From: Syntrophaceae bacterium UBA6109
Lineage (GTDB): Bacteria > Desulfobacterota > Syntrophia > Syntrophales > UBA6109
Direction of reading: 5' to 3'
Length of the DNA: 64,000 nt
Assembly (NCBI GenBank): GCA_002428445.1
Contig: DIWJ01000024.1
Location: 4,569-68,568, forward strand
Positions 1 to 64,000 of this stretch are shown here, piece after piece. Positions within the stretch are counted from its first letter, which is position 1, and every line of letters begins with the position of its first letter. The position numbers were made by a program, and so were the translations under genes. The notes beneath the pieces are model-generated. The model was not told where the DNA came from. It ran no database searches and saw only the letters and a list, made by a program, of their open reading frames with translations.

Positions 1-2
1 TG

Positions 3-377
3 GGCACCGCCGAGATCGAGAGCGCCATGGTCGCCCATGCCAAGGTCGCCGAGGCCGCGGCGGTGGGGGTGCCGCATAAGCTCAAGGGCCAGGCGATCTA
101 CGTCTATGTGACGCTGGTGTCAGGCGTGCAGCCGTCGGATGCGCTGCGCCAGGAACTGCAGCAGTGGGTGCGCCGCGAGATCGGCCCGATCGCCGTGCCG
201 GACGTGATCCAATGGGCGCCGGGCCTGCCGAAGACGCGTTCGGGCAAGATCATGCGCCGGTTGCTGCGCAAGATTGCCACCAACGAATACGACTCGCTCG
301 GCGATACCTCCACGCTGGCCGACCCGAGCGTGGTGGACCAGTTGATCGATAACCACAAGGCGATGGAACGCGTATGA
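3..377 (+). CDS. acsA: acetyl-CoA synthetase, C-terminal end (partial)
   Basis: The reading frame is open from the window edge and ends with TGA at 375-377, so only the last ~124 residues are present. It contains the mobile C-terminal domain of an AMP-forming acyl-CoA synthetase. The motif [17 protein letters not shown] carries the conserved lysine that is acetylated in acetyl-CoA synthetases (family knowledge). The '[12 protein letters not shown]' opening and the length of the tail fit Acs better than other family members. The enzyme makes acetyl-CoA from acetate, ATP and CoA in the cytosol. The substrate assignment rests on the C-terminus alone; a propionyl-CoA synthetase is possible. Confidence 0.85.
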
Positions 378-420
378 GGGATGGCGTCGGGCAGTACCGT
401 TCGCTTGGCCTGCCAAAAGC

Positions 421-497
421 ATCGCCGCGAGGTCGCGCCTCCCACAAAAAGCAGCGAGCCCACATCGGACCCGTGGGAGGCGCGACCCCGCGGCGAT
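421..497. repeat. Pseudomonas-type REP doublet (inverted pair)
   Basis: Two 25-base arms, 421-445 and 473-497, are inverted repeats of each other with a single mismatch, separated by 27 bases. Each arm carries the GTGGGAGG...GCGGCGAT pattern typical of Pseudomonas REP sequences, and the inverted pair has the layout of a REPIN. It lies between the convergent 3' ends of the acetyl-CoA synthetase and oligopeptidase genes, the usual place for such elements. No other copy was noticed in the window. The remaining bases of the 378-671 interval show no gene. Confidence 0.8.
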
Positions 498-671
498 ACG
501 GGCCGTAGGCCCGCCTGCGCTAGCCCCCGGCCGGGGGCGTCTTCAGCGTGTCGCTGCCGGTGGCGACCTGGGCATTGTCCCTCGGTCGCTGCAGCTCGGC
601 GTCGGAAGGCTCCAGTGGGCAGCCTGCAACTCCGCCCGCTCCAATTACCCGAACTGCCCCGGGTGCCGACG

Positions 672-2711
672 CTACCCGGCCATACCGAACACCTTGAGGA
701 TGAACGCATATTCCAGCGCCACGTCCCTGAGCGCCTGGTAGCGCCCGCTCATGCCGCCATGGCCGGCGCCGAACTCGGTCTTGAGCAGCAGCAGGTTGTC
801 GTCGCTGCGGGTGGCGCGCAGCTTGGCCACCCATTTGGCCGCTTCCCAGTACTGCACGCGGCTGTCGTTGTAGCCGGCCACCGCCAGCAGCGCCGGGTAG
901 GCCTGGGCGCGGACGTTCTCGTAGGGCGCATAGGCCTTGATCCGCTCGTGCACCTCGGGTTGGTTGGGATCGCCCCATTCGTCGTACTCGGTCACGGTCA
1001 GCGGCAGGTCGGCGTTGAGCATGGTGTTGAGCACGTCGACGAAGGGCACTTCGGCGATGGCCGCGCCGAACAGCTCCGGGCGCAGGTTGAGCACCGCGCC
1101 GATCAGCAGCCCGCCGGCGCTGCCGCCGCTGATGGCCAGGCGCTGCGGCGTGGTGTGGCCGTCGGCCAGCAGCTTCTCGGCGCAGGCGATGAAGTCGTTG
1201 AAGGTGTTCGGCTTGTGCTCCAGCTTGCCGGCACGGTACCAGGCCTCGCCGAGATCGCCACCGCCGCGCACATGGGCGATGGCGAAGACGAAGCCGCGGT
1301 CGAGCAGCGACAGCCGCGCGTGCGAGAACCAGGGGTCGAGGCTGTGGCCATAGGCGCCGTAGCCGTAGAGATAGAGCGGCGCCGACTTGCCGAAGCTGTC
1401 GCGGCGCGCCACCAGGCTGATCGGGATTCGCGTGCCGTCCTCGGCGGTGGCCCAGATGCGCCGGCTTTCGTAGGCGTCGGCGTCGAACGGCCCTTCCACC
1501 GGGGTTTCCTTGAGTACGGCCTGGGTGCCATCGGCCAGGGTCAGCTGGCGGATCTGCGCCGGGCGGTTGAGCGCCTCGTAGCGCAGGCGGATCACCGTGC
1601 TGGTGAATTCCAGCGAGTTCTGCACGTGCAGGCTGTAGGCCGCATCGGGCAACTGCAGGCGATAGGGCTGGACGCCCTGCGGCCGCACCTCGATCACGGG
1701 TAGGCCGCTTTCGCGCAGGGTCAGGGTGATCGCCTCGGCATTCAGGCTGACGTCCTCGAGCATCACCGCGTCGCTGTGCGGCACCAGCTCCTGCCAGTGC
1801 TCGCGGCCCGCTCGCGCCTCGTCGGCGCGATACAGGGCGAAGTTGATCCCGGCCTGGTTGCTGCGGATCAACCAGCTCCACTGGCCTTCGTAGAGGCCGT
1901 GGTCGGGGAAGTATTCGTGCTCCTCCTGGCGCGGCGCCAGGCAGGTCCACTGGCCCTGCGGTTCGTCGGCCGGGAGCACCCAGGCTTCGCTGGTGGTCTT
2001 GCTGTGGGAGAGGATCACCAACTGGCGATCGGAGCTGGCGCGGTAGCAGTGCACGAAGAAGCGCCCGTCGGGGTCGTGGAAGACCTCGCTGCTGTCGCTC
2101 TCGCCGAGACGGTGGCGATGAATCCTGTGTGGCCGGTGGGTCTCGTCGAGTTCGCCGAAGAACAGCGTCTGGCTGTCGTTGGCCCAGGTCATGCTGCCGT
2201 CGCAGTCGTCGAAGGGCAGGGCGCTGACTTCGCCACTGGCCAGGTCCTTGACGTACAGCCGGTAGATCTCGTCGCCTTCGCGGTCGAGGCTGTAGGCCAG
2301 CTTGCCGTGGTCCTGGCTGATGCTGAACGCGCCGAGCGAAAGAAAACCGCCACCGGCCAGTTCGTTGGGGTCGAGCAGCAGCTGCTCGGCGCTTTCGTCC
2401 ACGTTCAGCGAGCCATCCAGCGGGCGCGGGCAGCGGTAGTGGCGTGGGTACTCGTCGCCGGCGGTGGTGCGCTGGTAGTACAGCCACGGACCCCAGGGCG
2501 AGGGCAGCGACAGATCGGTTTCGCGGATGCGCCCCTTGATTTCCTGGAACAGCGTTTCGCGCAGTTCGGCCTGGTCGGCGAGCTGTTCCTCGAGATAGGC
2601 GTTCTCCGCCTTGAGGTAGGCGAGCACGTCGTCGGCGTCGCGATTCTCCAGCCAGCGGTAGGGATCGATGTCGGTGTCGGTGTCGGCGCGGGCGATGGGG
2701 GCTTGGGACAT
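672..2711 (-). CDS. ptrB: oligopeptidase B (S9 family protease II)
   Basis: A 679-residue prolyl-oligopeptidase-family serine peptidase, cytosolic, expected to cut short peptides after Arg/Lys. An N-terminal beta-propeller is followed by an alpha/beta hydrolase domain. The nucleophile motif GGSAGG puts Ser at about 531, with candidate Asp at about 616 (YNDSRV) and His at about 651 (GAGHGG), almost the numbering of E. coli OpB. The ATG at 2711 (MSQAPIARA) is preferred over an in-frame ATG at 2747 because CCGGAG lies about 9 bases upstream of it. It is transcribed away from fadB. No signal peptide is visible. Confidence 0.93.
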   Translation of the reverse strand: MSQAPIARADTDTDIDPYRWLENRDADDVLAYLKAENAYLEEQLADQAELRETLFQEIKGRIRETDLSLPSPWGPWLYYQRTTAGDEYPRHYRCPRPLDGSLNVDESAEQLLLDPNELAGGGFLSLGAFSISQDHGKLAYSLDREGDEIYRLYVKDLASGEVSALPFDDCDGSMTWANDSQTLFFGELDETHRPHRIHRHRLGESDSSEVFHDPDGRFFVHCYRASSDRQLVILSHSKTTSEAWVLPADEPQGQWTCLAPRQEEHEYFPDHGLYEGQWSWLIRSNQAGINFALYRADEARAGREHWQELVPHSDAVMLEDVSLNAEAITLTLRESGLPVIEVRPQGVQPYRLQLPDAAYSLHVQNSLEFTSTVIRLRYEALNRPAQIRQLTLADGTQAVLKETPVEGPFDADAYESRRIWATAEDGTRIPISLVARRDSFGKSAPLYLYGYGAYGHSLDPWFSHARLSLLDRGFVFAIAHVRGGGDLGEAWYRAGKLEHKPNTFNDFIACAEKLLADGHTTPQRLAISGGSAGGLLIGAVLNLRPELFGAAIAEVPFVDVLNTMLNADLPLTVTEYDEWGDPNQPEVHERIKAYAPYENVRAQAYPALLAVAGYNDSRVQYWEAAKWVAKLRATRSDDNLLLLKTEFGAGHGGMSGRYQALRDVALEYAFILKVFGMAG

Positions 2712-6481
<3,770 letters not shown>

Positions 6482-6562
6482 CAGACAGATGCAAATGACT
6501 GCGCTAGGCTGATAGCCGCGCCCGCAGGTTCGCGGGCAGAGTTTGTCAGCCGGTGCATGGAA

Positions 6563-6594
6563 GCCGGGGCCTGGTGCCCCGGTTTTTCTTTTTT
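6563..6594 (+). terminator. intrinsic terminator after fadBA
   Basis: Arms CCGGGGC (6564-6570) and GCCCCGG (6576-6582) form a 7-bp GC stem with a 5-base loop, followed by a T-rich run to 6594. It ends the fadBA transcript; the next gene starts 21 bases later with its own ribosome binding site. Confidence 0.85.
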
Positions 6595-6614
6595 GTCGTT
6601 GCGTGGAGGTAGGC

Positions 6615-6848
6615 ATGCAGTTGCAGCCGGGGCGTTATCGCCACTACAAGGGCCCCGAATACCGCGTATTCGCCGTGGCGCGGCATTCCGAGACGGAAGA
6701 GCCGATGGTGTTCTATCAGGCGCTGTACGGGGAACGTGGCCTCTGGGTTCGGCCGCTGTCGATGTTCAGCGAAACCGTCGATGTCAATGGCGAAACCGTC
6801 CCGCGGTTCGCCTTGATCGAGGTCGAGCCGAGCCTTTTTGAGGGTTGA
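6615..6848 (+). CDS. DUF1653 domain protein
   Basis: A 77-residue cytosolic protein starting MQLQPGRYRHYKGPEYRV, the hallmark of DUF1653 (a small beta-rich domain of unknown function). GGAGGT at 6605-6610 precedes the ATG. A gene of this family occupies the same place between fadA and topA in P. aeruginosa (PA3012, from memory). Function is unknown. It starts just after the fadBA terminator, so it either has its own promoter or is expressed by readthrough. Confidence 0.85.
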   Translation: MQLQPGRYRHYKGPEYRVFAVARHSETEEPMVFYQALYGERGLWVRPLSMFSETVDVNGETVPRFALIEVEPSLFEG

Positions 6849-6875
6849 GCTGGCATGCGGCCAGCAGGCTCGCGC

Positions 6876-6905
6876 TTGACCTCACCTCCATCGCCACTAT
6901 ATATA
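6876..6905 (+). promoter_or_regulatory. candidate sigma-70 promoter for topA
   Basis: TTGACC (6876-6881) is followed after 16 or 18 bases by TATATA (6898-6903 or 6900-6905). This is the best promoter-like sequence in the 284-base gap before topA and implies a leader of about 220 bases. The region is AT-rich compared with its surroundings. No start-site data support it. Confidence 0.45.
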
Positions 6906-7132
6906 GCGGTGCTTTTTAGACAGAGCGAAACCTTCAGCGTCCGGTTTACCGGCATTCAGTGGTGCTGATTCGCGCCAGACGTCATCGGGGGATAACGGGC
7001 AGGCTTGTGGGCCGCCGTTCGCAAATTCCGCGCTAGCGTTCGCTGATGCCTTGCCGACCGCCGCTGGCACGGGTATTCACACTGCCGAAGCGTCGCCTCT
7101 GTTCACCTCTCGATTCAGGAACTCTCCTCTCC

Positions 7133-9733
7133 ATGGGTAAATCGCTGGTCATCGTGGAATCACCGGCCAAGGCCAAGACAATCAACAAGTATTTGGGTAA
7201 CCAGTACGTGGTGAAGTCGAGTATCGGCCATATCCGCGACCTCCCCACCAGCGGTTCGGCCAGCAAGGAGCCGGTCAAGCGCGGCAAGGCCGCCGCCGAG
7301 GCGCCCGCGCTGTCGCCCAAGGAAAAGGCCAAGCGCCAGTTGGTCGCGCGCATGGGCGTCGACCCTGAGCACGGCTGGAAGGCCAAGTACGAGATCCTGC
7401 CCGGCAAGGAGAAGGTGATCGAGGAACTGCGCCGCCTGGCCAAGGAAGCCGACACCATCTATCTCGCGACCGACTTGGATAGGGAAGGGGAGGCCATCGC
7501 CTGGCACCTGCGCGAGTCCATCGGTGGCGACGACAGCCGCTACAAGCGCGTGGTGTTCAACGAGATCACCAAGAAGGCGATCCAGGAAGCCTTCGCCGAG
7601 CCCGGCGAGCTCGACCTGAACCGGGTCAACGCGCAGCAGGCGCGGCGCTTCCTCGACCGCGTGGTCGGCTACATGGTTTCGCCGCTGCTCTGGGCGAAGA
7701 TCGCCCGTGGGCTGTCTGCTGGCCGTGTGCAGTCGGTGGCGGTGAAGCTGGTGGTCGAGCGCGAGCGTGAAATCCGCGCCTTCGTTCCGGAAGAATACTG
7801 GGAAGTGCATGCCGACCTGGCCACCGCGCAGCAGGCCAAGGTGCGTTTCGAAGTCGCCCGCGAGAACGGCGAGGCCTTCAAGCCGCTGAACGAGGCGCAG
7901 GCCAATGCCGCGCTGGAGAAGCTCAAGGGCGCGAAGTACAGCGTCAGCAAGCGCGAGGACAAGCCGACCAGCAGCAAGCCGTCGGCGCCTTTCATCACCT
8001 CGACCCTGCAGCAGGCGGCGAGCAATCGCCTGGGCTTCGGCGTGAAGAAGACCATGATGATGGCCCAGCGGCTCTACGAGGCGGGCTACATCACCTACAT
8101 GCGTACCGACTCGACCAACCTCTCGGCCGACGCCATCGCCATGGTGCGCGGCTTCATCGAGGACGAGTTCGGCAACAAATACCTGCCCGAGAAGCCCAAC
8201 GTCTATTCGAGCAAGGAGGGCGCTCAGGAGGCGCACGAGGCGATCCGCCCGTCCGACGTCAACCTGCGGCCCAACCAGCTGTCCGGCATGGAGCGCGACG
8301 CCGAGCGCCTGTATGAGCTGATCTGGCGCCAGTTCGTTGCCTGCCAGATGCCGCCAGCGCAGTACCTGTCCACCAGCGTGACGGTCAGCGCCGGTGACTT
8401 CGAGCTGCGCGCCAAGGGCCGCATCCTCAAGTTCGACGGCTACACCAAAGTCATGCCGCAGCAGAGCAAGGCCGGCGAGGACGACGTGCTACCGGAAATG
8501 AACAAGGGCGACGACATGAAGCTGCTCAAGCTCGATCCGAGCCAGCACTTCACCAAGCCGCCGGCGCGCTATTCCGAAGCCAGCCTGGTCAAGGAAATGG
8601 AGAAGCGTGGCATCGGCCGGCCGTCGACCTACGCGGCGATCATTTCGACCATCCAGGATCGCGGCTACGTCTCGCTGCACAACCGTCGTTTCTACTCGGA
8701 GAAGATGGGCGACATCGTCACCGAACGCCTCTCCGAGAGCTTCAACAACCTGATGGACTACGGCTTCACCGCCGGCATGGAAGAGCACCTGGACGACGTC
8801 GCCCAGGGCGAGCGCGACTGGAAGCACGTGCTCGACGAGTTCTACGGCGATTTCCGCAAGAAACTGGAAGTCGCCGAGGCCAGCGAGAACGGCATGCGCG
8901 CCAACCAGCCGACGCTGACCGACATCCCGTGCAAGGTCTGTGGCCGGCCGATGATGATCCGCACCGCTTCGACCGGTGTGTTCCTCGGCTGCTCCGGCTA
9001 CAGCCTGCCGCCGAAGGAGCGCTGCAAGTCGACGGTCAACCTGATCCCAGGTGACGAGATCGCCGCCGATGACGAGGGCGAGTCCGAGTCCCGCGTGCTG
9101 CTTGGCAAGCGTCGCTGCCCGATCTGCAGCACCGCAATGGATGCCTATCTGCTCGACGAGACGCAGAAACTGCATATCTGCGGCAACAACCCGGATTGCT
9201 CCGGTTATGAAATCGAGAAGGGCCAGTACCGCATCAAGGGCTACGAGGGGCCGAGCCTGGAATGCGACAAGTGCGGCAGTGAAATGCAGCTCAAGACCGG
9301 CCGTTTCGGCAAGTTCTTCGGCTGCACCAATGCCGAGTGCAAGAACACCCGCAAGCTGCTGAAGAACGGCGAGCCGGCGCCGCCGAAGATGGATGCGGTG
9401 AAGATGCCGGAACTGCGCTGCGAGAAGGTCGACGACACCTACGTGCTGCGCGACGGCGCTTCGGGGCTGTTCCTCGCCGCCAGCCAGTTCCCGAAGAACC
9501 GCGAAACCCGCGCGCCGCTGGTGCAGGAGCTGATCCCGCACAAGGACGAGATCGATCCGAAGTATCACTTCCTGCTCGAGGCGCCGCGGCAGGACCCGGA
9601 AGGCCGTCCGGCAGTGATCCGCTACAGCCGCAAGAGCAAGGAGCAGTACGTCCAGTCCGAGGTCAACGGCAAGCCCACCGGCTGGAAGGCCTTCTACGAC
9701 GGCGGCAAGTGGAAGGTCGAGGACAAGCGCTGA
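7133..9733 (+). CDS. topA: DNA topoisomerase I
   Basis: 866-residue type IA topoisomerase that relaxes negative supercoils. It opens with the TOPRIM signature [17 protein letters not shown] and has DLDREGE at about 114-120. Active-site Tyr is at about 322 in [13 protein letters not shown] (E. coli Tyr319). The C-terminus carries CxxC zinc-ribbon modules ([19 protein letters not shown] with a downstream Cys pair). The ATG at 7133 is the start; a longer in-frame extension to 7046 encodes a non-conserved stretch. Length agrees with Pseudomonas TopA. The long leader suggests room for regulation but no site was recognised. Confidence 0.97.
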
Positions 9734-9741
9734 CAGGCCTT

Positions 9742-9779
9742 GCCGGCCCGGTGTCCGATGAGCGGGCGCTTGGGCCGGC
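9742..9779. repeat. 8-bp perfect inverted repeat after topA
   Basis: GCCGGCCC (9742-9749) and GGGCCGGC (9772-9779) flank a 22-base loop just after the topA stop. There is no T-run, so it may be an RNA-stabilising hairpin or a factor-dependent terminator. Confidence 0.5.
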
Positions 9780-9903
9780 GCGCTTCGATACCGGCGCCGT
9801 GGCCAGCTTCCGTTATCCCCCCCCCAGTGACACGGACGTGCTATTGGCGCGATGCCGCGCGAAGGTTCATTCTCTGCAACATCCCCTTTTCGGAGAGCAT
9901 CCC

Positions 9904-10422
9904 ATGGCTCACGAGCTCTACACCCGCACCAACCAGAAGATCTTTTTCGCCGGCCTGTCGCTGGATAGCTGGCGCAAGGCCGAAGAGGCCGCGTCGCTGA
10001 ACTCCCAGGGGTTGATCCAGGCCGAGCGCGAAGCCTGCCTGTTCCATCTCTACGGCGCTCTGCTGGGGCTGTGCCACGAGATCGCCGGCTACTATCGCAC
10101 GTCCGGCGCGGGTGCCCGCGCGGTGGCGGCGTTCCTCACCCGTGACGTGCTCGAAGCCGCGCCGAGCCCCGAACTTGCCGAACTGCTGGAGTTGTCCGAG
10201 CAGCCGGATACCTGGCTGTCTCAACTGCTCGGTGCCTATGACGCGCTGTTCGAGGCGCCACGGGCGCCGGCGAAGGTCAAGACCGATCCGCGCCAGCCGC
10301 TGATCGAGGCGGTCAGCCTCGAAGAGGAAGTCCCGCCCTTGCCACGGGCCGAACTGGAGGCCTGGCGGCAGAACCTCAAGGGCTTGGCGTTGCGCTTTCG
10401 TGAATCGCTGACGGAGTGGTGA
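9904..10422 (+). CDS. DUF6586 family protein
   Basis: A 172-residue protein with no signal peptide or membrane segment; predicted cytosolic and mainly helical. The opening MAHELYTRTNQKIFFAGLSL matches the conserved protein next to topA in pseudomonads (PA3010 in P. aeruginosa, from memory). GGAG lies shortly before the ATG. Its function is unknown and the sequence shows no catalytic motif. It is a stand-alone gene, convergent with the transporter gene that follows. Confidence 0.8.
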   Translation: MAHELYTRTNQKIFFAGLSLDSWRKAEEAASLNSQGLIQAEREACLFHLYGALLGLCHEIAGYYRTSGAGARAVAAFLTRDVLEAAPSPELAELLELSEQPDTWLSQLLGAYDALFEAPRAPAKVKTDPRQPLIEAVSLEEEVPPLPRAELEAWRQNLKGLALRFRESLTEW

Positions 10423-10440
10423 GACGCGCCCGCCGCGGCA

Positions 10441-11280
10441 TCATGCGCGGTACCTGATCCTCAGCACCAGGGCGATGCCGCCGAGTATGGCCGCGCCGGA
10501 GATGAGCAGCGTTGCCGTCAGCGCCTCCCCCAGCAGCAGGGCGCCGGCAATTGCGGTGAGCAGGGGTACGCTGAGCTGTACGCTGGCAGCTTGTATCGCC
10601 ACCAGGCCGGGTATGGCCGCGTACCAGATGGCGTAGCCGATTCCCGATGTCAGTGCGCCGGAGAGTAGCGCATAGACCACGCCGGCCCGATCCCATTGCT
10701 GCTGCCCCATCAGGATGAGGCACAGCAGCGCTGCGAATGGAACGGCCCTGGCGAAGTTGCCCGCGGTTGCCGCGAGCGGGTTGCTGGCCGCCCGTCCCCG
10801 CAGCGAATACACGCCCCAGGCCACACCTGACAGCAGCATCAGCAGGGCACCACCGAGCGCCGGTGCGCGGCTTCCCGGCAGCAACAGGATCAGCAACCCG
10901 CTCAGGGCGAGCAGCAGGCCGATTATCTGCCCTCGGCTGAACCGCTCGCCCTTCAGTAAGCCCCAGGCCAGCATGCTCAGCTGCACCGCGCCGAACAGCA
11001 GCAGCGCACCGGCCCCCGCATCCAGGCTGAGATAGGCGAAGGAGAAGCTCGCGGCATAGGCGAACAGGGCGCATGCACTGAGCCAGTCTCCGCTCAGCGG
11101 TTGGTTGGGCCGACGGATGCGCAGCAGCAGCCAGAGCGCGATTGCTCCGGCGAATATGCGCAGCCCGGTAAAACTGGCAGGGTCCATGCCGGTGTCCCTC
11201 AGGGCAATGCGGCAAAGAATCGAGTTGCCGGCGAATGCAAGCATGGCCAGGGTGGTGAGCAGCAAGGTGCGGATCGTCAT
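10441..11280 (-). CDS. EamA/DMT-superfamily transporter
   Basis: 279 residues with about ten hydrophobic helices in two homologous five-helix halves, the layout of drug/metabolite (EamA) transporters of the inner membrane. The N-terminal half has NSILCRIAL and FTGLRIFAGAIALW; the second half has ALLSGALTSGIGYAIWY and QLSVPLLTAIAGALLLGEAL, typical of the repeat. The substrate cannot be told from sequence; relatives export amino acids or metabolites. It is transcribed opposite to its neighbours and ends 18 bases from the DUF6586 stop. Confidence 0.9.
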   Translation of the reverse strand: MTIRTLLLTTLAMLAFAGNSILCRIALRDTGMDPASFTGLRIFAGAIALWLLLRIRRPNQPLSGDWLSACALFAYAASFSFAYLSLDAGAGALLLFGAVQLSMLAWGLLKGERFSRGQIIGLLLALSGLLILLLPGSRAPALGGALLMLLSGVAWGVYSLRGRAASNPLAATAGNFARAVPFAALLCLILMGQQQWDRAGVVYALLSGALTSGIGYAIWYAAIPGLVAIQAASVQLSVPLLTAIAGALLLGEALTATLLISGAAILGGIALVLRIRYRA

Positions 11281-11468
11281 GTGCAGTCCTGTTCTCGGGG
11301 CGCATCGAGACGCCCACTTTCTTTTTCAGCACATCCTACGTTGTTGGCATTGCCGCGTGCATGATCGCTCTTCCGATGGGAGGCAATGAAGACCTGCTTC
11401 GGTCGGCCAACAGCTGTTCTGTCGGTAGTCGGCTGGTACAATGCCCGCCTTTCATGCGGAGCTGATCC

Positions 11469-11705
11469 ATGCCTACATCTTTTCTGGAAATCGTCGAGCT
11501 ACCCGACGGGCGCATCGTGCTTCGCCGCGCCGAGGACGAGGAGGTGCTGGTCACGCTGGATTTCTCCGATGATGCCAAGTTGTTCCTGCAGGGGCAGCAT
11601 GTCGAGATCGCCAAGGCAATGTTCAATGTCGGGGTGCAGATGGCCGGCCGCATGACGGAAGGCGATTTCGAGCGGGAGGACGAGGAACCGCGCGTTCTGC
11701 ATTGA
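11469..11705 (+). CDS. conserved small protein upstream of sulA (PA3009-like)
   Basis: A 78-residue acidic protein beginning MPTSFLEIVELPDGRIVLRR. No membrane segment or signal peptide is seen. GGAG lies about 8 bases before the ATG. A protein of this type sits at the same location, between a DUF6586 gene and sulA, in P. aeruginosa. Function unknown. The high Glu/Asp content and short length suggest a soluble single-domain protein. Confidence 0.8.
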   Translation: MPTSFLEIVELPDGRIVLRRAEDEEVLVTLDFSDDAKLFLQGQHVEIAKAMFNVGVQMAGRMTEGDFEREDEEPRVLH

Positions 11706-11780
11706 GGCGGGAGGCGGTCGGTGGCAGCAGGTCGAGGGCCTGCTTCGGAGGAGGGCAGCACGTTCCCTGTGCTTTGCGAC

Positions 11781-12251
11781 TCAACAACCCAGGCGGATAT
11801 TGAGGCTTTGCGCTTCGCCAAGCGCGGCGGAGGCGCGCAGCTTGTTGCGGGTGAGGGCGTCGAGTTGCCCGAGCCAACTGACGACGGTGTGGCTGCAGCC
11901 CGAAGCGAGCGCCTTGCAGGCGAGCCCGAGTGCGCCTTCGGCGTCGCGTGGCTGCAGCAGGATGATGCGTTCACGGTTCAGCCCGCACTTGCGCAGCCAG
12001 TTCTGCGAGAGAAAGGCGGGCGGGGCGATCAGGGTCAGCCAGCGGCTGTCCGCGGCATCACCGAGTTCGCGCAGGATGGGCGCGAGCAGCAGGTGGCAAT
12101 GTTCACTGCTGCCGCTGAGGCTCAGTTCGCTCAGGTGTTCCTGCTCGGGCTTGCTGCGTGGCTTCATCTCGCCGAAGGGCGTCAGGCTATGGGCGATGAC
12201 GCCGTCGAACAGGGAAAGTTGTGGCCGGGAAGTGCTGGTCTGGTACTGCAT
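11781..12251 (-). CDS. sulA: SOS cell division inhibitor SulA
   Basis: 156 residues. SulA binds FtsZ and delays division during the SOS response. The central region LLLAPILRELGDAADSRWLTLIAPP followed by RIILLQPRDAEGALGLACKALASGCSHTVVSWLG resembles the RecA-like fold of the family. It starts 10 bases after the lexA stop, giving the lexA-sulA operon seen in pseudomonads, so it is expected to be controlled by the LexA boxes at 12,879-12,913. Assignment is by motif and synteny. Confidence 0.9.
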   Translation of the reverse strand: MQYQTSTSRPQLSLFDGVIAHSLTPFGEMKPRSKPEQEHLSELSLSGSSEHCHLLLAPILRELGDAADSRWLTLIAPPAFLSQNWLRKCGLNRERIILLQPRDAEGALGLACKALASGCSHTVVSWLGQLDALTRNKLRASAALGEAQSLNIRLGC

Positions 12252-12261
12252 GAACCTCTCC

Positions 12262-12870
12262 TTAGCGGCGTATGACGCCGACGCTCAAGCCTTCTATCAC
12301 CAATTCCTGATGTTCGAGATCGACCTCGATGGGGGCGAATTCCGGGTTTTCCGCCAGTAGCCAGACTTTCTTGCCGTCGCGCTTGAAGCGCTTGACGGTA
12401 ACCTCGTCGCCGACCCGCGCGACCACGATCTGGCCATTGCGTGCTTCACGGGTGGTGTGCACGGCCAACAGGTCGCCATCGAAAATGCCGATGTCCTTCA
12501 TGCTCATGCCATGAACACGCAGTAGATAATCGGCGCGTGGATGGAAAAAAGTGGGGTTGATCTGGCAGGATTCCTCGACATGCTGCTGGGCCAGGATCGG
12601 AGCGCCCGCCGCGACGCGGCCGATGATCGGCAGACCGGATTCCTGGGGGGCGGGTTCGAAGTCGGGAATACGTATCCCGCGGGAAGCGCCGGGCGTCATC
12701 TCGATGGCGCCTTTGCGAGCGAGCGCCTTGAGATGCTCCTCGGCCGCATTGGGGGACTTGAAGCCGAGCTCCTGGGCGATTTCCGCGCGGGTAGGCGGGT
12801 AGCCATTGTCTTCCAGGCAACGCTTGATGAAGGCGAGGATTTCCGACTGGCGGGGCGTCAGCTTGATCAT
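12262..12870 (-). CDS. lexA: SOS repressor LexA
   Basis: 202-residue transcriptional repressor with an N-terminal winged helix-turn-helix ([15 protein letters not shown]...[23 protein letters not shown]) and a C-terminal S24 peptidase domain. Self-cleavage site Ala88-Gly89 lies in [10 protein letters not shown]. The catalytic dyad is Ser123 (VHGMSMKD) and Lys160 ([10 protein letters not shown]), each offset by +4 from E. coli LexA. Two LexA boxes in its own promoter indicate autorepression, and sulA follows in the same operon. It is divergent from psrA. Confidence 0.98.
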
Positions 12871-12878
12871 GGCGGTCT

Positions 12879-12913
12879 CTGTTCTTTTATACAGTGACTG
12901 GGATTATATACAG
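12879..12913 (-). promoter_or_regulatory. two tandem LexA (SOS) boxes in the lexA promoter
   Basis: Two CTG-N10-CAG palindromes occupy 12,879-12,894 and 12,898-12,913, only 3 bases apart and starting 9 bases upstream of the lexA ATG. Both have AT-rich cores as in the gammaproteobacterial consensus. On the minus strand a TATAAT lies within the distal box and TTGCCA 16 bases before it, so bound LexA would cover the promoter. The double box is like the arrangement in E. coli lexA. Confidence 0.9.
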
Positions 12914-13016
12914 TGATCGGGCCTTGGCAATGACTGTTTCGCCGGTCCCGGGGCCGGCTGGGTGCGGGGGAGAAAGCCCTGCGACGATGACGCTAGTCTC
13001 GTGCGGGGTTTCATGG

Positions 13017-13060
13017 TTGACTTGTGGGTGGCTGAAACGTAAGTTTCAAACGGATGTTTG
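13017..13060 (+). promoter_or_regulatory. psrA promoter overlapped by two PsrA operators
   Basis: Two perfect PsrA-type sites abut: GAAAC-GTAA-GTTTC at 13,034-13,047 and CAAAC-GGAT-GTTTG at 13,047-13,060, sharing one base. TTGACT (13,017-13,022) and TAAGTT (13,040-13,045), 17 bases apart, form a plausible promoter whose -10 lies inside the first site. This arrangement predicts autorepression, which is known for PsrA in P. aeruginosa. Confidence 0.8.
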
Positions 13061-13075
13061 TCTTTCGGAGGGGGC

Positions 13076-13783
13076 ATGGCGCAGTCGGAAACAGTTGAGC
13101 GCATTCTTGATGCAGCGGAACAGCTGTTCGCGGAAAAAGGCTTCGCCGAGACTTCGCTTCGCCTGATCACCAGCAAGGCTGGGGTCAACCTGGCGGCGGT
13201 GAATTACCACTTCGGCTCGAAGAAGGCGCTGATCCAGGCGGTTTTCTCGCGTTTTCTCGGTCCTTTCTGCGTCAGCCTCGAGCGTGAACTGGACCGCCGC
13301 GAGGCCTTGACGAGCAAGCCGGACACGCTGGAGGAGCTGCTGGAAATCCTCGTCGAGCAGGCGCTGGCGGTCAAGCCGCGCAGCGGCGACGACCTGTCCA
13401 TCTTCATGCGCCTGCTGGGGCTGTCCTTCAGCCAGAGCCAGGGCCACCTGCGACGTTACCTCGAAGATATGTATGGCAAGGTGTTCCGCCGCTACATGCT
13501 CAAGGTGCACGAGGCGGCGCCGGCGATTCCTCCCCTCGAGCTGTTCTGGCGCGTGCATTTCATGCTCGGTGCGGCGGCTTTCAGCATGTCGGGCATCAAG
13601 GCGTTGCGGGCGATCGCCGAGAACGACTTCGGCGTAAAGACCTCCATCGAGCAGGTCATGCGCATGATGGTGCCTTTTCTCGCGGCGGGCATGCGTGCCG
13701 ATAGTGGCGTCGAGGATGCCACGCTCGCGCAGGCGCAGCCGGTGGCCAGGCGCAACGCGGTGGCGATGCCGGCCAAGGCTTGA
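13076..13783 (+). CDS. psrA: TetR-family regulator PsrA
   Basis: 235-residue TetR-family transcription factor. The N-terminal helix-turn-helix includes ERILDAAEQLFAEKGFAETSLRLITSKAGVNLAAVNYHFGSKKALIQAVF. The C-terminal ligand domain in PsrA senses long-chain fatty acids, which relieve repression of psrA and the fadBA operon and link to RpoS in P. aeruginosa (established). The ATG at 13,076 is preferred over an in-frame TTG at 13,058, with GGAGG at 13,067-13,071. It is divergent from lexA, as in other pseudomonads. Confidence 0.95.
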   Translation: MAQSETVERILDAAEQLFAEKGFAETSLRLITSKAGVNLAAVNYHFGSKKALIQAVFSRFLGPFCVSLERELDRREALTSKPDTLEELLEILVEQALAVKPRSGDDLSIFMRLLGLSFSQSQGHLRRYLEDMYGKVFRRYMLKVHEAAPAIPPLELFWRVHFMLGAAAFSMSGIKALRAIAENDFGVKTSIEQVMRMMVPFLAAGMRADSGVEDATLAQAQPVARRNAVAMPAKA

Positions 13784-13822
13784 GCTACAAGGCCGGCGGT
13801 CTATCGGCTAAGCTAGCCGCCT

Positions 13823-14347
13823 ATGACGCCTCTCGACCTGTTGCATATCTCCATTGCCGATCAACGACTTTACGGCTTCGCCGAAGGCCGGCTGCGCCTT
13901 CGTCTGCCCGTTTCCACCGCGCGTAACGGTGTTGGCGAGCGCAATGGCTCCGGTTGCACGCCGCGCGGGTTGCACCAGGTACGCGCGCGTATCGGCGAAG
14001 GGTTGCCGGCCGGGGCGGTGCTGCGCGGGCGGCGCTGGACCGGCGAGGTCTGGTCCGAGGCGCTGCACGCACGGTTTCCCGGTCGCGACTGGATCCTTAC
14101 CCGGATACTCTGGCTCAGTGGCTGCGAGCCCGGTGTGAACCGGCTTGGCGAGGTCGATACGTTCCGCCGCTATATCTATCTGCACGGCACACCGGACCAC
14201 GAGCCCCTGGGCGTGCCGCTTTCCCACGGCTGCATCCGCCTGCACAGTGCGGATTTGCTGGAACTTTTCCCACAGGTGCCGGCCCATTGCGCAGTGCGCA
14301 TCGAAGAGGCCGCCTGCCCGGCCTGGGCCGCCGCCGCACTCGACTGA
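13823..14347 (+). CDS. L,D-transpeptidase (YkuD family)
   Basis: 174 residues with the YkuD catalytic signature: His121 in YLHGTPDHEP and SHGCIRL with His135 and nucleophile Cys137. Such enzymes form 3-3 cross-links or attach proteins to peptidoglycan, or act in the cytosol on recycled muropeptides. No signal peptide is present at the chosen ATG (MTPLDLLHISIAD). Together with the adjacent nagZ, a cytosolic recycling enzyme, this leaves a cytosolic role possible. The nagZ start follows 15 bases after its stop, suggesting co-transcription. Confidence 0.85.
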   Translation: MTPLDLLHISIADQRLYGFAEGRLRLRLPVSTARNGVGERNGSGCTPRGLHQVRARIGEGLPAGAVLRGRRWTGEVWSEALHARFPGRDWILTRILWLSGCEPGVNRLGEVDTFRRYIYLHGTPDHEPLGVPLSHGCIRLHSADLLELFPQVPAHCAVRIEEAACPAWAAAALD

Positions 14348-14362
14348 GGACTCGCTCATTTC

Positions 14363-16124
<1,762 letters not shown>

Positions 16125-16141
16125 ACACCGCCGTGGTCATG

Positions 16142-16167
16142 CCCCTCGCCGGTGTCTTGGCGAGGGG
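16142..16167. repeat. hairpin after mtnP
   Basis: CCCCTCGCC (16,142-16,150) and GGCGAGGGG (16,159-16,167) form a perfect 9-bp stem with an 8-base loop. No T-run follows on either strand, so it may be a weak terminator or a transcript-end stabiliser. Confidence 0.55.
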
Positions 16168-16276
16168 GACGGAAACCTCGTTGTCATACGGCGGCACGAG
16201 ACTGGTAATTTTGCGGTGGGCCCCATTGCGGCAAGCATGTTGCTTGCTACACTTGGCCGTCCTATGGAGTACCGGA

Positions 16277-16774
16277 ATGTTTTGCCAGGCACGCACGATA
16301 AGAATAGTGAAAACAGTGGTGTTGCTGAGTTTGCTTGGCGGCCTGGTGGGTTGTTCCACCTGGTTCACCGGTGACTTCAAGGACCCCGAGGTTCAGCTCA
16401 CCAAGGTCGATATCATCAAGGCGAGATTACTGGAGCAGCAGTTCATGCTGCGCTTTCGCATCGACAACCCCAACGACCGCAGCCTGCCCGTTCGCGGGCT
16501 GATCTATACCGTTCACCTCAACGACATCGAATTGGCCAGCGGCGAGTCCAGCGGCTGGCTGACCGTGCCGGCCCATGGTTTCGAGTACTACGAGGTGCCG
16601 GTGCACACCAACCTGTGGCGCCATATGAAATACATCGTACGGTTGCTGGAGAAGCCCGACCGTCCGATCCGTTATCGCCTGGATGGCGAGATCAAAACCG
16701 GCCTGATGCTCGGCCGGCGCGTGCACATTTCCAGCGATGGCGAGATAATCCCGGGTAACTTTATTCCGGAGTAG
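16277..16774 (+). CDS. LEA type 2 (water-stress/hypersensitive-response domain) lipoprotein
   Basis: 165 residues. A basic N-terminus and hydrophobic stretch ([14 protein letters not shown]) end in a lipobox with Cys near residue 26, so it is probably a lipoprotein. The mature part [42 protein letters not shown] is typical of the LEA14-like fold. ATG 16,277 is chosen because GGAGT lies 6 bases upstream; the frame is open 144 bases further but without a ribosome site or signal sequence. Role unknown; relatives are stress-associated envelope proteins. It is closely followed by the SEC-C gene. Confidence 0.8.
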
Positions 16775-16781
16775 TACCCAG

Positions 16782-16970
16782 ATGAATCATGAAGCCCACG
16801 TGCACGGTCCCGATTGCAACCACGATCACGACCATGAACACCACCACGTGCATGGTCCGCATTGCAGCCACGGCCAGGAGCCGGTGCGCAACCCGCTGAA
16901 GGACGTCGGTCGCAACGACCCCTGCCCGTGCGGCAGCCAGAAGAAATATAAAAAGTGCCACGGCGCCTGA
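16782..16970 (+). CDS. His-rich SEC-C metal-binding protein
   Basis: A 62-residue protein. The first half is rich in His, Asp and Cys ([23 protein letters not shown]) and the second half is a SEC-C zinc finger ([19 protein letters not shown]). It is probably a zinc- or other metal-binding protein. No signal peptide. It starts 7 bases after the upstream gene and ends 7 bases before the next, so it belongs to one operon with them. Exact function unknown. Confidence 0.85.
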
Positions 16971-16977
16971 GCCTGCC

Positions 16978-17442
16978 ATGACACCCCTGATGTTGAGCCT
17001 GCTGGTGGTCGGAGCGCTGCTGATTGTGGCGCTCGCCGGCTATGCGCTGTATCTCTGGCGTCGCGTCTGGCGCAATGAGCGGTTGCAGGCGCAGACTCGC
17101 GAGCAACAACAGCAGGCACTGGCTGAGGACCTGCGAATCCTCGCCAACTGCCTGCTGGACGAGCAGTTGCCGTTGATCGAAGGGGCGATCCGCATCAAGG
17201 TGCTGCTCGACAACTACGACGCCAGTCTTGGCCAGCATCCGCGTTGCCAGGTCTTCCAGGTGCTTTTCGAAGCGACCAGGGAGGTGCCGACCCACGCCGC
17301 CTGGAGGGCACTGGACAAGCGCGAGCGGCGCCACCACGAAGCCACTTTCAGCGCGCTGGAGCTGCAACACAAGGCGGAGGCCCGTCGCTCGGCCCGTTGG
17401 CTGCTCGACGAGGCTCTGCCAAACTTCCACGACGCCGCCTGA
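16978..17442 (+). CDS. DUF2489 family membrane-anchored protein
   Basis: 154 residues. One N-terminal transmembrane helix (LMLSLLVVGALLIVALAGYALYLW) is followed by a charged, Gln-rich helical cytosolic domain containing EDLRILANCLLDEQLPLIEGAIRIKVLLDNYD, the DUF2489 core. Function unknown. It lies between the SEC-C gene and the acylase gene, all co-directional. Confidence 0.8.
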   Translation: MTPLMLSLLVVGALLIVALAGYALYLWRRVWRNERLQAQTREQQQQALAEDLRILANCLLDEQLPLIEGAIRIKVLLDNYDASLGQHPRCQVFQVLFEATREVPTHAAWRALDKRERRHHEATFSALELQHKAEARRSARWLLDEALPNFHDAA

Positions 17443-17515
17443 TCGCCCGATCGTCATCGCTGCGCGCCATCCAGTCTGATAGTCCTTCCTTGCCCAGCCC
17501 GCACAGGAGCCGTCG

Positions 17516-20053
17516 ATGTCTTCGTGTCTGCCATTCCCTCTGGTTCGCCTGGCCCTGGTGGCCACATTCGGCGTGTTCGGCCTCAGCGGCTGCCAGGCCT
17601 ATCTCGACAACCGCTACAGCGCCAGCCTGCCGCCGGCGCAGGGCATCCAGCCGCTGACCGGGCTGGCGGGCAGTGCGAGTATCCGGCGCAATTCGCTGGG
17701 CATGCCGCTGATCGAGACCTCGTCGTTTCACGATGCGCTGTTTGCCATGGGCTACGTCCACGCCAGCGACCGGCTGAGCCAGATGGTCAGCCTGCGGTTG
17801 ATGGCCCAGGGGCGCCTGGCGGAAATGGTCGGCCCCGGCGTACTGGAGACGGACCGCTTCATGCGCGCGGTCAATCTGCGCCAGAGCGCCGAAGTGCTCT
17901 ACCGCGAATCCTCGCCGCGGATGAAGAAGTTCTTCGAGGTCTACGCCCGTGGCGTGAACGCCTACCTGTATCGCCACCGCGACAAGCTGCCGATGGACCT
18001 CGCCGAGTCCGGCTACAAACCGGAATACTGGAAACCGGAGGACTCGGTGCTGGTGTTCTGCCTGCTCAATTTCGGCCTGTCGCAGAACCTGCAGGAAGAG
18101 GTCGCCGCGTTGCTGATGGCGCAGAAAGTGGGTAGCGACAAGCTGGCCTGGCTGTTGCCCATCTACCCGGACGAGGCGTTGCCGTTCGACGAGGCGGACA
18201 AGCTCAAGGGCTTGAAGCTGGGTGGCAGCGTGCCCGGGCTGGCGGCACTCGAGCGTGCCACGCAGCCGCTGGCGGCTCTGATGCCGGCCGGCATGGCAGC
18301 CTCCAACAATTGGGCCATCGCCGGCAGCAACACGCGCAGCGGCAAGCCGATCCTGGCCAACGACACGCACCTGCCGCTGTCGATGCCCTCGCACTGGAAT
18401 TTCATGCAGATCCGCGCACCGAAGTTCCAGGCGGCGGGTGTCACCATCGCCGGCGTCCCCGCCGTGGTGGCGGGGTTCAACGGCAAGCTCGGCTGGGGCA
18501 TGACGATGGTCATGGGCGACAACCAGGACCTCTATCTCGAGCAGGTGCGTCGCGAAGGCTCGCGGCTGATGTACCTGGCCGACGGCAAATGGCTGCCGGC
18601 CCGCGAACGCCACGAGACCTACTTCGTCAAGGGCGAGCGGCCGATCCGCGAGACCATTTTCGAGACCCGCAACGGCCCGCTGCTCAACAGCGTACTCGGC
18701 GAGCGCAAGCACCCGCTGCAACCGTTGCAGCTCGCCAGCGGCTACGGCCTGGCACTGAAGACCACGCAGCTGGAAGCCGATCGCACGCTGGACGCCTTCT
18801 TCGACCTGTCCCGCGCGCAGTCGGTGGACCAGGCCTTCGAGGCGACCCGGGAGATTCGCGCCGCCGCGCTCAATCTGGTCTTCGCCGACCAGCAGGGCAT
18901 CGGCTGGCAGGTTACCGGGCGTTTCCCCAACCGTCGCGAGGGGTTGGGGCTGGTGCCGTCGCCGGGCTGGGACGGTCGCTACGACTGGGATGGCTATGCC
19001 GACCCGATGCTGCATCCCTACGACCAGGACCCGTTCCAGGGCTGGCTAGGCACCGCCAACCAGCGCAGCGTGCCGCGCGGCTATGGCATGCAGCTGTCCA
19101 GCTCCTGGTACGGCCCGGAGCGCTACGAGCGGCTGGCGGAGCTGGCCGGGCGCGGCAAGCATGACACCCGCAGCACCATCGCCATGCAGTACGACCAGGT
19201 CACGCCGTTCGCCGCCAAGCTCAAGGCCATGTTCGAGGCGCCGGGCATGGCCGGGCCGCTGCGCCAGGCGGTCGATGCCCTGCCGGCCGCCGAACGCAGC
19301 AAGGCGCGCGAGGCGCTGGATCGGTTGCTCGCCTTCGATGGCAAGCTCGCGGCCGATTCGGCCAACGCCGCGCTGTATGGCGCCTTCCTGCACGAGAGTG
19401 CGCGGCAGATCTTTCTCGATGAACTGGGGCCTGAGGATTCGCCGGCCTGGCGTGCGCTGGTACAGACGGCCAACACTTCCTATTCGGCCCAGGCGGACCA
19501 TCTGCTCGGCCGCGAAGACAGCCCGTTCTGGAACGACCAGCGCACCGCACAGCGCGAAGACAAACCGGCGATCCTGGCGCGCAGCCTGGCCGCTGCGGTG
19601 AGTTTGCTGGAAACCCGTCTGGGCAACGAGCGCAGCGCCTGGCAATGGGGCAAGCTGCATACGGCTCGCTGGACCTCCGGCACGACGCAGCTGGCGCCGC
19701 ACATGCCGGCCGGCCAGCGCAGCAGAATCCATGCCATCGGCAACTATCTCGACCGTGGTCCCTATGCCATGGGCGGCGACCACAGCACGCTGAATGCCTC
19801 GGCCTATCACCTGGGCACGGACTTCGATACCTGGCTGATCCCGGCAATGCGCATCATCGTCGACTTCGGACTGGACGAACCGATGATCGGGCTGAACAGT
19901 TCGGGCCAATCCGGCAACCCGGCCAGCCCGCACTACGCCGACGGCATCGAGGCGTGGCTGAAGGCACAGTACCTGAGCTTCCCGTTCAAGACGGAAAATC
20001 TCGACAAGGTCTATGGCACGCAGCGTTTGTTGCTGACCCCGACCGGCAAGTGA
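17516..20053 (+). CDS. quiP: penicillin acylase family lipoprotein, QuiP-like acyl-homoserine lactone acylase
   Basis: 845 residues, near the 847 of P. aeruginosa QuiP. The signal sequence ends in a lipobox (VFGLSGC, Cys26), so the protein is probably exported and lipidated. The Ntn-hydrolase nucleophile Ser263 lies in [10 protein letters not shown]; self-processing before it would give an alpha chain, a spacer and a beta chain. Further family motifs are [12 protein letters not shown] and GDHSTLNA near the C-terminus. QuiP hydrolyses long-chain acyl-homoserine lactones. The exact substrate here is inferred from similarity and length; another amide substrate is possible. Confidence 0.82.
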
Positions 20054-20071
20054 GGTCGCGCCGCGCCGGCG

Positions 20072-20779
20072 TCAGGTCGGTCGCGGCGTCGCGGGTATCA
20101 CCTCGAGCACGCGGATCGTGCCCGGCGCAGGGTAGTGCCAGCGCACGTCGACATCCCAGAACTGCGCGCCGTAGCGCCGCTCGGGCTCCGGTTTCTGGTA
20201 CGCGGGGCGCGGGTCCTGCGCCAGGCATTGCTCGATGAGTTCCAGCAGTGGCTCGCCGAGGCGCAGCGCTTCGCGGTGGGCCTGCAGCAACCCGCTTTCC
20301 GTCCACTGCACCTCGATCAGTGTCGGCGCGTCCGCCGCCATGTCGTTGCGCGCATCCGGCAGGGCATCGGCGTAGGGGACATAGGGCTTGATGTCCAGCA
20401 CCGGCGTGCCATCCAGCAGGTCGATGCCGGAGATGAACAGCCGATCCGCTTCGACGCGATCCAGCCTGACCACCGATTGACCGATTCCGTTGGGGCGATG
20501 CGTCGCGCGGGTGGCGAACACGCCGACCATGCGATTGCCGCCCAGGCGCGGCGGTCGCACCTTGAGACGTGGTGTGCTTTCCAGCGCCTGATGGAAGAGG
20601 AACAGCAGCCATACATGGCTGACCTGTTCGAGTCCGGCCACCGCATCGCCCTTGTCGAACGGCGGCAGCAGTTCCAGCACGCCGCGTGCGGCCGGGGCCA
20701 GGCTGGGTTGGCGCGGAATGGCGAACTTCTCCTTGAAGCAGGAGCGGACGTAGCCGATCGGCGAGACGCTGTGTTGCAT
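20072..20779 (-). CDS. trmO: tRNA (N6-threonylcarbamoyladenosine-37) N6-methyltransferase TrmO
   Basis: 235 residues of the TsaA/YaeB family, a SAM-dependent enzyme that methylates t6A37 in tRNA-Thr(GGU). Motifs are IGYVRSCFKEKFAIPRQPSL near the N-terminus, RATHRPNGIGQSVVRLD in the middle, and LLDGTPVLDIKPYVPYAD. It is convergent with the acylase gene (18-base gap). Its 5' end points toward the composition/gene-content break and is the last clearly Pseudomonas gene in the window. Confidence 0.93.
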   Translation of the reverse strand: MQHSVSPIGYVRSCFKEKFAIPRQPSLAPAARGVLELLPPFDKGDAVAGLEQVSHVWLLFLFHQALESTPRLKVRPPRLGGNRMVGVFATRATHRPNGIGQSVVRLDRVEADRLFISGIDLLDGTPVLDIKPYVPYADALPDARNDMAADAPTLIEVQWTESGLLQAHREALRLGEPLLELIEQCLAQDPRPAYQKPEPERRYGAQFWDVDVRWHYPAPGTIRVLEVIPATPRPT

Positions 20780-20889
20780 GGGGCAGGCCTGGATACGGAC
20801 GGGCGGCTGGGCATCTTACCCGCTATGGCGCCGCGTTGCGCGACGTCGGGCCGCGTCCTCTGGGGAGGTGGCGGCCCGGCGCCAGAGGC
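20780..20889. other. junction between the Pseudomonas block and the deltaproteobacterial block
   Basis: This 110-base stretch separates trmO (Pseudomonas type) from the stop of trpB (deltaproteobacterial type). It holds no gene, integrase, attachment site or IS end that I can see. Two overlapping inverted repeats occur: GGGCCGC/GCGGCCC and CCTCTGG/CCAGAGG around 20,848-20,888. The latter could be a hairpin after trpB. trpA, normally next to trpB, is absent. The exact breakpoint cannot be placed by eye. Confidence 0.65.
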
Positions 20890-22080
20890 TTACAGGCCGA
20901 GCAGCTTGGCGACGTAGTCGGCATCCTTGTCGCCGCGGCCGGACAGATTGACGATGATGACGCCGCCGCGCCCCATGCCGGGGGCCGCCTTGATCGCGTA
21001 GGCGACGGCGTGGGCACTTTCCAGGGCCGGCACGATTCCCTCCAGGCGGGAAAGCCGGAGGAAGGCCTCCCGGGCTTCCGCGTCCGTCACCGTCGTGTAG
21101 ACCGCGCGGCCCGTGGCGTGGAGGTAGCAGTGCTCCGGCCCGACGCCTGGATAGTCGAGGCCCGCGGCAGCGGAAAAGGCGTCGCGGATCTGTCCGTGCT
21201 CATCCTGCAGAACAAAGGTCTTGGCGCCGTGGAGGACGCCCACCGATCCCATGGTGATGCTGGCCGCGTGGCGGCCCGTCTCCAGTCCTTCGCCGGCCGC
21301 CTCGACGCCGACCATGCCTACGCCCCTGTCGCCCCGAAAGGCGTGAAAAAGGCCCATCGCGTTGCTCCCTCCGCCGATGCAGGCGATCAGAAGATCCGGA
21401 AGCCTGCCTTCGCGGGAGAGGATCTGGCGTCTCGCCTCGCGGCCGATGACACTTTGGAAATCACGGACCATCCGCGGGTAGGGGTGGGGGCCCGCCGTCG
21501 TGCCGATGACATAGTAGGTGTCCCGCACGCGGGCCACCCAGTGGCGCATGGCCTCGTTCATGGCGTCCTTGAGTGTGGCCGTGCCCGAAGACACGGGAAC
21601 AACCTCCGCCCCGAGGATTTTCATCCGCATGACATTCGGCGCCTGCCTGCGGATGTCCTCTTCCCCCATGAAGATGCAGCACTCCATTCCAAAGAGGGCG
21701 GCGACGGTCGCGGTGGCGACGCCATGCTGGCCGGCCCCCGTTTCCGCAATCACCCTGCCTTTCCCCATCCAGCGGGCGAGGAGGGCCTGGCCCAGCGTGT
21801 TGTTGAGCTTGTGCGAGCCGGTGTGGACAAGGTCTTCGCGCTTCAGATAGATCTTCGCTCCGCCGAGCGATTCCGAAAGACGGCGCGCCGGATAGAGAGG
21901 CGTTTCCCGTCCCGCGTAGTCGCGCAGGAGTCCCCGGAGTTCTTCGCGAAAAGCGCGGTCTCGCTTCGCTTCGCCGTAGGCATGCTCCAGTTCGACAAGC
22001 GCCGTCATCAGGGTTTCCGGCGCGTACCGGCCTCCGAAGATGCCGAAATGACCTTTGCGGTCGGGCAATCCGTTTTTCAT
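20890..22080 (-). CDS. trpB: tryptophan synthase beta chain
   Basis: 396-residue PLP enzyme joining indole and serine. PLP lysine is Lys91 in [14 protein letters not shown]; the phosphate-binding loop GGGSNAMG and C-terminal SGRGDKD are present. The ATG at 22,080 is chosen over 22,086: AAGGAGA then has proper spacing, and the trpF stop and this start overlap as TGATG, implying translational coupling. It is the last gene of the trp operon here. The partner trpA is not found downstream, where the sequence switches to Pseudomonas type. Confidence 0.96.
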
Positions 22081-22790
22081 CACCATTCTCCTTGATTGGA
22101 ATTTTCACTTGTCCGCGCGGCTGGTTCATCTCCGCCCCGGACGGGCAACGGGCGAAAGACGGGACGCGGGCCATCCGCTTTCCACGCATGGACCATCCGG
22201 ATGAGTTCCTTCATTTTGCCGTGATCCTTGCGGCCGGGGGAACGTTCCACCCCGCTCGCGATATCCACCGCATCGGGCCCGACGCTGCGGAGGGCCTCCT
22301 CGATGTTGCCGGGATGAAGTCCTCCGGCCAGGATCAGACGGTGGCGGCGGCCGATTTCCCGGGCCGCGCTCCAATCCGCCTCCATCCCCGTTCCTCCGCG
22401 CAGGCCGCGCGCCCTTCCGTCCACGAGAAAGGCGCAAACCGGGTAGTCCCGCAGAAGCGCCGGTTGCGCCTCCTGTTCCTTTGAGACGGCCTTGATGAGG
22501 ATCGACGGCGGAAAGGCGCGGCAGTAGGAAGGGGATTCGTCTCCGTGAAGCTGAAGGAAAGCGAGGCGGCAGACCTTGCGGATGACATGAACCTCCTCCG
22601 CGTCCCGGTTGACGAATACGCCGACGCGCCGGATGTTTTTCAGGCGGACGGAAATCGCCGCCGCCGCTTCCGGTTCGATGTACCGGGGACTGTTTTCGGC
22701 GAAGATGAAGCCAAGGGCATCCGCGCCGAAGGCCTCGGCGGCAAGCGCATCTTCGATGTTCGTGATCCCGCAGATCTTGATTTCCGTCAT
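22080..22790 (-). CDS. trpF: phosphoribosylanthranilate isomerase
   Basis: 236-residue TIM-barrel enzyme of tryptophan synthesis (PRA to CdRP). The N-terminus has [26 protein letters not shown] with the catalytic Cys; LQLHGDES and [11 protein letters not shown] follow, and [18 protein letters not shown] closes the phosphate site. It is about 25 residues longer than usual owing to a poorly conserved tail. Its start overlaps the trpC stop (ATGA, 22,787-22,790) and its stop overlaps the trpB start. Confidence 0.95.
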
Positions 22791-23563
22791 CGTCCGACCA
22801 GTTCCTTCAATTTCTCCGCCGGTGCGGAGGCCCGCATGAGGCTCTCGCCGATCAGAAAGGCGCGGATTCCCGCGGACCGCAGGCGGTCGATATCGGACCG
22901 GCTGCGGATGCCGCTTTCACTCACCACCGTGACGCCCGCGGGTATTTCCGCGGCCAGCTCGATGCTCGTCCGGAGATCCGTCCGGAAGGTGCGGAGATTG
23001 CGGTTGTTGATGCCGATCAGCGCGGCGCCGGCCGCGAGGGCCCATTCAAGATCCGGGCAATCATGGACCTCGACGAGGGCCGCCATCCCCAGCCTCCCGG
23101 CCAGTTCCCGGTGAGCCCTGAGTTTGTCCCTCAGCACCGCCGCGATGAGCAGGACGGCATCGGCTCCCCCGGCCCTGCTTTCAGCCACCTGCCAGGGATC
23201 GAGGATGAAGTCCTTCCGGAGAACGGGAAGCGCCACAGCCGCCTTCACGCTGCGCAGGTGAGACAGATGCCCGCCGAAGAACGTCGAATCCGTAAGGACG
23301 GAAATGGCAGCGGCGCCCGCCCGTTCGTAGGTCCGGGCCATGCGCAGGGGGGAGAACATCCGCTGCAGCAGGCCGGCGGAGGGCGATTTTTTCTTGATCT
23401 CGGCGATGATCGCCGTGTCGGCCTGCGAAAGGGAGCGGACAAAGTCCCGGCAGGGCGGGAGAAGCGCAATCTCCTCTCGGAGCTTCTCCTCGGGCAGACG
23501 CTTCTTCCGCCGTTCGACTTCGCGGCGTTTCACGTCGAGAATTCTGTCCAGATAGGTTTCCAT
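22787..23563 (-). CDS. trpC: indole-3-glycerol phosphate synthase
   Basis: 258-residue TIM-barrel enzyme converting CdRP to indole-3-glycerol phosphate. Motifs are IIAEIKKKSPSAG (catalytic Lys), LPVLRKDFILDPWQV, IGINNRNLRTF and VSESGIRSRSDI. It is a monofunctional TrpC with separate trpF, overlapping it by four bases. Upstream, 230 bases of palindromic repeat separate it from trpD, the only sizeable gap between structural genes in the operon. Confidence 0.97.
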   Translation of the reverse strand: METYLDRILDVKRREVERRKKRLPEEKLREEIALLPPCRDFVRSLSQADTAIIAEIKKKSPSAGLLQRMFSPLRMARTYERAGAAAISVLTDSTFFGGHLSHLRSVKAAVALPVLRKDFILDPWQVAESRAGGADAVLLIAAVLRDKLRAHRELAGRLGMAALVEVHDCPDLEWALAAGAALIGINNRNLRTFRTDLRTSIELAAEIPAGVTVVSESGIRSRSDIDRLRSAGIRAFLIGESLMRASAPAEKLKELVGR

Positions 23564-23599
23564 ATGCCGAACATCCTTGCGTCATTCACGCTCTTCTCT

Positions 23600-23765
23600 C
23601 GTCATTCCCGCGAAAGCGGGAATCCAGTGTCGTTGAGTCTGTTCCCGCGCACGGTGCATAACTAGAGCGCTGGACCCCCGCCTACGCGGGGGTGACAATC
23701 ATCGTGTCGTTCCCTCGAAAGTGGGAATCCGAAAGGACACTGGATGCCGGATCAGGTCCGGCACG
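23600..23765. repeat. cluster of short palindromic repeats between trpD and trpC
   Basis: At least four hairpins lie in a row: TTCCCGCGAAAGCGGGAA (23,605-23,622), CCCCCGCCTACGCGGGGG (23,675-23,692), TTCCCTCGAAAGTGGGAA (23,710-23,727, one mismatch) and GCCGGA/TCCGGC (23,746-23,762). The first and third share the TTCCC-CGAAAG-GGGAA plan and are followed by 'aatcc'. 'GTCATTCCCGC...GAATCCAG' units are a familiar dispersed palindromic repeat in many genomes. The array interrupts an otherwise compact operon. Confidence 0.75.
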
Positions 23766-23793
23766 ACATTCACGATATTCACCGCCGAAGAAT

Positions 23794-24807
23794 TCAGCTG
23801 TTGCTGATCTCCACCAGCCGCCGCAGCTTCTGCAGCGCCGCGCCGCTGTCGATCGACTCCTTCGCCCGCTCCAGGCCTTCCTGCAGCGTTGCGGCCTTGT
23901 CCCCTGCCATGATGGCCAGCGCGGCATTCAGCAGGACGACGTTGCGCGCGGCGGGAACGCCGTTTCCCATCAGGACGGACTGGGCGATTTCGGCGTTTCT
24001 CGCAGCGTCGCCGCCGCGGAGGGAATCGAGGTCGTAACGATCGCCGAAGATCTCCGGCGCGTCGATGTCAAAGGTCTGGAGGAGGCCGTCCTTGAGTTCG
24101 GTCACCCTCGTCTTGCCCGTCACGGTGGCTTCATCGAGGCCGTCGCTGCCGTAGACGACGAAGGCGTGGCGGGTGCCGAGGTTCCGGAGCACGCCGGCAA
24201 ACATTTCCGTCAGACGGGCGTCGAAGACGCCGAGGAGCTGCGCCGTCGCGCCGGCGGGGTTCGTCAGCGGCCCGAGCATGTTGAAGATGGTGCGGATGCC
24301 GATTTCGCGGCGCGGTCCGGCGGCGTGCTTCATGGCGCTGTGCAGGCCCTGGGCGAACAGAAAGCCGATGCCCGCCTCCCGGATGCACTCTTCTACGATT
24401 TCCGGCGGCGCGGCGATGTTGACGCCCATCGCCTCGAGGAGGTCGGCGCTGCCGCAGCTGCTGGAAACGGCGCGGTTGCCGTGTTTGGCGACAGTCAGAC
24501 CGGCCCCGGCGACGACGAGAGCGGCGGTCGTCGAGATATTGAAGGTGTGGCGGCCGTCGCCGCCGGTTCCGCAGGTGTCGACCACCGTCGACGCGCAGGG
24601 GTCAATGCGGGTCGCCTTCTGCCGCATGACCCGGGCCGCACCGGTCAGCTCCTCCACCGTCTCTCCCTTGATCCGCAGGGCCGTGATGAAAGCGGCGATT
24701 TGCGCCGGAGTTGCGGCGCCTTCCATGATTTCCTTCATGCTGTCCATCATCTCCCGCTCGCCGAGGTTCTCTCCGGCGGCGACCTTCGCAATTGCTTCCC
24801 GTATCAT
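23794..24807 (-). CDS. trpD: anthranilate phosphoribosyltransferase
   Basis: 337-residue enzyme adding phosphoribose to anthranilate. The PRPP loop [14 protein letters not shown] (about 79-92), [25 protein letters not shown] segment and [10 protein letters not shown] are present. The ATG at 24,807 overlaps the trpG stop as ATGA, so the two are coupled. No TrpG fusion: the glutaminase is a separate upstream gene. Confidence 0.97.
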
Positions 24808-25391
24808 GATGCAACCTCCTGCTTCGAAATGGAATCGAGGAAATTCCGGATGATCCTCTTCCCCTTCGGGGTGAGAATCGATTCCGGGTGAAACTGGATG
24901 CCTTCAACGGGGTAGTCCCGGTGGCGCAATCCCATGATCTCCCCCTCTTCCGTATCGGCGCTGACGGTCAGGCATTCGGGGAGGGACTTCCGCTCCACGA
25001 GAAGCGAGTGATAGCGGCCGGCCTCGAAGGGGGAGGGGAGGCCGCGGAAGATCGTCCGGCCGTCGTTGCGGATGGGCGAAGTCTTGCCGTGCATGACCCG
25101 CTGAGCGCGGACAACCCTGGCGCCGAAGGCATGGCCGATCGCCTGATGCCCCAGGCAGACGCCCAGGATGGGGACGCGGTCGTGGAAGCGGCGGATCACG
25201 TCGACGGAGATCCCGGCCTTTTCGGGGGAGCAGGGGCCGGGAGAGATGACGATCGCCGCCGGAGACAGGGCGCCGATGGCGTCGACGGAAATGGCGTCGT
25301 TGCGGTACACGGCGACTTCGGCCCCCAGCATGCCGAAATACTGGACCAGGTTGTACGTAAAGGAATCGTAGTTATCGATCACGAGGATCAT
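24804..25391 (-). CDS. trpG: anthranilate/aminodeoxychorismate synthase glutaminase subunit
   Basis: 195-residue class I glutamine amidotransferase supplying ammonia to TrpE. It opens [20 protein letters not shown] and has the nucleophile Cys in [10 protein letters not shown] and the His-Glu pair in [13 protein letters not shown]. The frame is open far upstream inside trpE on another register, but the start is fixed at 25,391 by homology and by position 4 bases after the trpE stop. Confidence 0.97.
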
Positions 25392-25395
25392 CTTC

Positions 25396-26889
25396 TCACC
25401 CCCTGCATTCTTCGAGATCGGAGGACGCCATCTCGATGGCCCGGAACATGGCTTCGGCCTTGTTCTGTGTCTCCCGGAGTTCGGCTTCCGGGTTGGAATC
25501 CGCGACGATCCCCGCGCCCGTCTGGATGAAGATCCGGCCCTTCTGGATAAGGAGGCTGCGGATGGTGATCCCCAGATCCATGTTCCCGTTGAATCCCAGG
25601 TAGCCGACGGCGCCGCCGTAGGGGCCGCGGCGCAGGCCTTCCAGCTCTTCGATGATCTCCATCGCCCGCACCTTCGGAGCGCCGGAGAGGGTCCCGGCCG
25701 GGAACGTCGCCCGGAGGACGTCGAAGGCGTCCTTTCCGTCGGCAAGCTGCGCCTGGATATGCGAGACGAGGTGCATGACGTGGGAGTAGCGCTCGACGGC
25801 CATGAACTGGCCGACCTGGACGCTTCCCGTTTTCGCGATCCGCCCCAGGTCGTTCCTCCCGAGATCGACGAGCATGACGTGCTCGGCGCGTTCCTTGGAG
25901 TCCCGCAGCAGTTCGTCGGCGAGGCGGCGGTCTTCCTGTTCGGTTGCGCCCCTCTTTCGCGTTCCCGCAATGGGCCGCAGCTCCACGTTGCCGTTCTCCA
26001 GACGGACCATGGCTTCGGGCGACGACCCGATGAGGTAGCTTTCTCCGAAGCGGAAAAAGAACATGTAGGGGGAGGGATTGATGAAGCGCAGGGCCCGGTA
26101 AAGGCAGATGGGATCGATGGGGCAGTCCGTTTCGAACCTCTGCGACAAGACCACCTGGATGACGTCGCCGGCGAGGATGTATTCCCGGGCCCGCGAGACC
26201 ATGGCGCGGAAGGCCTCGGGGGAGGTCTTCGGGACGGGAGCCGGCGCCGTGCAACGGGAACGGCGGGCTTCGGCTGCGAGCGGCGACCGAAGCCGCCGGA
26301 TCATCGCCTCGACCGACTCTCCCGCGCGTTCGTAGGCTTCGCGAACGTCGGCGCCTTCTTCGATCGGGGCGCAGGCGATGATCTTGATCGTGTGGCGCAC
26401 GTTGTCGAAGATGGCGACCGTATCGGTCACCATGAAGGCCGCATCGTCGCTGCCGAGGTCGTCCGCCGCAAGGTCGGGGAGCCGCTCGAAGTGGCGCACC
26501 ATGTCGTAGGCGAGATAGCCGACGGCGCCGCCGGCAAAACGGGGGAGTCCCGGCCGCGTTAAGAAGCGGTGATCGGCGAGCAGCTTCTTGAGATATTGGA
26601 GGGGGTCGCCGTCGTGAAGGACGGTCCGTTCGCCCTCGGGCGTTGTGACAAGGACCTCTTCCTTGCGTATCCGCAGGATCAGCCGAGGATCGGCGCCGAG
26701 GAGGCTGTAGCGTCCCCACTTCTCTCCGCCTTCGGCGCTTTCGAGGAGGAAGGAATGGCTGCTGTCCCGCAGCTTCATGAGGGCGCTGACGGGCGTTTCC
26801 GTGTCGGCGAGGATCTCCCGGCAGACGGGAACGAGAGTGCCCGGCGCGGCCATCCGCTGAAATTGTTCAAAGTCCGGCAGGTACGGCAT
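25396..26889 (-). CDS. trpE: anthranilate synthase component I
   Basis: 497-residue chorismate-using enzyme. The N-terminal feedback site [17 protein letters not shown] (LLES motif for Trp binding) is intact. The catalytic core shows [51 protein letters not shown] and [13 protein letters not shown]. The ATG at 26,889 ([13 protein letters not shown]) is chosen because TTGGAG lies 8 bases upstream. A longer in-frame start at 26,937 would fall inside the second terminator hairpin. Preceded by the trp leader. Confidence 0.97.
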
Positions 26890-26901
26890 GGGTTCGACTC
26901 C

Positions 26902-26942
26902 AAAAAAAGAAAGGGCCGTGGTTTCCAGATCGACCACGGCCC
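26902..26942 (-). terminator. second terminator hairpin of the trp leader
   Basis: On the minus strand GGGCCGTGGT and ACCACGGCCC (26,942-26,933 and 26,922-26,913) form a perfect 10-bp stem followed by a U-rich run (26,912-26,902). It ends directly at the trpE ribosome binding site. Its arms share the core GCCGTGG/CCACGGC with the first hairpin, so the two can swap partners. Confidence 0.85.
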
Positions 26943-26954
26943 GTACGACAGAAA

Positions 26955-26993
26955 CAAAAAAGCCGTGGAGATCCCGAGAGGTTCTCCACGGCT
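26955..26993 (-). terminator. trp attenuator terminator
   Basis: A perfect 11-bp stem, AGCCGTGGAGA/TCTCCACGGCT (26,993-26,983 with 26,971-26,961), is followed on the minus strand by six U (26,960-26,955). It lies 22 bases after the leader-peptide stop. GTTCATCCGCCGCTG (27,030-27,016), over the end of the peptide, is imperfectly complementary to its 5' arm and may be the antiterminator strand. Confidence 0.9.
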
Positions 26994-27014
26994 GTGCGTT
27001 TTATCGATGAAAGA

Positions 27015-27086
27015 TCAGCGGCGGATGAACCCCTCCCTTGTCGCCGACCACCACCAGTTCCGATTCAAGGTTGCTGTTTTCAACAT
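27015..27086 (-). CDS. trpL: trp operon leader peptide
   Basis: A 23-codon ORF begins MLKTATLNRN and has three consecutive TGG (Trp) codons at positions 11-13 (27,056-27,048), ending with TGA at 27,017-27,015. GGAG sits 8 bases before the ATG. The strong promoter is just upstream and an intrinsic terminator follows 22 bases after the stop. This is the classic architecture of ribosome-mediated attenuation: stalling at the Trp codons when charged tRNA-Trp is scarce would favour read-through into trpE. Confidence 0.93.
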   Translation of the reverse strand: MLKTATLNRNWWWSATREGFIRR

Positions 27087-27110
27087 ACGATCCGCTCCAG
27101 ACGTACAGTC

Positions 27111-27139
27111 TTTATACCGTCCGGATTTTCCGGTGTCAA
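27111..27139 (-). promoter_or_regulatory. trp operon promoter with internal palindrome
   Basis: On the minus strand TTGACA (27,139-27,134), a 17-base spacer and TATAAA (27,116-27,111) make a near-consensus sigma-70 promoter. The predicted start is about 27,104, some 18 bases before trpL. A perfect 13-base palindrome CCGGATTTTCCGG (27,121-27,133) sits within the spacer and could be an operator. Confidence 0.85.
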
Positions 27140-27166
27140 TAGGAAAATGGATTCCCGCCGGCACGT

Positions 27167-28765
27167 TTATCTCTCCCCGGCCGGCGGAAGGAGCATCATG
27201 TCACCCCATCCGGTGGCGCGGTTCCAGGCCGTCTCTCGGTAGAAATCCTGGCCGGCGCTTTTGGTGATGGGGTCCACGGTGCGGTCCATCGCCGCCGTCA
27301 TCCGCGGATAGAGCATGATCCCGATGCCATGGATGAAGGGAACGCCTTGCGTATGGCCTTCGGAGACGAGGAAGCTCGTCTCCGGGAATCTGTCGGCCAC
27401 GAAGAAATCCTTGTTCCGTGAGCGGGTGATCCGTTTGGGATCCGCCCCGTCGCCGCCGTCGGTGGTCAGGACGAAATATTGCGTGCCCGCCAGCCATGGC
27501 CGGAAGGAGAGAGGCCGGGCGATTTCCCCGCTGACGACGAATTCGCGATCGCGGCCGGATGGGCTTGGTATCCTGGCGAGGTCGTAGCGCAGCGTATCGG
27601 GCAGGGATTGGTCCTGATTGGCCTCCAGCCACAGTTCCTTGATGTCTTTGAGAGCAGTCTCCGGGGGCAGCATGCCGTCGGCGTCGATCCGCAATTCGAA
27701 ACGCTTCACGTCGTCGGGGCTCAGGGTATGGGTTTCGTGCGACAGGGCGGCGACGTCGGCGGGATAACCGATGTTCCTGCGGATCTTCGCGGCGATCGCG
27801 GCCGCTTTCGGATTGTTGACGAGACCGGGCAGCCGGGTCAGGAATTCCACCAGATCCGCGTTGTGGTCGGTGAAATCGGCGAGTCCGTCGACCCAGCGGG
27901 GATTTTCGGCCAGACGGGATCGGAAGTCCGTCCCTTCCAGCGCCTTGATCAGATTGCAAAAATCCTTTGTGAAGGCCGCCCACCTCGCTGTATCGATACC
28001 GGCGACGGTCGTGAGGAAGTATTCCCCTTCTTTGGTGACGAGCGAGCCGTTCCTTCCATAAGCCCTCATGTACTCTCCGGGGATCCGGCGGACGACCTCC
28101 CGCGGGCTCAGGCCGGACTCACCGAGAATGGCGAAAAGCCGCTCCGGTGGAAATCCGCCGTAGGGCATTTCCCGCTGCGAGACGATAAGGTAAGGCGAGG
28201 TGCTCTTCAACTCCTCGATCGGCTCGACATTTCCCAGGACGCAGGCGTCGAGCCAGAAGACGTCGGGTCTGAACCTTTCCTGCACCATGACGCGCGTCAG
28301 TTCCCTGAGGGGCATCATGGTGTCGGTCGCGGGTTTTCCCGGGATGGTGTAGTCTTGGATGATCCCCCGCCATCCCCAGGAATGGGTGATGACCATGAAG
28401 AGCCGCTTCCTTCCCCTGGCGTTTGAACTCGCCCATTTCAGGAACGCCGCCATTCTCGCGGGATCGGCTGAATCCTGCTCCGGCAGGACGGTCCTCTCCA
28501 CGGCAGAAAGGCCGCGCCGGATGGTGCGGAATGTGCCGTCCGGCTGGTGCGTATCCTGTTCGGTGAGCATTTCCACATTGGGGGGCAGCGGCGTCTCGAT
28601 GATCTTTCGGAACCCGGGGTCGTAATTCAGCCCCAGAGACTGTTCATCGGTGCCGGTGTAGATGATGACGCTCCATTCCGGTCGGGTCGATGCGGGCGCG
28701 GAGGAGGCCGGGAAACAGAGGATGATGAAAATCCATGCAGCCAGGGGGCGAAAAATTCGAGGCAT
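27167..28765 (-). CDS. exported clostripain-like (C11) cysteine peptidase
   Basis: 532 residues with an N-terminal signal peptide (MPRIFRPLAAWIFIILCFPASSAPAS). The clostripain fold is indicated by VIIYTGTDEQSLG near the start, a candidate catalytic His in MVITHSWGWRG and a candidate Cys in FWLDACVLGNVEPIEEL. This family cleaves after basic residues or acts in self-activation, but substrate is unknown here. ATG 28,765 is favoured over 28,804 because GAAAGG lies 8 bases upstream and it starts the signal peptide. Monocistronic, upstream of the trp promoter and on the same strand. Confidence 0.8.
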   Translation of the reverse strand: MPRIFRPLAAWIFIILCFPASSAPASTRPEWSVIIYTGTDEQSLGLNYDPGFRKIIETPLPPNVEMLTEQDTHQPDGTFRTIRRGLSAVERTVLPEQDSADPARMAAFLKWASSNARGRKRLFMVITHSWGWRGIIQDYTIPGKPATDTMMPLRELTRVMVQERFRPDVFWLDACVLGNVEPIEELKSTSPYLIVSQREMPYGGFPPERLFAILGESGLSPREVVRRIPGEYMRAYGRNGSLVTKEGEYFLTTVAGIDTARWAAFTKDFCNLIKALEGTDFRSRLAENPRWVDGLADFTDHNADLVEFLTRLPGLVNNPKAAAIAAKIRRNIGYPADVAALSHETHTLSPDDVKRFELRIDADGMLPPETALKDIKELWLEANQDQSLPDTLRYDLARIPSPSGRDREFVVSGEIARPLSFRPWLAGTQYFVLTTDGGDGADPKRITRSRNKDFFVADRFPETSFLVSEGHTQGVPFIHGIGIMLYPRMTAAMDRTVDPITKSAGQDFYRETAWNRATGWGDMMLLPPAGER

Positions 28766-29128
28766 GCCGGTGACCTTTCTCCCGGTTACGTACGCGTAAG
28801 GCACTCAATCAATTGCTGACGGGTGTCCCATATTCCTGCAGATTGGAAGCGTTAGACCCGAGCGTACATCATCTTGAAAGAGTCGACGAGTCCGTACTTC
28901 GATAGTCCAAAAAGTGAAGGCACGCAAGAAAATTATGACGGGATGCTTCAGACGAAAGTGAATTCTCGTCTCGAAATGCCTGATGCGGTTTTGGGGTTGA
29001 CGCATTATCCGAAAAAAGGTAGCGGAAACTGCAGGCACTTTGTCAGGTGCCCCATGAAAGGCTCTTCGACATAGGGTCTCAGGGGTTCAGCCCTTAACGC
29101 CTTCACAGGCCTGGATGGAGGAAACCTC
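28766..29128. other. gene-free interval with degenerate repeat
   Basis: No convincing gene is present; short open frames on both strands lack ribosome sites and protein-like composition. The sequence is more AT-rich than its neighbours. Two similar 15-base segments, at about 28,817-28,831 (TGACGGGTGTCCCAT) and 29,040-29,054 (TGTCAGGTGCCCCAT), are imperfect direct repeats. This suggests the relic of an insertion, but no transposase remnant is recognisable. Confidence 0.4.
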
Positions 29129-29950
29129 ATGGACACGAAACCGAAAGCACCCGTCAAGAAGATCGCGGCTGCCGTCGCGATCGTTGTCGTCGCCGGACTG
29201 GCGGCGTACCTTTATTGGAGCCAGACGAGAAGCGGGGCGGTGCCGGTAAAGGAGGCGGCGCAAAAGGCGCAGCCGGCCGCAGCCGCTCCCGTCACGGCCG
29301 TCCCCGGGGCTCCGCAGACACCGGCCAAGGACGCCTGCGAGGAGTGCCGGGAGAAGCTGCAGGGGCTGTTCGCCTATCTCGACGGCAGGGATTACATCGT
29401 ATCCCGGCAACTCAAGGGCGGGACGTCGGAACACTTCAAGGGCATCCTGACACGACTGCTCAAAGCGCCCCCCTTCGTGCAGCGGCAGGAGACCGAAAGC
29501 CTCGAGAATGTTCTCCGGAACCGGGCCCATTTCTACCGGGTGCTGGGAAAGAACGACGCGCTGCTGCTGCGGGACGTTCTCCGGAAGGAAGGCGATATCC
29601 TGGAATCCTCTTTCGCGATGCTCTACGAGGCCATGCTCCTGCAGGACAAATGCAGTACGGGCGGCAGCGGCGTGCAGGTACGCCTGGAGGACGTCTATCC
29701 TTATGCGCTGTTTTTTCTCAATACCATGGGAGGCTCCTCCTATCTCCAGCGGCGCGACTCCCGGGCGCGGATCCTCGTCCGGTACTACAGCGTCCTGATC
29801 GTGGATCAGGCCGACCGGCGGAAACTCAACCCGCTGGGACTGAGTATCGGTCCGGACGTCAAACTTCTGCGGGAGGATCTGAAGGGCGCAACGAACCTGT
29901 CGCGCAAAGAGGAGTACCTCGAGACGCTGAAGGGCATCGCCGCCCGGTAG
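29129..29950 (+). CDS. membrane-anchored protein of unknown function
   Basis: 273 residues: a short basic N-terminus, one transmembrane helix (IAAAVAIVVVAGLAAYLYW), an Ala/Pro-rich linker, then a helical domain starting DACEECREKLQGLFAYLDGRDYI. The domain has an EECR pair and is rich in Leu and charged residues. TGGAGGAAACCTC precedes the ATG. The orientation predicts a periplasmic domain. I do not recognise the family. It is flanked by oppositely transcribed genes. Confidence 0.75.
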   Translation: MDTKPKAPVKKIAAAVAIVVVAGLAAYLYWSQTRSGAVPVKEAAQKAQPAAAAPVTAVPGAPQTPAKDACEECREKLQGLFAYLDGRDYIVSRQLKGGTSEHFKGILTRLLKAPPFVQRQETESLENVLRNRAHFYRVLGKNDALLLRDVLRKEGDILESSFAMLYEAMLLQDKCSTGGSGVQVRLEDVYPYALFFLNTMGGSSYLQRRDSRARILVRYYSVLIVDQADRRKLNPLGLSIGPDVKLLREDLKGATNLSRKEEYLETLKGIAAR

Positions 29951-30032
29951 GGATCGTCTCGCGGATTCCCGGAAAGCGAGGGATGCCCTGTGAGTGTTCC
30001 TGCATTGGCCGCTGCGGGCAGGTGGGACTGTG

Positions 30033-30494
30033 TCACGGTCCTTTCTTTGTGAGAGCGTCGAATTGCGCGCGGATGGCTTCCACGCGACGGCGGTTCACGC
30101 CAAAATCGGAGTGGCCCACGCGGGAGGCGGACCGCACATGGATCGTCCCGGACGCGGCGTCAAAAAGAAACTCCACGTCGTCTACGAAGCGAAAGATCGC
30201 GGACGTGAACTCCACGTGGAGGTAGGCGCCTGTATCCTCGACGATGCGAGTCCGTTTCATGCCTGATAGGAACGCGAGCAGGGCTTCCCTGGCCCGCTCG
30301 AACGAAATTCCCCCGTAGCGCAGGGGCGCGACGGCATGTCTCGCGTCGGTGTCTTGGGAGCAGACGCAGTTGGGGGATTCCGGACAGGCTGCGAGTCTTC
30401 CGCCCGCCGCCCCCGTCTGGTGGGAAGGGGCGACCGGACAGCCCGTCACCATGACAACGACGCAAAGCAGCCAGTACCCGGACATAGGATCCAC
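30033..30494 (-). CDS. DUF1499 lipoprotein
   Basis: 153 residues. A short hydrophobic leader ends VVVMVTGC, a lipobox-like site. The mature domain has CPESPNCVCSQDTDARHAVAPLRY, the DUF1499 signature, and GVNRRRVEAIRAQ near the end. Two starts are possible: GTG 30,494 with AGGA about 7 bases upstream, or ATG 30,485. It begins 4 bases after the acyl-CoA dehydrogenase stop and is likely co-transcribed with it. Function unknown. Confidence 0.8.
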   Translation of the reverse strand: MDPMSGYWLLCVVVMVTGCPVAPSHQTGAAGGRLAACPESPNCVCSQDTDARHAVAPLRYGGISFERAREALLAFLSGMKRTRIVEDTGAYLHVEFTSAIFRFVDDVEFLFDAASGTIHVRSASRVGHSDFGVNRRRVEAIRAQFDALTKKGP

Positions 30495-30498
30495 CGTG

Positions 30499-31839
30499 TT
30501 ATCCTGCGGCCGGCCAGACCTTTTTGAAGGCCGTTTTTGGGTAGAAGCAGGAGGGGCATTCCTCCGGAGGTTCTTCGGCGTAATGAATATGGCCGCAGAT
30601 CCGGCAGCGCCACGCAGGGGCGTTTGCCGCCGACGGGTCGTTCAAGTCGAGGGCCCGCAGCAGGGGGAGGTCCTCCAGGGGCGGCATGGCCGGCTTGTAA
30701 CTGTTCAGGACGTACCCCGAGACGATCAGCCTCTGTACCTCGCTGGTCCCTTCGTAGATGCTGAAGAGGCGGATGTCCCTCAGCAACTTTTCGATGGGAA
30801 ACATCTTCGTATACCCGTAGCCCCCGAAAATCTGCAGGGCCTCATTGACCACTTCCATGGCCGCTTCCGTGGCATAGAATTTTGCGATGGAGGCGCTGGT
30901 CGTGGGATCGATCCCGTTGTCCGCCTCCCACGCCGCTTTCCATACCAGAAGGCGGGACGTTTCCACCTTCTGGTACATCTCGGCGATCTTGAACTGGATG
31001 GCCTCGAAGTTTGAAAGCCTGGTCCCGAAGGCCTTTCTCTTCCTGGCGTAATCGATGGCGTATTCCATTGCCGAGCGGGCGGCCCCCACTGCGAAGGCGC
31101 CGATGATGGGCCTGGTCCGGGAAAAGGTTCTCATGGCGAGAACAAAGCCCTTGCCGGGTTCCGCGATGACGTTCTCTTTCGGGACCCGGACGTTCCGGAA
31201 ATGAAGTCCCGCCGTATTGGAGCATCGCTGCCCGAGTTTCGGTATCGGTTTGCCCACGGAAACGCCGTCCCAATCCTTCTTCACGAGGAACGCACCGAGG
31301 CCCTCGTGCTGCTTGGCCGGGTCGGTCGTTGCGAACACGGTCATGTAATCCGCGACGCCGGCGTTGGTGATCCAATACTTCGTTCCGTTCAGGATATAGT
31401 CGTCCCCGGTCTTTTCGGCTTGGCAGCGCATCCCGGCAACGTCGGAACCCATGAGCGGTTCGGAGGTCGCGAAACAGATGCGTTTGAATTCGCGGGCGAG
31501 TAGCGGAAGGATCTTTTCCTTCAGCGGCTCATTGTCCGACAGCATGAGCGGCGCCATGCCGAGGGAATTGTCGAACATGGAGGTCGCGACACCCGGACAG
31601 GCCGCGGAAATCTCTTCCGTGAGAATGGCGCCGTCGATGAGGCCGAGCCCCCGGCCGCCATACTCTGCAGGGATATCGCTGTTGATGAAACCCGCGGCGA
31701 AGGCCTTCTGCAGCACGAAGAGGGGGATTTCGTCCTCTTCATCGTAATGCCACACTGCCGGCAGGACTTCCTTGATCGCGAAGGCGCGAACCCTCGCCTG
31801 CAATTCTTTCTGCTCTGGAGTCAGGTCAAAGTTCAACAC
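30499..31839 (-). CDS. acyl-CoA dehydrogenase with C-terminal rubredoxin-like domain
   Basis: 446 residues from GTG 31,839 (GGAGG 9 bases upstream); an in-frame ATG at 31,896 adds a non-conserved extension. The FAD-dependent acyl-CoA dehydrogenase body has CFATSEPLMGSDVAGM, YWITNAG, GYGYTKMFPIEKLLRDIR and IYEGTSEVQRLIV with the likely catalytic Glu. The last 50 residues add CRICGH and CPSCF, a rubredoxin/rubrerythrin-type iron site. Electrons may therefore pass to a rubredoxin centre rather than only to ETF. This fits beta-oxidation in a syntrophic anaerobe. DUF1499 follows in the operon. Confidence 0.9.
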   Translation of the reverse strand: MLNFDLTPEQKELQARVRAFAIKEVLPAVWHYDEEDEIPLFVLQKAFAAGFINSDIPAEYGGRGLGLIDGAILTEEISAACPGVATSMFDNSLGMAPLMLSDNEPLKEKILPLLAREFKRICFATSEPLMGSDVAGMRCQAEKTGDDYILNGTKYWITNAGVADYMTVFATTDPAKQHEGLGAFLVKKDWDGVSVGKPIPKLGQRCSNTAGLHFRNVRVPKENVIAEPGKGFVLAMRTFSRTRPIIGAFAVGAARSAMEYAIDYARKRKAFGTRLSNFEAIQFKIAEMYQKVETSRLLVWKAAWEADNGIDPTTSASIAKFYATEAAMEVVNEALQIFGGYGYTKMFPIEKLLRDIRLFSIYEGTSEVQRLIVSGYVLNSYKPAMPPLEDLPLLRALDLNDPSAANAPAWRCRICGHIHYAEEPPEECPSCFYPKTAFKKVWPAAG

Positions 31840-31961
31840 GATTTCCGCCCTCCCAGGGAGATGGTTCTCCGGTATGATGTGAATGCTCGGCGCCATTGTC
31901 GAATGCAGTACCGGTTTCCGGCAATCAGGCGGGCGATGATAAGGTCCTTCGAAATTTCTTA

Positions 31962-31977
31962 TTTCCTGCTCAGGAAA
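31962..31977. promoter_or_regulatory. palindrome upstream of the acyl-CoA dehydrogenase gene
   Basis: TTTCCTG-CT-CAGGAAA is a perfect 7-bp inverted repeat, about 120 bases upstream of the GTG start and between two minus-strand genes. Its size suits a TetR-type operator; no regulator gene is adjacent. Confidence 0.3.
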
Positions 31978-32008
31978 ATCGTCCCGGCTGGTTCGGGAAG
32001 GGGGAATT

Positions 32009-34300
32009 CTATTTGAACAGGTTGCGGAAAAATTCCCCGATGCCCCGCATTCCCTTGCGTAGGGTGTCCACGACGGCGTTCACGGGATGGAGGGGGCAGG
32101 TCTCCTTCGGCGCCGTTCCGGCAAGGTAGGCCTCGCGCAACTCCTCGGGGCATTCGCTCGTGGCGAGACAGCCGGACGCGGGGTCGATCACGGCGGTTTC
32201 GATGCCTTCCGGCGGAATCATGGCGGCCGGTCCGGCCTGAGGGTAGAGCGCCCGCAGGAACCGCGCCCAGATGTGGAACGCGCCCTGCGCTCCGGTCAGC
32301 CCCGTATCGGCGCCGGAGTCGTATCCCACCCATACGGCGCAGACCACATCCGGGGTGAATCCCACAAACCAGGAGTCCCGGTTGCCGTTCGTCGTCCCCG
32401 TTTTTCCCGATGCCGGGAAGGAAATCCCCAGCGACTTTGCAGATTTCGCCGTCCCTCGCTCCAGAACGCCCTCCAGCGCGTATGCCGTGAGGTAGGCCGC
32501 CCTCGGGTCGAATGCCTGCTGCCGCTGAAGCTTCCTGGCCGCGATGATTTCTCCGTCGGACGCCGTCACGGAGAAAAGGGGAAAGGGTGCGTAACGGACG
32601 CCTCCCGAGGCGATCGTCGTGTAGGCATAGGCGAGTTCCAGGGGGGTCACTTCGAAGCTCCCCAGCGCCATCGACGGCACTTCCTTGAGGGGGCTCGTGA
32701 TGCCGGCAGCGCGGGCCGCCTTGAGTACTTCATTCAGCCCGACGTCGATTGCCAGCCGGACGGTTGCCGTGTTGACGGAGTCCTCGATGGTCCTGCGGAC
32801 CGTGATGTTTCCGTAGGCCTTTCCTTCGTAATTTGCCGGAGTCCACCTTCCCTCCGGAGTCGGGACGGACACCGGCTCGCCGGACACCATCGTCGAGAGC
32901 GTCTTGTCCGTCTTGCCCTGCACCGACGAGGAAAGCGCCGCGAGGAGGACGAAAGGTTTGAAGGCGCTTCCCGGCTGCCGCTGCGCGTCCACGGCCCTGT
33001 TGAACTGGGTCTGCTCGTAGGACCTGCCGCCGACCATGGCGGTCATCGCCCCGTTCGACGGATCCACGGCGACCAGCGCCGCCTGCAGCGGCTCGCCGGC
33101 GGGGAGTGCGGCCTTCCCGATCTCCTCGATTCCCCGGGCGACGGCCTCCTCGGCGGCTGCCTGCTGGATGGGGTCGATGGTCGTATGGTAGCGGAATCCC
33201 GTACGGTAGAGTTTTTCGCCCCCGAACTCCTCCGCGGTGATCCGCTGGAGGTAGTCCACGAGGTAGGGGGCTACGTGGACCGGTGCGCTGCGGGGCCGGA
33301 CCCGCACCGGCGCATTCGCTGCGCGACGGAATTCGTCCTCACCGATCATCTTCAGCAGGCGCATTCGTGCCAGGACGGCGTCGCGCCGTTCCTGCAGAGC
33401 CCTGTGGTTCCGCAGGTAGGCGTACCGCCTCGGGGCGCGGATGATCCCGGCAAGCAGCGCCGACTCCTCGAGGGAAAGGTCCTTCGCCGGTTTCGAGAAA
33501 TAGAATCCTGCCGCCTCTTCGATTCCGTAAATGCCCCGGAGGCCCTCCTGCCCGAAGTAGATCTTGTTCAGATACATTTCGAGGATCTGCCGCTTCGAGA
33601 ATCGCATCTCAAGAATCAGAGCGAGTTCAGCCTCGCGCACTTTGCGCCAGAGGGTCTTTTTCGGGGAGAGAAAGAAATTCTTCGCGAGCTGCTGGGTGAT
33701 GGTGGAGCCGCCCTGGGCGAAGCGCCATTGCCTGAGATTGGTCAAGAGCGCCCGGCCGACGGCCAGGAAGTCGATCCCGATGTGGGAGTAGAAACGGGCG
33801 TCTTCGGACGCGATCACCGCATTCTGCAGCAGGGGGGAAATGGCGGAGAGGGGAACCGGACGCCGGAATTCCATCTTCGGGCCCATGATGCGGGCGATCT
33901 CTTCGGGTTCGAGGCGGATGGAGTCCAGCTGCCTGCCGGCGGAGGAAACCAGCGACATGGCGCGCCCGTCGACGATTTCGATCTCCACCGGACCGCTTCC
34001 ACCGGCCGGTTTCTCGCCTTCTTCGCCGCGGAGAAATATCCGGAGTCTTGTCTGTCCTTCGGAATAGGTTCCCGGTGCGGATGGCTTTCCGGAGACTTTT
34101 CTGTAGGAGAGCCTGCGGAGCCTTTCGGTGAGGCGGAGATTCCCGAGATGATCGCCTCTGCGGATTTCCGCGGCGCGTCCGTAGAGGATGGAGGGAGCTT
34201 CCCAGGCGTCTCCGGCAACCCCGCGGCCGACCTTGTAGTGCAGGTAGCCGATGTGGAGCAGCAGGAGCAGTCCGAGGGACAGAAGAAGATATTTTCGAAT
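32009..34300 (-). CDS. bifunctional penicillin-binding protein 1b type (transglycosylase/transpeptidase)
   Basis: About 763 residues if read from ATT 34,300. After a three-residue basic tail comes one transmembrane helix, then a UB2H-like region (PSILYGRAAEIRRGDHLG...RKVSGKPSAPGTYSEG). The GT51 domain follows (ASEDARFYSHIGID, GGSTITQQLAKN) and then the transpeptidase domain with QPGSAFKPF, SVN and KTGTT motifs. From the first in-frame GTG (33,988) the protein would lose its membrane anchor and UB2H. The 312 bases between have no stop, and AAGGA lies 7 bases before ATT; CTG is the codon before it. It builds and cross-links peptidoglycan in the inner membrane. Confidence 0.85.
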   Translation of the reverse strand: MRKYLLLSLGLLLLLHIGYLHYKVGRGVAGDAWEAPSILYGRAAEIRRGDHLGNLRLTERLRRLSYRKVSGKPSAPGTYSEGQTRLRIFLRGEEGEKPAGGSGPVEIEIVDGRAMSLVSSAGRQLDSIRLEPEEIARIMGPKMEFRRPVPLSAISPLLQNAVIASEDARFYSHIGIDFLAVGRALLTNLRQWRFAQGGSTITQQLAKNFFLSPKKTLWRKVREAELALILEMRFSKRQILEMYLNKIYFGQEGLRGIYGIEEAAGFYFSKPAKDLSLEESALLAGIIRAPRRYAYLRNHRALQERRDAVLARMRLLKMIGEDEFRRAANAPVRVRPRSAPVHVAPYLVDYLQRITAEEFGGEKLYRTGFRYHTTIDPIQQAAAEEAVARGIEEIGKAALPAGEPLQAALVAVDPSNGAMTAMVGGRSYEQTQFNRAVDAQRQPGSAFKPFVLLAALSSSVQGKTDKTLSTMVSGEPVSVPTPEGRWTPANYEGKAYGNITVRRTIEDSVNTATVRLAIDVGLNEVLKAARAAGITSPLKEVPSMALGSFEVTPLELAYAYTTIASGGVRYAPFPLFSVTASDGEIIAARKLQRQQAFDPRAAYLTAYALEGVLERGTAKSAKSLGISFPASGKTGTTNGNRDSWFVGFTPDVVCAVWVGYDSGADTGLTGAQGAFHIWARFLRALYPQAGPAAMIPPEGIETAVIDPASGCLATSECPEELREAYLAGTAPKETCPLHPVNAVVDTLRKGMRGIGEFFRNLFK

Positions 34301-34495
34301 CAGAGAGTCCTTCCCGCCGATTTCATGGGGGAGCGCAATCGGCGATCACAATTGTCGGGGAGGGAGTATAGGAAAAGGCAGCCCGCCTGTCAATGAAGGG
34401 GGACATGAAGGGGGAGAACCTCATCCAACCGCATTCAGTTCGACGGATGATCCTTCGACGGTCTCGGAGGCGGGCGGACCGGATCAGGACCAGAC

Positions 34496-35506
34496 TCAGG
34501 ACCAGACCCCTGCGATCGCCGTGCCGCAGGAGGTGCAGCGGCCGTCCTGCAGATGGAGCCTGTTCAGCCCCATGATTCTTCGCTCGACGATCAATTCGCG
34601 GCACTCCGGGCAGTACGTGTTCGTTCCCTCGGGGACGTTGCCGAGGTAGATGAAGCGCAGCCCCGCCTGGCGGCCGATTTCCCTTGCCCGCTTGAGCGTC
34701 TCGATCGGGGTGGCCTGATGATCCTGAAATTCGTAATCCGGGTGAAACCGGCTCAGGTGCCAGGGGATGTCCCTGTCGATCCCGGCAAGAAATGCGGCGA
34801 TCTGCTTCAGCTCCGCTTCCGAATCATTCTCTCCCGGAACCACCAGGGTGGTCACCTCGATCCAGATGCCGAGTTCCTTCATGGCGGCGATCGTGTCCAG
34901 GACGGGCTGGAGGCGTCCCTTGCAGGTCCTCCTGTAGGACTGGTCGCTGAAGCTCTTCAAGTCCACATTGGCGGCGTCAAGACAGGGCCGGATCGTTTCA
35001 AGGGCACGGCGGGTCATATAGCCGTTGGTGACGAAGACATTGCAGAGGCCCGCCCTCTTTGCGAGAAGGGCCGTGTCGTAGGCGTACTCGAAGAAAATGG
35101 TGGGCTCCGTGTAGGTATAGGAAATGCTCCGGCAACCGCTTCTCCCCGCCTCCTGCACGATGCGTTCGGGCATGGCCTCGCGGCCGGCGTCGACGGCGCC
35201 ATCCTTCACGGAAGCCTGGGAAATCTGCCAGTTCTGGCAGAAGCCGCACTTGAAATTGCAGCCGATGGTCGCGATGGAGAAGGACGAGGACCCCGGCAGG
35301 AAGTGGTAGAGAGGCTTCTTCTCGATGGGGTCGACATTGGCCGCGACCAGTCGGGCATAGGCCATCGTCCGGAGGATGCCGCCGCTGTTCTGCCTTACGC
35401 CGCAGATGCCGAATTCCGAATCGGGAATCCGGCATTCGTGGGCGCACAGATGACACTGCCCGCCCGTTCCCTCCAGCCTTTCCCAGAACATGGCCTCTCT
35501 AATCAT
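34496..35506 (-). CDS. amrS: AmmeMemoRadiSam system radical SAM enzyme
   Basis: 336-residue radical SAM enzyme with the cluster motif CNFKCGFC (Cys83, 87, 90). An N-terminal Cys-rich part (CHLCAHECRIPDSEFGICGVR) and SYTYTEPTIFFEYAYD resemble PflA-like AmrS proteins. A C-terminal CPEC...CTSC pair may bind a second metal. The companion AmmeMemo (MEMO1/AMMECR1) genes are not in the window. Its start overlaps the phosphoribosyltransferase gene by 8 bases. A 12-base tandem repeat (TCAGGACCAGAC twice, 34,484-34,507) spans the stop codon. Substrate unknown. Confidence 0.85.
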   Translation of the reverse strand: MIREAMFWERLEGTGGQCHLCAHECRIPDSEFGICGVRQNSGGILRTMAYARLVAANVDPIEKKPLYHFLPGSSSFSIATIGCNFKCGFCQNWQISQASVKDGAVDAGREAMPERIVQEAGRSGCRSISYTYTEPTIFFEYAYDTALLAKRAGLCNVFVTNGYMTRRALETIRPCLDAANVDLKSFSDQSYRRTCKGRLQPVLDTIAAMKELGIWIEVTTLVVPGENDSEAELKQIAAFLAGIDRDIPWHLSRFHPDYEFQDHQATPIETLKRAREIGRQAGLRFIYLGNVPEGTNTYCPECRELIVERRIMGLNRLHLQDGRCTSCGTAIAGVWS

Positions 35507-36176
35507 CGCCGCGACCTCCGGAATCTTCTGTGTACCTTTCCAGTTCCTTCAGGACCTCTTCGTCTGTCGGATCATGCCAGTGTTCGTAGAAAGAGGCAAC
35601 GGCGAAAGGGTAGTGGGGTGAAACGACGGCGGCGACCACTTCGTCGGCAACCGCTTTGAGCGACTCCGCTGCGCCCAGGGAAGCAACCGGCGCCGCCGCG
35701 ATCACCCTTGCTGCGCCGCGCTGACGTATCGATTGGACGGCCGCCATCATCGTATAGCCGGAAGCCAGCCCGTCATCGACGACGATGGCCGTTCTCCCTT
35801 CCACGGGCGAGGCCGGGAGGATCGACCGGAATACCGATTGGCGCCGCCGGATCTCAGCCCTCACCGCTTCGGCGTGCCGCTCGATCTGCTGTCCGGTGAG
35901 ACGCAGGCGCTGCACCAGCGGCGTATTGAGGACGATGGCGCCGTCTTCGGCGACGGCGCCGTAACCGGCCTCCGGATCGGAAGGGATCGGTATCTTGCGC
36001 GAGACGATGATATCGAGCGGGATGCCGAGCGTCCTGGCCACCACGGCGGCGACCGGTACGCCGCCGCGCGGGACGGCGAGAACGACGGCATCGCCGACCG
36101 GATAGCGCCTCAGGCGCTCAGCGAGGATCGTGCCGGCGTCGAAACGATCGCGAAAAGGAGGGGTCGTGAAAGGCAT
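35499..36176 (-). CDS. phosphoribosyltransferase family protein
   Basis: 225 residues. The PRPP-loop equivalent reads AIVVDDGLASGYTM, where canonical enzymes have DD(G/T)-x-x-T/SG; AVPRGGVPVAA is the usual N-terminal strand-loop. It resembles the family of predicted phosphoribosyltransferases often linked to hydrolases. The substrate is unknown. ATG 36,176 with AAGGA 6 bases upstream is preferred to 36,209. It overlaps amrS by 8 bases. Confidence 0.8.
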   Translation of the reverse strand: MPFTTPPFRDRFDAGTILAERLRRYPVGDAVVLAVPRGGVPVAAVVARTLGIPLDIIVSRKIPIPSDPEAGYGAVAEDGAIVLNTPLVQRLRLTGQQIERHAEAVRAEIRRRQSVFRSILPASPVEGRTAIVVDDGLASGYTMMAAVQSIRQRGAARVIAAAPVASLGAAESLKAVADEVVAAVVSPHYPFAVASFYEHWHDPTDEEVLKELERYTEDSGGRGDD

Positions 36177-36215
36177 CGCAAGTCCTTGGGGGGAGGGGCG
36201 GCTTGTCACCGCTCT

Positions 36216-36431
36216 TCAGTCGGGCATCTTTTTCGGCCCGGGCCAGCTTTGGAAAGCGCGGATCTCCTGGTCCACATCCTTGGCCAGCGGGCGCTTATGG
36301 GACTCCGCCAGCAACTGGTACATCTGGATGACCGTTGCCGCGAGGGCATCCTGGGCCCGGAGAACAAACACAGGTTCCTGAGGGGCGATCTTCGGAATGT
36401 CCAGTTTACCGTACTTGCCTGACAGTGCCAT
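36216..36431 (-). CDS. small hypothetical protein in the oxidoreductase operon
   Basis: 71 residues, MALSGKYGKLDIPKIAPQEPVFVLRAQDALAATV..., with no signal peptide, Cys or membrane segment. AAGGAGG lies 7 bases before the ATG, a near-perfect ribosome site. It sits between the 2-oxoacid oxidoreductase genes and the phosphoribosyltransferase gene on the same strand. Family not recognised. Confidence 0.75.
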   Translation of the reverse strand: MALSGKYGKLDIPKIAPQEPVFVLRAQDALAATVIQMYQLLAESHKRPLAKDVDQEIRAFQSWPGPKKMPD

Positions 36432-36512
36432 GGCAGACCTCCTTCTGTGACGGTTCTTTTTCCGCCTCCGGTGGATGGTGTCATCGCCGAGAAAGGACAG
36501 TGTTCTCGCCTG

Positions 36513-37364
36513 TTACACGCTCCTGCTCAAGAACTCCTTGATGCTCTCATCGTTCATTCGGCGCTCGAATGGGGAAGGCGGAAAGGCCTCTTCGAAAGTC
36601 GCTGTTTCTGTCCGGTGCAGGATTCCCAATGCGATGCGCGCGTCGGAGTTGTAGTCCCATTCCCTGATCCTGGCCAGCGCGGCCGTCCGGTCACGGGGGT
36701 TATGGTCCTGCAGGTCATAAACCTTTTGTGCATAGTATTCGTAGAGGTTGTTGTACGTCGCGCAAACCTGCAGCACATCGACAAGTGCGAATCCGTTGTG
36801 CAGGATGGCTTCCCGAAACAGGTGGACCAGTTGCGCCAGGCCCCGCGACGTGCCGCGGGCCAGAAAGGATGCCCCGGCGGCAAGCATAAGCTCCAGCGGA
36901 TTGATTGGAGCCTCGATGCTGCCCAGGGGTGTCGACCGGCCCTTGAAGCCGGTCGGCGACGTCGGGCTGTACTGAAAGGCCGTGAGGCTGTAAACGCGGT
37001 TGTTATGGACGACGACGGTGATATCGACATTTCTCTTCGCGGCGAAAACGAGGTGTTCGAGACCTTCCCCGTAGGCGTCGCCATCGCCGCAGAAGCAAAT
37101 CACCTTCAGCGCCGGGTTCGCAATCTTGATTCCCTCCGCAACGGGGACGGCCCGGCCGTGAATGGCATAGAAGCTGTTGACGTCGAGATAGTCGACGATT
37201 TTTCCGTGACACCCGATCCCGGAGACGATCACGACATTCTCCGGCGGGAGCGTCCCGTCCGTCAGATCCTTCAAGACCGTTTTCATGCCGTTGAGGATCG
37301 CAAAATTGCCGCATCCCGGACACCAGGTATTCGGGGCATAGGTCCCCAGCGCGGTCTCGCTCAT
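36513..37364 (-). CDS. 2-oxoacid:ferredoxin oxidoreductase subunit beta
   Basis: 283 residues. The TPP-binding beta subunit has WCPGCGNFAIL and GIGCHGKIVDYLD (cluster-binding Cys pattern) and the TPP motif GDGDAYGEGLEHLVFAAKRNVDITVVVHNN. It makes acyl-CoA, CO2 and reduced ferredoxin from a 2-oxoacid, probably 2-oxoglutarate or a branched-chain oxoacid. ATG 37,364 overlaps the alpha stop by four bases, so subunits are coupled. No separate ferredoxin or delta gene is adjacent. Confidence 0.9.
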   Translation of the reverse strand: MSETALGTYAPNTWCPGCGNFAILNGMKTVLKDLTDGTLPPENVVIVSGIGCHGKIVDYLDVNSFYAIHGRAVPVAEGIKIANPALKVICFCGDGDAYGEGLEHLVFAAKRNVDITVVVHNNRVYSLTAFQYSPTSPTGFKGRSTPLGSIEAPINPLELMLAAGASFLARGTSRGLAQLVHLFREAILHNGFALVDVLQVCATYNNLYEYYAQKVYDLQDHNPRDRTAALARIREWDYNSDARIALGILHRTETATFEEAFPPSPFERRMNDESIKEFLSRSV

Positions 37365-39034
37365 TTCATCGCCTCCATGACCCTTGTCTCCAGTTCGTCG
37401 AGGGCGAAGGGTCGTCCGTCGTATTTGAGGATCATCCTGTCCACGCCGATCCCGTACGCGGCGACCAGTCTCGCGAGCTGTCCCGTCGCATTGTTTTCGA
37501 CGGCCACCAGTTTCGTGACGCCGGCGAGGGCCCTCCTGAGCGCCGCATCCGGAAAAGGTGAAAGCACGATCGGTTGCACCACTCTCACTCCCAGCTTTTG
37601 CGCCGCTTCCACGCAGACGCCCTTGTTCGAACCCCAGCAGAGGAGGGCAGTCGAAGCGCTCTGATCGCCATAGACGCCTACGGTAAGGAGTCCCCCGAGT
37701 TCCTCGATAAGAGGCTTGCCTTTGCGCAGTCGCTTGTCCTGCATCTTCACGGTAAGGCGCGGATCCTCGGTGGTAATGCCGTATTCGTCGTGTTCGTAAC
37801 TGTTCGCCTTGATGACGGCGCCTTTCTGCGGGACAAAGGCCAGCGGGGAAATCCCGGTCTCTGCATCTTCGTAACGCCTGTAGCCTTGCCTGCCATCCCA
37901 TGCGGAGGGCGGTTCATCGGCCATGTCGCCTGCAGACGCGAGGTCGAAATTACCCATGCCTTCGTTGAGATTCTTGTCCGTGAGGAGGATGGCCGGGATC
38001 TGGTACTTCCACGCCAGATTCAGAGCCCGGGCGGACCAGGAGTAGGACTCCTCCAGATCGCCGGGTGCTACGACCAGACGGACAAATTCACCCTGGCCCG
38101 CATGCAGGGCAAAATGCAGGTCCGTCTGGCCGGAGTAGGTCGGCAATCCGGTGCTGGGTCCGGGTCGCTGCCCGAGGACGATGACAACGGGGATCTCGCT
38201 CATTCCGGCAAGACTCAGTCCTTCCGTCATCAGGCAGAATCCGCCTCCCGACGTTCCGACCGCGACTTTCTGCCCTGCGTAGGCAAATCCGATCGCCATC
38301 AGGATCACGCCCAGTTCGCTTTCGGGATGGATCACTTTCAGGCCGAAATGTTGCGCCTCTTCGGCGAGGAAATGCAGAAGGGGCGTGGTGGGCGTCATGG
38401 GATAGGCCACGTAATTTCGAAGACCGCCCTTGACGAGCCCCAGACCGATCGCCTGGCTTCCGGAAATCAACGGCAGCCGTTCCGCCGGCGGCGGCGCCAT
38501 GGCGCTGACCGTTGAGGTCGCATCGAACCCTCGCTTTGCGATCTTCAGGTTCAAGTCGGCGTCCTTCGCGAAATTTTCCCGAAGGACCCCTTCCAGGAGT
38601 TCGATCGGGATCCCGATCGCCTTGGCAAAAGCACCGATCATGCAGGTATTGCGCATGACCTCCCGGGCATTTTCTTCTTTAAGGATCTTGCCGATGGGCA
38701 GATCCATCCGCTGGACGCCGGCGGGAAGATCGGGCTCCTTGACGGCGTCGGAATCGCAGATGACGAGGGCGCCGGGAGACAGGCGTGCTCGGTGAAGATC
38801 CATCGTGTCGCCGTTGAGGGCGAGAAGGAAATCGACCTTGTCCCGATGTGCTGCGATTTTGGCGTGCGCGGCCCTGACGATGGAGAAGGTATGGCCTCCC
38901 CGGATGAGGGAAGGGTAGTCACGGTAGATATAAATGCGGTAGCCGCGCCTGTTCAGCAGATGGCCCAGCATCGACGTGGACCGGTCAATGCCGTAGCCGG
39001 CTTTGCCGCCCATCAGAACGGAAAAATCCTTCAT
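37361..39034 (-). CDS. 2-oxoacid:acceptor oxidoreductase, fused gamma-alpha subunit
   Basis: 557 residues. The first ~190 form the gamma domain (MGGKAGYGIDRS, SLIRGGHTFSIVRA) and the rest the alpha pyrimidine-binding domain (YPMTPTTPLLHFL, ESELGVILMAIG, GTSGGGFCLMTEGLS). This gamma-alpha fusion is typical of KorA-like enzymes. ATG 39,034 with GGAGGCAAGG upstream is the start; the frame is open further but without conserved sequence. It starts 10 bases after the NADH dehydrogenase gene. Confidence 0.9.
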   Translation of the reverse strand: MKDFSVLMGGKAGYGIDRSTSMLGHLLNRRGYRIYIYRDYPSLIRGGHTFSIVRAAHAKIAAHRDKVDFLLALNGDTMDLHRARLSPGALVICDSDAVKEPDLPAGVQRMDLPIGKILKEENAREVMRNTCMIGAFAKAIGIPIELLEGVLRENFAKDADLNLKIAKRGFDATSTVSAMAPPPAERLPLISGSQAIGLGLVKGGLRNYVAYPMTPTTPLLHFLAEEAQHFGLKVIHPESELGVILMAIGFAYAGQKVAVGTSGGGFCLMTEGLSLAGMSEIPVVIVLGQRPGPSTGLPTYSGQTDLHFALHAGQGEFVRLVVAPGDLEESYSWSARALNLAWKYQIPAILLTDKNLNEGMGNFDLASAGDMADEPPSAWDGRQGYRRYEDAETGISPLAFVPQKGAVIKANSYEHDEYGITTEDPRLTVKMQDKRLRKGKPLIEELGGLLTVGVYGDQSASTALLCWGSNKGVCVEAAQKLGVRVVQPIVLSPFPDAALRRALAGVTKLVAVENNATGQLARLVAAYGIGVDRMILKYDGRPFALDELETRVMEAMK

Positions 39035-39044
39035 CCTTGCCTCC

Positions 39045-40427
39045 TCAGCCGCCGGCGGGTTTCGGACGGCCGTCGGAAAAGTCTTGCGGTGCGGGACAGA
39101 AATTGTTTCGTTCTCCGGGCCAGTCACCCGCCTTGGCAGTCTCTGCCGTGCAGGCCGACGATTTTGCGCCGGGGGGCATTTCGGACGGGAAGACGAAGCG
39201 CACGGCCCGTTCGTAGAGCAGGTAGTCCCATGCCCAATTGATGAGAACCATGATCCGGTTCCGGAAACCGATCAGATTGAAGAGATGGATGACCAGCCAG
39301 AGAATCCACGCAAAAAGGCCGGTGTATATCCTGGATCCGATGGCTGCCGCGGCGGCGTTGCGGCCGATGGCGATCATCATCCCACGATCATGAAAGACAA
39401 AGGGCTGGAGCGATTCTCCTTTGATCTGCCGCACGATGTTGCCCGCCGCGGCGACTGCGGATTGGATCGCCACCTGCGCCACCATGGGGAGCGCGCGTTC
39501 CTGATCCTTGATGGAGGCCAGGTCTCCGACAACATAGGTCTCCGGGTGGCCGGGCGCCTGCAGGGTCGGCAGGACGGGGACTCGCCCGTCGGGCTCCGTG
39601 GGGAGGCCTGAAAGTGCGGCAATCGGTTCGCCGCGCACGCCGGCCGTCCAGACGACGGTGCGGGAGGGGATCTCGCTGCCGTCCTGCAACCGCAGTCCAT
39701 TCGGCGTCACTTCCAGGGCCTTGGCGTCGGACCGCACCTCGACGCCCATCTTCTTGAGTCTTCGCGCCGTATAGTCGCACACCGTTCCCGGCATGTGGGC
39801 GACGAGCCTGTCGGCAGCCTCGAGAAGAACGATGCGAACGGTACGAAAATCGACCGTCCGGTAGTCGCGGGTGAGTGGGCCGTGGACCAGTTCGCTCAGG
39901 GCTCCCGCATACTCCACGCCCGTGGCGCCTCCGCCGACGATGACGAAGGTGAGGACGCCCTTGCGCCTGCCGCTTTCAGGGTCGCGGGCCGCCTTCTCGA
40001 AGCAGCAGATGATATGGTTCTTCAGGATGACCGCCTCTTCCAGCGTCTTCAGATTGTAGGCGTGGGATTCCGCCCCCGGGACTCCGAGGGTGTGCGTGAT
40101 GCTTCCCGCGGCCAGTATCAGGTAATCATAGGGAATCGGCTTGCCGTCCGTGAGGATCGATTTTCTTTCAAAGTCGATTTTCTTGACGTCGGCAAGGGCA
40201 AAGGTGACGTTCGGACAACCCCAGAAGATGCTTCGCACGGGATAGGCGATGTCCTCGGGCTCCAGTTCGGCTGCGGCCACCTGGTAGAGAAGGGCGAGAA
40301 AGGTGTGATAGTTGTTCCTGTCGACGAGGAGTACATCGGCCCATTCCTTCGCCAGGCCGCGAGCGGCCCACAGACCGCCGAAGCCCGCGCCGATAATCAC
40401 GACTTTCGGCTTCCTCATCCGGTTCAT
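39045..40427 (-). CDS. type II NADH dehydrogenase-like FAD oxidoreductase
   Basis: 460 residues from ATG 40,427 (40,418 is also possible). It has two Rossmann motifs, VIIGAGFGGLWAARGL and VIVGGGATGVEYAGAL, NNYHTFLALLYQVA, and VVGDLA near the FAD. The C-terminal amphipathic stretch (IYTGLFAWILWLVIHLFNLIGF) resembles the membrane-attachment segment of NDH-2. It oxidises NADH and reduces quinone or another acceptor. It heads a minus-strand operon with the 2-oxoacid oxidoreductase. Confidence 0.87.
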   Translation of the reverse strand: MNRMRKPKVVIIGAGFGGLWAARGLAKEWADVLLVDRNNYHTFLALLYQVAAAELEPEDIAYPVRSIFWGCPNVTFALADVKKIDFERKSILTDGKPIPYDYLILAAGSITHTLGVPGAESHAYNLKTLEEAVILKNHIICCFEKAARDPESGRRKGVLTFVIVGGGATGVEYAGALSELVHGPLTRDYRTVDFRTVRIVLLEAADRLVAHMPGTVCDYTARRLKKMGVEVRSDAKALEVTPNGLRLQDGSEIPSRTVVWTAGVRGEPIAALSGLPTEPDGRVPVLPTLQAPGHPETYVVGDLASIKDQERALPMVAQVAIQSAVAAAGNIVRQIKGESLQPFVFHDRGMMIAIGRNAAAAAIGSRIYTGLFAWILWLVIHLFNLIGFRNRIMVLINWAWDYLLYERAVRFVFPSEMPPGAKSSACTAETAKAGDWPGERNNFCPAPQDFSDGRPKPAGG

Positions 40428-40473
40428 AGTTTTTTGAGTTCGCCAGGTTCCGTGAACGCAAAACGCGCAGGAA

Positions 40474-40504
40474 CCCGTCTTTGCCTCCTGCGCGCCCCAT
40501 AAAA
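40474..40504. repeat. 9-bp inverted repeat between ndh and mscS
   Basis: CGCGCAGGA (40,474-40,482) and TCCTGCGCG (40,496-40,504) are perfect inverted arms with a 13-base loop in the divergent promoter region. It could be an operator or an RNA hairpin at the 5' end of the ndh transcript. There is no T-run. Confidence 0.4.
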
Positions 40505-40595
40505 TTAGCCTATGCATGAGAAAGAAGTTGTCAAGGTCCCGGGCAATCCGTTACAATCGCGCCACCGGAAATACCTGCAACAGGGGTGGAATGAC

Positions 40596-41645
40596 ATGAA
40601 TGATATGTTCGTATTCCTGAAGCCGATCGCGATCGCCCTTGCCTACATTGCCGGAGGGCTCGTGCTCGGCTATATTTTTGAAAAGATCGTTCTCAAAGCG
40701 GTAAAGAGAATCGTTGCGCGGACGAGCTGGCAGGCCGACAACATCATCGTCCACTCCATGACCGGCATGATGACGCTGTGGTTTCTGCTGGGCGGCATCT
40801 ACGGCGCGGTCCTTCATCTGCACGTTGCGAGGGCGACCCTGGATGTCGTTCATAAGGGCCTCCTGGTCGTTTTCATCTTTTCCTTCACGATCGTCCTTGC
40901 CCGGATCGCCGCAGACTTCGTGAGTCTTTACAGCGGGCAGGTAGGCGGCGTGTTTCTCTCCACCTCGATCTTCGTCAATATTACAAGGGTCATCGTCTAT
41001 GTCATCGGCATCCTGGTGATTCTGCAGTCGCTCGGCATCTCCATCGCGCCGATCCTGACCGCTCTGGGCGTCGGAGGGCTGGCGGTCGCCCTCGCGCTCC
41101 AGGATACGCTCTCGAATCTGTTTGCCGGCATCCACGTCATCGCCTCCGGACAGCTGAAGCCCGGCGATTACGTCCGGATGGACAGCGGGGAGGAGGGATA
41201 CGTCACGGACATCAGCTGGCGCTACTCGACGATCCGGGCGCTGCCGAACAATTTGATCATCGTTCCGAATGCGAAGCTGGCCTCCGCAATCGTCACGAAT
41301 TACCATATGCCCGACAGGGAAATAGCCGTTTTGCTTCCGGTATCGGTGGGCTATGAGAGCGATCTGGCCCTCGTCGAAAAGGTGACGATCGAGGTCGCCA
41401 AGGAGGTCATGGCGGAGGTGCAGGGGGGAATTCCGCAATTTGAGCCCTTTGTGCGGTACGGCAAGTTCGCCGACTCGGGGATCGAGTTCAATGTCATTAT
41501 GCGGGCGAAGGAATTTGTCGACCAGTATGCGCTCAAGCACGAAATGATCAAACGCCTTCTCGCGCGGTATCGCGAAGAAGGCATCAATATCCCCTATCCG
41601 ATCCGCACCGTCTATGTGAAGAAAGGCGATCCCGACGCGGTCTGA
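40596..41645 (+). CDS. MscS-family mechanosensitive channel
   Basis: 349 residues. Four to five hydrophobic helices precede the conserved pore helix and beta domain: ILTALGVGGLAVALALQDTLSNLFAGIHVI, then GDYVRM and LPNNLIIVPNAKLASAIVTNY. It is an inner-membrane tension-gated channel for osmotic release. ATG 40,596 (MNDMFVFLKPI) with GGTGGA upstream is preferred to an earlier in-frame ATG at 40,512. Confidence 0.9.
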   Translation: MNDMFVFLKPIAIALAYIAGGLVLGYIFEKIVLKAVKRIVARTSWQADNIIVHSMTGMMTLWFLLGGIYGAVLHLHVARATLDVVHKGLLVVFIFSFTIVLARIAADFVSLYSGQVGGVFLSTSIFVNITRVIVYVIGILVILQSLGISIAPILTALGVGGLAVALALQDTLSNLFAGIHVIASGQLKPGDYVRMDSGEEGYVTDISWRYSTIRALPNNLIIVPNAKLASAIVTNYHMPDREIAVLLPVSVGYESDLALVEKVTIEVAKEVMAEVQGGIPQFEPFVRYGKFADSGIEFNVIMRAKEFVDQYALKHEMIKRLLARYREEGINIPYPIRTVYVKKGDPDAV

Positions 41646-41656
41646 GGGCGCCGATC

Positions 41657-42469
41657 TCAGGCCAATGTCAGGGACGGCGGCCGCAGGCCGATCCCTTCGA
41701 GGCTGACGGTCCACGTCTGGCCCGGCCGGACGGGGAGGGCGGCGGTGAGGGTTCCCGTCGTCACGATCTCGCCCGCGGACAGCGGCTCGCCGCTCTGGCC
41801 TGTAAGCAGGTCGCGGAGGTGTTTCAGCGCCAGGAGGGGACTTCCGAGAACGAACCCTCCTTTTCCCCGCGCCACCTCTTTCCCTTCGCAGAGAAGAGCA
41901 ATGTGAAACTCCTTCAGGCTCCGGAGCAGGGCGTCATTGCGCGTGTCCGCGAACGTCTCCGGGGTGCCGATGACGAGCGCCGCGTGGAGTCCGAAATCGA
42001 CAACGGTGTCGGCGGGTTGAAATTTCCAGTCGGGATAGTGGCAGTCGACGATCTCGAACCCGACGGCCATCCACTCGATCGAGGCCAGGAGGGATTCTTC
42101 ATCACTCCCCGCCGGCGCCGCGCGAAGCTTCAGGACGATCTCCGGTTCGATTCTCGGCGCTGCCATGCCGACCAGCGACAGGGAGCCATGATCGCGGACG
42201 GCGAAATCCACCGTGCCTTCGTACATGTGCGCCCAGATCGGGGTATCGAGGCCGTACTGGGTCCAGATCTCCCGGTTGGTGAAGCCGATCTTGCGGCCGA
42301 CGGTCCGTTCCCCGCGGCTTCTCCGGATGCGCACGATCTCGGCGGCAATGTCATAAGCCGCAGCAAGACCGAAGTCCGGGATCGTTGCCGTCGGCGGAGC
42401 TGCCAAACGGACTTGATCGCGCAGCACAATCTGCTCCTCAGCTCGTCTGCGAATATCGATTTCCGGCAT
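41657..42469 (-). CDS. 2-keto-4-pentenoate hydratase family protein
   Basis: 270 residues of the fumarylacetoacetase-related hydratase/decarboxylase family. Relevant segments are KIGFTNREIWTQYGLDTPIWAHM, PRIEPEIVLKLRAAP (Glu ligands), GFEIVDCHYPDWKF and GSPLLALKHL. These enzymes hydrate 2-hydroxypentadienoate or decarboxylate related oxo acids with a divalent metal. The neighbouring genes do not form an aromatic pathway, so the substrate is uncertain. Confidence 0.85.
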   Translation of the reverse strand: MPEIDIRRRAEEQIVLRDQVRLAAPPTATIPDFGLAAAYDIAAEIVRIRRSRGERTVGRKIGFTNREIWTQYGLDTPIWAHMYEGTVDFAVRDHGSLSLVGMAAPRIEPEIVLKLRAAPAGSDEESLLASIEWMAVGFEIVDCHYPDWKFQPADTVVDFGLHAALVIGTPETFADTRNDALLRSLKEFHIALLCEGKEVARGKGGFVLGSPLLALKHLRDLLTGQSGEPLSAGEIVTTGTLTAALPVRPGQTWTVSLEGIGLRPPSLTLA

Positions 42470-42492
42470 GCCGCTTCTTCCTCGCTTTCTTC

Positions 42493-42864
42493 TCAGTCCT
42501 GTCTCCCGAGACAGTTCGACTTCCCCTTGCCGCGCCCCGAGGTGTCTTCCTCGATCATGATGCCTCCCTCAAAGGTCAGGACATAGATGAAGTCGTTGTC
42601 TCCGCAGTTGTAATACCATTGTTCGACTCTCTTGACGGTCTCAGTGCGGGTTCCGGGTCCGTTGGGCTTTCTTTTGCTCTTGCACGTGGAGCTTTCCTTC
42701 ATCGTGGGCGGACCGCATTCCATGAGGACTTTCGCTTTCGAATCCCCCACGCCGACGAGACCATCCCCGCAGCGGAAGGCGCAGGCGGGGGTTGCGAAGA
42801 GACCGATACAAACCACCGTTGCGAAAACGACGAACAGGAAACCGGCGAACTTTACTCTGATCAT
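42493..42864 (-). CDS. DUF2845 secreted protein
   Basis: 123 residues with a signal peptide (FLFVVFATVVCIGLFATPACA) and the DUF2845 core FRCGDGLVGVGDSKAKVLMECGPPT, a motif also seen in SmpA-like small domains. Four Cys in the mature part could form disulfides. The ATG at 42,864 overlaps the YkgJ-family stop by four bases, so it is translationally coupled. Function unknown. Confidence 0.85.
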   Translation of the reverse strand: MIRVKFAGFLFVVFATVVCIGLFATPACAFRCGDGLVGVGDSKAKVLMECGPPTMKESSTCKSKRKPNGPGTRTETVKRVEQWYYNCGDNDFIYVLTFEGGIMIEEDTSGRGKGKSNCLGRQD

Positions 42865-43214
42865 GGGTCCTCCTTTCCGGATCGCGCGTAAAGTCGGTGA
42901 AACTTGGGGCATATCTCCGAGGAGCCGGGCCGGTAGTTGCGGCAGACCCTCGGCCGTGTCGCATAAATGCTGCAGCGGTATCGATCCTCTTCGAAGGCAA
43001 GAAACGGGCAACCGCGAAGATAGCGTCCGTCGTCGGCGCAGACGAGGTGGTCGCCCATCCACAAGGCGTGTTCGCGCCGGATCATCTGAAGAATATCGTC
43101 GCGTCCCTCGCGATGCCAGCGGTCGATGTCTTCGTCCCGCACGTAGGCAATGAAATCGGCGAGGCAGCACTTGCCGCAGCGTTCGCAGTCAGTATGCGAT
43201 ATTTCCAGCAACAA
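42861..43214 (-). CDS. YkgJ-type cysteine cluster protein
   Basis: 117 residues with the Fe/Zn cluster pattern CERCGKCC near the N-terminus, CPFL, CSIYATRPRVCRNYRPGSSEIC. This is the UPF0153/YkgJ signature, thought to hold a metal or FeS cluster. Its end overlaps the DUF2845 start and it lies one base after the methyltransferase stop. The partner or substrate is unknown. Confidence 0.88.
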   Translation of the reverse strand: MLLEISHTDCERCGKCCLADFIAYVRDEDIDRWHREGRDDILQMIRREHALWMGDHLVCADDGRYLRGCPFLAFEEDRYRCSIYATRPRVCRNYRPGSSEICPKFHRLYARSGKEDP

Positions 43215-43215
43215 T

Positions 43216-44160
43216 TCAACCCTTTCGCCGCCGAAGCAGAAGATACTCGTATTGATAGAGGTCGCCGACGAACTGGCGCAGGATTTCTTCCTGTCCGGTC
43301 ATCTCCACGCCGGAGGAGAGGATGCATCGCAGCCTTTCGGTCCAGTCGATCTGCACATAGTCGGCGAAAGGGCCTCGCAGAACCTCGTATCCCCATGCCT
43401 TCGCGACCTGCTCGAGGTGCGAGAACGCGATCGTGTATTCGTCGTGGCCGTAAAGCGGGATCCTTTCCGGAAGGCCGCCTCCGCGAACCTGGACAAAGGC
43501 GCGATATTTTTCCGGCACCGTCGCTTCGCAGCTGTGCTCGCCGATGAAGACATGGGGGACGCCTGCCGCGCAGAGCTTTTGCGTTGCCGCCACCGCGCCG
43601 ATGTTGAAGGAGAAGAGCTCGGCGTCCGGCTCCGGGAATCCGTAGCGGTCGAAGAGGCGTCTGGCGGCGCGTACCTCTTCCGGGAGAAGTGCAGCATCCG
43701 ACGACAGGTCATCGATTCCAAGGTTTGTCACGACGGGGAAATCGCCGAGGATTTCGTTGAGAACGGCGAGATCGAGGCCTGCCAGTGTCCGCGGGTCGGA
43801 GCAAAGAAAATCCTCCTGTCGACAGGCAATGGCCTTCCCCCGGAGCGTCTCCCGCTGTTTTTCGAGGAGAAACGGCGAGATATCCAGCATGGTCGCGGAC
43901 AGGCCGGGGTTCCGATCGAGAAAGTCCCGCATGAGGCAGCCGTAGCCGCCGCCGATTTCGATCACGGCGCGCACTTCCTTCATCGGCAGCCGGTCGGCCA
44001 GGAAGTCGTAGAGAAGATGTCCGTACGAATCGTTTGTCGTCAGGACGGTGCGGCAGGGGCTGTCCTGCGGCTCGAGCATATTGCAGACGGTCAACTCCCA
44101 TCCGAGGGACTTCATCTCCCGGCGGTGGTAATCGGCCGTGGAGCGGATAACCGGTTCCAT
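43216..44160 (-). CDS. putative sugar O-methyltransferase (SAM-dependent)
   Basis: 314 residues. SAM-binding motif I is VIEIGGGYGCLMRDFLD at about 66, followed by MLDISPFLLEKQ and DLAVLNEILGDF. It resembles the 'putative sugar O-methyltransferase' family, usually found with polysaccharide genes, though none are here. ATG 44,160 has GAGGG upstream; a start at 44,214 is possible. It heads the cluster with YkgJ and DUF2845. Confidence 0.7.
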   Translation of the reverse strand: MEPVIRSTADYHRREMKSLGWELTVCNMLEPQDSPCRTVLTTNDSYGHLLYDFLADRLPMKEVRAVIEIGGGYGCLMRDFLDRNPGLSATMLDISPFLLEKQRETLRGKAIACRQEDFLCSDPRTLAGLDLAVLNEILGDFPVVTNLGIDDLSSDAALLPEEVRAARRLFDRYGFPEPDAELFSFNIGAVAATQKLCAAGVPHVFIGEHSCEATVPEKYRAFVQVRGGGLPERIPLYGHDEYTIAFSHLEQVAKAWGYEVLRGPFADYVQIDWTERLRCILSSGVEMTGQEEILRQFVGDLYQYEYLLLRRRKG

Positions 44161-44221
44161 GGGGTGTTCCCTCGCACAACTTTGGAACCCGGTCAAGAAC
44201 CGCTTTGCGATCATTTCCGCC

Positions 44222-44250
44222 TTGACAGGGATATGCGGCCATTGTATGCA
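44222..44250 (+). promoter_or_regulatory. candidate promoter of the aminotransferase leader
   Basis: TTGACA (44,222-44,227), a 17-base spacer, and TATGCA (44,245-44,250). The predicted start near 44,257 gives a leader of about 110 bases containing the terminator at 44,321-44,352. Confidence 0.55.
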
Positions 44251-44320
44251 GAGCCGCCTGTTTTCTCGGGGCTTTGGAGCCGGGCCGCGCAGTGCACGAA
44301 GCGGCGCGCATTCTTTCGTA

Positions 44321-44352
44321 GACCGCCCTTGAAAGGCGGTCGATTTTTTTTT
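44321..44352 (+). terminator. intrinsic terminator in the aminotransferase leader
   Basis: GACCGCC (44,321-44,327) and GGCGGTC (44,335-44,341) form a 7-bp stem with a 7-base loop, followed by GA and nine T. It ends only 18 bases before the ATG. No plus-strand gene lies upstream that it could close, so it looks like a conditional terminator. Confidence 0.8.
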
Positions 44353-44370
44353 GAGGTTGAAAAAGTTGTG

Positions 44371-45492
44371 ATGAAGAAATCTGTCGGTGATCTCAATCTT
44401 TCTCCACGCATTCTTCTCGGTCCCGGACCGAGTGCCGTTCATCCGCGGGTGCTGCGGACCATGAGCACCCCCTTGATCGGATACCTCGATCCGGAATGGC
44501 TCGTCCTGATGGACGAGGAACAGGAACTGCTGAGGTCCGTATTCATGACGAAAAACGTCGTCACCCTGCCGATGAGCGGGACGGGCGGCGCCGGCATGGA
44601 AACGGCGCTCTGCAATTTTTTGGAACCCGGGGATTCGATCCTCGTGGGCTGCAACGGTTTCTTCAGCGAACGGATGTGCGACATCGCGACGAGGCTCGGT
44701 GCAAAAGTCAGCCGTCTTGAAAAACCTTACGGGGAGGTCTTCGGGAAGGAAGAACTCGAGGCGGGGCTCAAGAAGGCGGGTCCCGTCAAGATGGTCGCCC
44801 TGGTCCATGCGGAAACCTCAACCGGCGCCCTTCAGCCGATGGAGGGGATCGGGGAAATCGCCCACAGGCATGGGGCGCTGATGATGATGGACTGCGTCAC
44901 GTCCCTGGCGGGTGTTCCGGTGCGGATCGACGATTGGAACGTGGACGTGGCCTACAGCGGAACGCAGAAATGCATCGGCTGCCCTCCGGGGCTTGCCCCT
45001 TTCACGGCGAGCGATCGGGCGATGAAGGTCCTGCACGCGAGGAAAACGGCGGTGCCCAACTGGTATCTCGATCTGAAAATGATCGAACAGTACTGGGGCA
45101 AGGATCGGAGCTATCACCATACGCCGGCAGCCAGCCTGCATTATGCTTTCCGCGAGGGGCTGCGCATGATTATGGAGGAAGGCCTCGATGCCCGTTGGAA
45201 ACGGCATCGCGACAACGCCGAGTACCTCTGGACTTCTCTGGAACGGCTCGGGCTGAAGATGCACGTTGCCCATGAGCACCGGCTGCCGTCTCTGACGACG
45301 GTCTGTATCCCTCCGGGTGTCGACGACCTCAAGGTCCGCACGGCACTGAGGGAAGATTACAATATCGAGATCGCCGGCGGTTTCGGCCCGCTGAAGGGGA
45401 AGACCTGGCGCGTGGGACTGATGGGATTTTCCAGCCGCAGGGAGAACGTTGCGCTGCTGTCCGAAGCGCTCCGGGAAATTCTGCAGCGCTGA
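44371..45492 (+). CDS. class V aminotransferase, alanine/serine-glyoxylate type
   Basis: 373-residue PLP enzyme. It opens with LLGPGPSAVHPRVLRTM, has MSGTGGAGMETAL, and a candidate PLP-binding Lys in YSGTQKCIGCPPGLAPF; the substrate-side region is GYLDPEW. Members transfer amino groups from alanine or serine to glyoxylate, or act in serine formation. ATG 44,371 is used, but GTG at 44,368 has better spacing to GAGGT. A strong bidirectional terminator follows. Confidence 0.9.
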   Translation: MKKSVGDLNLSPRILLGPGPSAVHPRVLRTMSTPLIGYLDPEWLVLMDEEQELLRSVFMTKNVVTLPMSGTGGAGMETALCNFLEPGDSILVGCNGFFSERMCDIATRLGAKVSRLEKPYGEVFGKEELEAGLKKAGPVKMVALVHAETSTGALQPMEGIGEIAHRHGALMMMDCVTSLAGVPVRIDDWNVDVAYSGTQKCIGCPPGLAPFTASDRAMKVLHARKTAVPNWYLDLKMIEQYWGKDRSYHHTPAASLHYAFREGLRMIMEEGLDARWKRHRDNAEYLWTSLERLGLKMHVAHEHRLPSLTTVCIPPGVDDLKVRTALREDYNIEIAGGFGPLKGKTWRVGLMGFSSRRENVALLSEALREILQR

Positions 45493-45510
45493 CGGGAAGT
45501 GTGACCGAAC

Positions 45511-45544
45511 AAAAAAGCCCCGGCGGAAAGGCCGGGGCTTTTTT
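45511..45544. terminator. bidirectional terminator
   Basis: AAAAAAGCCCCGGC and GCCGGGGCTTTTTT (45,511-45,524 and 45,531-45,544) form a perfect stem with a 6-base loop and runs of A/T on both sides. It lies between the convergent aminotransferase and cytochrome c genes and should stop both. Confidence 0.92.
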
Positions 45545-45581
45545 GTTTTCATCGGATCGAGAAATGCCGTTGCCGTCGAAA

Positions 45582-45866
45582 TCAGCGCAGTTCGTTTTTC
45601 TTGCTCAGCATGCTGAGATAATCAGCGACCGCTTGACGCTCGGCGGTGTTGAGTTTTGCGCCCTTGCCGATCATCCTGTCCACGGTGACCTTCCAGTCGG
45701 CCGCGGCCTTCTTCGCCGTCACGAATTTGTCGGCGGTGTGGCAGCGCGTGCAGCGGTCAGTGGCAAGCTTCTCCCCGGAGAGGTCCGCTGCTCCGGCGGC
45801 CGATATCCCCAATCCCAGCATTGCGGCTCCGATCATCCCTGCGATCAAAACAGTCGTGTTCTTCAT
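45582..45866 (-). CDS. small periplasmic c-type cytochrome
   Basis: 94 residues with a signal peptide (MKNTTVLIAGMIGAAMLGLGISAAGAA) and one heme-binding motif CTRCH (Cys39, Cys42, His43). The remainder is LNTAERQAVADYLSML, a usual terminal helix of monoheme cytochromes. Met candidates for the sixth ligand include M65 in VDRMIGKG. It follows the 58-residue ORF by 29 bases. Confidence 0.85.
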   Translation of the reverse strand: MKNTTVLIAGMIGAAMLGLGISAAGAADLSGEKLATDRCTRCHTADKFVTAKKAAADWKVTVDRMIGKGAKLNTAERQAVADYLSMLSKKNELR

Positions 45867-45895
45867 AGCGTCCTCCTCTGTTCAGCCCGCCTGTA

Positions 45896-46072
45896 TCAGG
45901 CGAGGTCCATGTTGTCAATCTCATGGCAGTGTTCGTACCTGGCAAGGTCTTCCGCACCGATATCGACCGTGACGGTGCATTTCTCGCGGTCCCAGGCCAC
46001 CACATCCTTCCCCCACAGACGAATCGCTTCATCGACCACGTCGGGGTGCCCCAGACGAAAGGTCTTCAACAT
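45896..46072 (-). CDS. small protein upstream of the cytochrome c gene
   Basis: 58 residues starting MLKTFRLGHPDVVDEAIRLW and ending with TGA at 45,898-45,896. GGGAGG lies 5 bases before the ATG, a strong ribosome site. Two Cys (at 32 and 50), several His and acidic residues and no signal peptide are seen. It precedes the cytochrome gene on the same strand by 29 bases, suggesting one transcript. Family not recognised. Confidence 0.65.
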   Translation of the reverse strand: MLKTFRLGHPDVVDEAIRLWGKDVVAWDREKCTVTVDIGAEDLARYEHCHEIDNMDLA

Positions 46073-46162
46073 TGCATCCTCCCTGAACGAAACCCAGGTT
46101 CTTCATAATGGTTTCCCGGGGAATCGTCAAGTTCCGCCCGTTCGTTGCAGGAAGAAAAGAGC

Positions 46163-46191
46163 TTGACAGAAAATGAATACTCCGGTAAGAA
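46163..46191 (+). promoter_or_regulatory. candidate promoter for EF-G
   Basis: TTGACA (46,163-46,168), a 17-base spacer and TAAGAA (46,186-46,191). The -10 is weak but the -35 and spacing are ideal. It lies 100 bases upstream of the EF-G ATG. Confidence 0.45.
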
Positions 46192-46290
46192 GCTAAATTC
46201 CGTCGCGTATATTGCGGTTTTGAAATCCCCCATGCGGTGCGACTTCCGGATGAGGGATTTTTTCGTTTTGGAAAACAAGGATTGGACATC

Positions 46291-48393
46291 ATGAAACGGG
46301 ATATCAGAAAAGTAAGGAATATCGGCATCAGCGCCCACATTGACTCGGGGAAGACGACGCTCACGGAACGCATCCTCTACTACACGAAGCGGATCCATGT
46401 CATGCACGAGATCAAGGGGAAGGACGGAGTCGGTGCGACCATGGACTCCATGGAGTTGGAACGCGAAAGGGGTATCACCATCGCGTCGGCGGCCACGTTC
46501 TGCGAATGGGACGATTATGAAGTCAATGTGATCGATACTCCGGGGCATGTCGATTTCACCATCGAGGTGGAGCGCTCACTCCGCGTCCTCGACGGGGCGG
46601 TCCTGGTTCTCTGTTCGGTCGGCGGGGTGCAGTCCCAATCGATCACGGTCGACCAGCAGATGAAACGGTACAGCGTTCCCTGCATTGCCTTCATCAACAA
46701 GCTCGATCGCAGCGGTGCAAATCCCGAACGCGTGATCTCCCAGTTGCGCTCGAAGCTCGGGCATCATGCCGTGGCCATGCAGATGCCGATCGGGCTCGAG
46801 TCCAATTTCGCAGCGATCGTCGATCTCGTATCCATGGAGGCGGTCTATTTCGACGGTGATCACGGCCAGCTCATCCGGCGCGAAGCCATTCCGGCGGAGC
46901 ATTTGGCTGAAGCCAAGGCGAAGCGGGAGGAAATGCTCGACGCGGCGGCGATGTTCTCCGACGAACTCATGGAGGCTGTTCTGGAAGGCCGTGAGATTCC
47001 GGAATCGCTCATTTACGATGCCGTGCGCCGCGGAACGATCGAACGGAAAATGACGCCCGTTTATATCGGATCGGCCTACAAAAACAAGGGTGTGCAATTG
47101 CTGCTCGATGCGGTGACGCAGGTTCTGCCCGCTCCTCCGGACGTGCCGAACACCGCCCTCGATCGGGACAAGGACGAGGCGCCGCTGACGCTTGACAGCG
47201 ATCCGGAGAAGCCGCTGGTCGCCTTTGCGTTCAAACTCGAAGACGGCCCGTACGGACAGCTCACCTACATCCGCGTTTACCAGGGCACCATCGCCCGCGG
47301 CGAAACGATCGTCAACGCGCGCACCGGGAAGAAGGTAAAGGTCGGACGCGTCGTACGGATGCACGCGGACCAGATGGAAGATATCGAGAGCATTCCCGCC
47401 GGGTATATCGGCGCGCTCTTCGGAATCGACTGCGCTTCGGGCGATACCTTTGTCGGACCCGGAATGAATGTGACGATGACCAGCATGTTCGTCCCCGAAC
47501 CCGTCATCTCCCTTTCGATCACGCCGGTGGACAACAAGTCCCAGATCAACATGTCCAAGGCCCTGGGGCGGTTTACAAAGGAGGACCCCACGTTCCGCAC
47601 GCACGTCGATGAGGAGACCAAGGAGACGATCATCGCCGGGATGGGAGAACTGCATCTGGAGATCTACGTGGAGCGGATGCGCCGGGAATACAACGCCGAG
47701 GTGACGACGGGGCATCCCCGTGTCGCGTACCGGGAGACGATCACCGCGCGGGCGGAGTTCAACTACACGCACAAGAAGCAGACCGGCGGTTCGGGGCAGT
47801 ACGCGCGGATCGCGGGTTATATCGAGCCGCTGGGCGATGTAGCGGAGGGCGAAGAAGACTTTGCCTTTGTCAACGAAATCCGAGGCGGAGCCATTCCCAC
47901 ACAGTTCATTCCCGCCGTGGAGAAGGGCTTCCGTTCCTGCGTCAAAAAGGGGCCGAAACTGGAATTCCCCGTAACGGGGGTTCGCATCGGCATCAACGAC
48001 GGCGCCTCGCACGCCGTCGATTCCTCTGACCTTGCATTCCAGACTGCGGCAAGGGCGGCATTCCGCGAGGCCTACCTCAAGGCGCGTCCGGTGATCCACG
48101 AGCCGATCATGAAAGTGGTCGTGGAAACGCCGACAGAATTTCAGGGCGCCGTCATGGGACTCCTGAATCAGCGCAGAGGCATGATCGTGGGCGCGCAGGA
48201 TGAAGGGACCATGTCCGTCATCGAGTCGCAGGTTCCGCTGGCCGAGATGTTCGGTTTTTCCACGGTCCTGAGATCGGCCACTCAGGGCAAGGCGCAGTTC
48301 ACGATGGAATTCTCTGCGTATCGACTGGTTCCCCTTTCGATCGCCGAGAAGATCGCCGAAGAGGTGGCGCAGCGCAAACGAAATGCAGCGTAG
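46291..48393 (+). CDS. fusA: elongation factor G, spd/mitochondrial EF-G1 type
   Basis: 700 residues. G1 motif AHIDSGKTT (rather than the common AHIDAGKTT/AHVDAGKTT), G3 DTPGHVD, G4 [40 protein letters not shown] resembles mitochondrial EF-G1 and the spirochete-planctomycete-deltaproteobacterial (spd) EF-G1. It catalyses GTP-dependent translocation. ATG 46,291 is used (AAGG 10 bases before); an open frame to 46,237 has no conserved sequence. It is not next to rpsL/rpsG/tuf. Confidence 0.93.
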
Positions 48394-48514
48394 CGGACAG
48401 GAAGGTGGGAAGATTCCGGTGAAGATGCCCAACCCTTCTTCGACCGGTGCGATGTCTTGGGACCGGCCCTGGGATTCTCCGAGGGTCATCCCCTTCAGGA
48501 AAAGGAAGACTGCT

Positions 48515-49213
48515 ATGATTCCTCAAGAACTTTCGATTGAAAACCCGTTGGGACCTCTCGGATACGAGGCCGAGGATATTCTTGCGCCGGGACGTTTCGG
48601 GTCCGTCCTCGCCCATGCCGGCGTCGGCAAGACGGCGCTGCTGGTGCAGACGGCCCTTTTTCTGATGCGCAACGGCATCAACGTCCTGCATGTGAGCCTT
48701 CAGGATCCCGTTCACAAAGTCGATCTGTGGTATCGGGAACTGCTTCAGCATTTGACGGAAAGGGCCGGCCTGCGGGGCAACCGCCAGGTTTGGGACGTGC
48801 TGCAGGCATTCCGCTTCATCATGACCATCCGCGTGGACGGTTTCAGCGTGCCGAAGTTCGAAGAACGGTTAAACGATCTCATGATCCAGAATATCTTCCG
48901 GCCGAGGATCCTGATCATCGACGGCCTGCACATCGATGAGACGTCGCGGGAGGTCTTTTGTGATTTGAAGGCGCTTGCGGCAAAAAGCGGCGTCAGCGCG
49001 TGGTTCACGGTGCACGCGCATCGCCACGAGGGCAGAACGGCGGATGGACTGCCGCCATCCTTCGCGCAGATCAGCGATCTTTTCGAGATGACCCTCGAGC
49101 TCCTCAGCGAGGGCAGCGAAATCCGGCTGAAGGCGATCAAGGGCGCCAACGGCGCCTCATCGGGTAAGGATCTGGAGCTCGATCCCTCGACGATGCTGGT
49201 GCGGAGCGCCTAA
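48515..49213 (+). CDS. RecA/KaiC-like P-loop ATPase
   Basis: 232 residues. The Walker A is AHAGVGKTALL (Lys39) and the Walker B is RILIIDGLHID. The layout resembles KaiC/DnaB-RecA-type ATPases: VLHVSLQDPVHKVDLWYREL after the P-loop, then FTVHAHRHEG as a sensor-like segment. No DNA-binding or membrane domain is visible. AAGGA precedes the ATG by 8 bases. It follows EF-G by 121 bases. Function unknown. Confidence 0.75.
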   Translation: MIPQELSIENPLGPLGYEAEDILAPGRFGSVLAHAGVGKTALLVQTALFLMRNGINVLHVSLQDPVHKVDLWYRELLQHLTERAGLRGNRQVWDVLQAFRFIMTIRVDGFSVPKFEERLNDLMIQNIFRPRILIIDGLHIDETSREVFCDLKALAAKSGVSAWFTVHAHRHEGRTADGLPPSFAQISDLFEMTLELLSEGSEIRLKAIKGANGASSGKDLELDPSTMLVRSA

Positions 49214-49281
49214 AACAAACATCCGCCCGTCAATCCCGAGGTACGGCGCGCGGGATTGCGCCCGCCGTCGGATGCAACAGC

Positions 49282-50112
49282 CTATCGTTTCGGCGGATTT
49301 CCGCCGATCAATTCCTCCCATACCGGCCGCTCCAGAAACGATCCGGACACATTTGCCTCCATTTCGAGAAACATCCGCCAGGGAACGGCGAAGGTCATGA
49401 GGCCGTCGCCGAGGAGTCGCTTCACGTGAAGCCGTGCGGAGAGGTCGGTCAGACCGACGACGGCGCGCGGATGGTCGGTTTTCGCCTCGCGGTAGGGGTA
49501 GATGCCGACGGTCTGGCAACCGGCGGCAAAGGGGATCATGACGCTTTCATTGCTGTCGCGGCCGTAATTGGCCAGAACAACCAAGGCCGAAAGGCGATCC
49601 GGATCGGCAAAGAAGACGATGACTTCCGGGGGAGGGGAATCGGCCTCCACCTGCGGCAAGGGACGGAAGACGACAAACTGAGCCGGGATTTCGGTTATGG
49701 GGAGGTTATCGACGAAACGACGAACCTGCCGGGGGGATTTCAGGTAGCGCTCCCCGTGGAGCAGGTGATCGTAGGCCTCCGGCCGCATGTTCGGCTTCGC
49801 CAGCGACGACACCAGCGATTCCTTTTCCCAGCCGTCGATTCCCACGGAGAGAAAGCGGCAGAAGGTTTCCTCCCCGCCGGGAAAGGCTTCGTAGCAGTTC
49901 CCGAATCCCAATCCGACGCCCCCTCCGAAACAACCGAAGGTGTTCCGATCGACGGCGGCCGTGTTCCCCTTGGCGGCGCCCGCGAGCAGCCACATGACGC
50001 AGCCCCAGTGGCCGGCCCGAAACTGCGCGGCTCCGTCCGGCTTCTTGTCGGACCAGATCAAGGCGACAGGATCGATTGACAAACGCAGGGCCGCAGCGAT
50101 CTTGCTTTCCAT
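49282..50112 (-). CDS. DUF169 family protein
   Basis: 276 residues. DUF169 features are CVMWLLAGAAKGNTAAVDRNTFGCFGGGVGLGFG near the N-terminus and VVLANYGRDSNESVMIPFAAGCQTVGIYPYRE. The Cys residues might bind a cofactor, but the biochemical role is unknown. GGAGG lies 6 bases before the ATG. It precedes the CxxC protein only by chance of orientation: that gene ends 43 bases upstream on the same strand, so both may be co-transcribed. Confidence 0.85.
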   Translation of the reverse strand: MESKIAAALRLSIDPVALIWSDKKPDGAAQFRAGHWGCVMWLLAGAAKGNTAAVDRNTFGCFGGGVGLGFGNCYEAFPGGEETFCRFLSVGIDGWEKESLVSSLAKPNMRPEAYDHLLHGERYLKSPRQVRRFVDNLPITEIPAQFVVFRPLPQVEADSPPPEVIVFFADPDRLSALVVLANYGRDSNESVMIPFAAGCQTVGIYPYREAKTDHPRAVVGLTDLSARLHVKRLLGDGLMTFAVPWRMFLEMEANVSGSFLERPVWEELIGGNPPKR

Positions 50113-50155
50113 GGCTTTCCTCCGTATCCGGGAAATCACGAGATGAACCGCAGAA

Positions 50156-50455
50156 TCAGGATTTCGTTTTTCGAAAGAGTCCTTGGATCTTTTCCTTTGC
50201 CGCAGAAGGCGTATCCGTCCCCTTGTCCGCAACCGGCGTGGCCTCTCGAAAACGGAAGAAATCGCAGAAATTGCTGCGCTCCTTGTCGAGCACGCGCTCG
50301 GCCTGGGTTTCGCGGCAGGCGTTGTAGGCGGCGCCGTCATGGAAGCGGCAGTTGCGGCAGCAGCGCAAGTCGGCACCGCAGGATGAACAGGCATCCTTCC
50401 GGGATACGACCTCGGGAACCGTCAACGTCTTCTTGCATCGAAAACAGGATGCCAC
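50156..50455 (-). CDS. small multi-CxxC (zinc ribbon-like) protein
   Basis: 99 residues with several Cys pairs: CFRCKK, CSSCGADLRCCRNCRFH, then CRETQAER and FCDFFRF. The arrangement suggests a zinc ribbon or other metal site. The tail is low-complexity and charged. No signal peptide. It is read toward the DUF169 gene. Function unknown. Confidence 0.75.
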   Translation of the reverse strand: MASCFRCKKTLTVPEVVSRKDACSSCGADLRCCRNCRFHDGAAYNACRETQAERVLDKERSNFCDFFRFREATPVADKGTDTPSAAKEKIQGLFRKTKS

Positions 50456-50546
50456 GGCGACACTCCGTAAATGCTCTCCTCCGTTTGTTCATACCTTCCC
50501 GGAGAAGGCGCGTCAAGGCCCTCTCCGTCAGTCCCCCCATCCCTCC

Positions 50547-50575
50547 TTGCATTGCCTCTTCTCTTGGCCTAAAAT
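50547..50575 (+). promoter_or_regulatory. candidate promoter of the FMN reductase gene
   Basis: TTGCAT (50,547-50,552), a 17-base spacer and TAAAAT (50,570-50,575) lie 30 bases upstream of the ATG at 50,605. Confidence 0.5.
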
Positions 50576-50604
50576 ACCGGGGAATATGCGCAGGGGGTTC
50601 CGGC

Positions 50605-51189
50605 ATGGCGAAAAAGGGGACGAAGAACAGAAGAGTACTGGTTGTATTGGGCAGCCCGCGCCGAAAAGGGAACAGCGCCGTCCTGGCGAAGCGGATCGCG
50701 AAGGGCGCCCGCGCCTCTGGAGCGAAGGTAAGAACGATCTTTCTGCAGGATCTGACCATTGCACCCGGTCGCGGCTGTCTTGCCTGCCAGAAGTCGGGGG
50801 CGCGGGGATGCATTCTCCGCGACGATATGCAGCCGATCTACCGCGAACTCAGGAAATCTGACGCATGGATCCTCGCGAGCCCGGTTTACTGGTTTACAAT
50901 GTCCGCACAACTCAAGATATTCATGGACCGCTGTTTTGCCCTTCTGGGCGACGGTAATAAGGTCTTCCGGGGGAAGAAAATCGCCATCGCGATGTCCTTC
51001 GGGGACAGGGACGCGTTCACCTCGGGCTGCGTGAACGCCCTGCGGACATTTCAGGACGCCTACGGTTATGTGGAGGCAAAAATCGTCGGCATCGTTTACG
51101 GCACCGCCATGCGGGCCGGCGAAATCTCGAAGAACCGTTTGTTAATGAAAGAGGCGGAAGAGATCGGGGCGGCGCTGGTCAGTGACTGA
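50605..51189 (+). CDS. NADPH-dependent FMN reductase / flavodoxin-fold protein
   Basis: 194 residues with the flavodoxin-like FMN site VVLGSPRRKGNSAVLAKRI, a Cys pair in CLACQKSGARGCILRDDM (as in iron-sulfur flavoproteins) and SPVYWFTMSAQLKIFMDR. It is expected to reduce quinones or FMN with NAD(P)H. Only a weak GGGGG ribosome site is seen before ATG 50,605. The two extra Cys could bind a cluster but the full iron-sulfur flavoprotein motif is not evident. Confidence 0.85.
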   Translation: MAKKGTKNRRVLVVLGSPRRKGNSAVLAKRIAKGARASGAKVRTIFLQDLTIAPGRGCLACQKSGARGCILRDDMQPIYRELRKSDAWILASPVYWFTMSAQLKIFMDRCFALLGDGNKVFRGKKIAIAMSFGDRDAFTSGCVNALRTFQDAYGYVEAKIVGIVYGTAMRAGEISKNRLLMKEAEEIGAALVSD

Positions 51190-51231
51190 GCCGCCCGCAA
51201 GCGTTTCCCATCTGCAGAGACGGAGGCGACC

Positions 51232-52188
51232 GTGAACGAATCCGATGAGAGGCAGGAAAATCGTCCCGCCGATTTGCTGACCGTTCTGCGGTCGGCAATG
51301 AAGAAGAAACCCGAAGCATCCTACGAGCCCATTCACCCCAAAGGCACCGTCTTTCGCGCCGTCCCGATCCTGATTGTCTTTCTTTTGTTCTTCGGCGTCT
51401 ACCTCCTGTTCGGCGTTATCGAGAATTCGGAGTTCCTGAAGGCGGCCGTCGATTTTCTGAAGGGCCATCCTGAAGTCCAATCCTCCATCGGCGAGGTGCG
51501 CGACTGGGGCCTGCGTCCTCCGGTAAGCTACAACAGTTCGGATCGCCACGGGAATGCAGAGCTGACCTTCAAGCTCACGGGGACGAAAGGGGAGATGAAG
51601 GCAACCGTTTCCCTTGAAAAAAAGTCGGGCAGATGGATCGTAGTTGCGGCTTCCTATGTGGATCGGGAGGGAAAGACCCGGTCTCTTGCAGTTTCCGCAG
51701 CCGGAGCGAAGACCTCCGGGGCGCAGGGAAAAACACCGGGAGCGGGAGACCGCCTCGCCTCCGGGATCAAGCACTTCCAGCAGAACCGCATGCCTGAGGC
51801 CATGGGTGAATTCGGACGCGCCATTCAAGAAAAACCGGGCGATGCAGCGGCTTATTACTGGCGTGGCCGAAGCTTCGCACGGCTCAAGCAGTACGACAAG
51901 TCCGGCGAGGATCTGCGGAAAAGCGTTTCCCTCGACCCGAAGAGCGTCAATGCATTCAACTGGCTCGGTTGGGTGGAAACGGAGCGCCGGCAGTGGCGGG
52001 AAGCTCTCGCGGCGTTTACGAAGTCCCTCGAGATCAAACCGGGGCAGGGGTGGACACATTACCAGCGGGGACGCTGCCATGACAAGCTGGGAGAGCGTGC
52101 GAAGGCGCTGGAAGAGGCGGATGCCGCCTGCCGTCTGGGCTACAAGGAAGGCTGCCGGATCCGCCAGGCGATGGGGGAGAAAAACTGA
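51232..52188 (+). CDS. membrane protein with Coa1-like domain and TPR repeats
   Basis: 318 residues starting at GTG 51,232 (GGAGG 5 bases upstream). One transmembrane helix (VPILIVFLLFFGVYLLFG) follows a short cytosolic tail. A Coa1-like region (ENSEFLKAAVDFLKGHPEVQSSIGEV, SLEKKSGRWIVVAASY) precedes about three TPR units (AAYYWRGRSFARLKQYDKS, NAFNWLGWVETERRQW, WTHYQRGRCHDKLGE). It probably scaffolds envelope proteins; the client is unknown. It is convergent with the peptidase gene. Confidence 0.8.
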   Translation: MNESDERQENRPADLLTVLRSAMKKKPEASYEPIHPKGTVFRAVPILIVFLLFFGVYLLFGVIENSEFLKAAVDFLKGHPEVQSSIGEVRDWGLRPPVSYNSSDRHGNAELTFKLTGTKGEMKATVSLEKKSGRWIVVAASYVDREGKTRSLAVSAAGAKTSGAQGKTPGAGDRLASGIKHFQQNRMPEAMGEFGRAIQEKPGDAAAYYWRGRSFARLKQYDKSGEDLRKSVSLDPKSVNAFNWLGWVETERRQWREALAAFTKSLEIKPGQGWTHYQRGRCHDKLGERAKALEEADAACRLGYKEGCRIRQAMGEKN

Positions 52189-52203
52189 GGATCGACAGCA
52201 GCC

Positions 52204-53070
52204 TCAGGAAGGATATTCGACTGCGATGATCCCGGCCGCCCTGATGGCGGCGTTGATGACGGCGTGCAGGAACGACATCGCCTGATCCCGCCGGCAATTC
52301 TTTGTCACTTCGATCCCGACGGAAATTTTATGCTCCTGTGTGAGGGCGTAGTAGGTCAGGGACTTCCGCTGCTCGATGTGGCGGCTGTTGCGGTTTGACG
52401 TATCCGTATTGTTGACGAGGAAATGGAAATTCCGGTCGGCGATCCCGCCGTTGGCATCATCGGCCATGTGCCTGGCATAACGCTCCAGTTCGATCCTGTC
52501 TCCGTTCGGCAGATCGTAGGAAGGGGCGTCGATCACATTGCATTGTCCCCAGCGGCGCGGATTTCTCTTCGGATCGACCCATACGGGCGAATAGAATCCC
52601 CTCCCTTGATGCAGGTTGAGCACGTAATCGGAGGCGCGGATGAGGCCGCGGGCGAGATTGACCACGCGGATATCCGGGTTCTTGCTGTTTTCGGGAAGCC
52701 CGAACAACCGGTTCATGTCGCCGCCTGCGCCGTGCCGCTTGCCGCGGCGAAGCGCGATGCGGTTGAGGCGGGGGACGATCACGAGTTGGCCCTTCTCCAG
52801 CCTGATGCGGGTGTAGGAATCCGCCGCGAGAGAGCACAGCGGCTCGTCTCCATGGATGCCGCTGACGATCAGCATCATCGGGCCCGGATTCCGGCCGGAG
52901 ATCCTGTAGATTTTGACTTCCTGGGAGGTTCCGGCAAAGGCGGTTTCGAGGATCGGGGCGCCGGTCGAGACTTCACCGCAGAGCGGGACGGGCGCCCACA
53001 GGGCGAGACAGAGGAACAGAACGACGCAATCCTTTGCTGCGGATCGCCGGTTATGAATGAAATGTCTCAC
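52204..53070 (-). CDS. exported zinc peptidase, M14/M99 (Csd4-like) family
   Basis: 288 residues from GTG 53,070, which lies inside the end of the L,D-transpeptidase gene. GGAAG is 7 bases upstream and the first 32 residues form a signal peptide. Zinc ligands are His73 and Glu76 (GIHGDEP) and His154 (NLHQGRGFY). The following PVWVDPKRNPRRWGQCNVIDAPSYDLP resembles M99 peptidoglycan carboxypeptidases. A longer in-frame start exists at 53,193 but overlaps more of the neighbour. Its pairing with an L,D-transpeptidase suggests trimming of murein peptides. Confidence 0.75.
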   Translation of the reverse strand: MRHFIHNRRSAAKDCVVLFLCLALWAPVPLCGEVSTGAPILETAFAGTSQEVKIYRISGRNPGPMMLIVSGIHGDEPLCSLAADSYTRIRLEKGQLVIVPRLNRIALRRGKRHGAGGDMNRLFGLPENSKNPDIRVVNLARGLIRASDYVLNLHQGRGFYSPVWVDPKRNPRRWGQCNVIDAPSYDLPNGDRIELERYARHMADDANGGIADRNFHFLVNNTDTSNRNSRHIEQRKSLTYYALTQEHKISVGIEVTKNCRRDQAMSFLHAVINAAIRAAGIIAVEYPS

Positions 53071-54415
53071 GGGAGATCTTCCATTTCCCGTCTTCGCGTT
53101 TGAGGTGCAGCTTCTTCTTCCCGGAAGTCTTGATACCCGGGGCACTGTATTTTTGAACAAAGACGGCGCTCGCTGAGTCTCGGCGGACTTCAACGGTTAA
53201 GCCTTCCAGACGAATGCGGATTTTCCTGTAACGCTTCAGCAGATCGGCTTTGTAGGCGATCCAGGCATCGAGATTCATGGACCGGGAGGTAAAATCCTTC
53301 GCATAGCAGGATCGATAGGAGGTCATGTCCCCCTTTTCCCAGCTTGACCGCCACTGTTCGACGATCCGGGCGATCTCGGCTGTTTCCGTCTCGGAAGCCG
53401 GCTTCGACCCTGAGGCGGCGGCGGTCGCCGGCGGAGACGAAGGTTTTCGCTCCGGCGATGCGCCCCCCTTGGCGGACGGTGCCGCAGGCGATTCGGCGGC
53501 GACTTCGCGGACAGGGCCCCAACGGCCGTTGTGCTCTTCGAGGAAAAGCTTCAGGTAGCTGCCGCGGAAGCCGCCATCCGGCTGGACGGTGAGAATCTGG
53601 TCGAATTGGATCACGGCGTAGCGGTCCTGTTTGAAAATGGACACGTCGCGGGCGGAAAGAAGGTAGTGGTTGTCCAGTCCCCTGACCGTTCTCAACGCCG
53701 AAAGAAATTCCTTCTGTTGCTGGCGCTCCGCCGGCGCATTGATCGCGTAAAGGTACTCGGAGGTTCCGGAATGGCCGGCCGTGAGGGATTTCTGCCATTC
53801 TGCGAGGATCTTCTGGAGGTCCGCCTTTACCGCCTGCTGCAGCTCCTCGGGAACCCAGCGCACGCTGTCCTGGATGATGATCGGTGTCTTCTGGAGCTGG
53901 ATGAAACGGACCAGCTTTTCGATGTCACCGTTTTGAAGCGCGACGCAGCCGTTCGTTGAGAAGGGTTCAAGTGGTTTGTTCGTTCCGTGGATCCAGATAT
54001 TGTAGCCGTTCCTGCCGATCTTCCGGTCCAGATAATTCGGATAGTCGAGGTAAATGGCCAGCGGACCGTAAATGGAGGACGCATTCTTTTCCGTTATGAT
54101 CTTCGTGGCAAAGAAGATACCCTCCGGCGTCTTTGCATCTCCCGTCTCCATCTTGGAGCCGGGGTTCTTCCCCGTCGAGCACTGGGCCTCGAAGACGGTT
54201 TGAATTGCCGCTCCTTCCCTGCGGAAGACGAAAAGCCGCTGTCCCTGCTTATCGATAAGGATTGCATATCCCGAGGAGAGCTGGATGATCGGCGAGGGGA
54301 CATTCCCTGCGGGCCGGAATACAGCGACCGCCGCTGGAGGCGCCGCGAGCGCAAGGCCGACAAGAACGACGGCGATCATCAGAAGACATGAAGGGCCTGA
54401 AAAGAAACGGGGCAT
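53051..54415 (-). CDS. L,D-transpeptidase with C-terminal NTF2-like domain
   Basis: 454 residues with a signal peptide (MPRFFSGPSCLLMIAVVLVGLALAAPPAAVA). The YkuD catalytic site has His143 in WIHGTN and Cys157 in STNGCVAL. A Pro/Ala linker (about 290-330) leads to a C-terminal domain, IARIVEQWRSSWEKGDMTSYRSCYAKDF, with SnoaL/NTF2-like features. The form resembles YafK-type enzymes acting in the periplasm. It overlaps the peptidase gene by 20 bases, implying coupled expression. Confidence 0.88.
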   Translation of the reverse strand: MPRFFSGPSCLLMIAVVLVGLALAAPPAAVAVFRPAGNVPSPIIQLSSGYAILIDKQGQRLFVFRREGAAIQTVFEAQCSTGKNPGSKMETGDAKTPEGIFFATKIITEKNASSIYGPLAIYLDYPNYLDRKIGRNGYNIWIHGTNKPLEPFSTNGCVALQNGDIEKLVRFIQLQKTPIIIQDSVRWVPEELQQAVKADLQKILAEWQKSLTAGHSGTSEYLYAINAPAERQQQKEFLSALRTVRGLDNHYLLSARDVSIFKQDRYAVIQFDQILTVQPDGGFRGSYLKLFLEEHNGRWGPVREVAAESPAAPSAKGGASPERKPSSPPATAAASGSKPASETETAEIARIVEQWRSSWEKGDMTSYRSCYAKDFTSRSMNLDAWIAYKADLLKRYRKIRIRLEGLTVEVRRDSASAVFVQKYSAPGIKTSGKKKLHLKREDGKWKISRETFHS

Positions 54416-54524
54416 GTTGCCTTTCCGGATATCTGACTTCGGTTGGGCGATACTCTTACCTTAAGTCCCACGTCCCATGCAAGACCGATTTCGCAGTTCC
54501 TTCGCCTATTGGGGGAACTCGATA

Positions 54525-54552
54525 TTGACAGTCGCCTTGCCATGCCTAATAA
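54525..54552 (+). promoter_or_regulatory. promoter-like sequence before the radical SAM relic
   Basis: TTGACA (54,525-54,530), a 16-base spacer and TAATAA (54,547-54,552). It lies 60 bases before the former start codon of the decayed gene and looks preserved. Confidence 0.45.
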
Positions 54553-54613
54553 TGCCCCGCAAAACCGTCGTCGTGCTGAGGACCGGTTCGGAGGCAGGAA
54601 TCAACAGGAGGGA

Positions 54614-55015
54614 ATGTCTCAAATCCCCGCAATATTTCTCATCCGTTCGGGGAGTTACGTGACGATGCCGCCCTATGTCGCCGCATAGGAGAGCGTTCTG
54701 CTCCAGGAGAGGGCAACGCGTGCCCGCGCCATTCTGTAGAAATGCCTTCTGTGTCCGCGGGGTTGCAGTATCGGCCGGGCAGAGAAATCATCGGGCTGCT
54801 GCCGGACGGGGAGGATGGCGAAGGTGGCTGCGTACCAGCCCCACTTCGGCGAGGAAGCGGTCCTGGTGGGCCGCCATGGTTCCGGCACGGTCTTCATGAG
54901 TTTCTGCAATCTTCTGTGTACGTTTTGTCGGAATTACGATATCAGCCATGGGGGAGCGGGAGAAGGGGTCGACGCAACGCAACCGGCGGCGATGATGCCT
55001 GCCCTGCAGGGAAAG
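54614..55015 (+). pseudogene. decayed radical SAM gene (PflA-related, COG1313-like)
   Basis: A single reading frame from ATG 54,614 (AGGAGG upstream) runs to about 55,015. It reads KCLLCPRGCSIGR, CRTGRMAKVAAYQPHFGEE, LVGRHGSGT and the radical SAM motif CNLLCTFC followed by NYDISHGG, then AAMMPALQGK. Two in-frame TAG codons at 54,686-54,688 and 54,737-54,739 interrupt it. After about 55,015 the frame continues to 55,186 but resemblance stops, so the C-terminal two-thirds are missing. Confidence 0.75.
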
Positions 55016-55256
55016 AAAAAAAGATCCGCTTGTGCCGTCTGTTCGCGAGCCGGAGTACCGTTGTTTAAGTCGTTGGTCTTCAGACGGGCGGCTGAGCCGC
55101 CAACAAGACCCTGTCGATCTTTAACTGTTCGATTCCGACAACACGATCCGCTAACGAGCACAGCAGACCTTGGTTCTTCTATATGAACTTTTTCTATGGT
55201 TGTCAACATATCCTGTGGGATCGAAGCGGCCGGACAGCGGCCGTCCGAGGTGAACG
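55015..55256. other. non-coding stretch before recC
   Basis: No gene is supported. A nested hairpin lies at 55,075-55,110: outer arms GGTCTT/AAGACC and inner GGCGGC-TGA-GCCGCC. It lacks a T-run. The recCBD promoter probably lies in the following AT-rich 55,130-55,210, but no clear -35/-10 pair was found. Confidence 0.5.
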
Positions 55257-58200
55257 ATGTCGGGCTTGAGACTCTTTGTCAGCAATCGTCTGGAGATTCT
55301 CGCCGACCGCCTCGCCGGGACCCTTTCCCCCGCTCCGGATGATCCGCTGGAAGAGGAGGTCATCGTTGTCCAGAGCGCCGGCATGCAGCGTTGGGTGTCG
55401 ATGGCGCTTGCGGCGAGAAACGGCATTTGTGCGAACGTCCGTTTCCCTTATCCGAAGGCCATTCTGCGGGACATCCTCTCGGCCGCCGGCGCCAGGGATC
55501 CTCTCGACGAATTGCTGGAACCGGAGATCCTCGCCTGGCGCATCTTTCGGATCCTGACACGGCTGGACGAACAACCTCTATTCGCCCCGATCCGGAATTA
55601 TCTGGCCGCAGACGCCGGCGATCTGCGACGTTTCCAGCTGGCGTCGCGTCTTGCCTACCTTTACGATCAATACCTCGTCTTCCGGCCGGACAGGATCCTG
55701 CGATGGGAGAAGGGCGGGTCGGTTCCCGATGCGGAGGCTTGCCAGGCGGGGATCTGGCGGATACTTCGGCAGGAGAGTGGAGGCGTCCTCAGGCATCTTC
55801 CCGCCGCAAAGGACGATTTTTTCCGGCGCGCCCGGGAGTTGTCACGCACTCCGCCGGCCGGTCTGCCAAGGCGGATCTGTCTCTTCGGCATTTCCTATCT
55901 GCCGCGCCAGTATCTGGAGATCTTCCACGCCGCATCAACCCTCGTGGAGACGAACTTCTTCCTGCTGAATCCTTCCCGGGAATTCTGGATGGATATCCGC
56001 AGCGGCCGCGAGATCGGCAGACTGAAGGAACGAAAGGTAGACACCGGGAGAACAGGCACCGGCGAAGGCGTCGCCGACTATTGGGAGACGGGGAACAGCC
56101 TGCTCGCCTCTTTCGGAGCGATGGGCCGCGACTTCTTCAACGCACTGATCGAATATGAGGCGGAAATCCGGGAAGAGTTCGCCGAAACCGATGCGGAAGG
56201 TATTCTGGGAGAGATCCAACGGGACATTCTGTATCTGCGCGACCGCCCGTCGCGGCGCGGTCTGCCGCTGGATTCCCCTGATTCCCCGGCCGCGCCGCAG
56301 GAGACGGCATGCTTTTCCGAAGCCGACCCGGCCCCTGCACGTCCCATGGACTTCTCGCTGCAGATCCATTCCTGCCACAGTCCGATGAGAGAGGTGGAGG
56401 TTCTGTACGATCGCCTCCTGGGCATGTTCGAAGAAGACCCGCTTCTGAAACCTTCCGATATTCTGGTGATGGCGCCGGATATCTCCGTCTATGCTCCATT
56501 GATCCGCGCCGTCTTCGAGTTCCCTTCCGGCCCGGCTGATGCCGTCCGGATTCCGTACGGAATTGCCGATCGAAGCGTTCTGAGCCGAAGTTCAGCCGTC
56601 CGCATTTTTTTCGCAATCCTTTCGCTGGCGGACAGCCGGTTCGAGCTCACCCGGGTCCTCGATATTCTCGAAGAGCCTGCCGTCCATCGCCGCTTCGATT
56701 TGACGGAATCCGATCTCGATGCGGTGCGGCGCTGGACAGACGAGGTGGCGATCCGCTGGGGGATCGATGCCGAACACCGTCGACGGTTGGGGCTGCCGCC
56801 GCTGACCGAAAATACCTGGAGGGCGGGTCTCGAAAGGCTGCTGCTCGGCTATGCCATGATGGGGAGCGGGCGGGAAATGTTTCAGGGCATCGTTCCCTCC
56901 CGTCCCGTCGAGGGAGACGAATCGATCGTTCTCGGGCGATTCGTGGATTTCGTTGAGAAACTTATCGCGGCGATGGAGGCCTTTGTGTCGCCGCGAAGCC
57001 TGGCAGCGTGGGGCGAAGCCTTGTGGGAAACGCTGGAAGATTTCTTCAGCGACGATCGGGAGTGGGAAGACGACGTCCGGCTGCTGCAGGCGGCCCTGCG
57101 GCGGCTGGGACATCTTCAGCAGGCGTCAGGAAACGCCGATCCCGTGGACCTCCAGACGGTCCGTTGGCAACTGGAGCGCGCCATCGAGACGGGCACTTCC
57201 GCCTCCGGCTATCTTGCCCGCGGCGTCACCTTCTGCTCGCTCCTTCCGATGCGCAGCATCCCGGCGGAAGTTGTCTGCCTCCTCGGCATGAATTACGCCG
57301 ATTACCCCAGGAAGGATGAGGATGCGGGGTTCAACCTGATCGCGGCGTCGCCTCGCCCGGGCGATCGTTCGAAACGCGGCGAGGACCGGTATCTCTTTCT
57401 GGAGGCGATTCTCTCGGCCAGGCGCAGGCTCTATATCAGCTACATCGGGCAGAGCATCGAGGACAACAGCGCCATCCCGCCGTCCGTGCTGGTTTCGGAG
57501 CTGCTCGACTATGCCGGTTCAGGCGTTTCCGGAGTGAACAAGGAGAGCGGTCGATCGCCGGAATCGCTGGTGACAAAACACCCGCTGCAGGCGTTCAGTC
57601 CGTCGTATTTCAGCGGCGATAAGAAACTCTTCAGCTATTCCAGTGAGAACTTCGATGCGGCCCGGTGCCTCGTCGAATCCTGCGACCAGCCCCCGCCTTT
57701 TGTTGCCGGCGCGCTTGCCGAACGGTCTGCGGGGGAGGCGGAAATCGACATTGCGGAATTGGCCGAATTCTTCGCGAATCCAGCCAGGAGCTTTCTGGAA
57801 AAACGGCTTGGGGTGTTTCTTCCGCAGGATCGAGAGCTTCCGCAGGACGCCGAACCGTTCGATCTCGCGGGACTGGAGAAATACCGGCTGGAGCAGGTCG
57901 TTGCCGGCATGGCGATCGAGGCGGACGGGGATACGGGGGAACTCTACGAGTATTTCAGGGCACGAGGCGCGCTGCCGCACGGGACGGCGGGAAGGGTGGA
58001 ATTTGAAGAATTGGCCGCAGGCGTCCGCCGTTTTTCGAGCCAGGTCAGAAAACTCCGGGGATCGTCGCGCGGCGGCGCCGTCTCGGTCGAGCTGCCGGTT
58101 GGCGGCAGGCGCCTCTGGGGCACGATTGAGGATGTCGTCGACGCGGGGCTTGTGTCGTACCGATACGGCCGGCTGGGACCGAAGGATCACCTCCGTTTGT

Positions 58201-58637
58201 GGATCCGGCACCTCGCCCTGAGTGTTCAAGACCCCCAAGGTACGGCGGGCCGAGGCAGCATTCTCATCGGACGGGAAGAGGCGTGGCGATACAGGACGGT
58301 CGAGAAGGCTAAAGACATTCTTGAAGGACTGATCTCTATCTACCTGGAAGGACAGAATGAACCTGTTCCTTTCTTCCCGGCTTCCTCCTGGGAGTATGCC
58401 CGCCGGCGGGTGCGCGGAGAGCCGCCGGGAGAGGCCCTGCGATGCGCCCGGCAGGTCTGGCGCGGAAGTGATTTTCTCGGCGGCGAAGAGGGTCAACCGC
58501 ACCTCCGGATCTGTTTCCGGAACCGGAATCCGCTCGATGCATCCTTTGCCGCTCTTGCCGAACGGATATTGAGGCCACTTCTGGAAACGGCGGAGAGGCT
58601 TGATGATCCATCGCAGATGCGCGGGAGCCGGGCATGA
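55257..58637 (+). CDS. recC: exodeoxyribonuclease V subunit gamma
   Basis: 1126 residues, close to E. coli RecC (1122). It opens MSGLRLFVSNRLEILADRLA; VQSAGMQRWVSMALAARNGICANVRFPYP is the conserved N-terminal block of the inactivated helicase domain. IHSCHSPMREVEVLYDRLL and SLLPMRSIPAEVVCLLGMNYADYPR are conserved later. In RecBCD this subunit recognises Chi and splits the strands. GAGGTGA lies before the ATG. Its stop overlaps recB by four bases (ATGA). Confidence 0.95.
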   Translation: MSGLRLFVSNRLEILADRLAGTLSPAPDDPLEEEVIVVQSAGMQRWVSMALAARNGICANVRFPYPKAILRDILSAAGARDPLDELLEPEILAWRIFRILTRLDEQPLFAPIRNYLAADAGDLRRFQLASRLAYLYDQYLVFRPDRILRWEKGGSVPDAEACQAGIWRILRQESGGVLRHLPAAKDDFFRRARELSRTPPAGLPRRICLFGISYLPRQYLEIFHAASTLVETNFFLLNPSREFWMDIRSGREIGRLKERKVDTGRTGTGEGVADYWETGNSLLASFGAMGRDFFNALIEYEAEIREEFAETDAEGILGEIQRDILYLRDRPSRRGLPLDSPDSPAAPQETACFSEADPAPARPMDFSLQIHSCHSPMREVEVLYDRLLGMFEEDPLLKPSDILVMAPDISVYAPLIRAVFEFPSGPADAVRIPYGIADRSVLSRSSAVRIFFAILSLADSRFELTRVLDILEEPAVHRRFDLTESDLDAVRRWTDEVAIRWGIDAEHRRRLGLPPLTENTWRAGLERLLLGYAMMGSGREMFQGIVPSRPVEGDESIVLGRFVDFVEKLIAAMEAFVSPRSLAAWGEALWETLEDFFSDDREWEDDVRLLQAALRRLGHLQQASGNADPVDLQTVRWQLERAIETGTSASGYLARGVTFCSLLPMRSIPAEVVCLLGMNYADYPRKDEDAGFNLIAASPRPGDRSKRGEDRYLFLEAILSARRRLYISYIGQSIEDNSAIPPSVLVSELLDYAGSGVSGVNKESGRSPESLVTKHPLQAFSPSYFSGDKKLFSYSSENFDAARCLVESCDQPPPFVAGALAERSAGEAEIDIAELAEFFANPARSFLEKRLGVFLPQDRELPQDAEPFDLAGLEKYRLEQVVAGMAIEADGDTGELYEYFRARGALPHGTAGRVEFEELAAGVRRFSSQVRKLRGSSRGGAVSVELPVGGRRLWGTIEDVVDAGLVSYRYGRLGPKDHLRLWIRHLALSVQDPQGTAGRGSILIGREEAWRYRTVEKAKDILEGLISIYLEGQNEPVPFFPASSWEYARRRVRGEPPGEALRCARQVWRGSDFLGGEEGQPHLRICFRNRNPLDASFAALAERILRPLLETAERLDDPSQMRGSRA

Positions 58638-61600
58638 AAAAGGGCGCCGGAATGTCGACATCTTCCCCGAACCGCACGGCCGAGCAGCCTTTCCGTCTTC
58701 ACGAGGCGCCGCTACGGGGAGTGAATCTCGTTGAGGCCGCCGCCGGAACGGGGAAGACCTATGCCATCGAGTGTCTTTTTGTCCGGTTGATCGCAGAGGA
58801 GGGTCTCTCCGTTTCCGAGATCCTGGTCGTCACCTATACGAATGCCGCAACGGACCAGCTGCGGGACCGCATCCGCAGAAAACTGCGGCATGCGGTCCAG
58901 GCCCTTGCCGGCGGCGAGGTCCGTGATCCTTTCGTCGCGGAATTCGTGCAGAGGCGGGAGAAGGATGCCCCGCAGAAGGCACCATGCCTGCTGAGACTCC
59001 AGCGCGCCATCCGCGATTTCGATCAGGCTTCCATCTTAACGATCCATGGTTTTTGCCGGCTCATGCTGAGCGAGTTCGCCTTCGAAAGCGGCACGTCATT
59101 CGCGTCGGAGCTGATTTCGGATCAGGAATTGCTGAAGGAGGAGGTCGTTCGGGACTTCTGGCGCCTTTCCATGACGGACGCCGACCCCCTGTTTGTTGCT
59201 TACGCGAAGATTTCGGGGTGGAGCACGGACAGTTTCGGGCGGCTCCTGAACGACTATCTGCTTTATCCCGATGTCGAGGTGACGCCGCGTGAAACTCCGG
59301 GGAATCCCCGGGAGATCCGGGCCGCCATCGGACGCTTCCAAGCCGCCCTCTGCCGCGTCTCTGAGGACTGGCCCGCGGCGAGGGAGGACGTCAGGAAACA
59401 GCTCCGGGACGGCGCCCTGAACGCGAGAACATACGGGACCAGATCCGACAGGATCATCGACGCCGCCGACGCCTTTTTCCGATCGGGACGCGGCTGTTTT
59501 CCGCTCATCGACGAAGTCGAAAGGCTTTCGGCGGACAGCCTCCGGGCGGCTGTCCGCAAAGGCTGCGCGGCGCCGGATCACCCCATGTTCGGGAGCATTC
59601 AGGTTCTCTGCGATGAAGCGCGGCATCTGGCGGCGGTCTTCGCGGCGGAACTGCTCCATCTCAAATCCGCAGGTCTCCAGTTCGCCTCTTCCGAACTGAG
59701 GAAGAGAAAGAGCAGGACGGATGTCCTGTACTTTGACGACCTTCTTCTGCGGCTCCGCGACGCCCTGTCGGGAGGGCAGGGAGAGTCCCTCCTTCGCTCC
59801 GTGCGGAGAAAATTCAGGGCCGCGCTTGTGGACGAGTTTCAAGATACGGACCCCGTGCAATTTGCGATCTTTCGCACGATCTTCGGCGAGCCGGGAGGGA
59901 TCCTCTTTCTGATCGGCGATCCCAAGCAGGCGATCTACGGATTCCGCGGCGCCGATGTCTTTGCCTACCTGCAGTCGCTGTCGGAAGTGGAGAGATGCTA
60001 TACGCTGCTGGAAAACAGGCGGTCCGACCCGGATCTCATTGAGGCCGTGAACCGTGTCTTTTCCGGAAATGCGAGGCCCTTCGTCTACGATGGCATCCAC
60101 TTCCATCCCGCGGTACCGGGCCGCAACGACGATCGCCGGGAACTTCAAATCGACGGGAAGAAAGATACGCCGCTTCACTGCTGGTTTCTGGACGCGGCCG
60201 ATTTCGGTGCGGCAGCCAGGCCGATCTCGAAGACGGCCGCGCGCGAAGCCACGGCCGAATCCGTCGCTGCGGAGATCGCGCGGCTGGTTCGTCTCGGGAG
60301 GCAGGGAAGGGTTCGAATCGGAAACGAGAACCTTGCGGAGGGGGACATCGCCGTCCTCGTGAGAACCAACCGCGAGGCGCTTCTCGTGGCGCAGAAACTC
60401 GCCGGAAAGAGGGTCCACGCCGTGCTGCACGGAACGGCGAACCTTTTCGATGCGCCGGAAGCGGGAGAGATGCAGATTCTCCTCGCCGCCGTCGGCAGTC
60501 CGCGCGCCGATGGATTGGCGGCCGCCGCCCTGGCGACGGAACTTCTCGGCGCAACGGCCGCTGAAATCGACGCCTGGAGAAGCAGCGAGACATCCTGGTC
60601 GGAACAGCGGCAGCGATTCTTCCGCTATCATGAGCAGTGGCGGAAACGCGGGTTCATCTTCATGTTCCGCTCGCTGCTTTTCGAGGAAAAGATCCGGAGC
60701 CGGCTCTTAAGGCTCCCGGACGGCGAACGGAAGCTGACGAACCTGCAGCACCTCGCCGAACTTCTTCACCGGGCGAACCTGGAAGAGCATCTTGATATGC
60801 GGGGCCTGCAACGATGGCTTGCGCAGCTTCGTCACCCGGGAACGACCCGGCTTCGGGAGAACCAGTTGCGTCTGGAAAGCGATGCCGGCGCAGTTCAGAT
60901 CATGACCATCCACAAGAGCAAGGGGCTGGAGTTTCCCGTCGTCTTTTGTCCTTTTGTCTGGGAAGGGTCCGGCGTCGGCCGGGGCGAGTTCCTTTATCAC
61001 GACGGCGCCCGGGGATTTCATCTCACGCTGGACCTCGGCTCTCCGGATCGGGAACGCCACGCCCGGGAGGCCGCGCGGGAGGGGCTGTCTGAAAACTGCC
61101 GTCTCCTGTACGTTGCGCTGACGAGGGCGAAATACCGCTGCACCTTTGCCTGGGGAAGGATCAACGGAACCGGGACTTCTGCCCCGGCGTATCTCTTTCA
61201 CGCCCCCTCGGCGGCAGGGGCGGAAGACCCCGTAAGCGAGGCGGAGAGACGATGGAAGGATCGCAAGGAAGAAGAGCTCCGGGATGACCTGCAGCCGCTG
61301 GTTGCGGGCGGGAAGTTTCTGGTCTCCGGGCTTCCGGCGCCCGAGAGCCCCGCGGCTGACGCCGCGTCGCATGGGGACGGGGTCCTCTGCCGTCGGGAGT
61401 TCCGCGGAGCTGTTGCCCGGGGAGATCGTCTGACGAGTTATTCCCTGCTCGTTTCCGAACGCGAAGAGGCCGAGGAGTCGCGCGATTTCGATTGGCTGCC
61501 TGCGGCCGCAGACGGCGGTCCCGGCATTGCCGTTCCGGGCGGCGTTCCCGGCGTGGACGGGATACGCCGGTTTCCCGCCGGCAGCCGTACGGGCCTGTTT

Positions 61601-62302
61601 CTCCATGACGTGCTGAGGCAGTTTGATTTCACCTGCGGCAGGCGCGATTACCTGGAGGGCCTGGCGCAGAAGAATCTCCGCGAATACGGCTTCGACGGGC
61701 AATGGAACGAAGTGATCGCCGATACGCTGGCAAAAATCGTCTCGACTCCTTTTGTGCCGGAAGACCCGTCGTTCGTTCTGTCGACCGTCGGCCGGCGGGA
61801 TCGGCTTGACGAAATCGAATTTCATTTTCCGCTGAAGACCGTCAGCGTCGAGACGCTTGCGGAAGCGCTGAGCGTCGAGCATGCCTGGGCGGGAATATCT
61901 TCAGTTCCCCGGACGGTGGGGAGACTTCAGTTTCAGCCGACAGGCGGCTTCATGAAGGGGTTTGTGGACCTTATCTTCAGACACGGCGGTCGCTACTACC
62001 TCGTGGACTGGAAATCCAACTTTCTCGGCATGGGCCGGCCGGATTATGCGAAGGAGGCATTGAGGGCGGAGATGCTCCGATCCCATTACTATCTGCAGTG
62101 CGCCATCTACACACTTGCACTTCACCTCTACCTCGGATCGAGGATTCCGGATTACGATTACGATCGCCATTTCGGCGGGGCTTATTACCTCTTTGTCCGA
62201 GGGATGGAACCCTCCTGGGGGGGAGATTCCGGTGTCTACCGGGAACGTCCGCCGCTTGCGGCCGTCGAACGGCTGGCCGCACTGACTCGGAAAGACGGGT
62301 GA
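58634..62302 (+). CDS. recB: exodeoxyribonuclease V subunit beta
   Basis: 1222 residues, UvrD-like helicase plus RecB nuclease. Walker A is EAAAGTGKTYAIE (about 34-46), motif II LVDEFQDTDPVQF, motif III-like LIGDPKQAIYGFRGAD, motif V IMTIHKSKGLEFPVVF, motif VI LLYVALTRAKYRC. The nuclease site DWKSN lies near the C-terminus (YYLVDWKSNFLG). All catalytic motifs look intact. Start ATG 58,634 overlaps recC; a second ATG at 58,652 is possible. Confidence 0.96.
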   Translation: MKKGAGMSTSSPNRTAEQPFRLHEAPLRGVNLVEAAAGTGKTYAIECLFVRLIAEEGLSVSEILVVTYTNAATDQLRDRIRRKLRHAVQALAGGEVRDPFVAEFVQRREKDAPQKAPCLLRLQRAIRDFDQASILTIHGFCRLMLSEFAFESGTSFASELISDQELLKEEVVRDFWRLSMTDADPLFVAYAKISGWSTDSFGRLLNDYLLYPDVEVTPRETPGNPREIRAAIGRFQAALCRVSEDWPAAREDVRKQLRDGALNARTYGTRSDRIIDAADAFFRSGRGCFPLIDEVERLSADSLRAAVRKGCAAPDHPMFGSIQVLCDEARHLAAVFAAELLHLKSAGLQFASSELRKRKSRTDVLYFDDLLLRLRDALSGGQGESLLRSVRRKFRAALVDEFQDTDPVQFAIFRTIFGEPGGILFLIGDPKQAIYGFRGADVFAYLQSLSEVERCYTLLENRRSDPDLIEAVNRVFSGNARPFVYDGIHFHPAVPGRNDDRRELQIDGKKDTPLHCWFLDAADFGAAARPISKTAAREATAESVAAEIARLVRLGRQGRVRIGNENLAEGDIAVLVRTNREALLVAQKLAGKRVHAVLHGTANLFDAPEAGEMQILLAAVGSPRADGLAAAALATELLGATAAEIDAWRSSETSWSEQRQRFFRYHEQWRKRGFIFMFRSLLFEEKIRSRLLRLPDGERKLTNLQHLAELLHRANLEEHLDMRGLQRWLAQLRHPGTTRLRENQLRLESDAGAVQIMTIHKSKGLEFPVVFCPFVWEGSGVGRGEFLYHDGARGFHLTLDLGSPDRERHAREAAREGLSENCRLLYVALTRAKYRCTFAWGRINGTGTSAPAYLFHAPSAAGAEDPVSEAERRWKDRKEEELRDDLQPLVAGGKFLVSGLPAPESPAADAASHGDGVLCRREFRGAVARGDRLTSYSLLVSEREEAEESRDFDWLPAAADGGPGIAVPGGVPGVDGIRRFPAGSRTGLFLHDVLRQFDFTCGRRDYLEGLAQKNLREYGFDGQWNEVIADTLAKIVSTPFVPEDPSFVLSTVGRRDRLDEIEFHFPLKTVSVETLAEALSVEHAWAGISSVPRTVGRLQFQPTGGFMKGFVDLIFRHGGRYYLVDWKSNFLGMGRPDYAKEALRAEMLRSHYYLQCAIYTLALHLYLGSRIPDYDYDRHFGGAYYLFVRGMEPSWGGDSGVYRERPPLAAVERLAALTRKDG

Positions 62303-62307
62303 CCGGC

Positions 62308-64000
62308 ATGAATCCGCAGCTTCCTTTTACGAATGATTCTTCTCTGGACCGGCATTTTGCCCGGCTGATGTGCTCCCTGGAGGGCAGGGAAGATCCCGCC
62401 CTGTACTTCGCGGCGGTTGCCGTCAGCCGCTATGGACGCGAAGGCCACATCTGCACCGATTTGGCCGAATGGGCGGGCAGAGAAATTCCCGATATCCCTT
62501 TCCGGGAGGGGCGCCGAGCTCCCGATCTGTCCTCGTGGAGGGAATCCCTCCGGAAGAGCCGGGTCGTGGGAAGGCCGGGAGAATTCGCACCGATGATTCT
62601 CGATGATGCCGGCCGGCTGTACCTGCATCGCTTCTGGAGGTATGAAAGGGATCTGGCGGTCCTTCTCCGCACGCGTCTGACCGCCTACCTTGCCGGAAGC
62701 ACGCCGGACCTGAAACCGCCGGTTCCGTCCGCGTTGGTCCTGAAGCCCATATTGGAGCGGCTTTTTCCTGAACGGATTCCCGGGGCCCCGGATTTTCAAT
62801 GGCTGGCGGCGCTTGCGGCCGCGGTATGCCCGATCTGCATTGTTTCCGGAAGTCCGGGCACCGGCAAGACGACGGCCGTGGCGAAGATGCTGGCCCTGTT
62901 GCTGGAAGCTACGGGTCCGGAGCAGCCCCTTCGGATCGCTCTCGCCGCGCCTACCGGCAAGGCCGCAGGGCGCCTCGAACAGGCGCTGAGCCGCAGCCGG
63001 GACTCTCTGCCCTGCCCGGAGTGGGTTCGCGCAGCGATACCCGGCGGGGCGGCAACGCTTCATCGTCTGCTGGGGTTTTCGTACCGGACATCGCAGGTGC
63101 GCTACAGTCGAAGCCGTCCCCTGCCGACGGATGTCCTCGTGATCGACGAGGCGTCGATGGTGGATCTGCCGTTGATGGCGCGAACGATTGAGGCCCTTCC
63201 CCCGACGGCGCGGCTGATCCTCCTCGGCGACAAGGATCAATTGTCGTCGGTCGACGCCGGTGCAGTGCTGGGAGATATCTGCAACGCGGGGCCGATGAAT
63301 GTGATCTCCGCGGCCTTGGCCGGCTCCCTCGGAACCCTGGCCGCCGGGTTCCTGCCGGGGCAGCAAGGCGGCGCTGAGGCCATCGGGGACGGACTGGTCG
63401 AGCTGCGAAGGAATTTCCGTTTCCGCGCCGACAGCGGCATCGGCCTCCTCAGCGAGGCGGTGCGGCGGGGCGACCTAGAAAAGGCTCTTGCCTGCCTCGG
63501 GCCGGGATCGGACGGGGAGGTGCGATGGCGTGTTCCGCCTTCCCCGGAGGAATTCCCGTCGGCCCTGGGGGATGTGGTGCGGGAAGGTTTCCGGGACTAC
63601 CTGTCGGCGCTCCGGTCGCATGAGGACATCGGCACGGTTCTGCAGAGCCTGGAGCGGTTTCGCATCCTCTGCGCCGTCCGGCAGGGCCCTTGGGGCGTGG
63701 AGGCCGTCAATCTTGCCGTGGAACGAATTCTCCGCTCCGCAGGTCTTCTGGATGCCGGGGGGAAGCGTTACCCGGGTCGCCCGATCATGATCCTTCGCAA
63801 TGACTATGCGCTGGGTCTTTTCAACGGGGACACGGGCATCCTTATGGCGTCCCCGGAAGGAGAGGGAGCGGCCGGCCGGGATCTCAATGCGTATTTTCGC
63901 GATGACCGCGGGGCGGTGAGGAAGATCGATCCGCTGAGGCTGCCTGAGCATGAAACCGTATTCGCGACGACGGTGCACAAGAGCCAGGGATCGGAGTGCG
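62308..64000 (+). CDS. recD: exodeoxyribonuclease V subunit alpha (partial, runs off the window)
   Basis: An uninterrupted frame of 564 residues without a stop to the window edge; E. coli RecD is 608. Walker A is SGSPGTGKTT (about 189-198), Walker B VLVIDEASMVD, then LLGDKDQLSSVDAGAVLGDI and, at the edge, TTVHKSQGSEC (motif V). It is the 5'-3' helicase of RecBCD. ATG 62,308 has GGTGA 6 bases upstream; GTG 62,299 overlapping the recB stop is an alternative. Confidence 0.95.
   Translation, partial: MNPQLPFTNDSSLDRHFARLMCSLEGREDPALYFAAVAVSRYGREGHICTDLAEWAGREIPDIPFREGRRAPDLSSWRESLRKSRVVGRPGEFAPMILDDAGRLYLHRFWRYERDLAVLLRTRLTAYLAGSTPDLKPPVPSALVLKPILERLFPERIPGAPDFQWLAALAAAVCPICIVSGSPGTGKTTAVAKMLALLLEATGPEQPLRIALAAPTGKAAGRLEQALSRSRDSLPCPEWVRAAIPGGAATLHRLLGFSYRTSQVRYSRSRPLPTDVLVIDEASMVDLPLMARTIEALPPTARLILLGDKDQLSSVDAGAVLGDICNAGPMNVISAALAGSLGTLAAGFLPGQQGGAEAIGDGLVELRRNFRFRADSGIGLLSEAVRRGDLEKALACLGPGSDGEVRWRVPPSPEEFPSALGDVVREGFRDYLSALRSHEDIGTVLQSLERFRILCAVRQGPWGVEAVNLAVERILRSAGLLDAGGKRYPGRPIMILRNDYALGLFNGDTGILMASPEGEGAAGRDLNAYFRDDRGAVRKIDPLRLPEHETVFATTVHKSQGSEC

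Follow-up and report, generated by a model that had tools for sequence, protein, structure and literature searches.

A join inside trpB between Stutzerimonas-type and Syntrophaceae DNA in a very probably chimeric contig

The stretch of DNA analysed here (the window) comprises 64,000 nucleotides of contig DIWJ01000024.1 of the assembly GCA_002428445.1. It is composed of a Stutzerimonas-type part on the left and a Syntrophaceae part on the right, which meet inside a hybrid trpB gene. We are highly confident that the window is an artefactual inter-species chimeric contig, a judgement that covers joins made in a library or by PCR as well as by an assembler. The window is thus most likely ordinary and not a case of natural gene transfer, and its significance is one of data quality only: the contig would place genes of the syntroph in a Stutzerimonas bin, or vice versa, and the hybrid TrpB is probably made by no organism. 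It also provides a clean example of a join concealed in an intact gene.

The Stutzerimonas-type part

The nearest genome to the left part is G001, 26% of whose sampled 31-letter words are in common with the window. The alignment to G001 is unbroken over window positions 1-20393, with identities of 99.2% (1-484) and 98.5% (485-20393), the split at 484/485 being a product of the G001 retrieval. Positions 14000-20950 match the same genome at 98%. The following features were recognised in this part:

1..20952, Stutzerimonas/Pseudomonas-type segment, its true end lying between 20918 and 20952; collinear to G001 and exact to G020 over 20863-20952
3137-5287, fadB
5306-6481, fadA
7046-9733, topA
11781-12251, sulA
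12262-12870, lexA
13058-13783, psrA-like gene, matching the PsrA model below its curated cut-off
14363-15361, nagZ
15387-16124, mtnP
17516-20053, acylase-like gene
20072..20779, minus strand, trmO (TIGR00104, 158.2 bits), beyond which the Stutzerimonas part has no complete gene

This side is labelled Stutzerimonas-type because of the source names of the relatives of the acylase-like protein. Among the 120 relatives listed, which are 74-93% identical, the closest named ones are from Pseudomonas stutzeri (82%) and Stutzerimonas stutzeri (79%). Unlike TrpB and RecC, the acylase-like protein has no record of the window's own among those listed, its best match being a 93% cluster of 735 sequences into which its own record has perhaps been collapsed. 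In a comparison of trmO with plasmid records, six records were returned and none of them covered 80% of the gene.

A near-identical trmO adjoins trpB in the Stutzerimonas-type genomes G001, G020 and G031, where this native trpB follows trmO in the same orientation; the TrpB model recognises the G020 copy. At least 27 of the 56 genomes of the genus have trmO and this trpB as neighbours, 25 of them recognised by one alignment and two by two adjacent pieces. The distance from the trmO start to the trpB stop is 110 bases in G020 and G031, as it is in the window.

The trpB beside trmO is a second copy. In G001, G020 and G031 (contigs G001:C32, G020:C466 and G031:C1; loci L128, L133 and L131) it has no trpA on its 3' side. 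Stutzerimonas-type genomes carry another trpB elsewhere, followed by an ORF that looks trpA-like by eye (L004). The opposite flank of the second copy in G020 and G031 contains ORFs resembling a transporter and dehydrogenases, also by eye.

The nearest genome changes just left of the join. Window positions 20750-20899 are nearer to G020 and G031 (94-100% per 50-base bin) than to G001 (70-96%), the reverse of the pattern in the left 20 kb, which is nearer to G001 (98.5%) than to G031 (85-91%). This hints that alleles are mixed in the Stutzerimonas population.

The Syntrophaceae part

To the right of the join, a single operon comprises trpB, trpF, trpC, trpD, trpG and trpE, the syntroph trp operon reaching to position 26937 overall. 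Besides trpB, the genes of the right part that were used are:

22080-22790, minus strand, trpF, scoring slightly under the curated cut-off of the TrpF model
22787-23563, minus strand, trpC
23794-24807, minus strand, trpD
about 24804-25391, minus strand, trpG, its start taken from the domain match
25396-26937, minus strand, trpE
55257..58637, plus strand, recC, located some 34 kb to the right of the join

TrpB is 95% identical to the protein of Syntrophaceae bacterium PtaU1.Bin231 (Thermodesulfobacteriota, Syntrophales), and it has three near relatives at 94-95% besides the identical-bodied protein record P0004 described below. Thermodesulfobacteriota is therefore the phylum of the syntroph's nearest named relative; Stutzerimonas we take to belong to Pseudomonadota. 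RecC matches itself and then proteins at 75, 74, 59 and 45%, with no other match above 75%. Nine RecC relatives with an organism name were listed. The first is from Syntrophales (45%), and the other eight are from Syntrophales, Syntrophobacterales, Pseudomonadota (two), a KSB1 bacterium, Desulfobacterium, a deltaproteobacterium and Desulfobacteraceae.

The right part was compared with 155 genomes from the order of G057, which its record title gives as Syntrophaceae and whose order is taken as Syntrophales. The trp region found matches at E <= 1e-200 in 55 of the 155. Since their identity is only 67-76%, the window's species is not among these genomes. A scan of genome contigs for TrpB, in which the best 80 of 569 relatives were considered, reached a top identity of 73%; these are loci for comparison and not the syntroph parent. 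Window positions 20700-32000 gave distant matches only to the 14 genomes behind those loci, at 64-74% where longer than 130 bases.

The sequence-only reading had described Pseudomonas-type genes on the left and genes like those of an anaerobic deltaproteobacterium on the right. The former description is borne out by the collinearity with G001 (98.5-99.2%) and by family matches including fadB, fadA, topA, lexA, the psrA-like gene, nagZ, mtnP and trmO. The latter holds for TrpB and RecC, whose relatives are of Syntrophaceae or deltaproteobacterial type.

The join inside trpB

The region of the join can be divided as follows:

20780..20889, 110-base gap with native Stutzerimonas spacing and 3 mismatches to G020
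20890..20952, minus strand, 3' end of trpB (stop and last 20 codons), matching Stutzerimonas
20919..20952, join zone of at most 34 bases, codons for 11 conserved TrpB residues that both parents encode
20953..22086, minus strand, body of trpB from the syntroph (TIGR00263, 610.6 bits), its protein equal to P0004 through residue 389

The three mismatches to G020 in the gap are at 20810, 20836 and 20862. From there the match is exact to 20952 in G020, through the stop and the last 20 codons of trpB, and to 20943 in G031 (20863-20943), while the exact run in G001 is of 38 bases (20906-20943). Right of the exact runs, identity to Stutzerimonas falls to about 60-80% per 50-base bin. Stutzerimonas identity thus continues through the gap into trpB. 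Therefore the gap, the stop codon and as many as 20 terminal codons of trpB come from Stutzerimonas, and trpB, the first gene on the right, is a hybrid.

An abrupt switch had been predicted from the letters alone within 20780-20990, which is where the join lies, and more precisely in the 110-base gap. The gap itself is ruled out because Stutzerimonas identity spans it; the join is located 30-63 bases past its right end, in trpB. This location matters, as it hints at the origin of the join. Since trpB taken whole looks syntrophic, gene-by-gene best-hit taxonomy would set the boundary next to it, in the gap.

The protein sequences tell the same two parents apart. The window TrpB equals that of P0004 up to the motif GDKDA and then diverges. 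Its last nine residues are DYVAKLLGL, an end that is the same in G020 and G031, reads DYVANLLGL in G001 and is absent from the syntroph relatives. The TrpB of P0004 ends in AAMIEGGAPIHEKN, and those of P0005-P0007 end alike; these four proteins, at 94-100% identity and with the window's own excluded, terminate in ...HEKN or ...HEKD.

Codon 390 encodes D (GAC) in the window versus A in P0004. As judged from the protein, it is the first codon that must differ, which sets the left limit of the join zone at 20919; the right limit, 20952, is where the exact match to G020 stops. P0004 has the 11 residues of the zone in common with the Stutzerimonas-type TrpB encoded by G001, G020 and G031. The exact stretch common to both parents would lie within these limits, and the shared word may be only 20-30 bases long, or 20-34 by the widest estimate. 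A 24-base core of the zone occurs exactly in one of the 155 genomes of the syntroph's order, where it sits at trpB (G131), and with up to two mismatches in 13 of them.

The missing trpA

No trpA is present next to trpB in the window. In contrast, a TrpA-family ORF adjoins trpB in all 11 loci scanned from the order Syntrophales, namely L008 and ten better-scoring picks of the 55 matching genomes. For each locus a script took as the next ORF the longest of those that begin no more than 700 bases from the trpB stop, and this ORF was then scanned with family models. Eighteen further trpB loci, from the scan of genome contigs for TrpB, were considered without a family model. The next ORF was trpA-like by eye in 13; in L009 and L022 too little sequence follows trpB (233 and 21 bases, respectively). 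Four Stutzerimonas-type loci were viewed too. The adjacency of trpB and trpA is not universal in the wider relatives, for in the remaining three of the eighteen, L010, L011 and L023, which are titled Desulfuromonadaceae or Geobacter, the next ORF is a different one that does not look trpA-like.

Composition and signs of integration

Neighbouring 10-kb flanks differ most in tetranucleotide composition at position 21,000 (contrast 0.348); at positions more distant than about 4-7 kb the contrast is 0.12-0.20. There is no step in G+C content at the join, the values being 0.678 (19001-21000), 0.676 (20001-22000) and 0.653 (21001-23000). Of the two shifts in composition that had been proposed as a check, the tetranucleotide one is therefore present and the G+C one is not. 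No tRNA and no Rfam match at the gathering threshold were detected in the window. The window has 191 ORFs of 100 aa or more, most of which overlap others; no integrase was found among the 54 distinct ones scanned. The sequence-only reading had placed no integrase and no tRNA in the gap; the absence of a tRNA extends to the whole window, and that of an integrase to those 54 ORFs.

Origin of the join

The chimera is most probably the work of an assembler that would have entered a short sequence common to two trpB 3' ends and left it by the wrong branch. One source would be the second trpB of Stutzerimonas type, beside trmO, and the other the trpB of the Syntrophaceae trp operon. At the join, the Stutzerimonas trpB would have lost its body and the syntroph its trpA. 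The hybrid trpB is open and normal-looking because the codons in common are in the same frame. A chimeric assembly had already been preferred to a large transfer in the sequence-only reading, and this preference is supported by the natural TrpB end of P0004, by the native trpB at the same place in G001, G020 and G031, and by the position of the join in a conserved stretch common to both proteins.

The contigs on which the proteins occur are consistent with this explanation. The hybrid TrpB (window 20890-22086) is the protein record P0003, found on one contig of 167,222 bases. P0004, a metagenomic protein recorded from the sources jgi, lgn and ena, occurs on two contigs, of which the longest has 234,623 bases, and the window's RecC is also on two contigs, the longest likewise of 234,623 bases. 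By this equality of length, one 234,623-base contig very probably represents the same syntroph region with its natural trpB end. The natural continuation of the Stutzerimonas parent is seen in DNA (G001, G020 and G031) and that of the syntroph parent in protein only (P0004). The window itself probably derives from a metagenome.

Several points count against a chimera. The 34-mer of the join zone is absent from all 155 genomes of the syntroph's order, allowing up to three mismatches, and with the rarity of its 24-base core this means that the shared word may span only 20-30 bases, less than the final k with which many assemblers work. No G+C step accompanies the join, and three relatives of TrpB reach 94-95% whereas none of RecC exceeds 75%.

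A variant of the same chimeric explanation is that the join was physical and preceded assembly, by template switching during PCR or amplification or by ligation in the library, at the conserved trpB stretch. The final sequence would look identical, and template switching likewise favours short common words. However, a rare chimeric molecule would have to outcompete the normal reads on both sides, and an error of the assembler would be simpler. We consider this variant unlikely, and the assembler to be the probable maker of the join.

A real and very recent transfer would have brought a large piece of Syntrophaceae chromosome into a Stutzerimonas cell through short trpB homology, replacing the body of the second trpB. 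The join is in homologous genes and in frame, as homology-aided recombination would yield, and both kinds of organism could live in one habitat. However, the piece would be of at least 43 kb and include housekeeping genes, yet none of the 54 ORFs scanned was named as a mobile element and there is no tRNA. Protein identity to the other, longer contig is 100% (TrpB to GDKDA, and RecC), which would leave a transfer no time for change, and there is no return to Stutzerimonas sequence on the right in the parts examined. The same adjacency was found in none of the 56 genus genomes, taken as independent genomes from collections that may omit records close to the window's own, and a 60-base junction pattern had no exact match in viral contigs. 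A syntroph-type trp operon was found in 0 of the 56 at E <= 1e-250, a result that has no control of its own and so shows nothing by itself; an overlapping query reached 1e-200 in 55 of the 155 genomes of the other order. A transfer of this kind is very improbable. That a Stutzerimonas lineage newly acquired over 43 kb of chromosome of a syntrophic anaerobe by recombination in a trpB stretch of 20-34 bases, with a working hybrid tryptophan synthase as the outcome, is scarcely credible.

Comparison with known systems

In genomic islands and other large horizontal transfers, as in the window, composition and gene origin change abruptly within one contig. Unlike genomic islands, the window has no tRNA, the ORFs scanned include no integrase, no second boundary was seen, and the adjacency recurs in 0 of 56 genomes.

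The closer likeness is to the inter-species chimeras that arise when metagenomes are assembled with de Bruijn graphs. In one published account, chimeric nodes of such assemblers are sequences common to, or evolutionarily conserved between, species (PMC8171044). In one benchmark given there, the chimeric share of the 500 longest contigs ranged from about 60% (Velvet-based assemblers and Megahit) to 87% (metaSPAdes) (PMC8171044). As in those contigs, two genomes are joined in the window at a short stretch that both would have in common, here conserved trpB codons, and each parent has a different continuation elsewhere. The account deals with sequence that is evolutionarily similar or conserved from one species to another (PMC8171044), whereas the parents of the window come from different phyla. 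The window also departs from that description in that the reading frame is intact across the join and conceals it.
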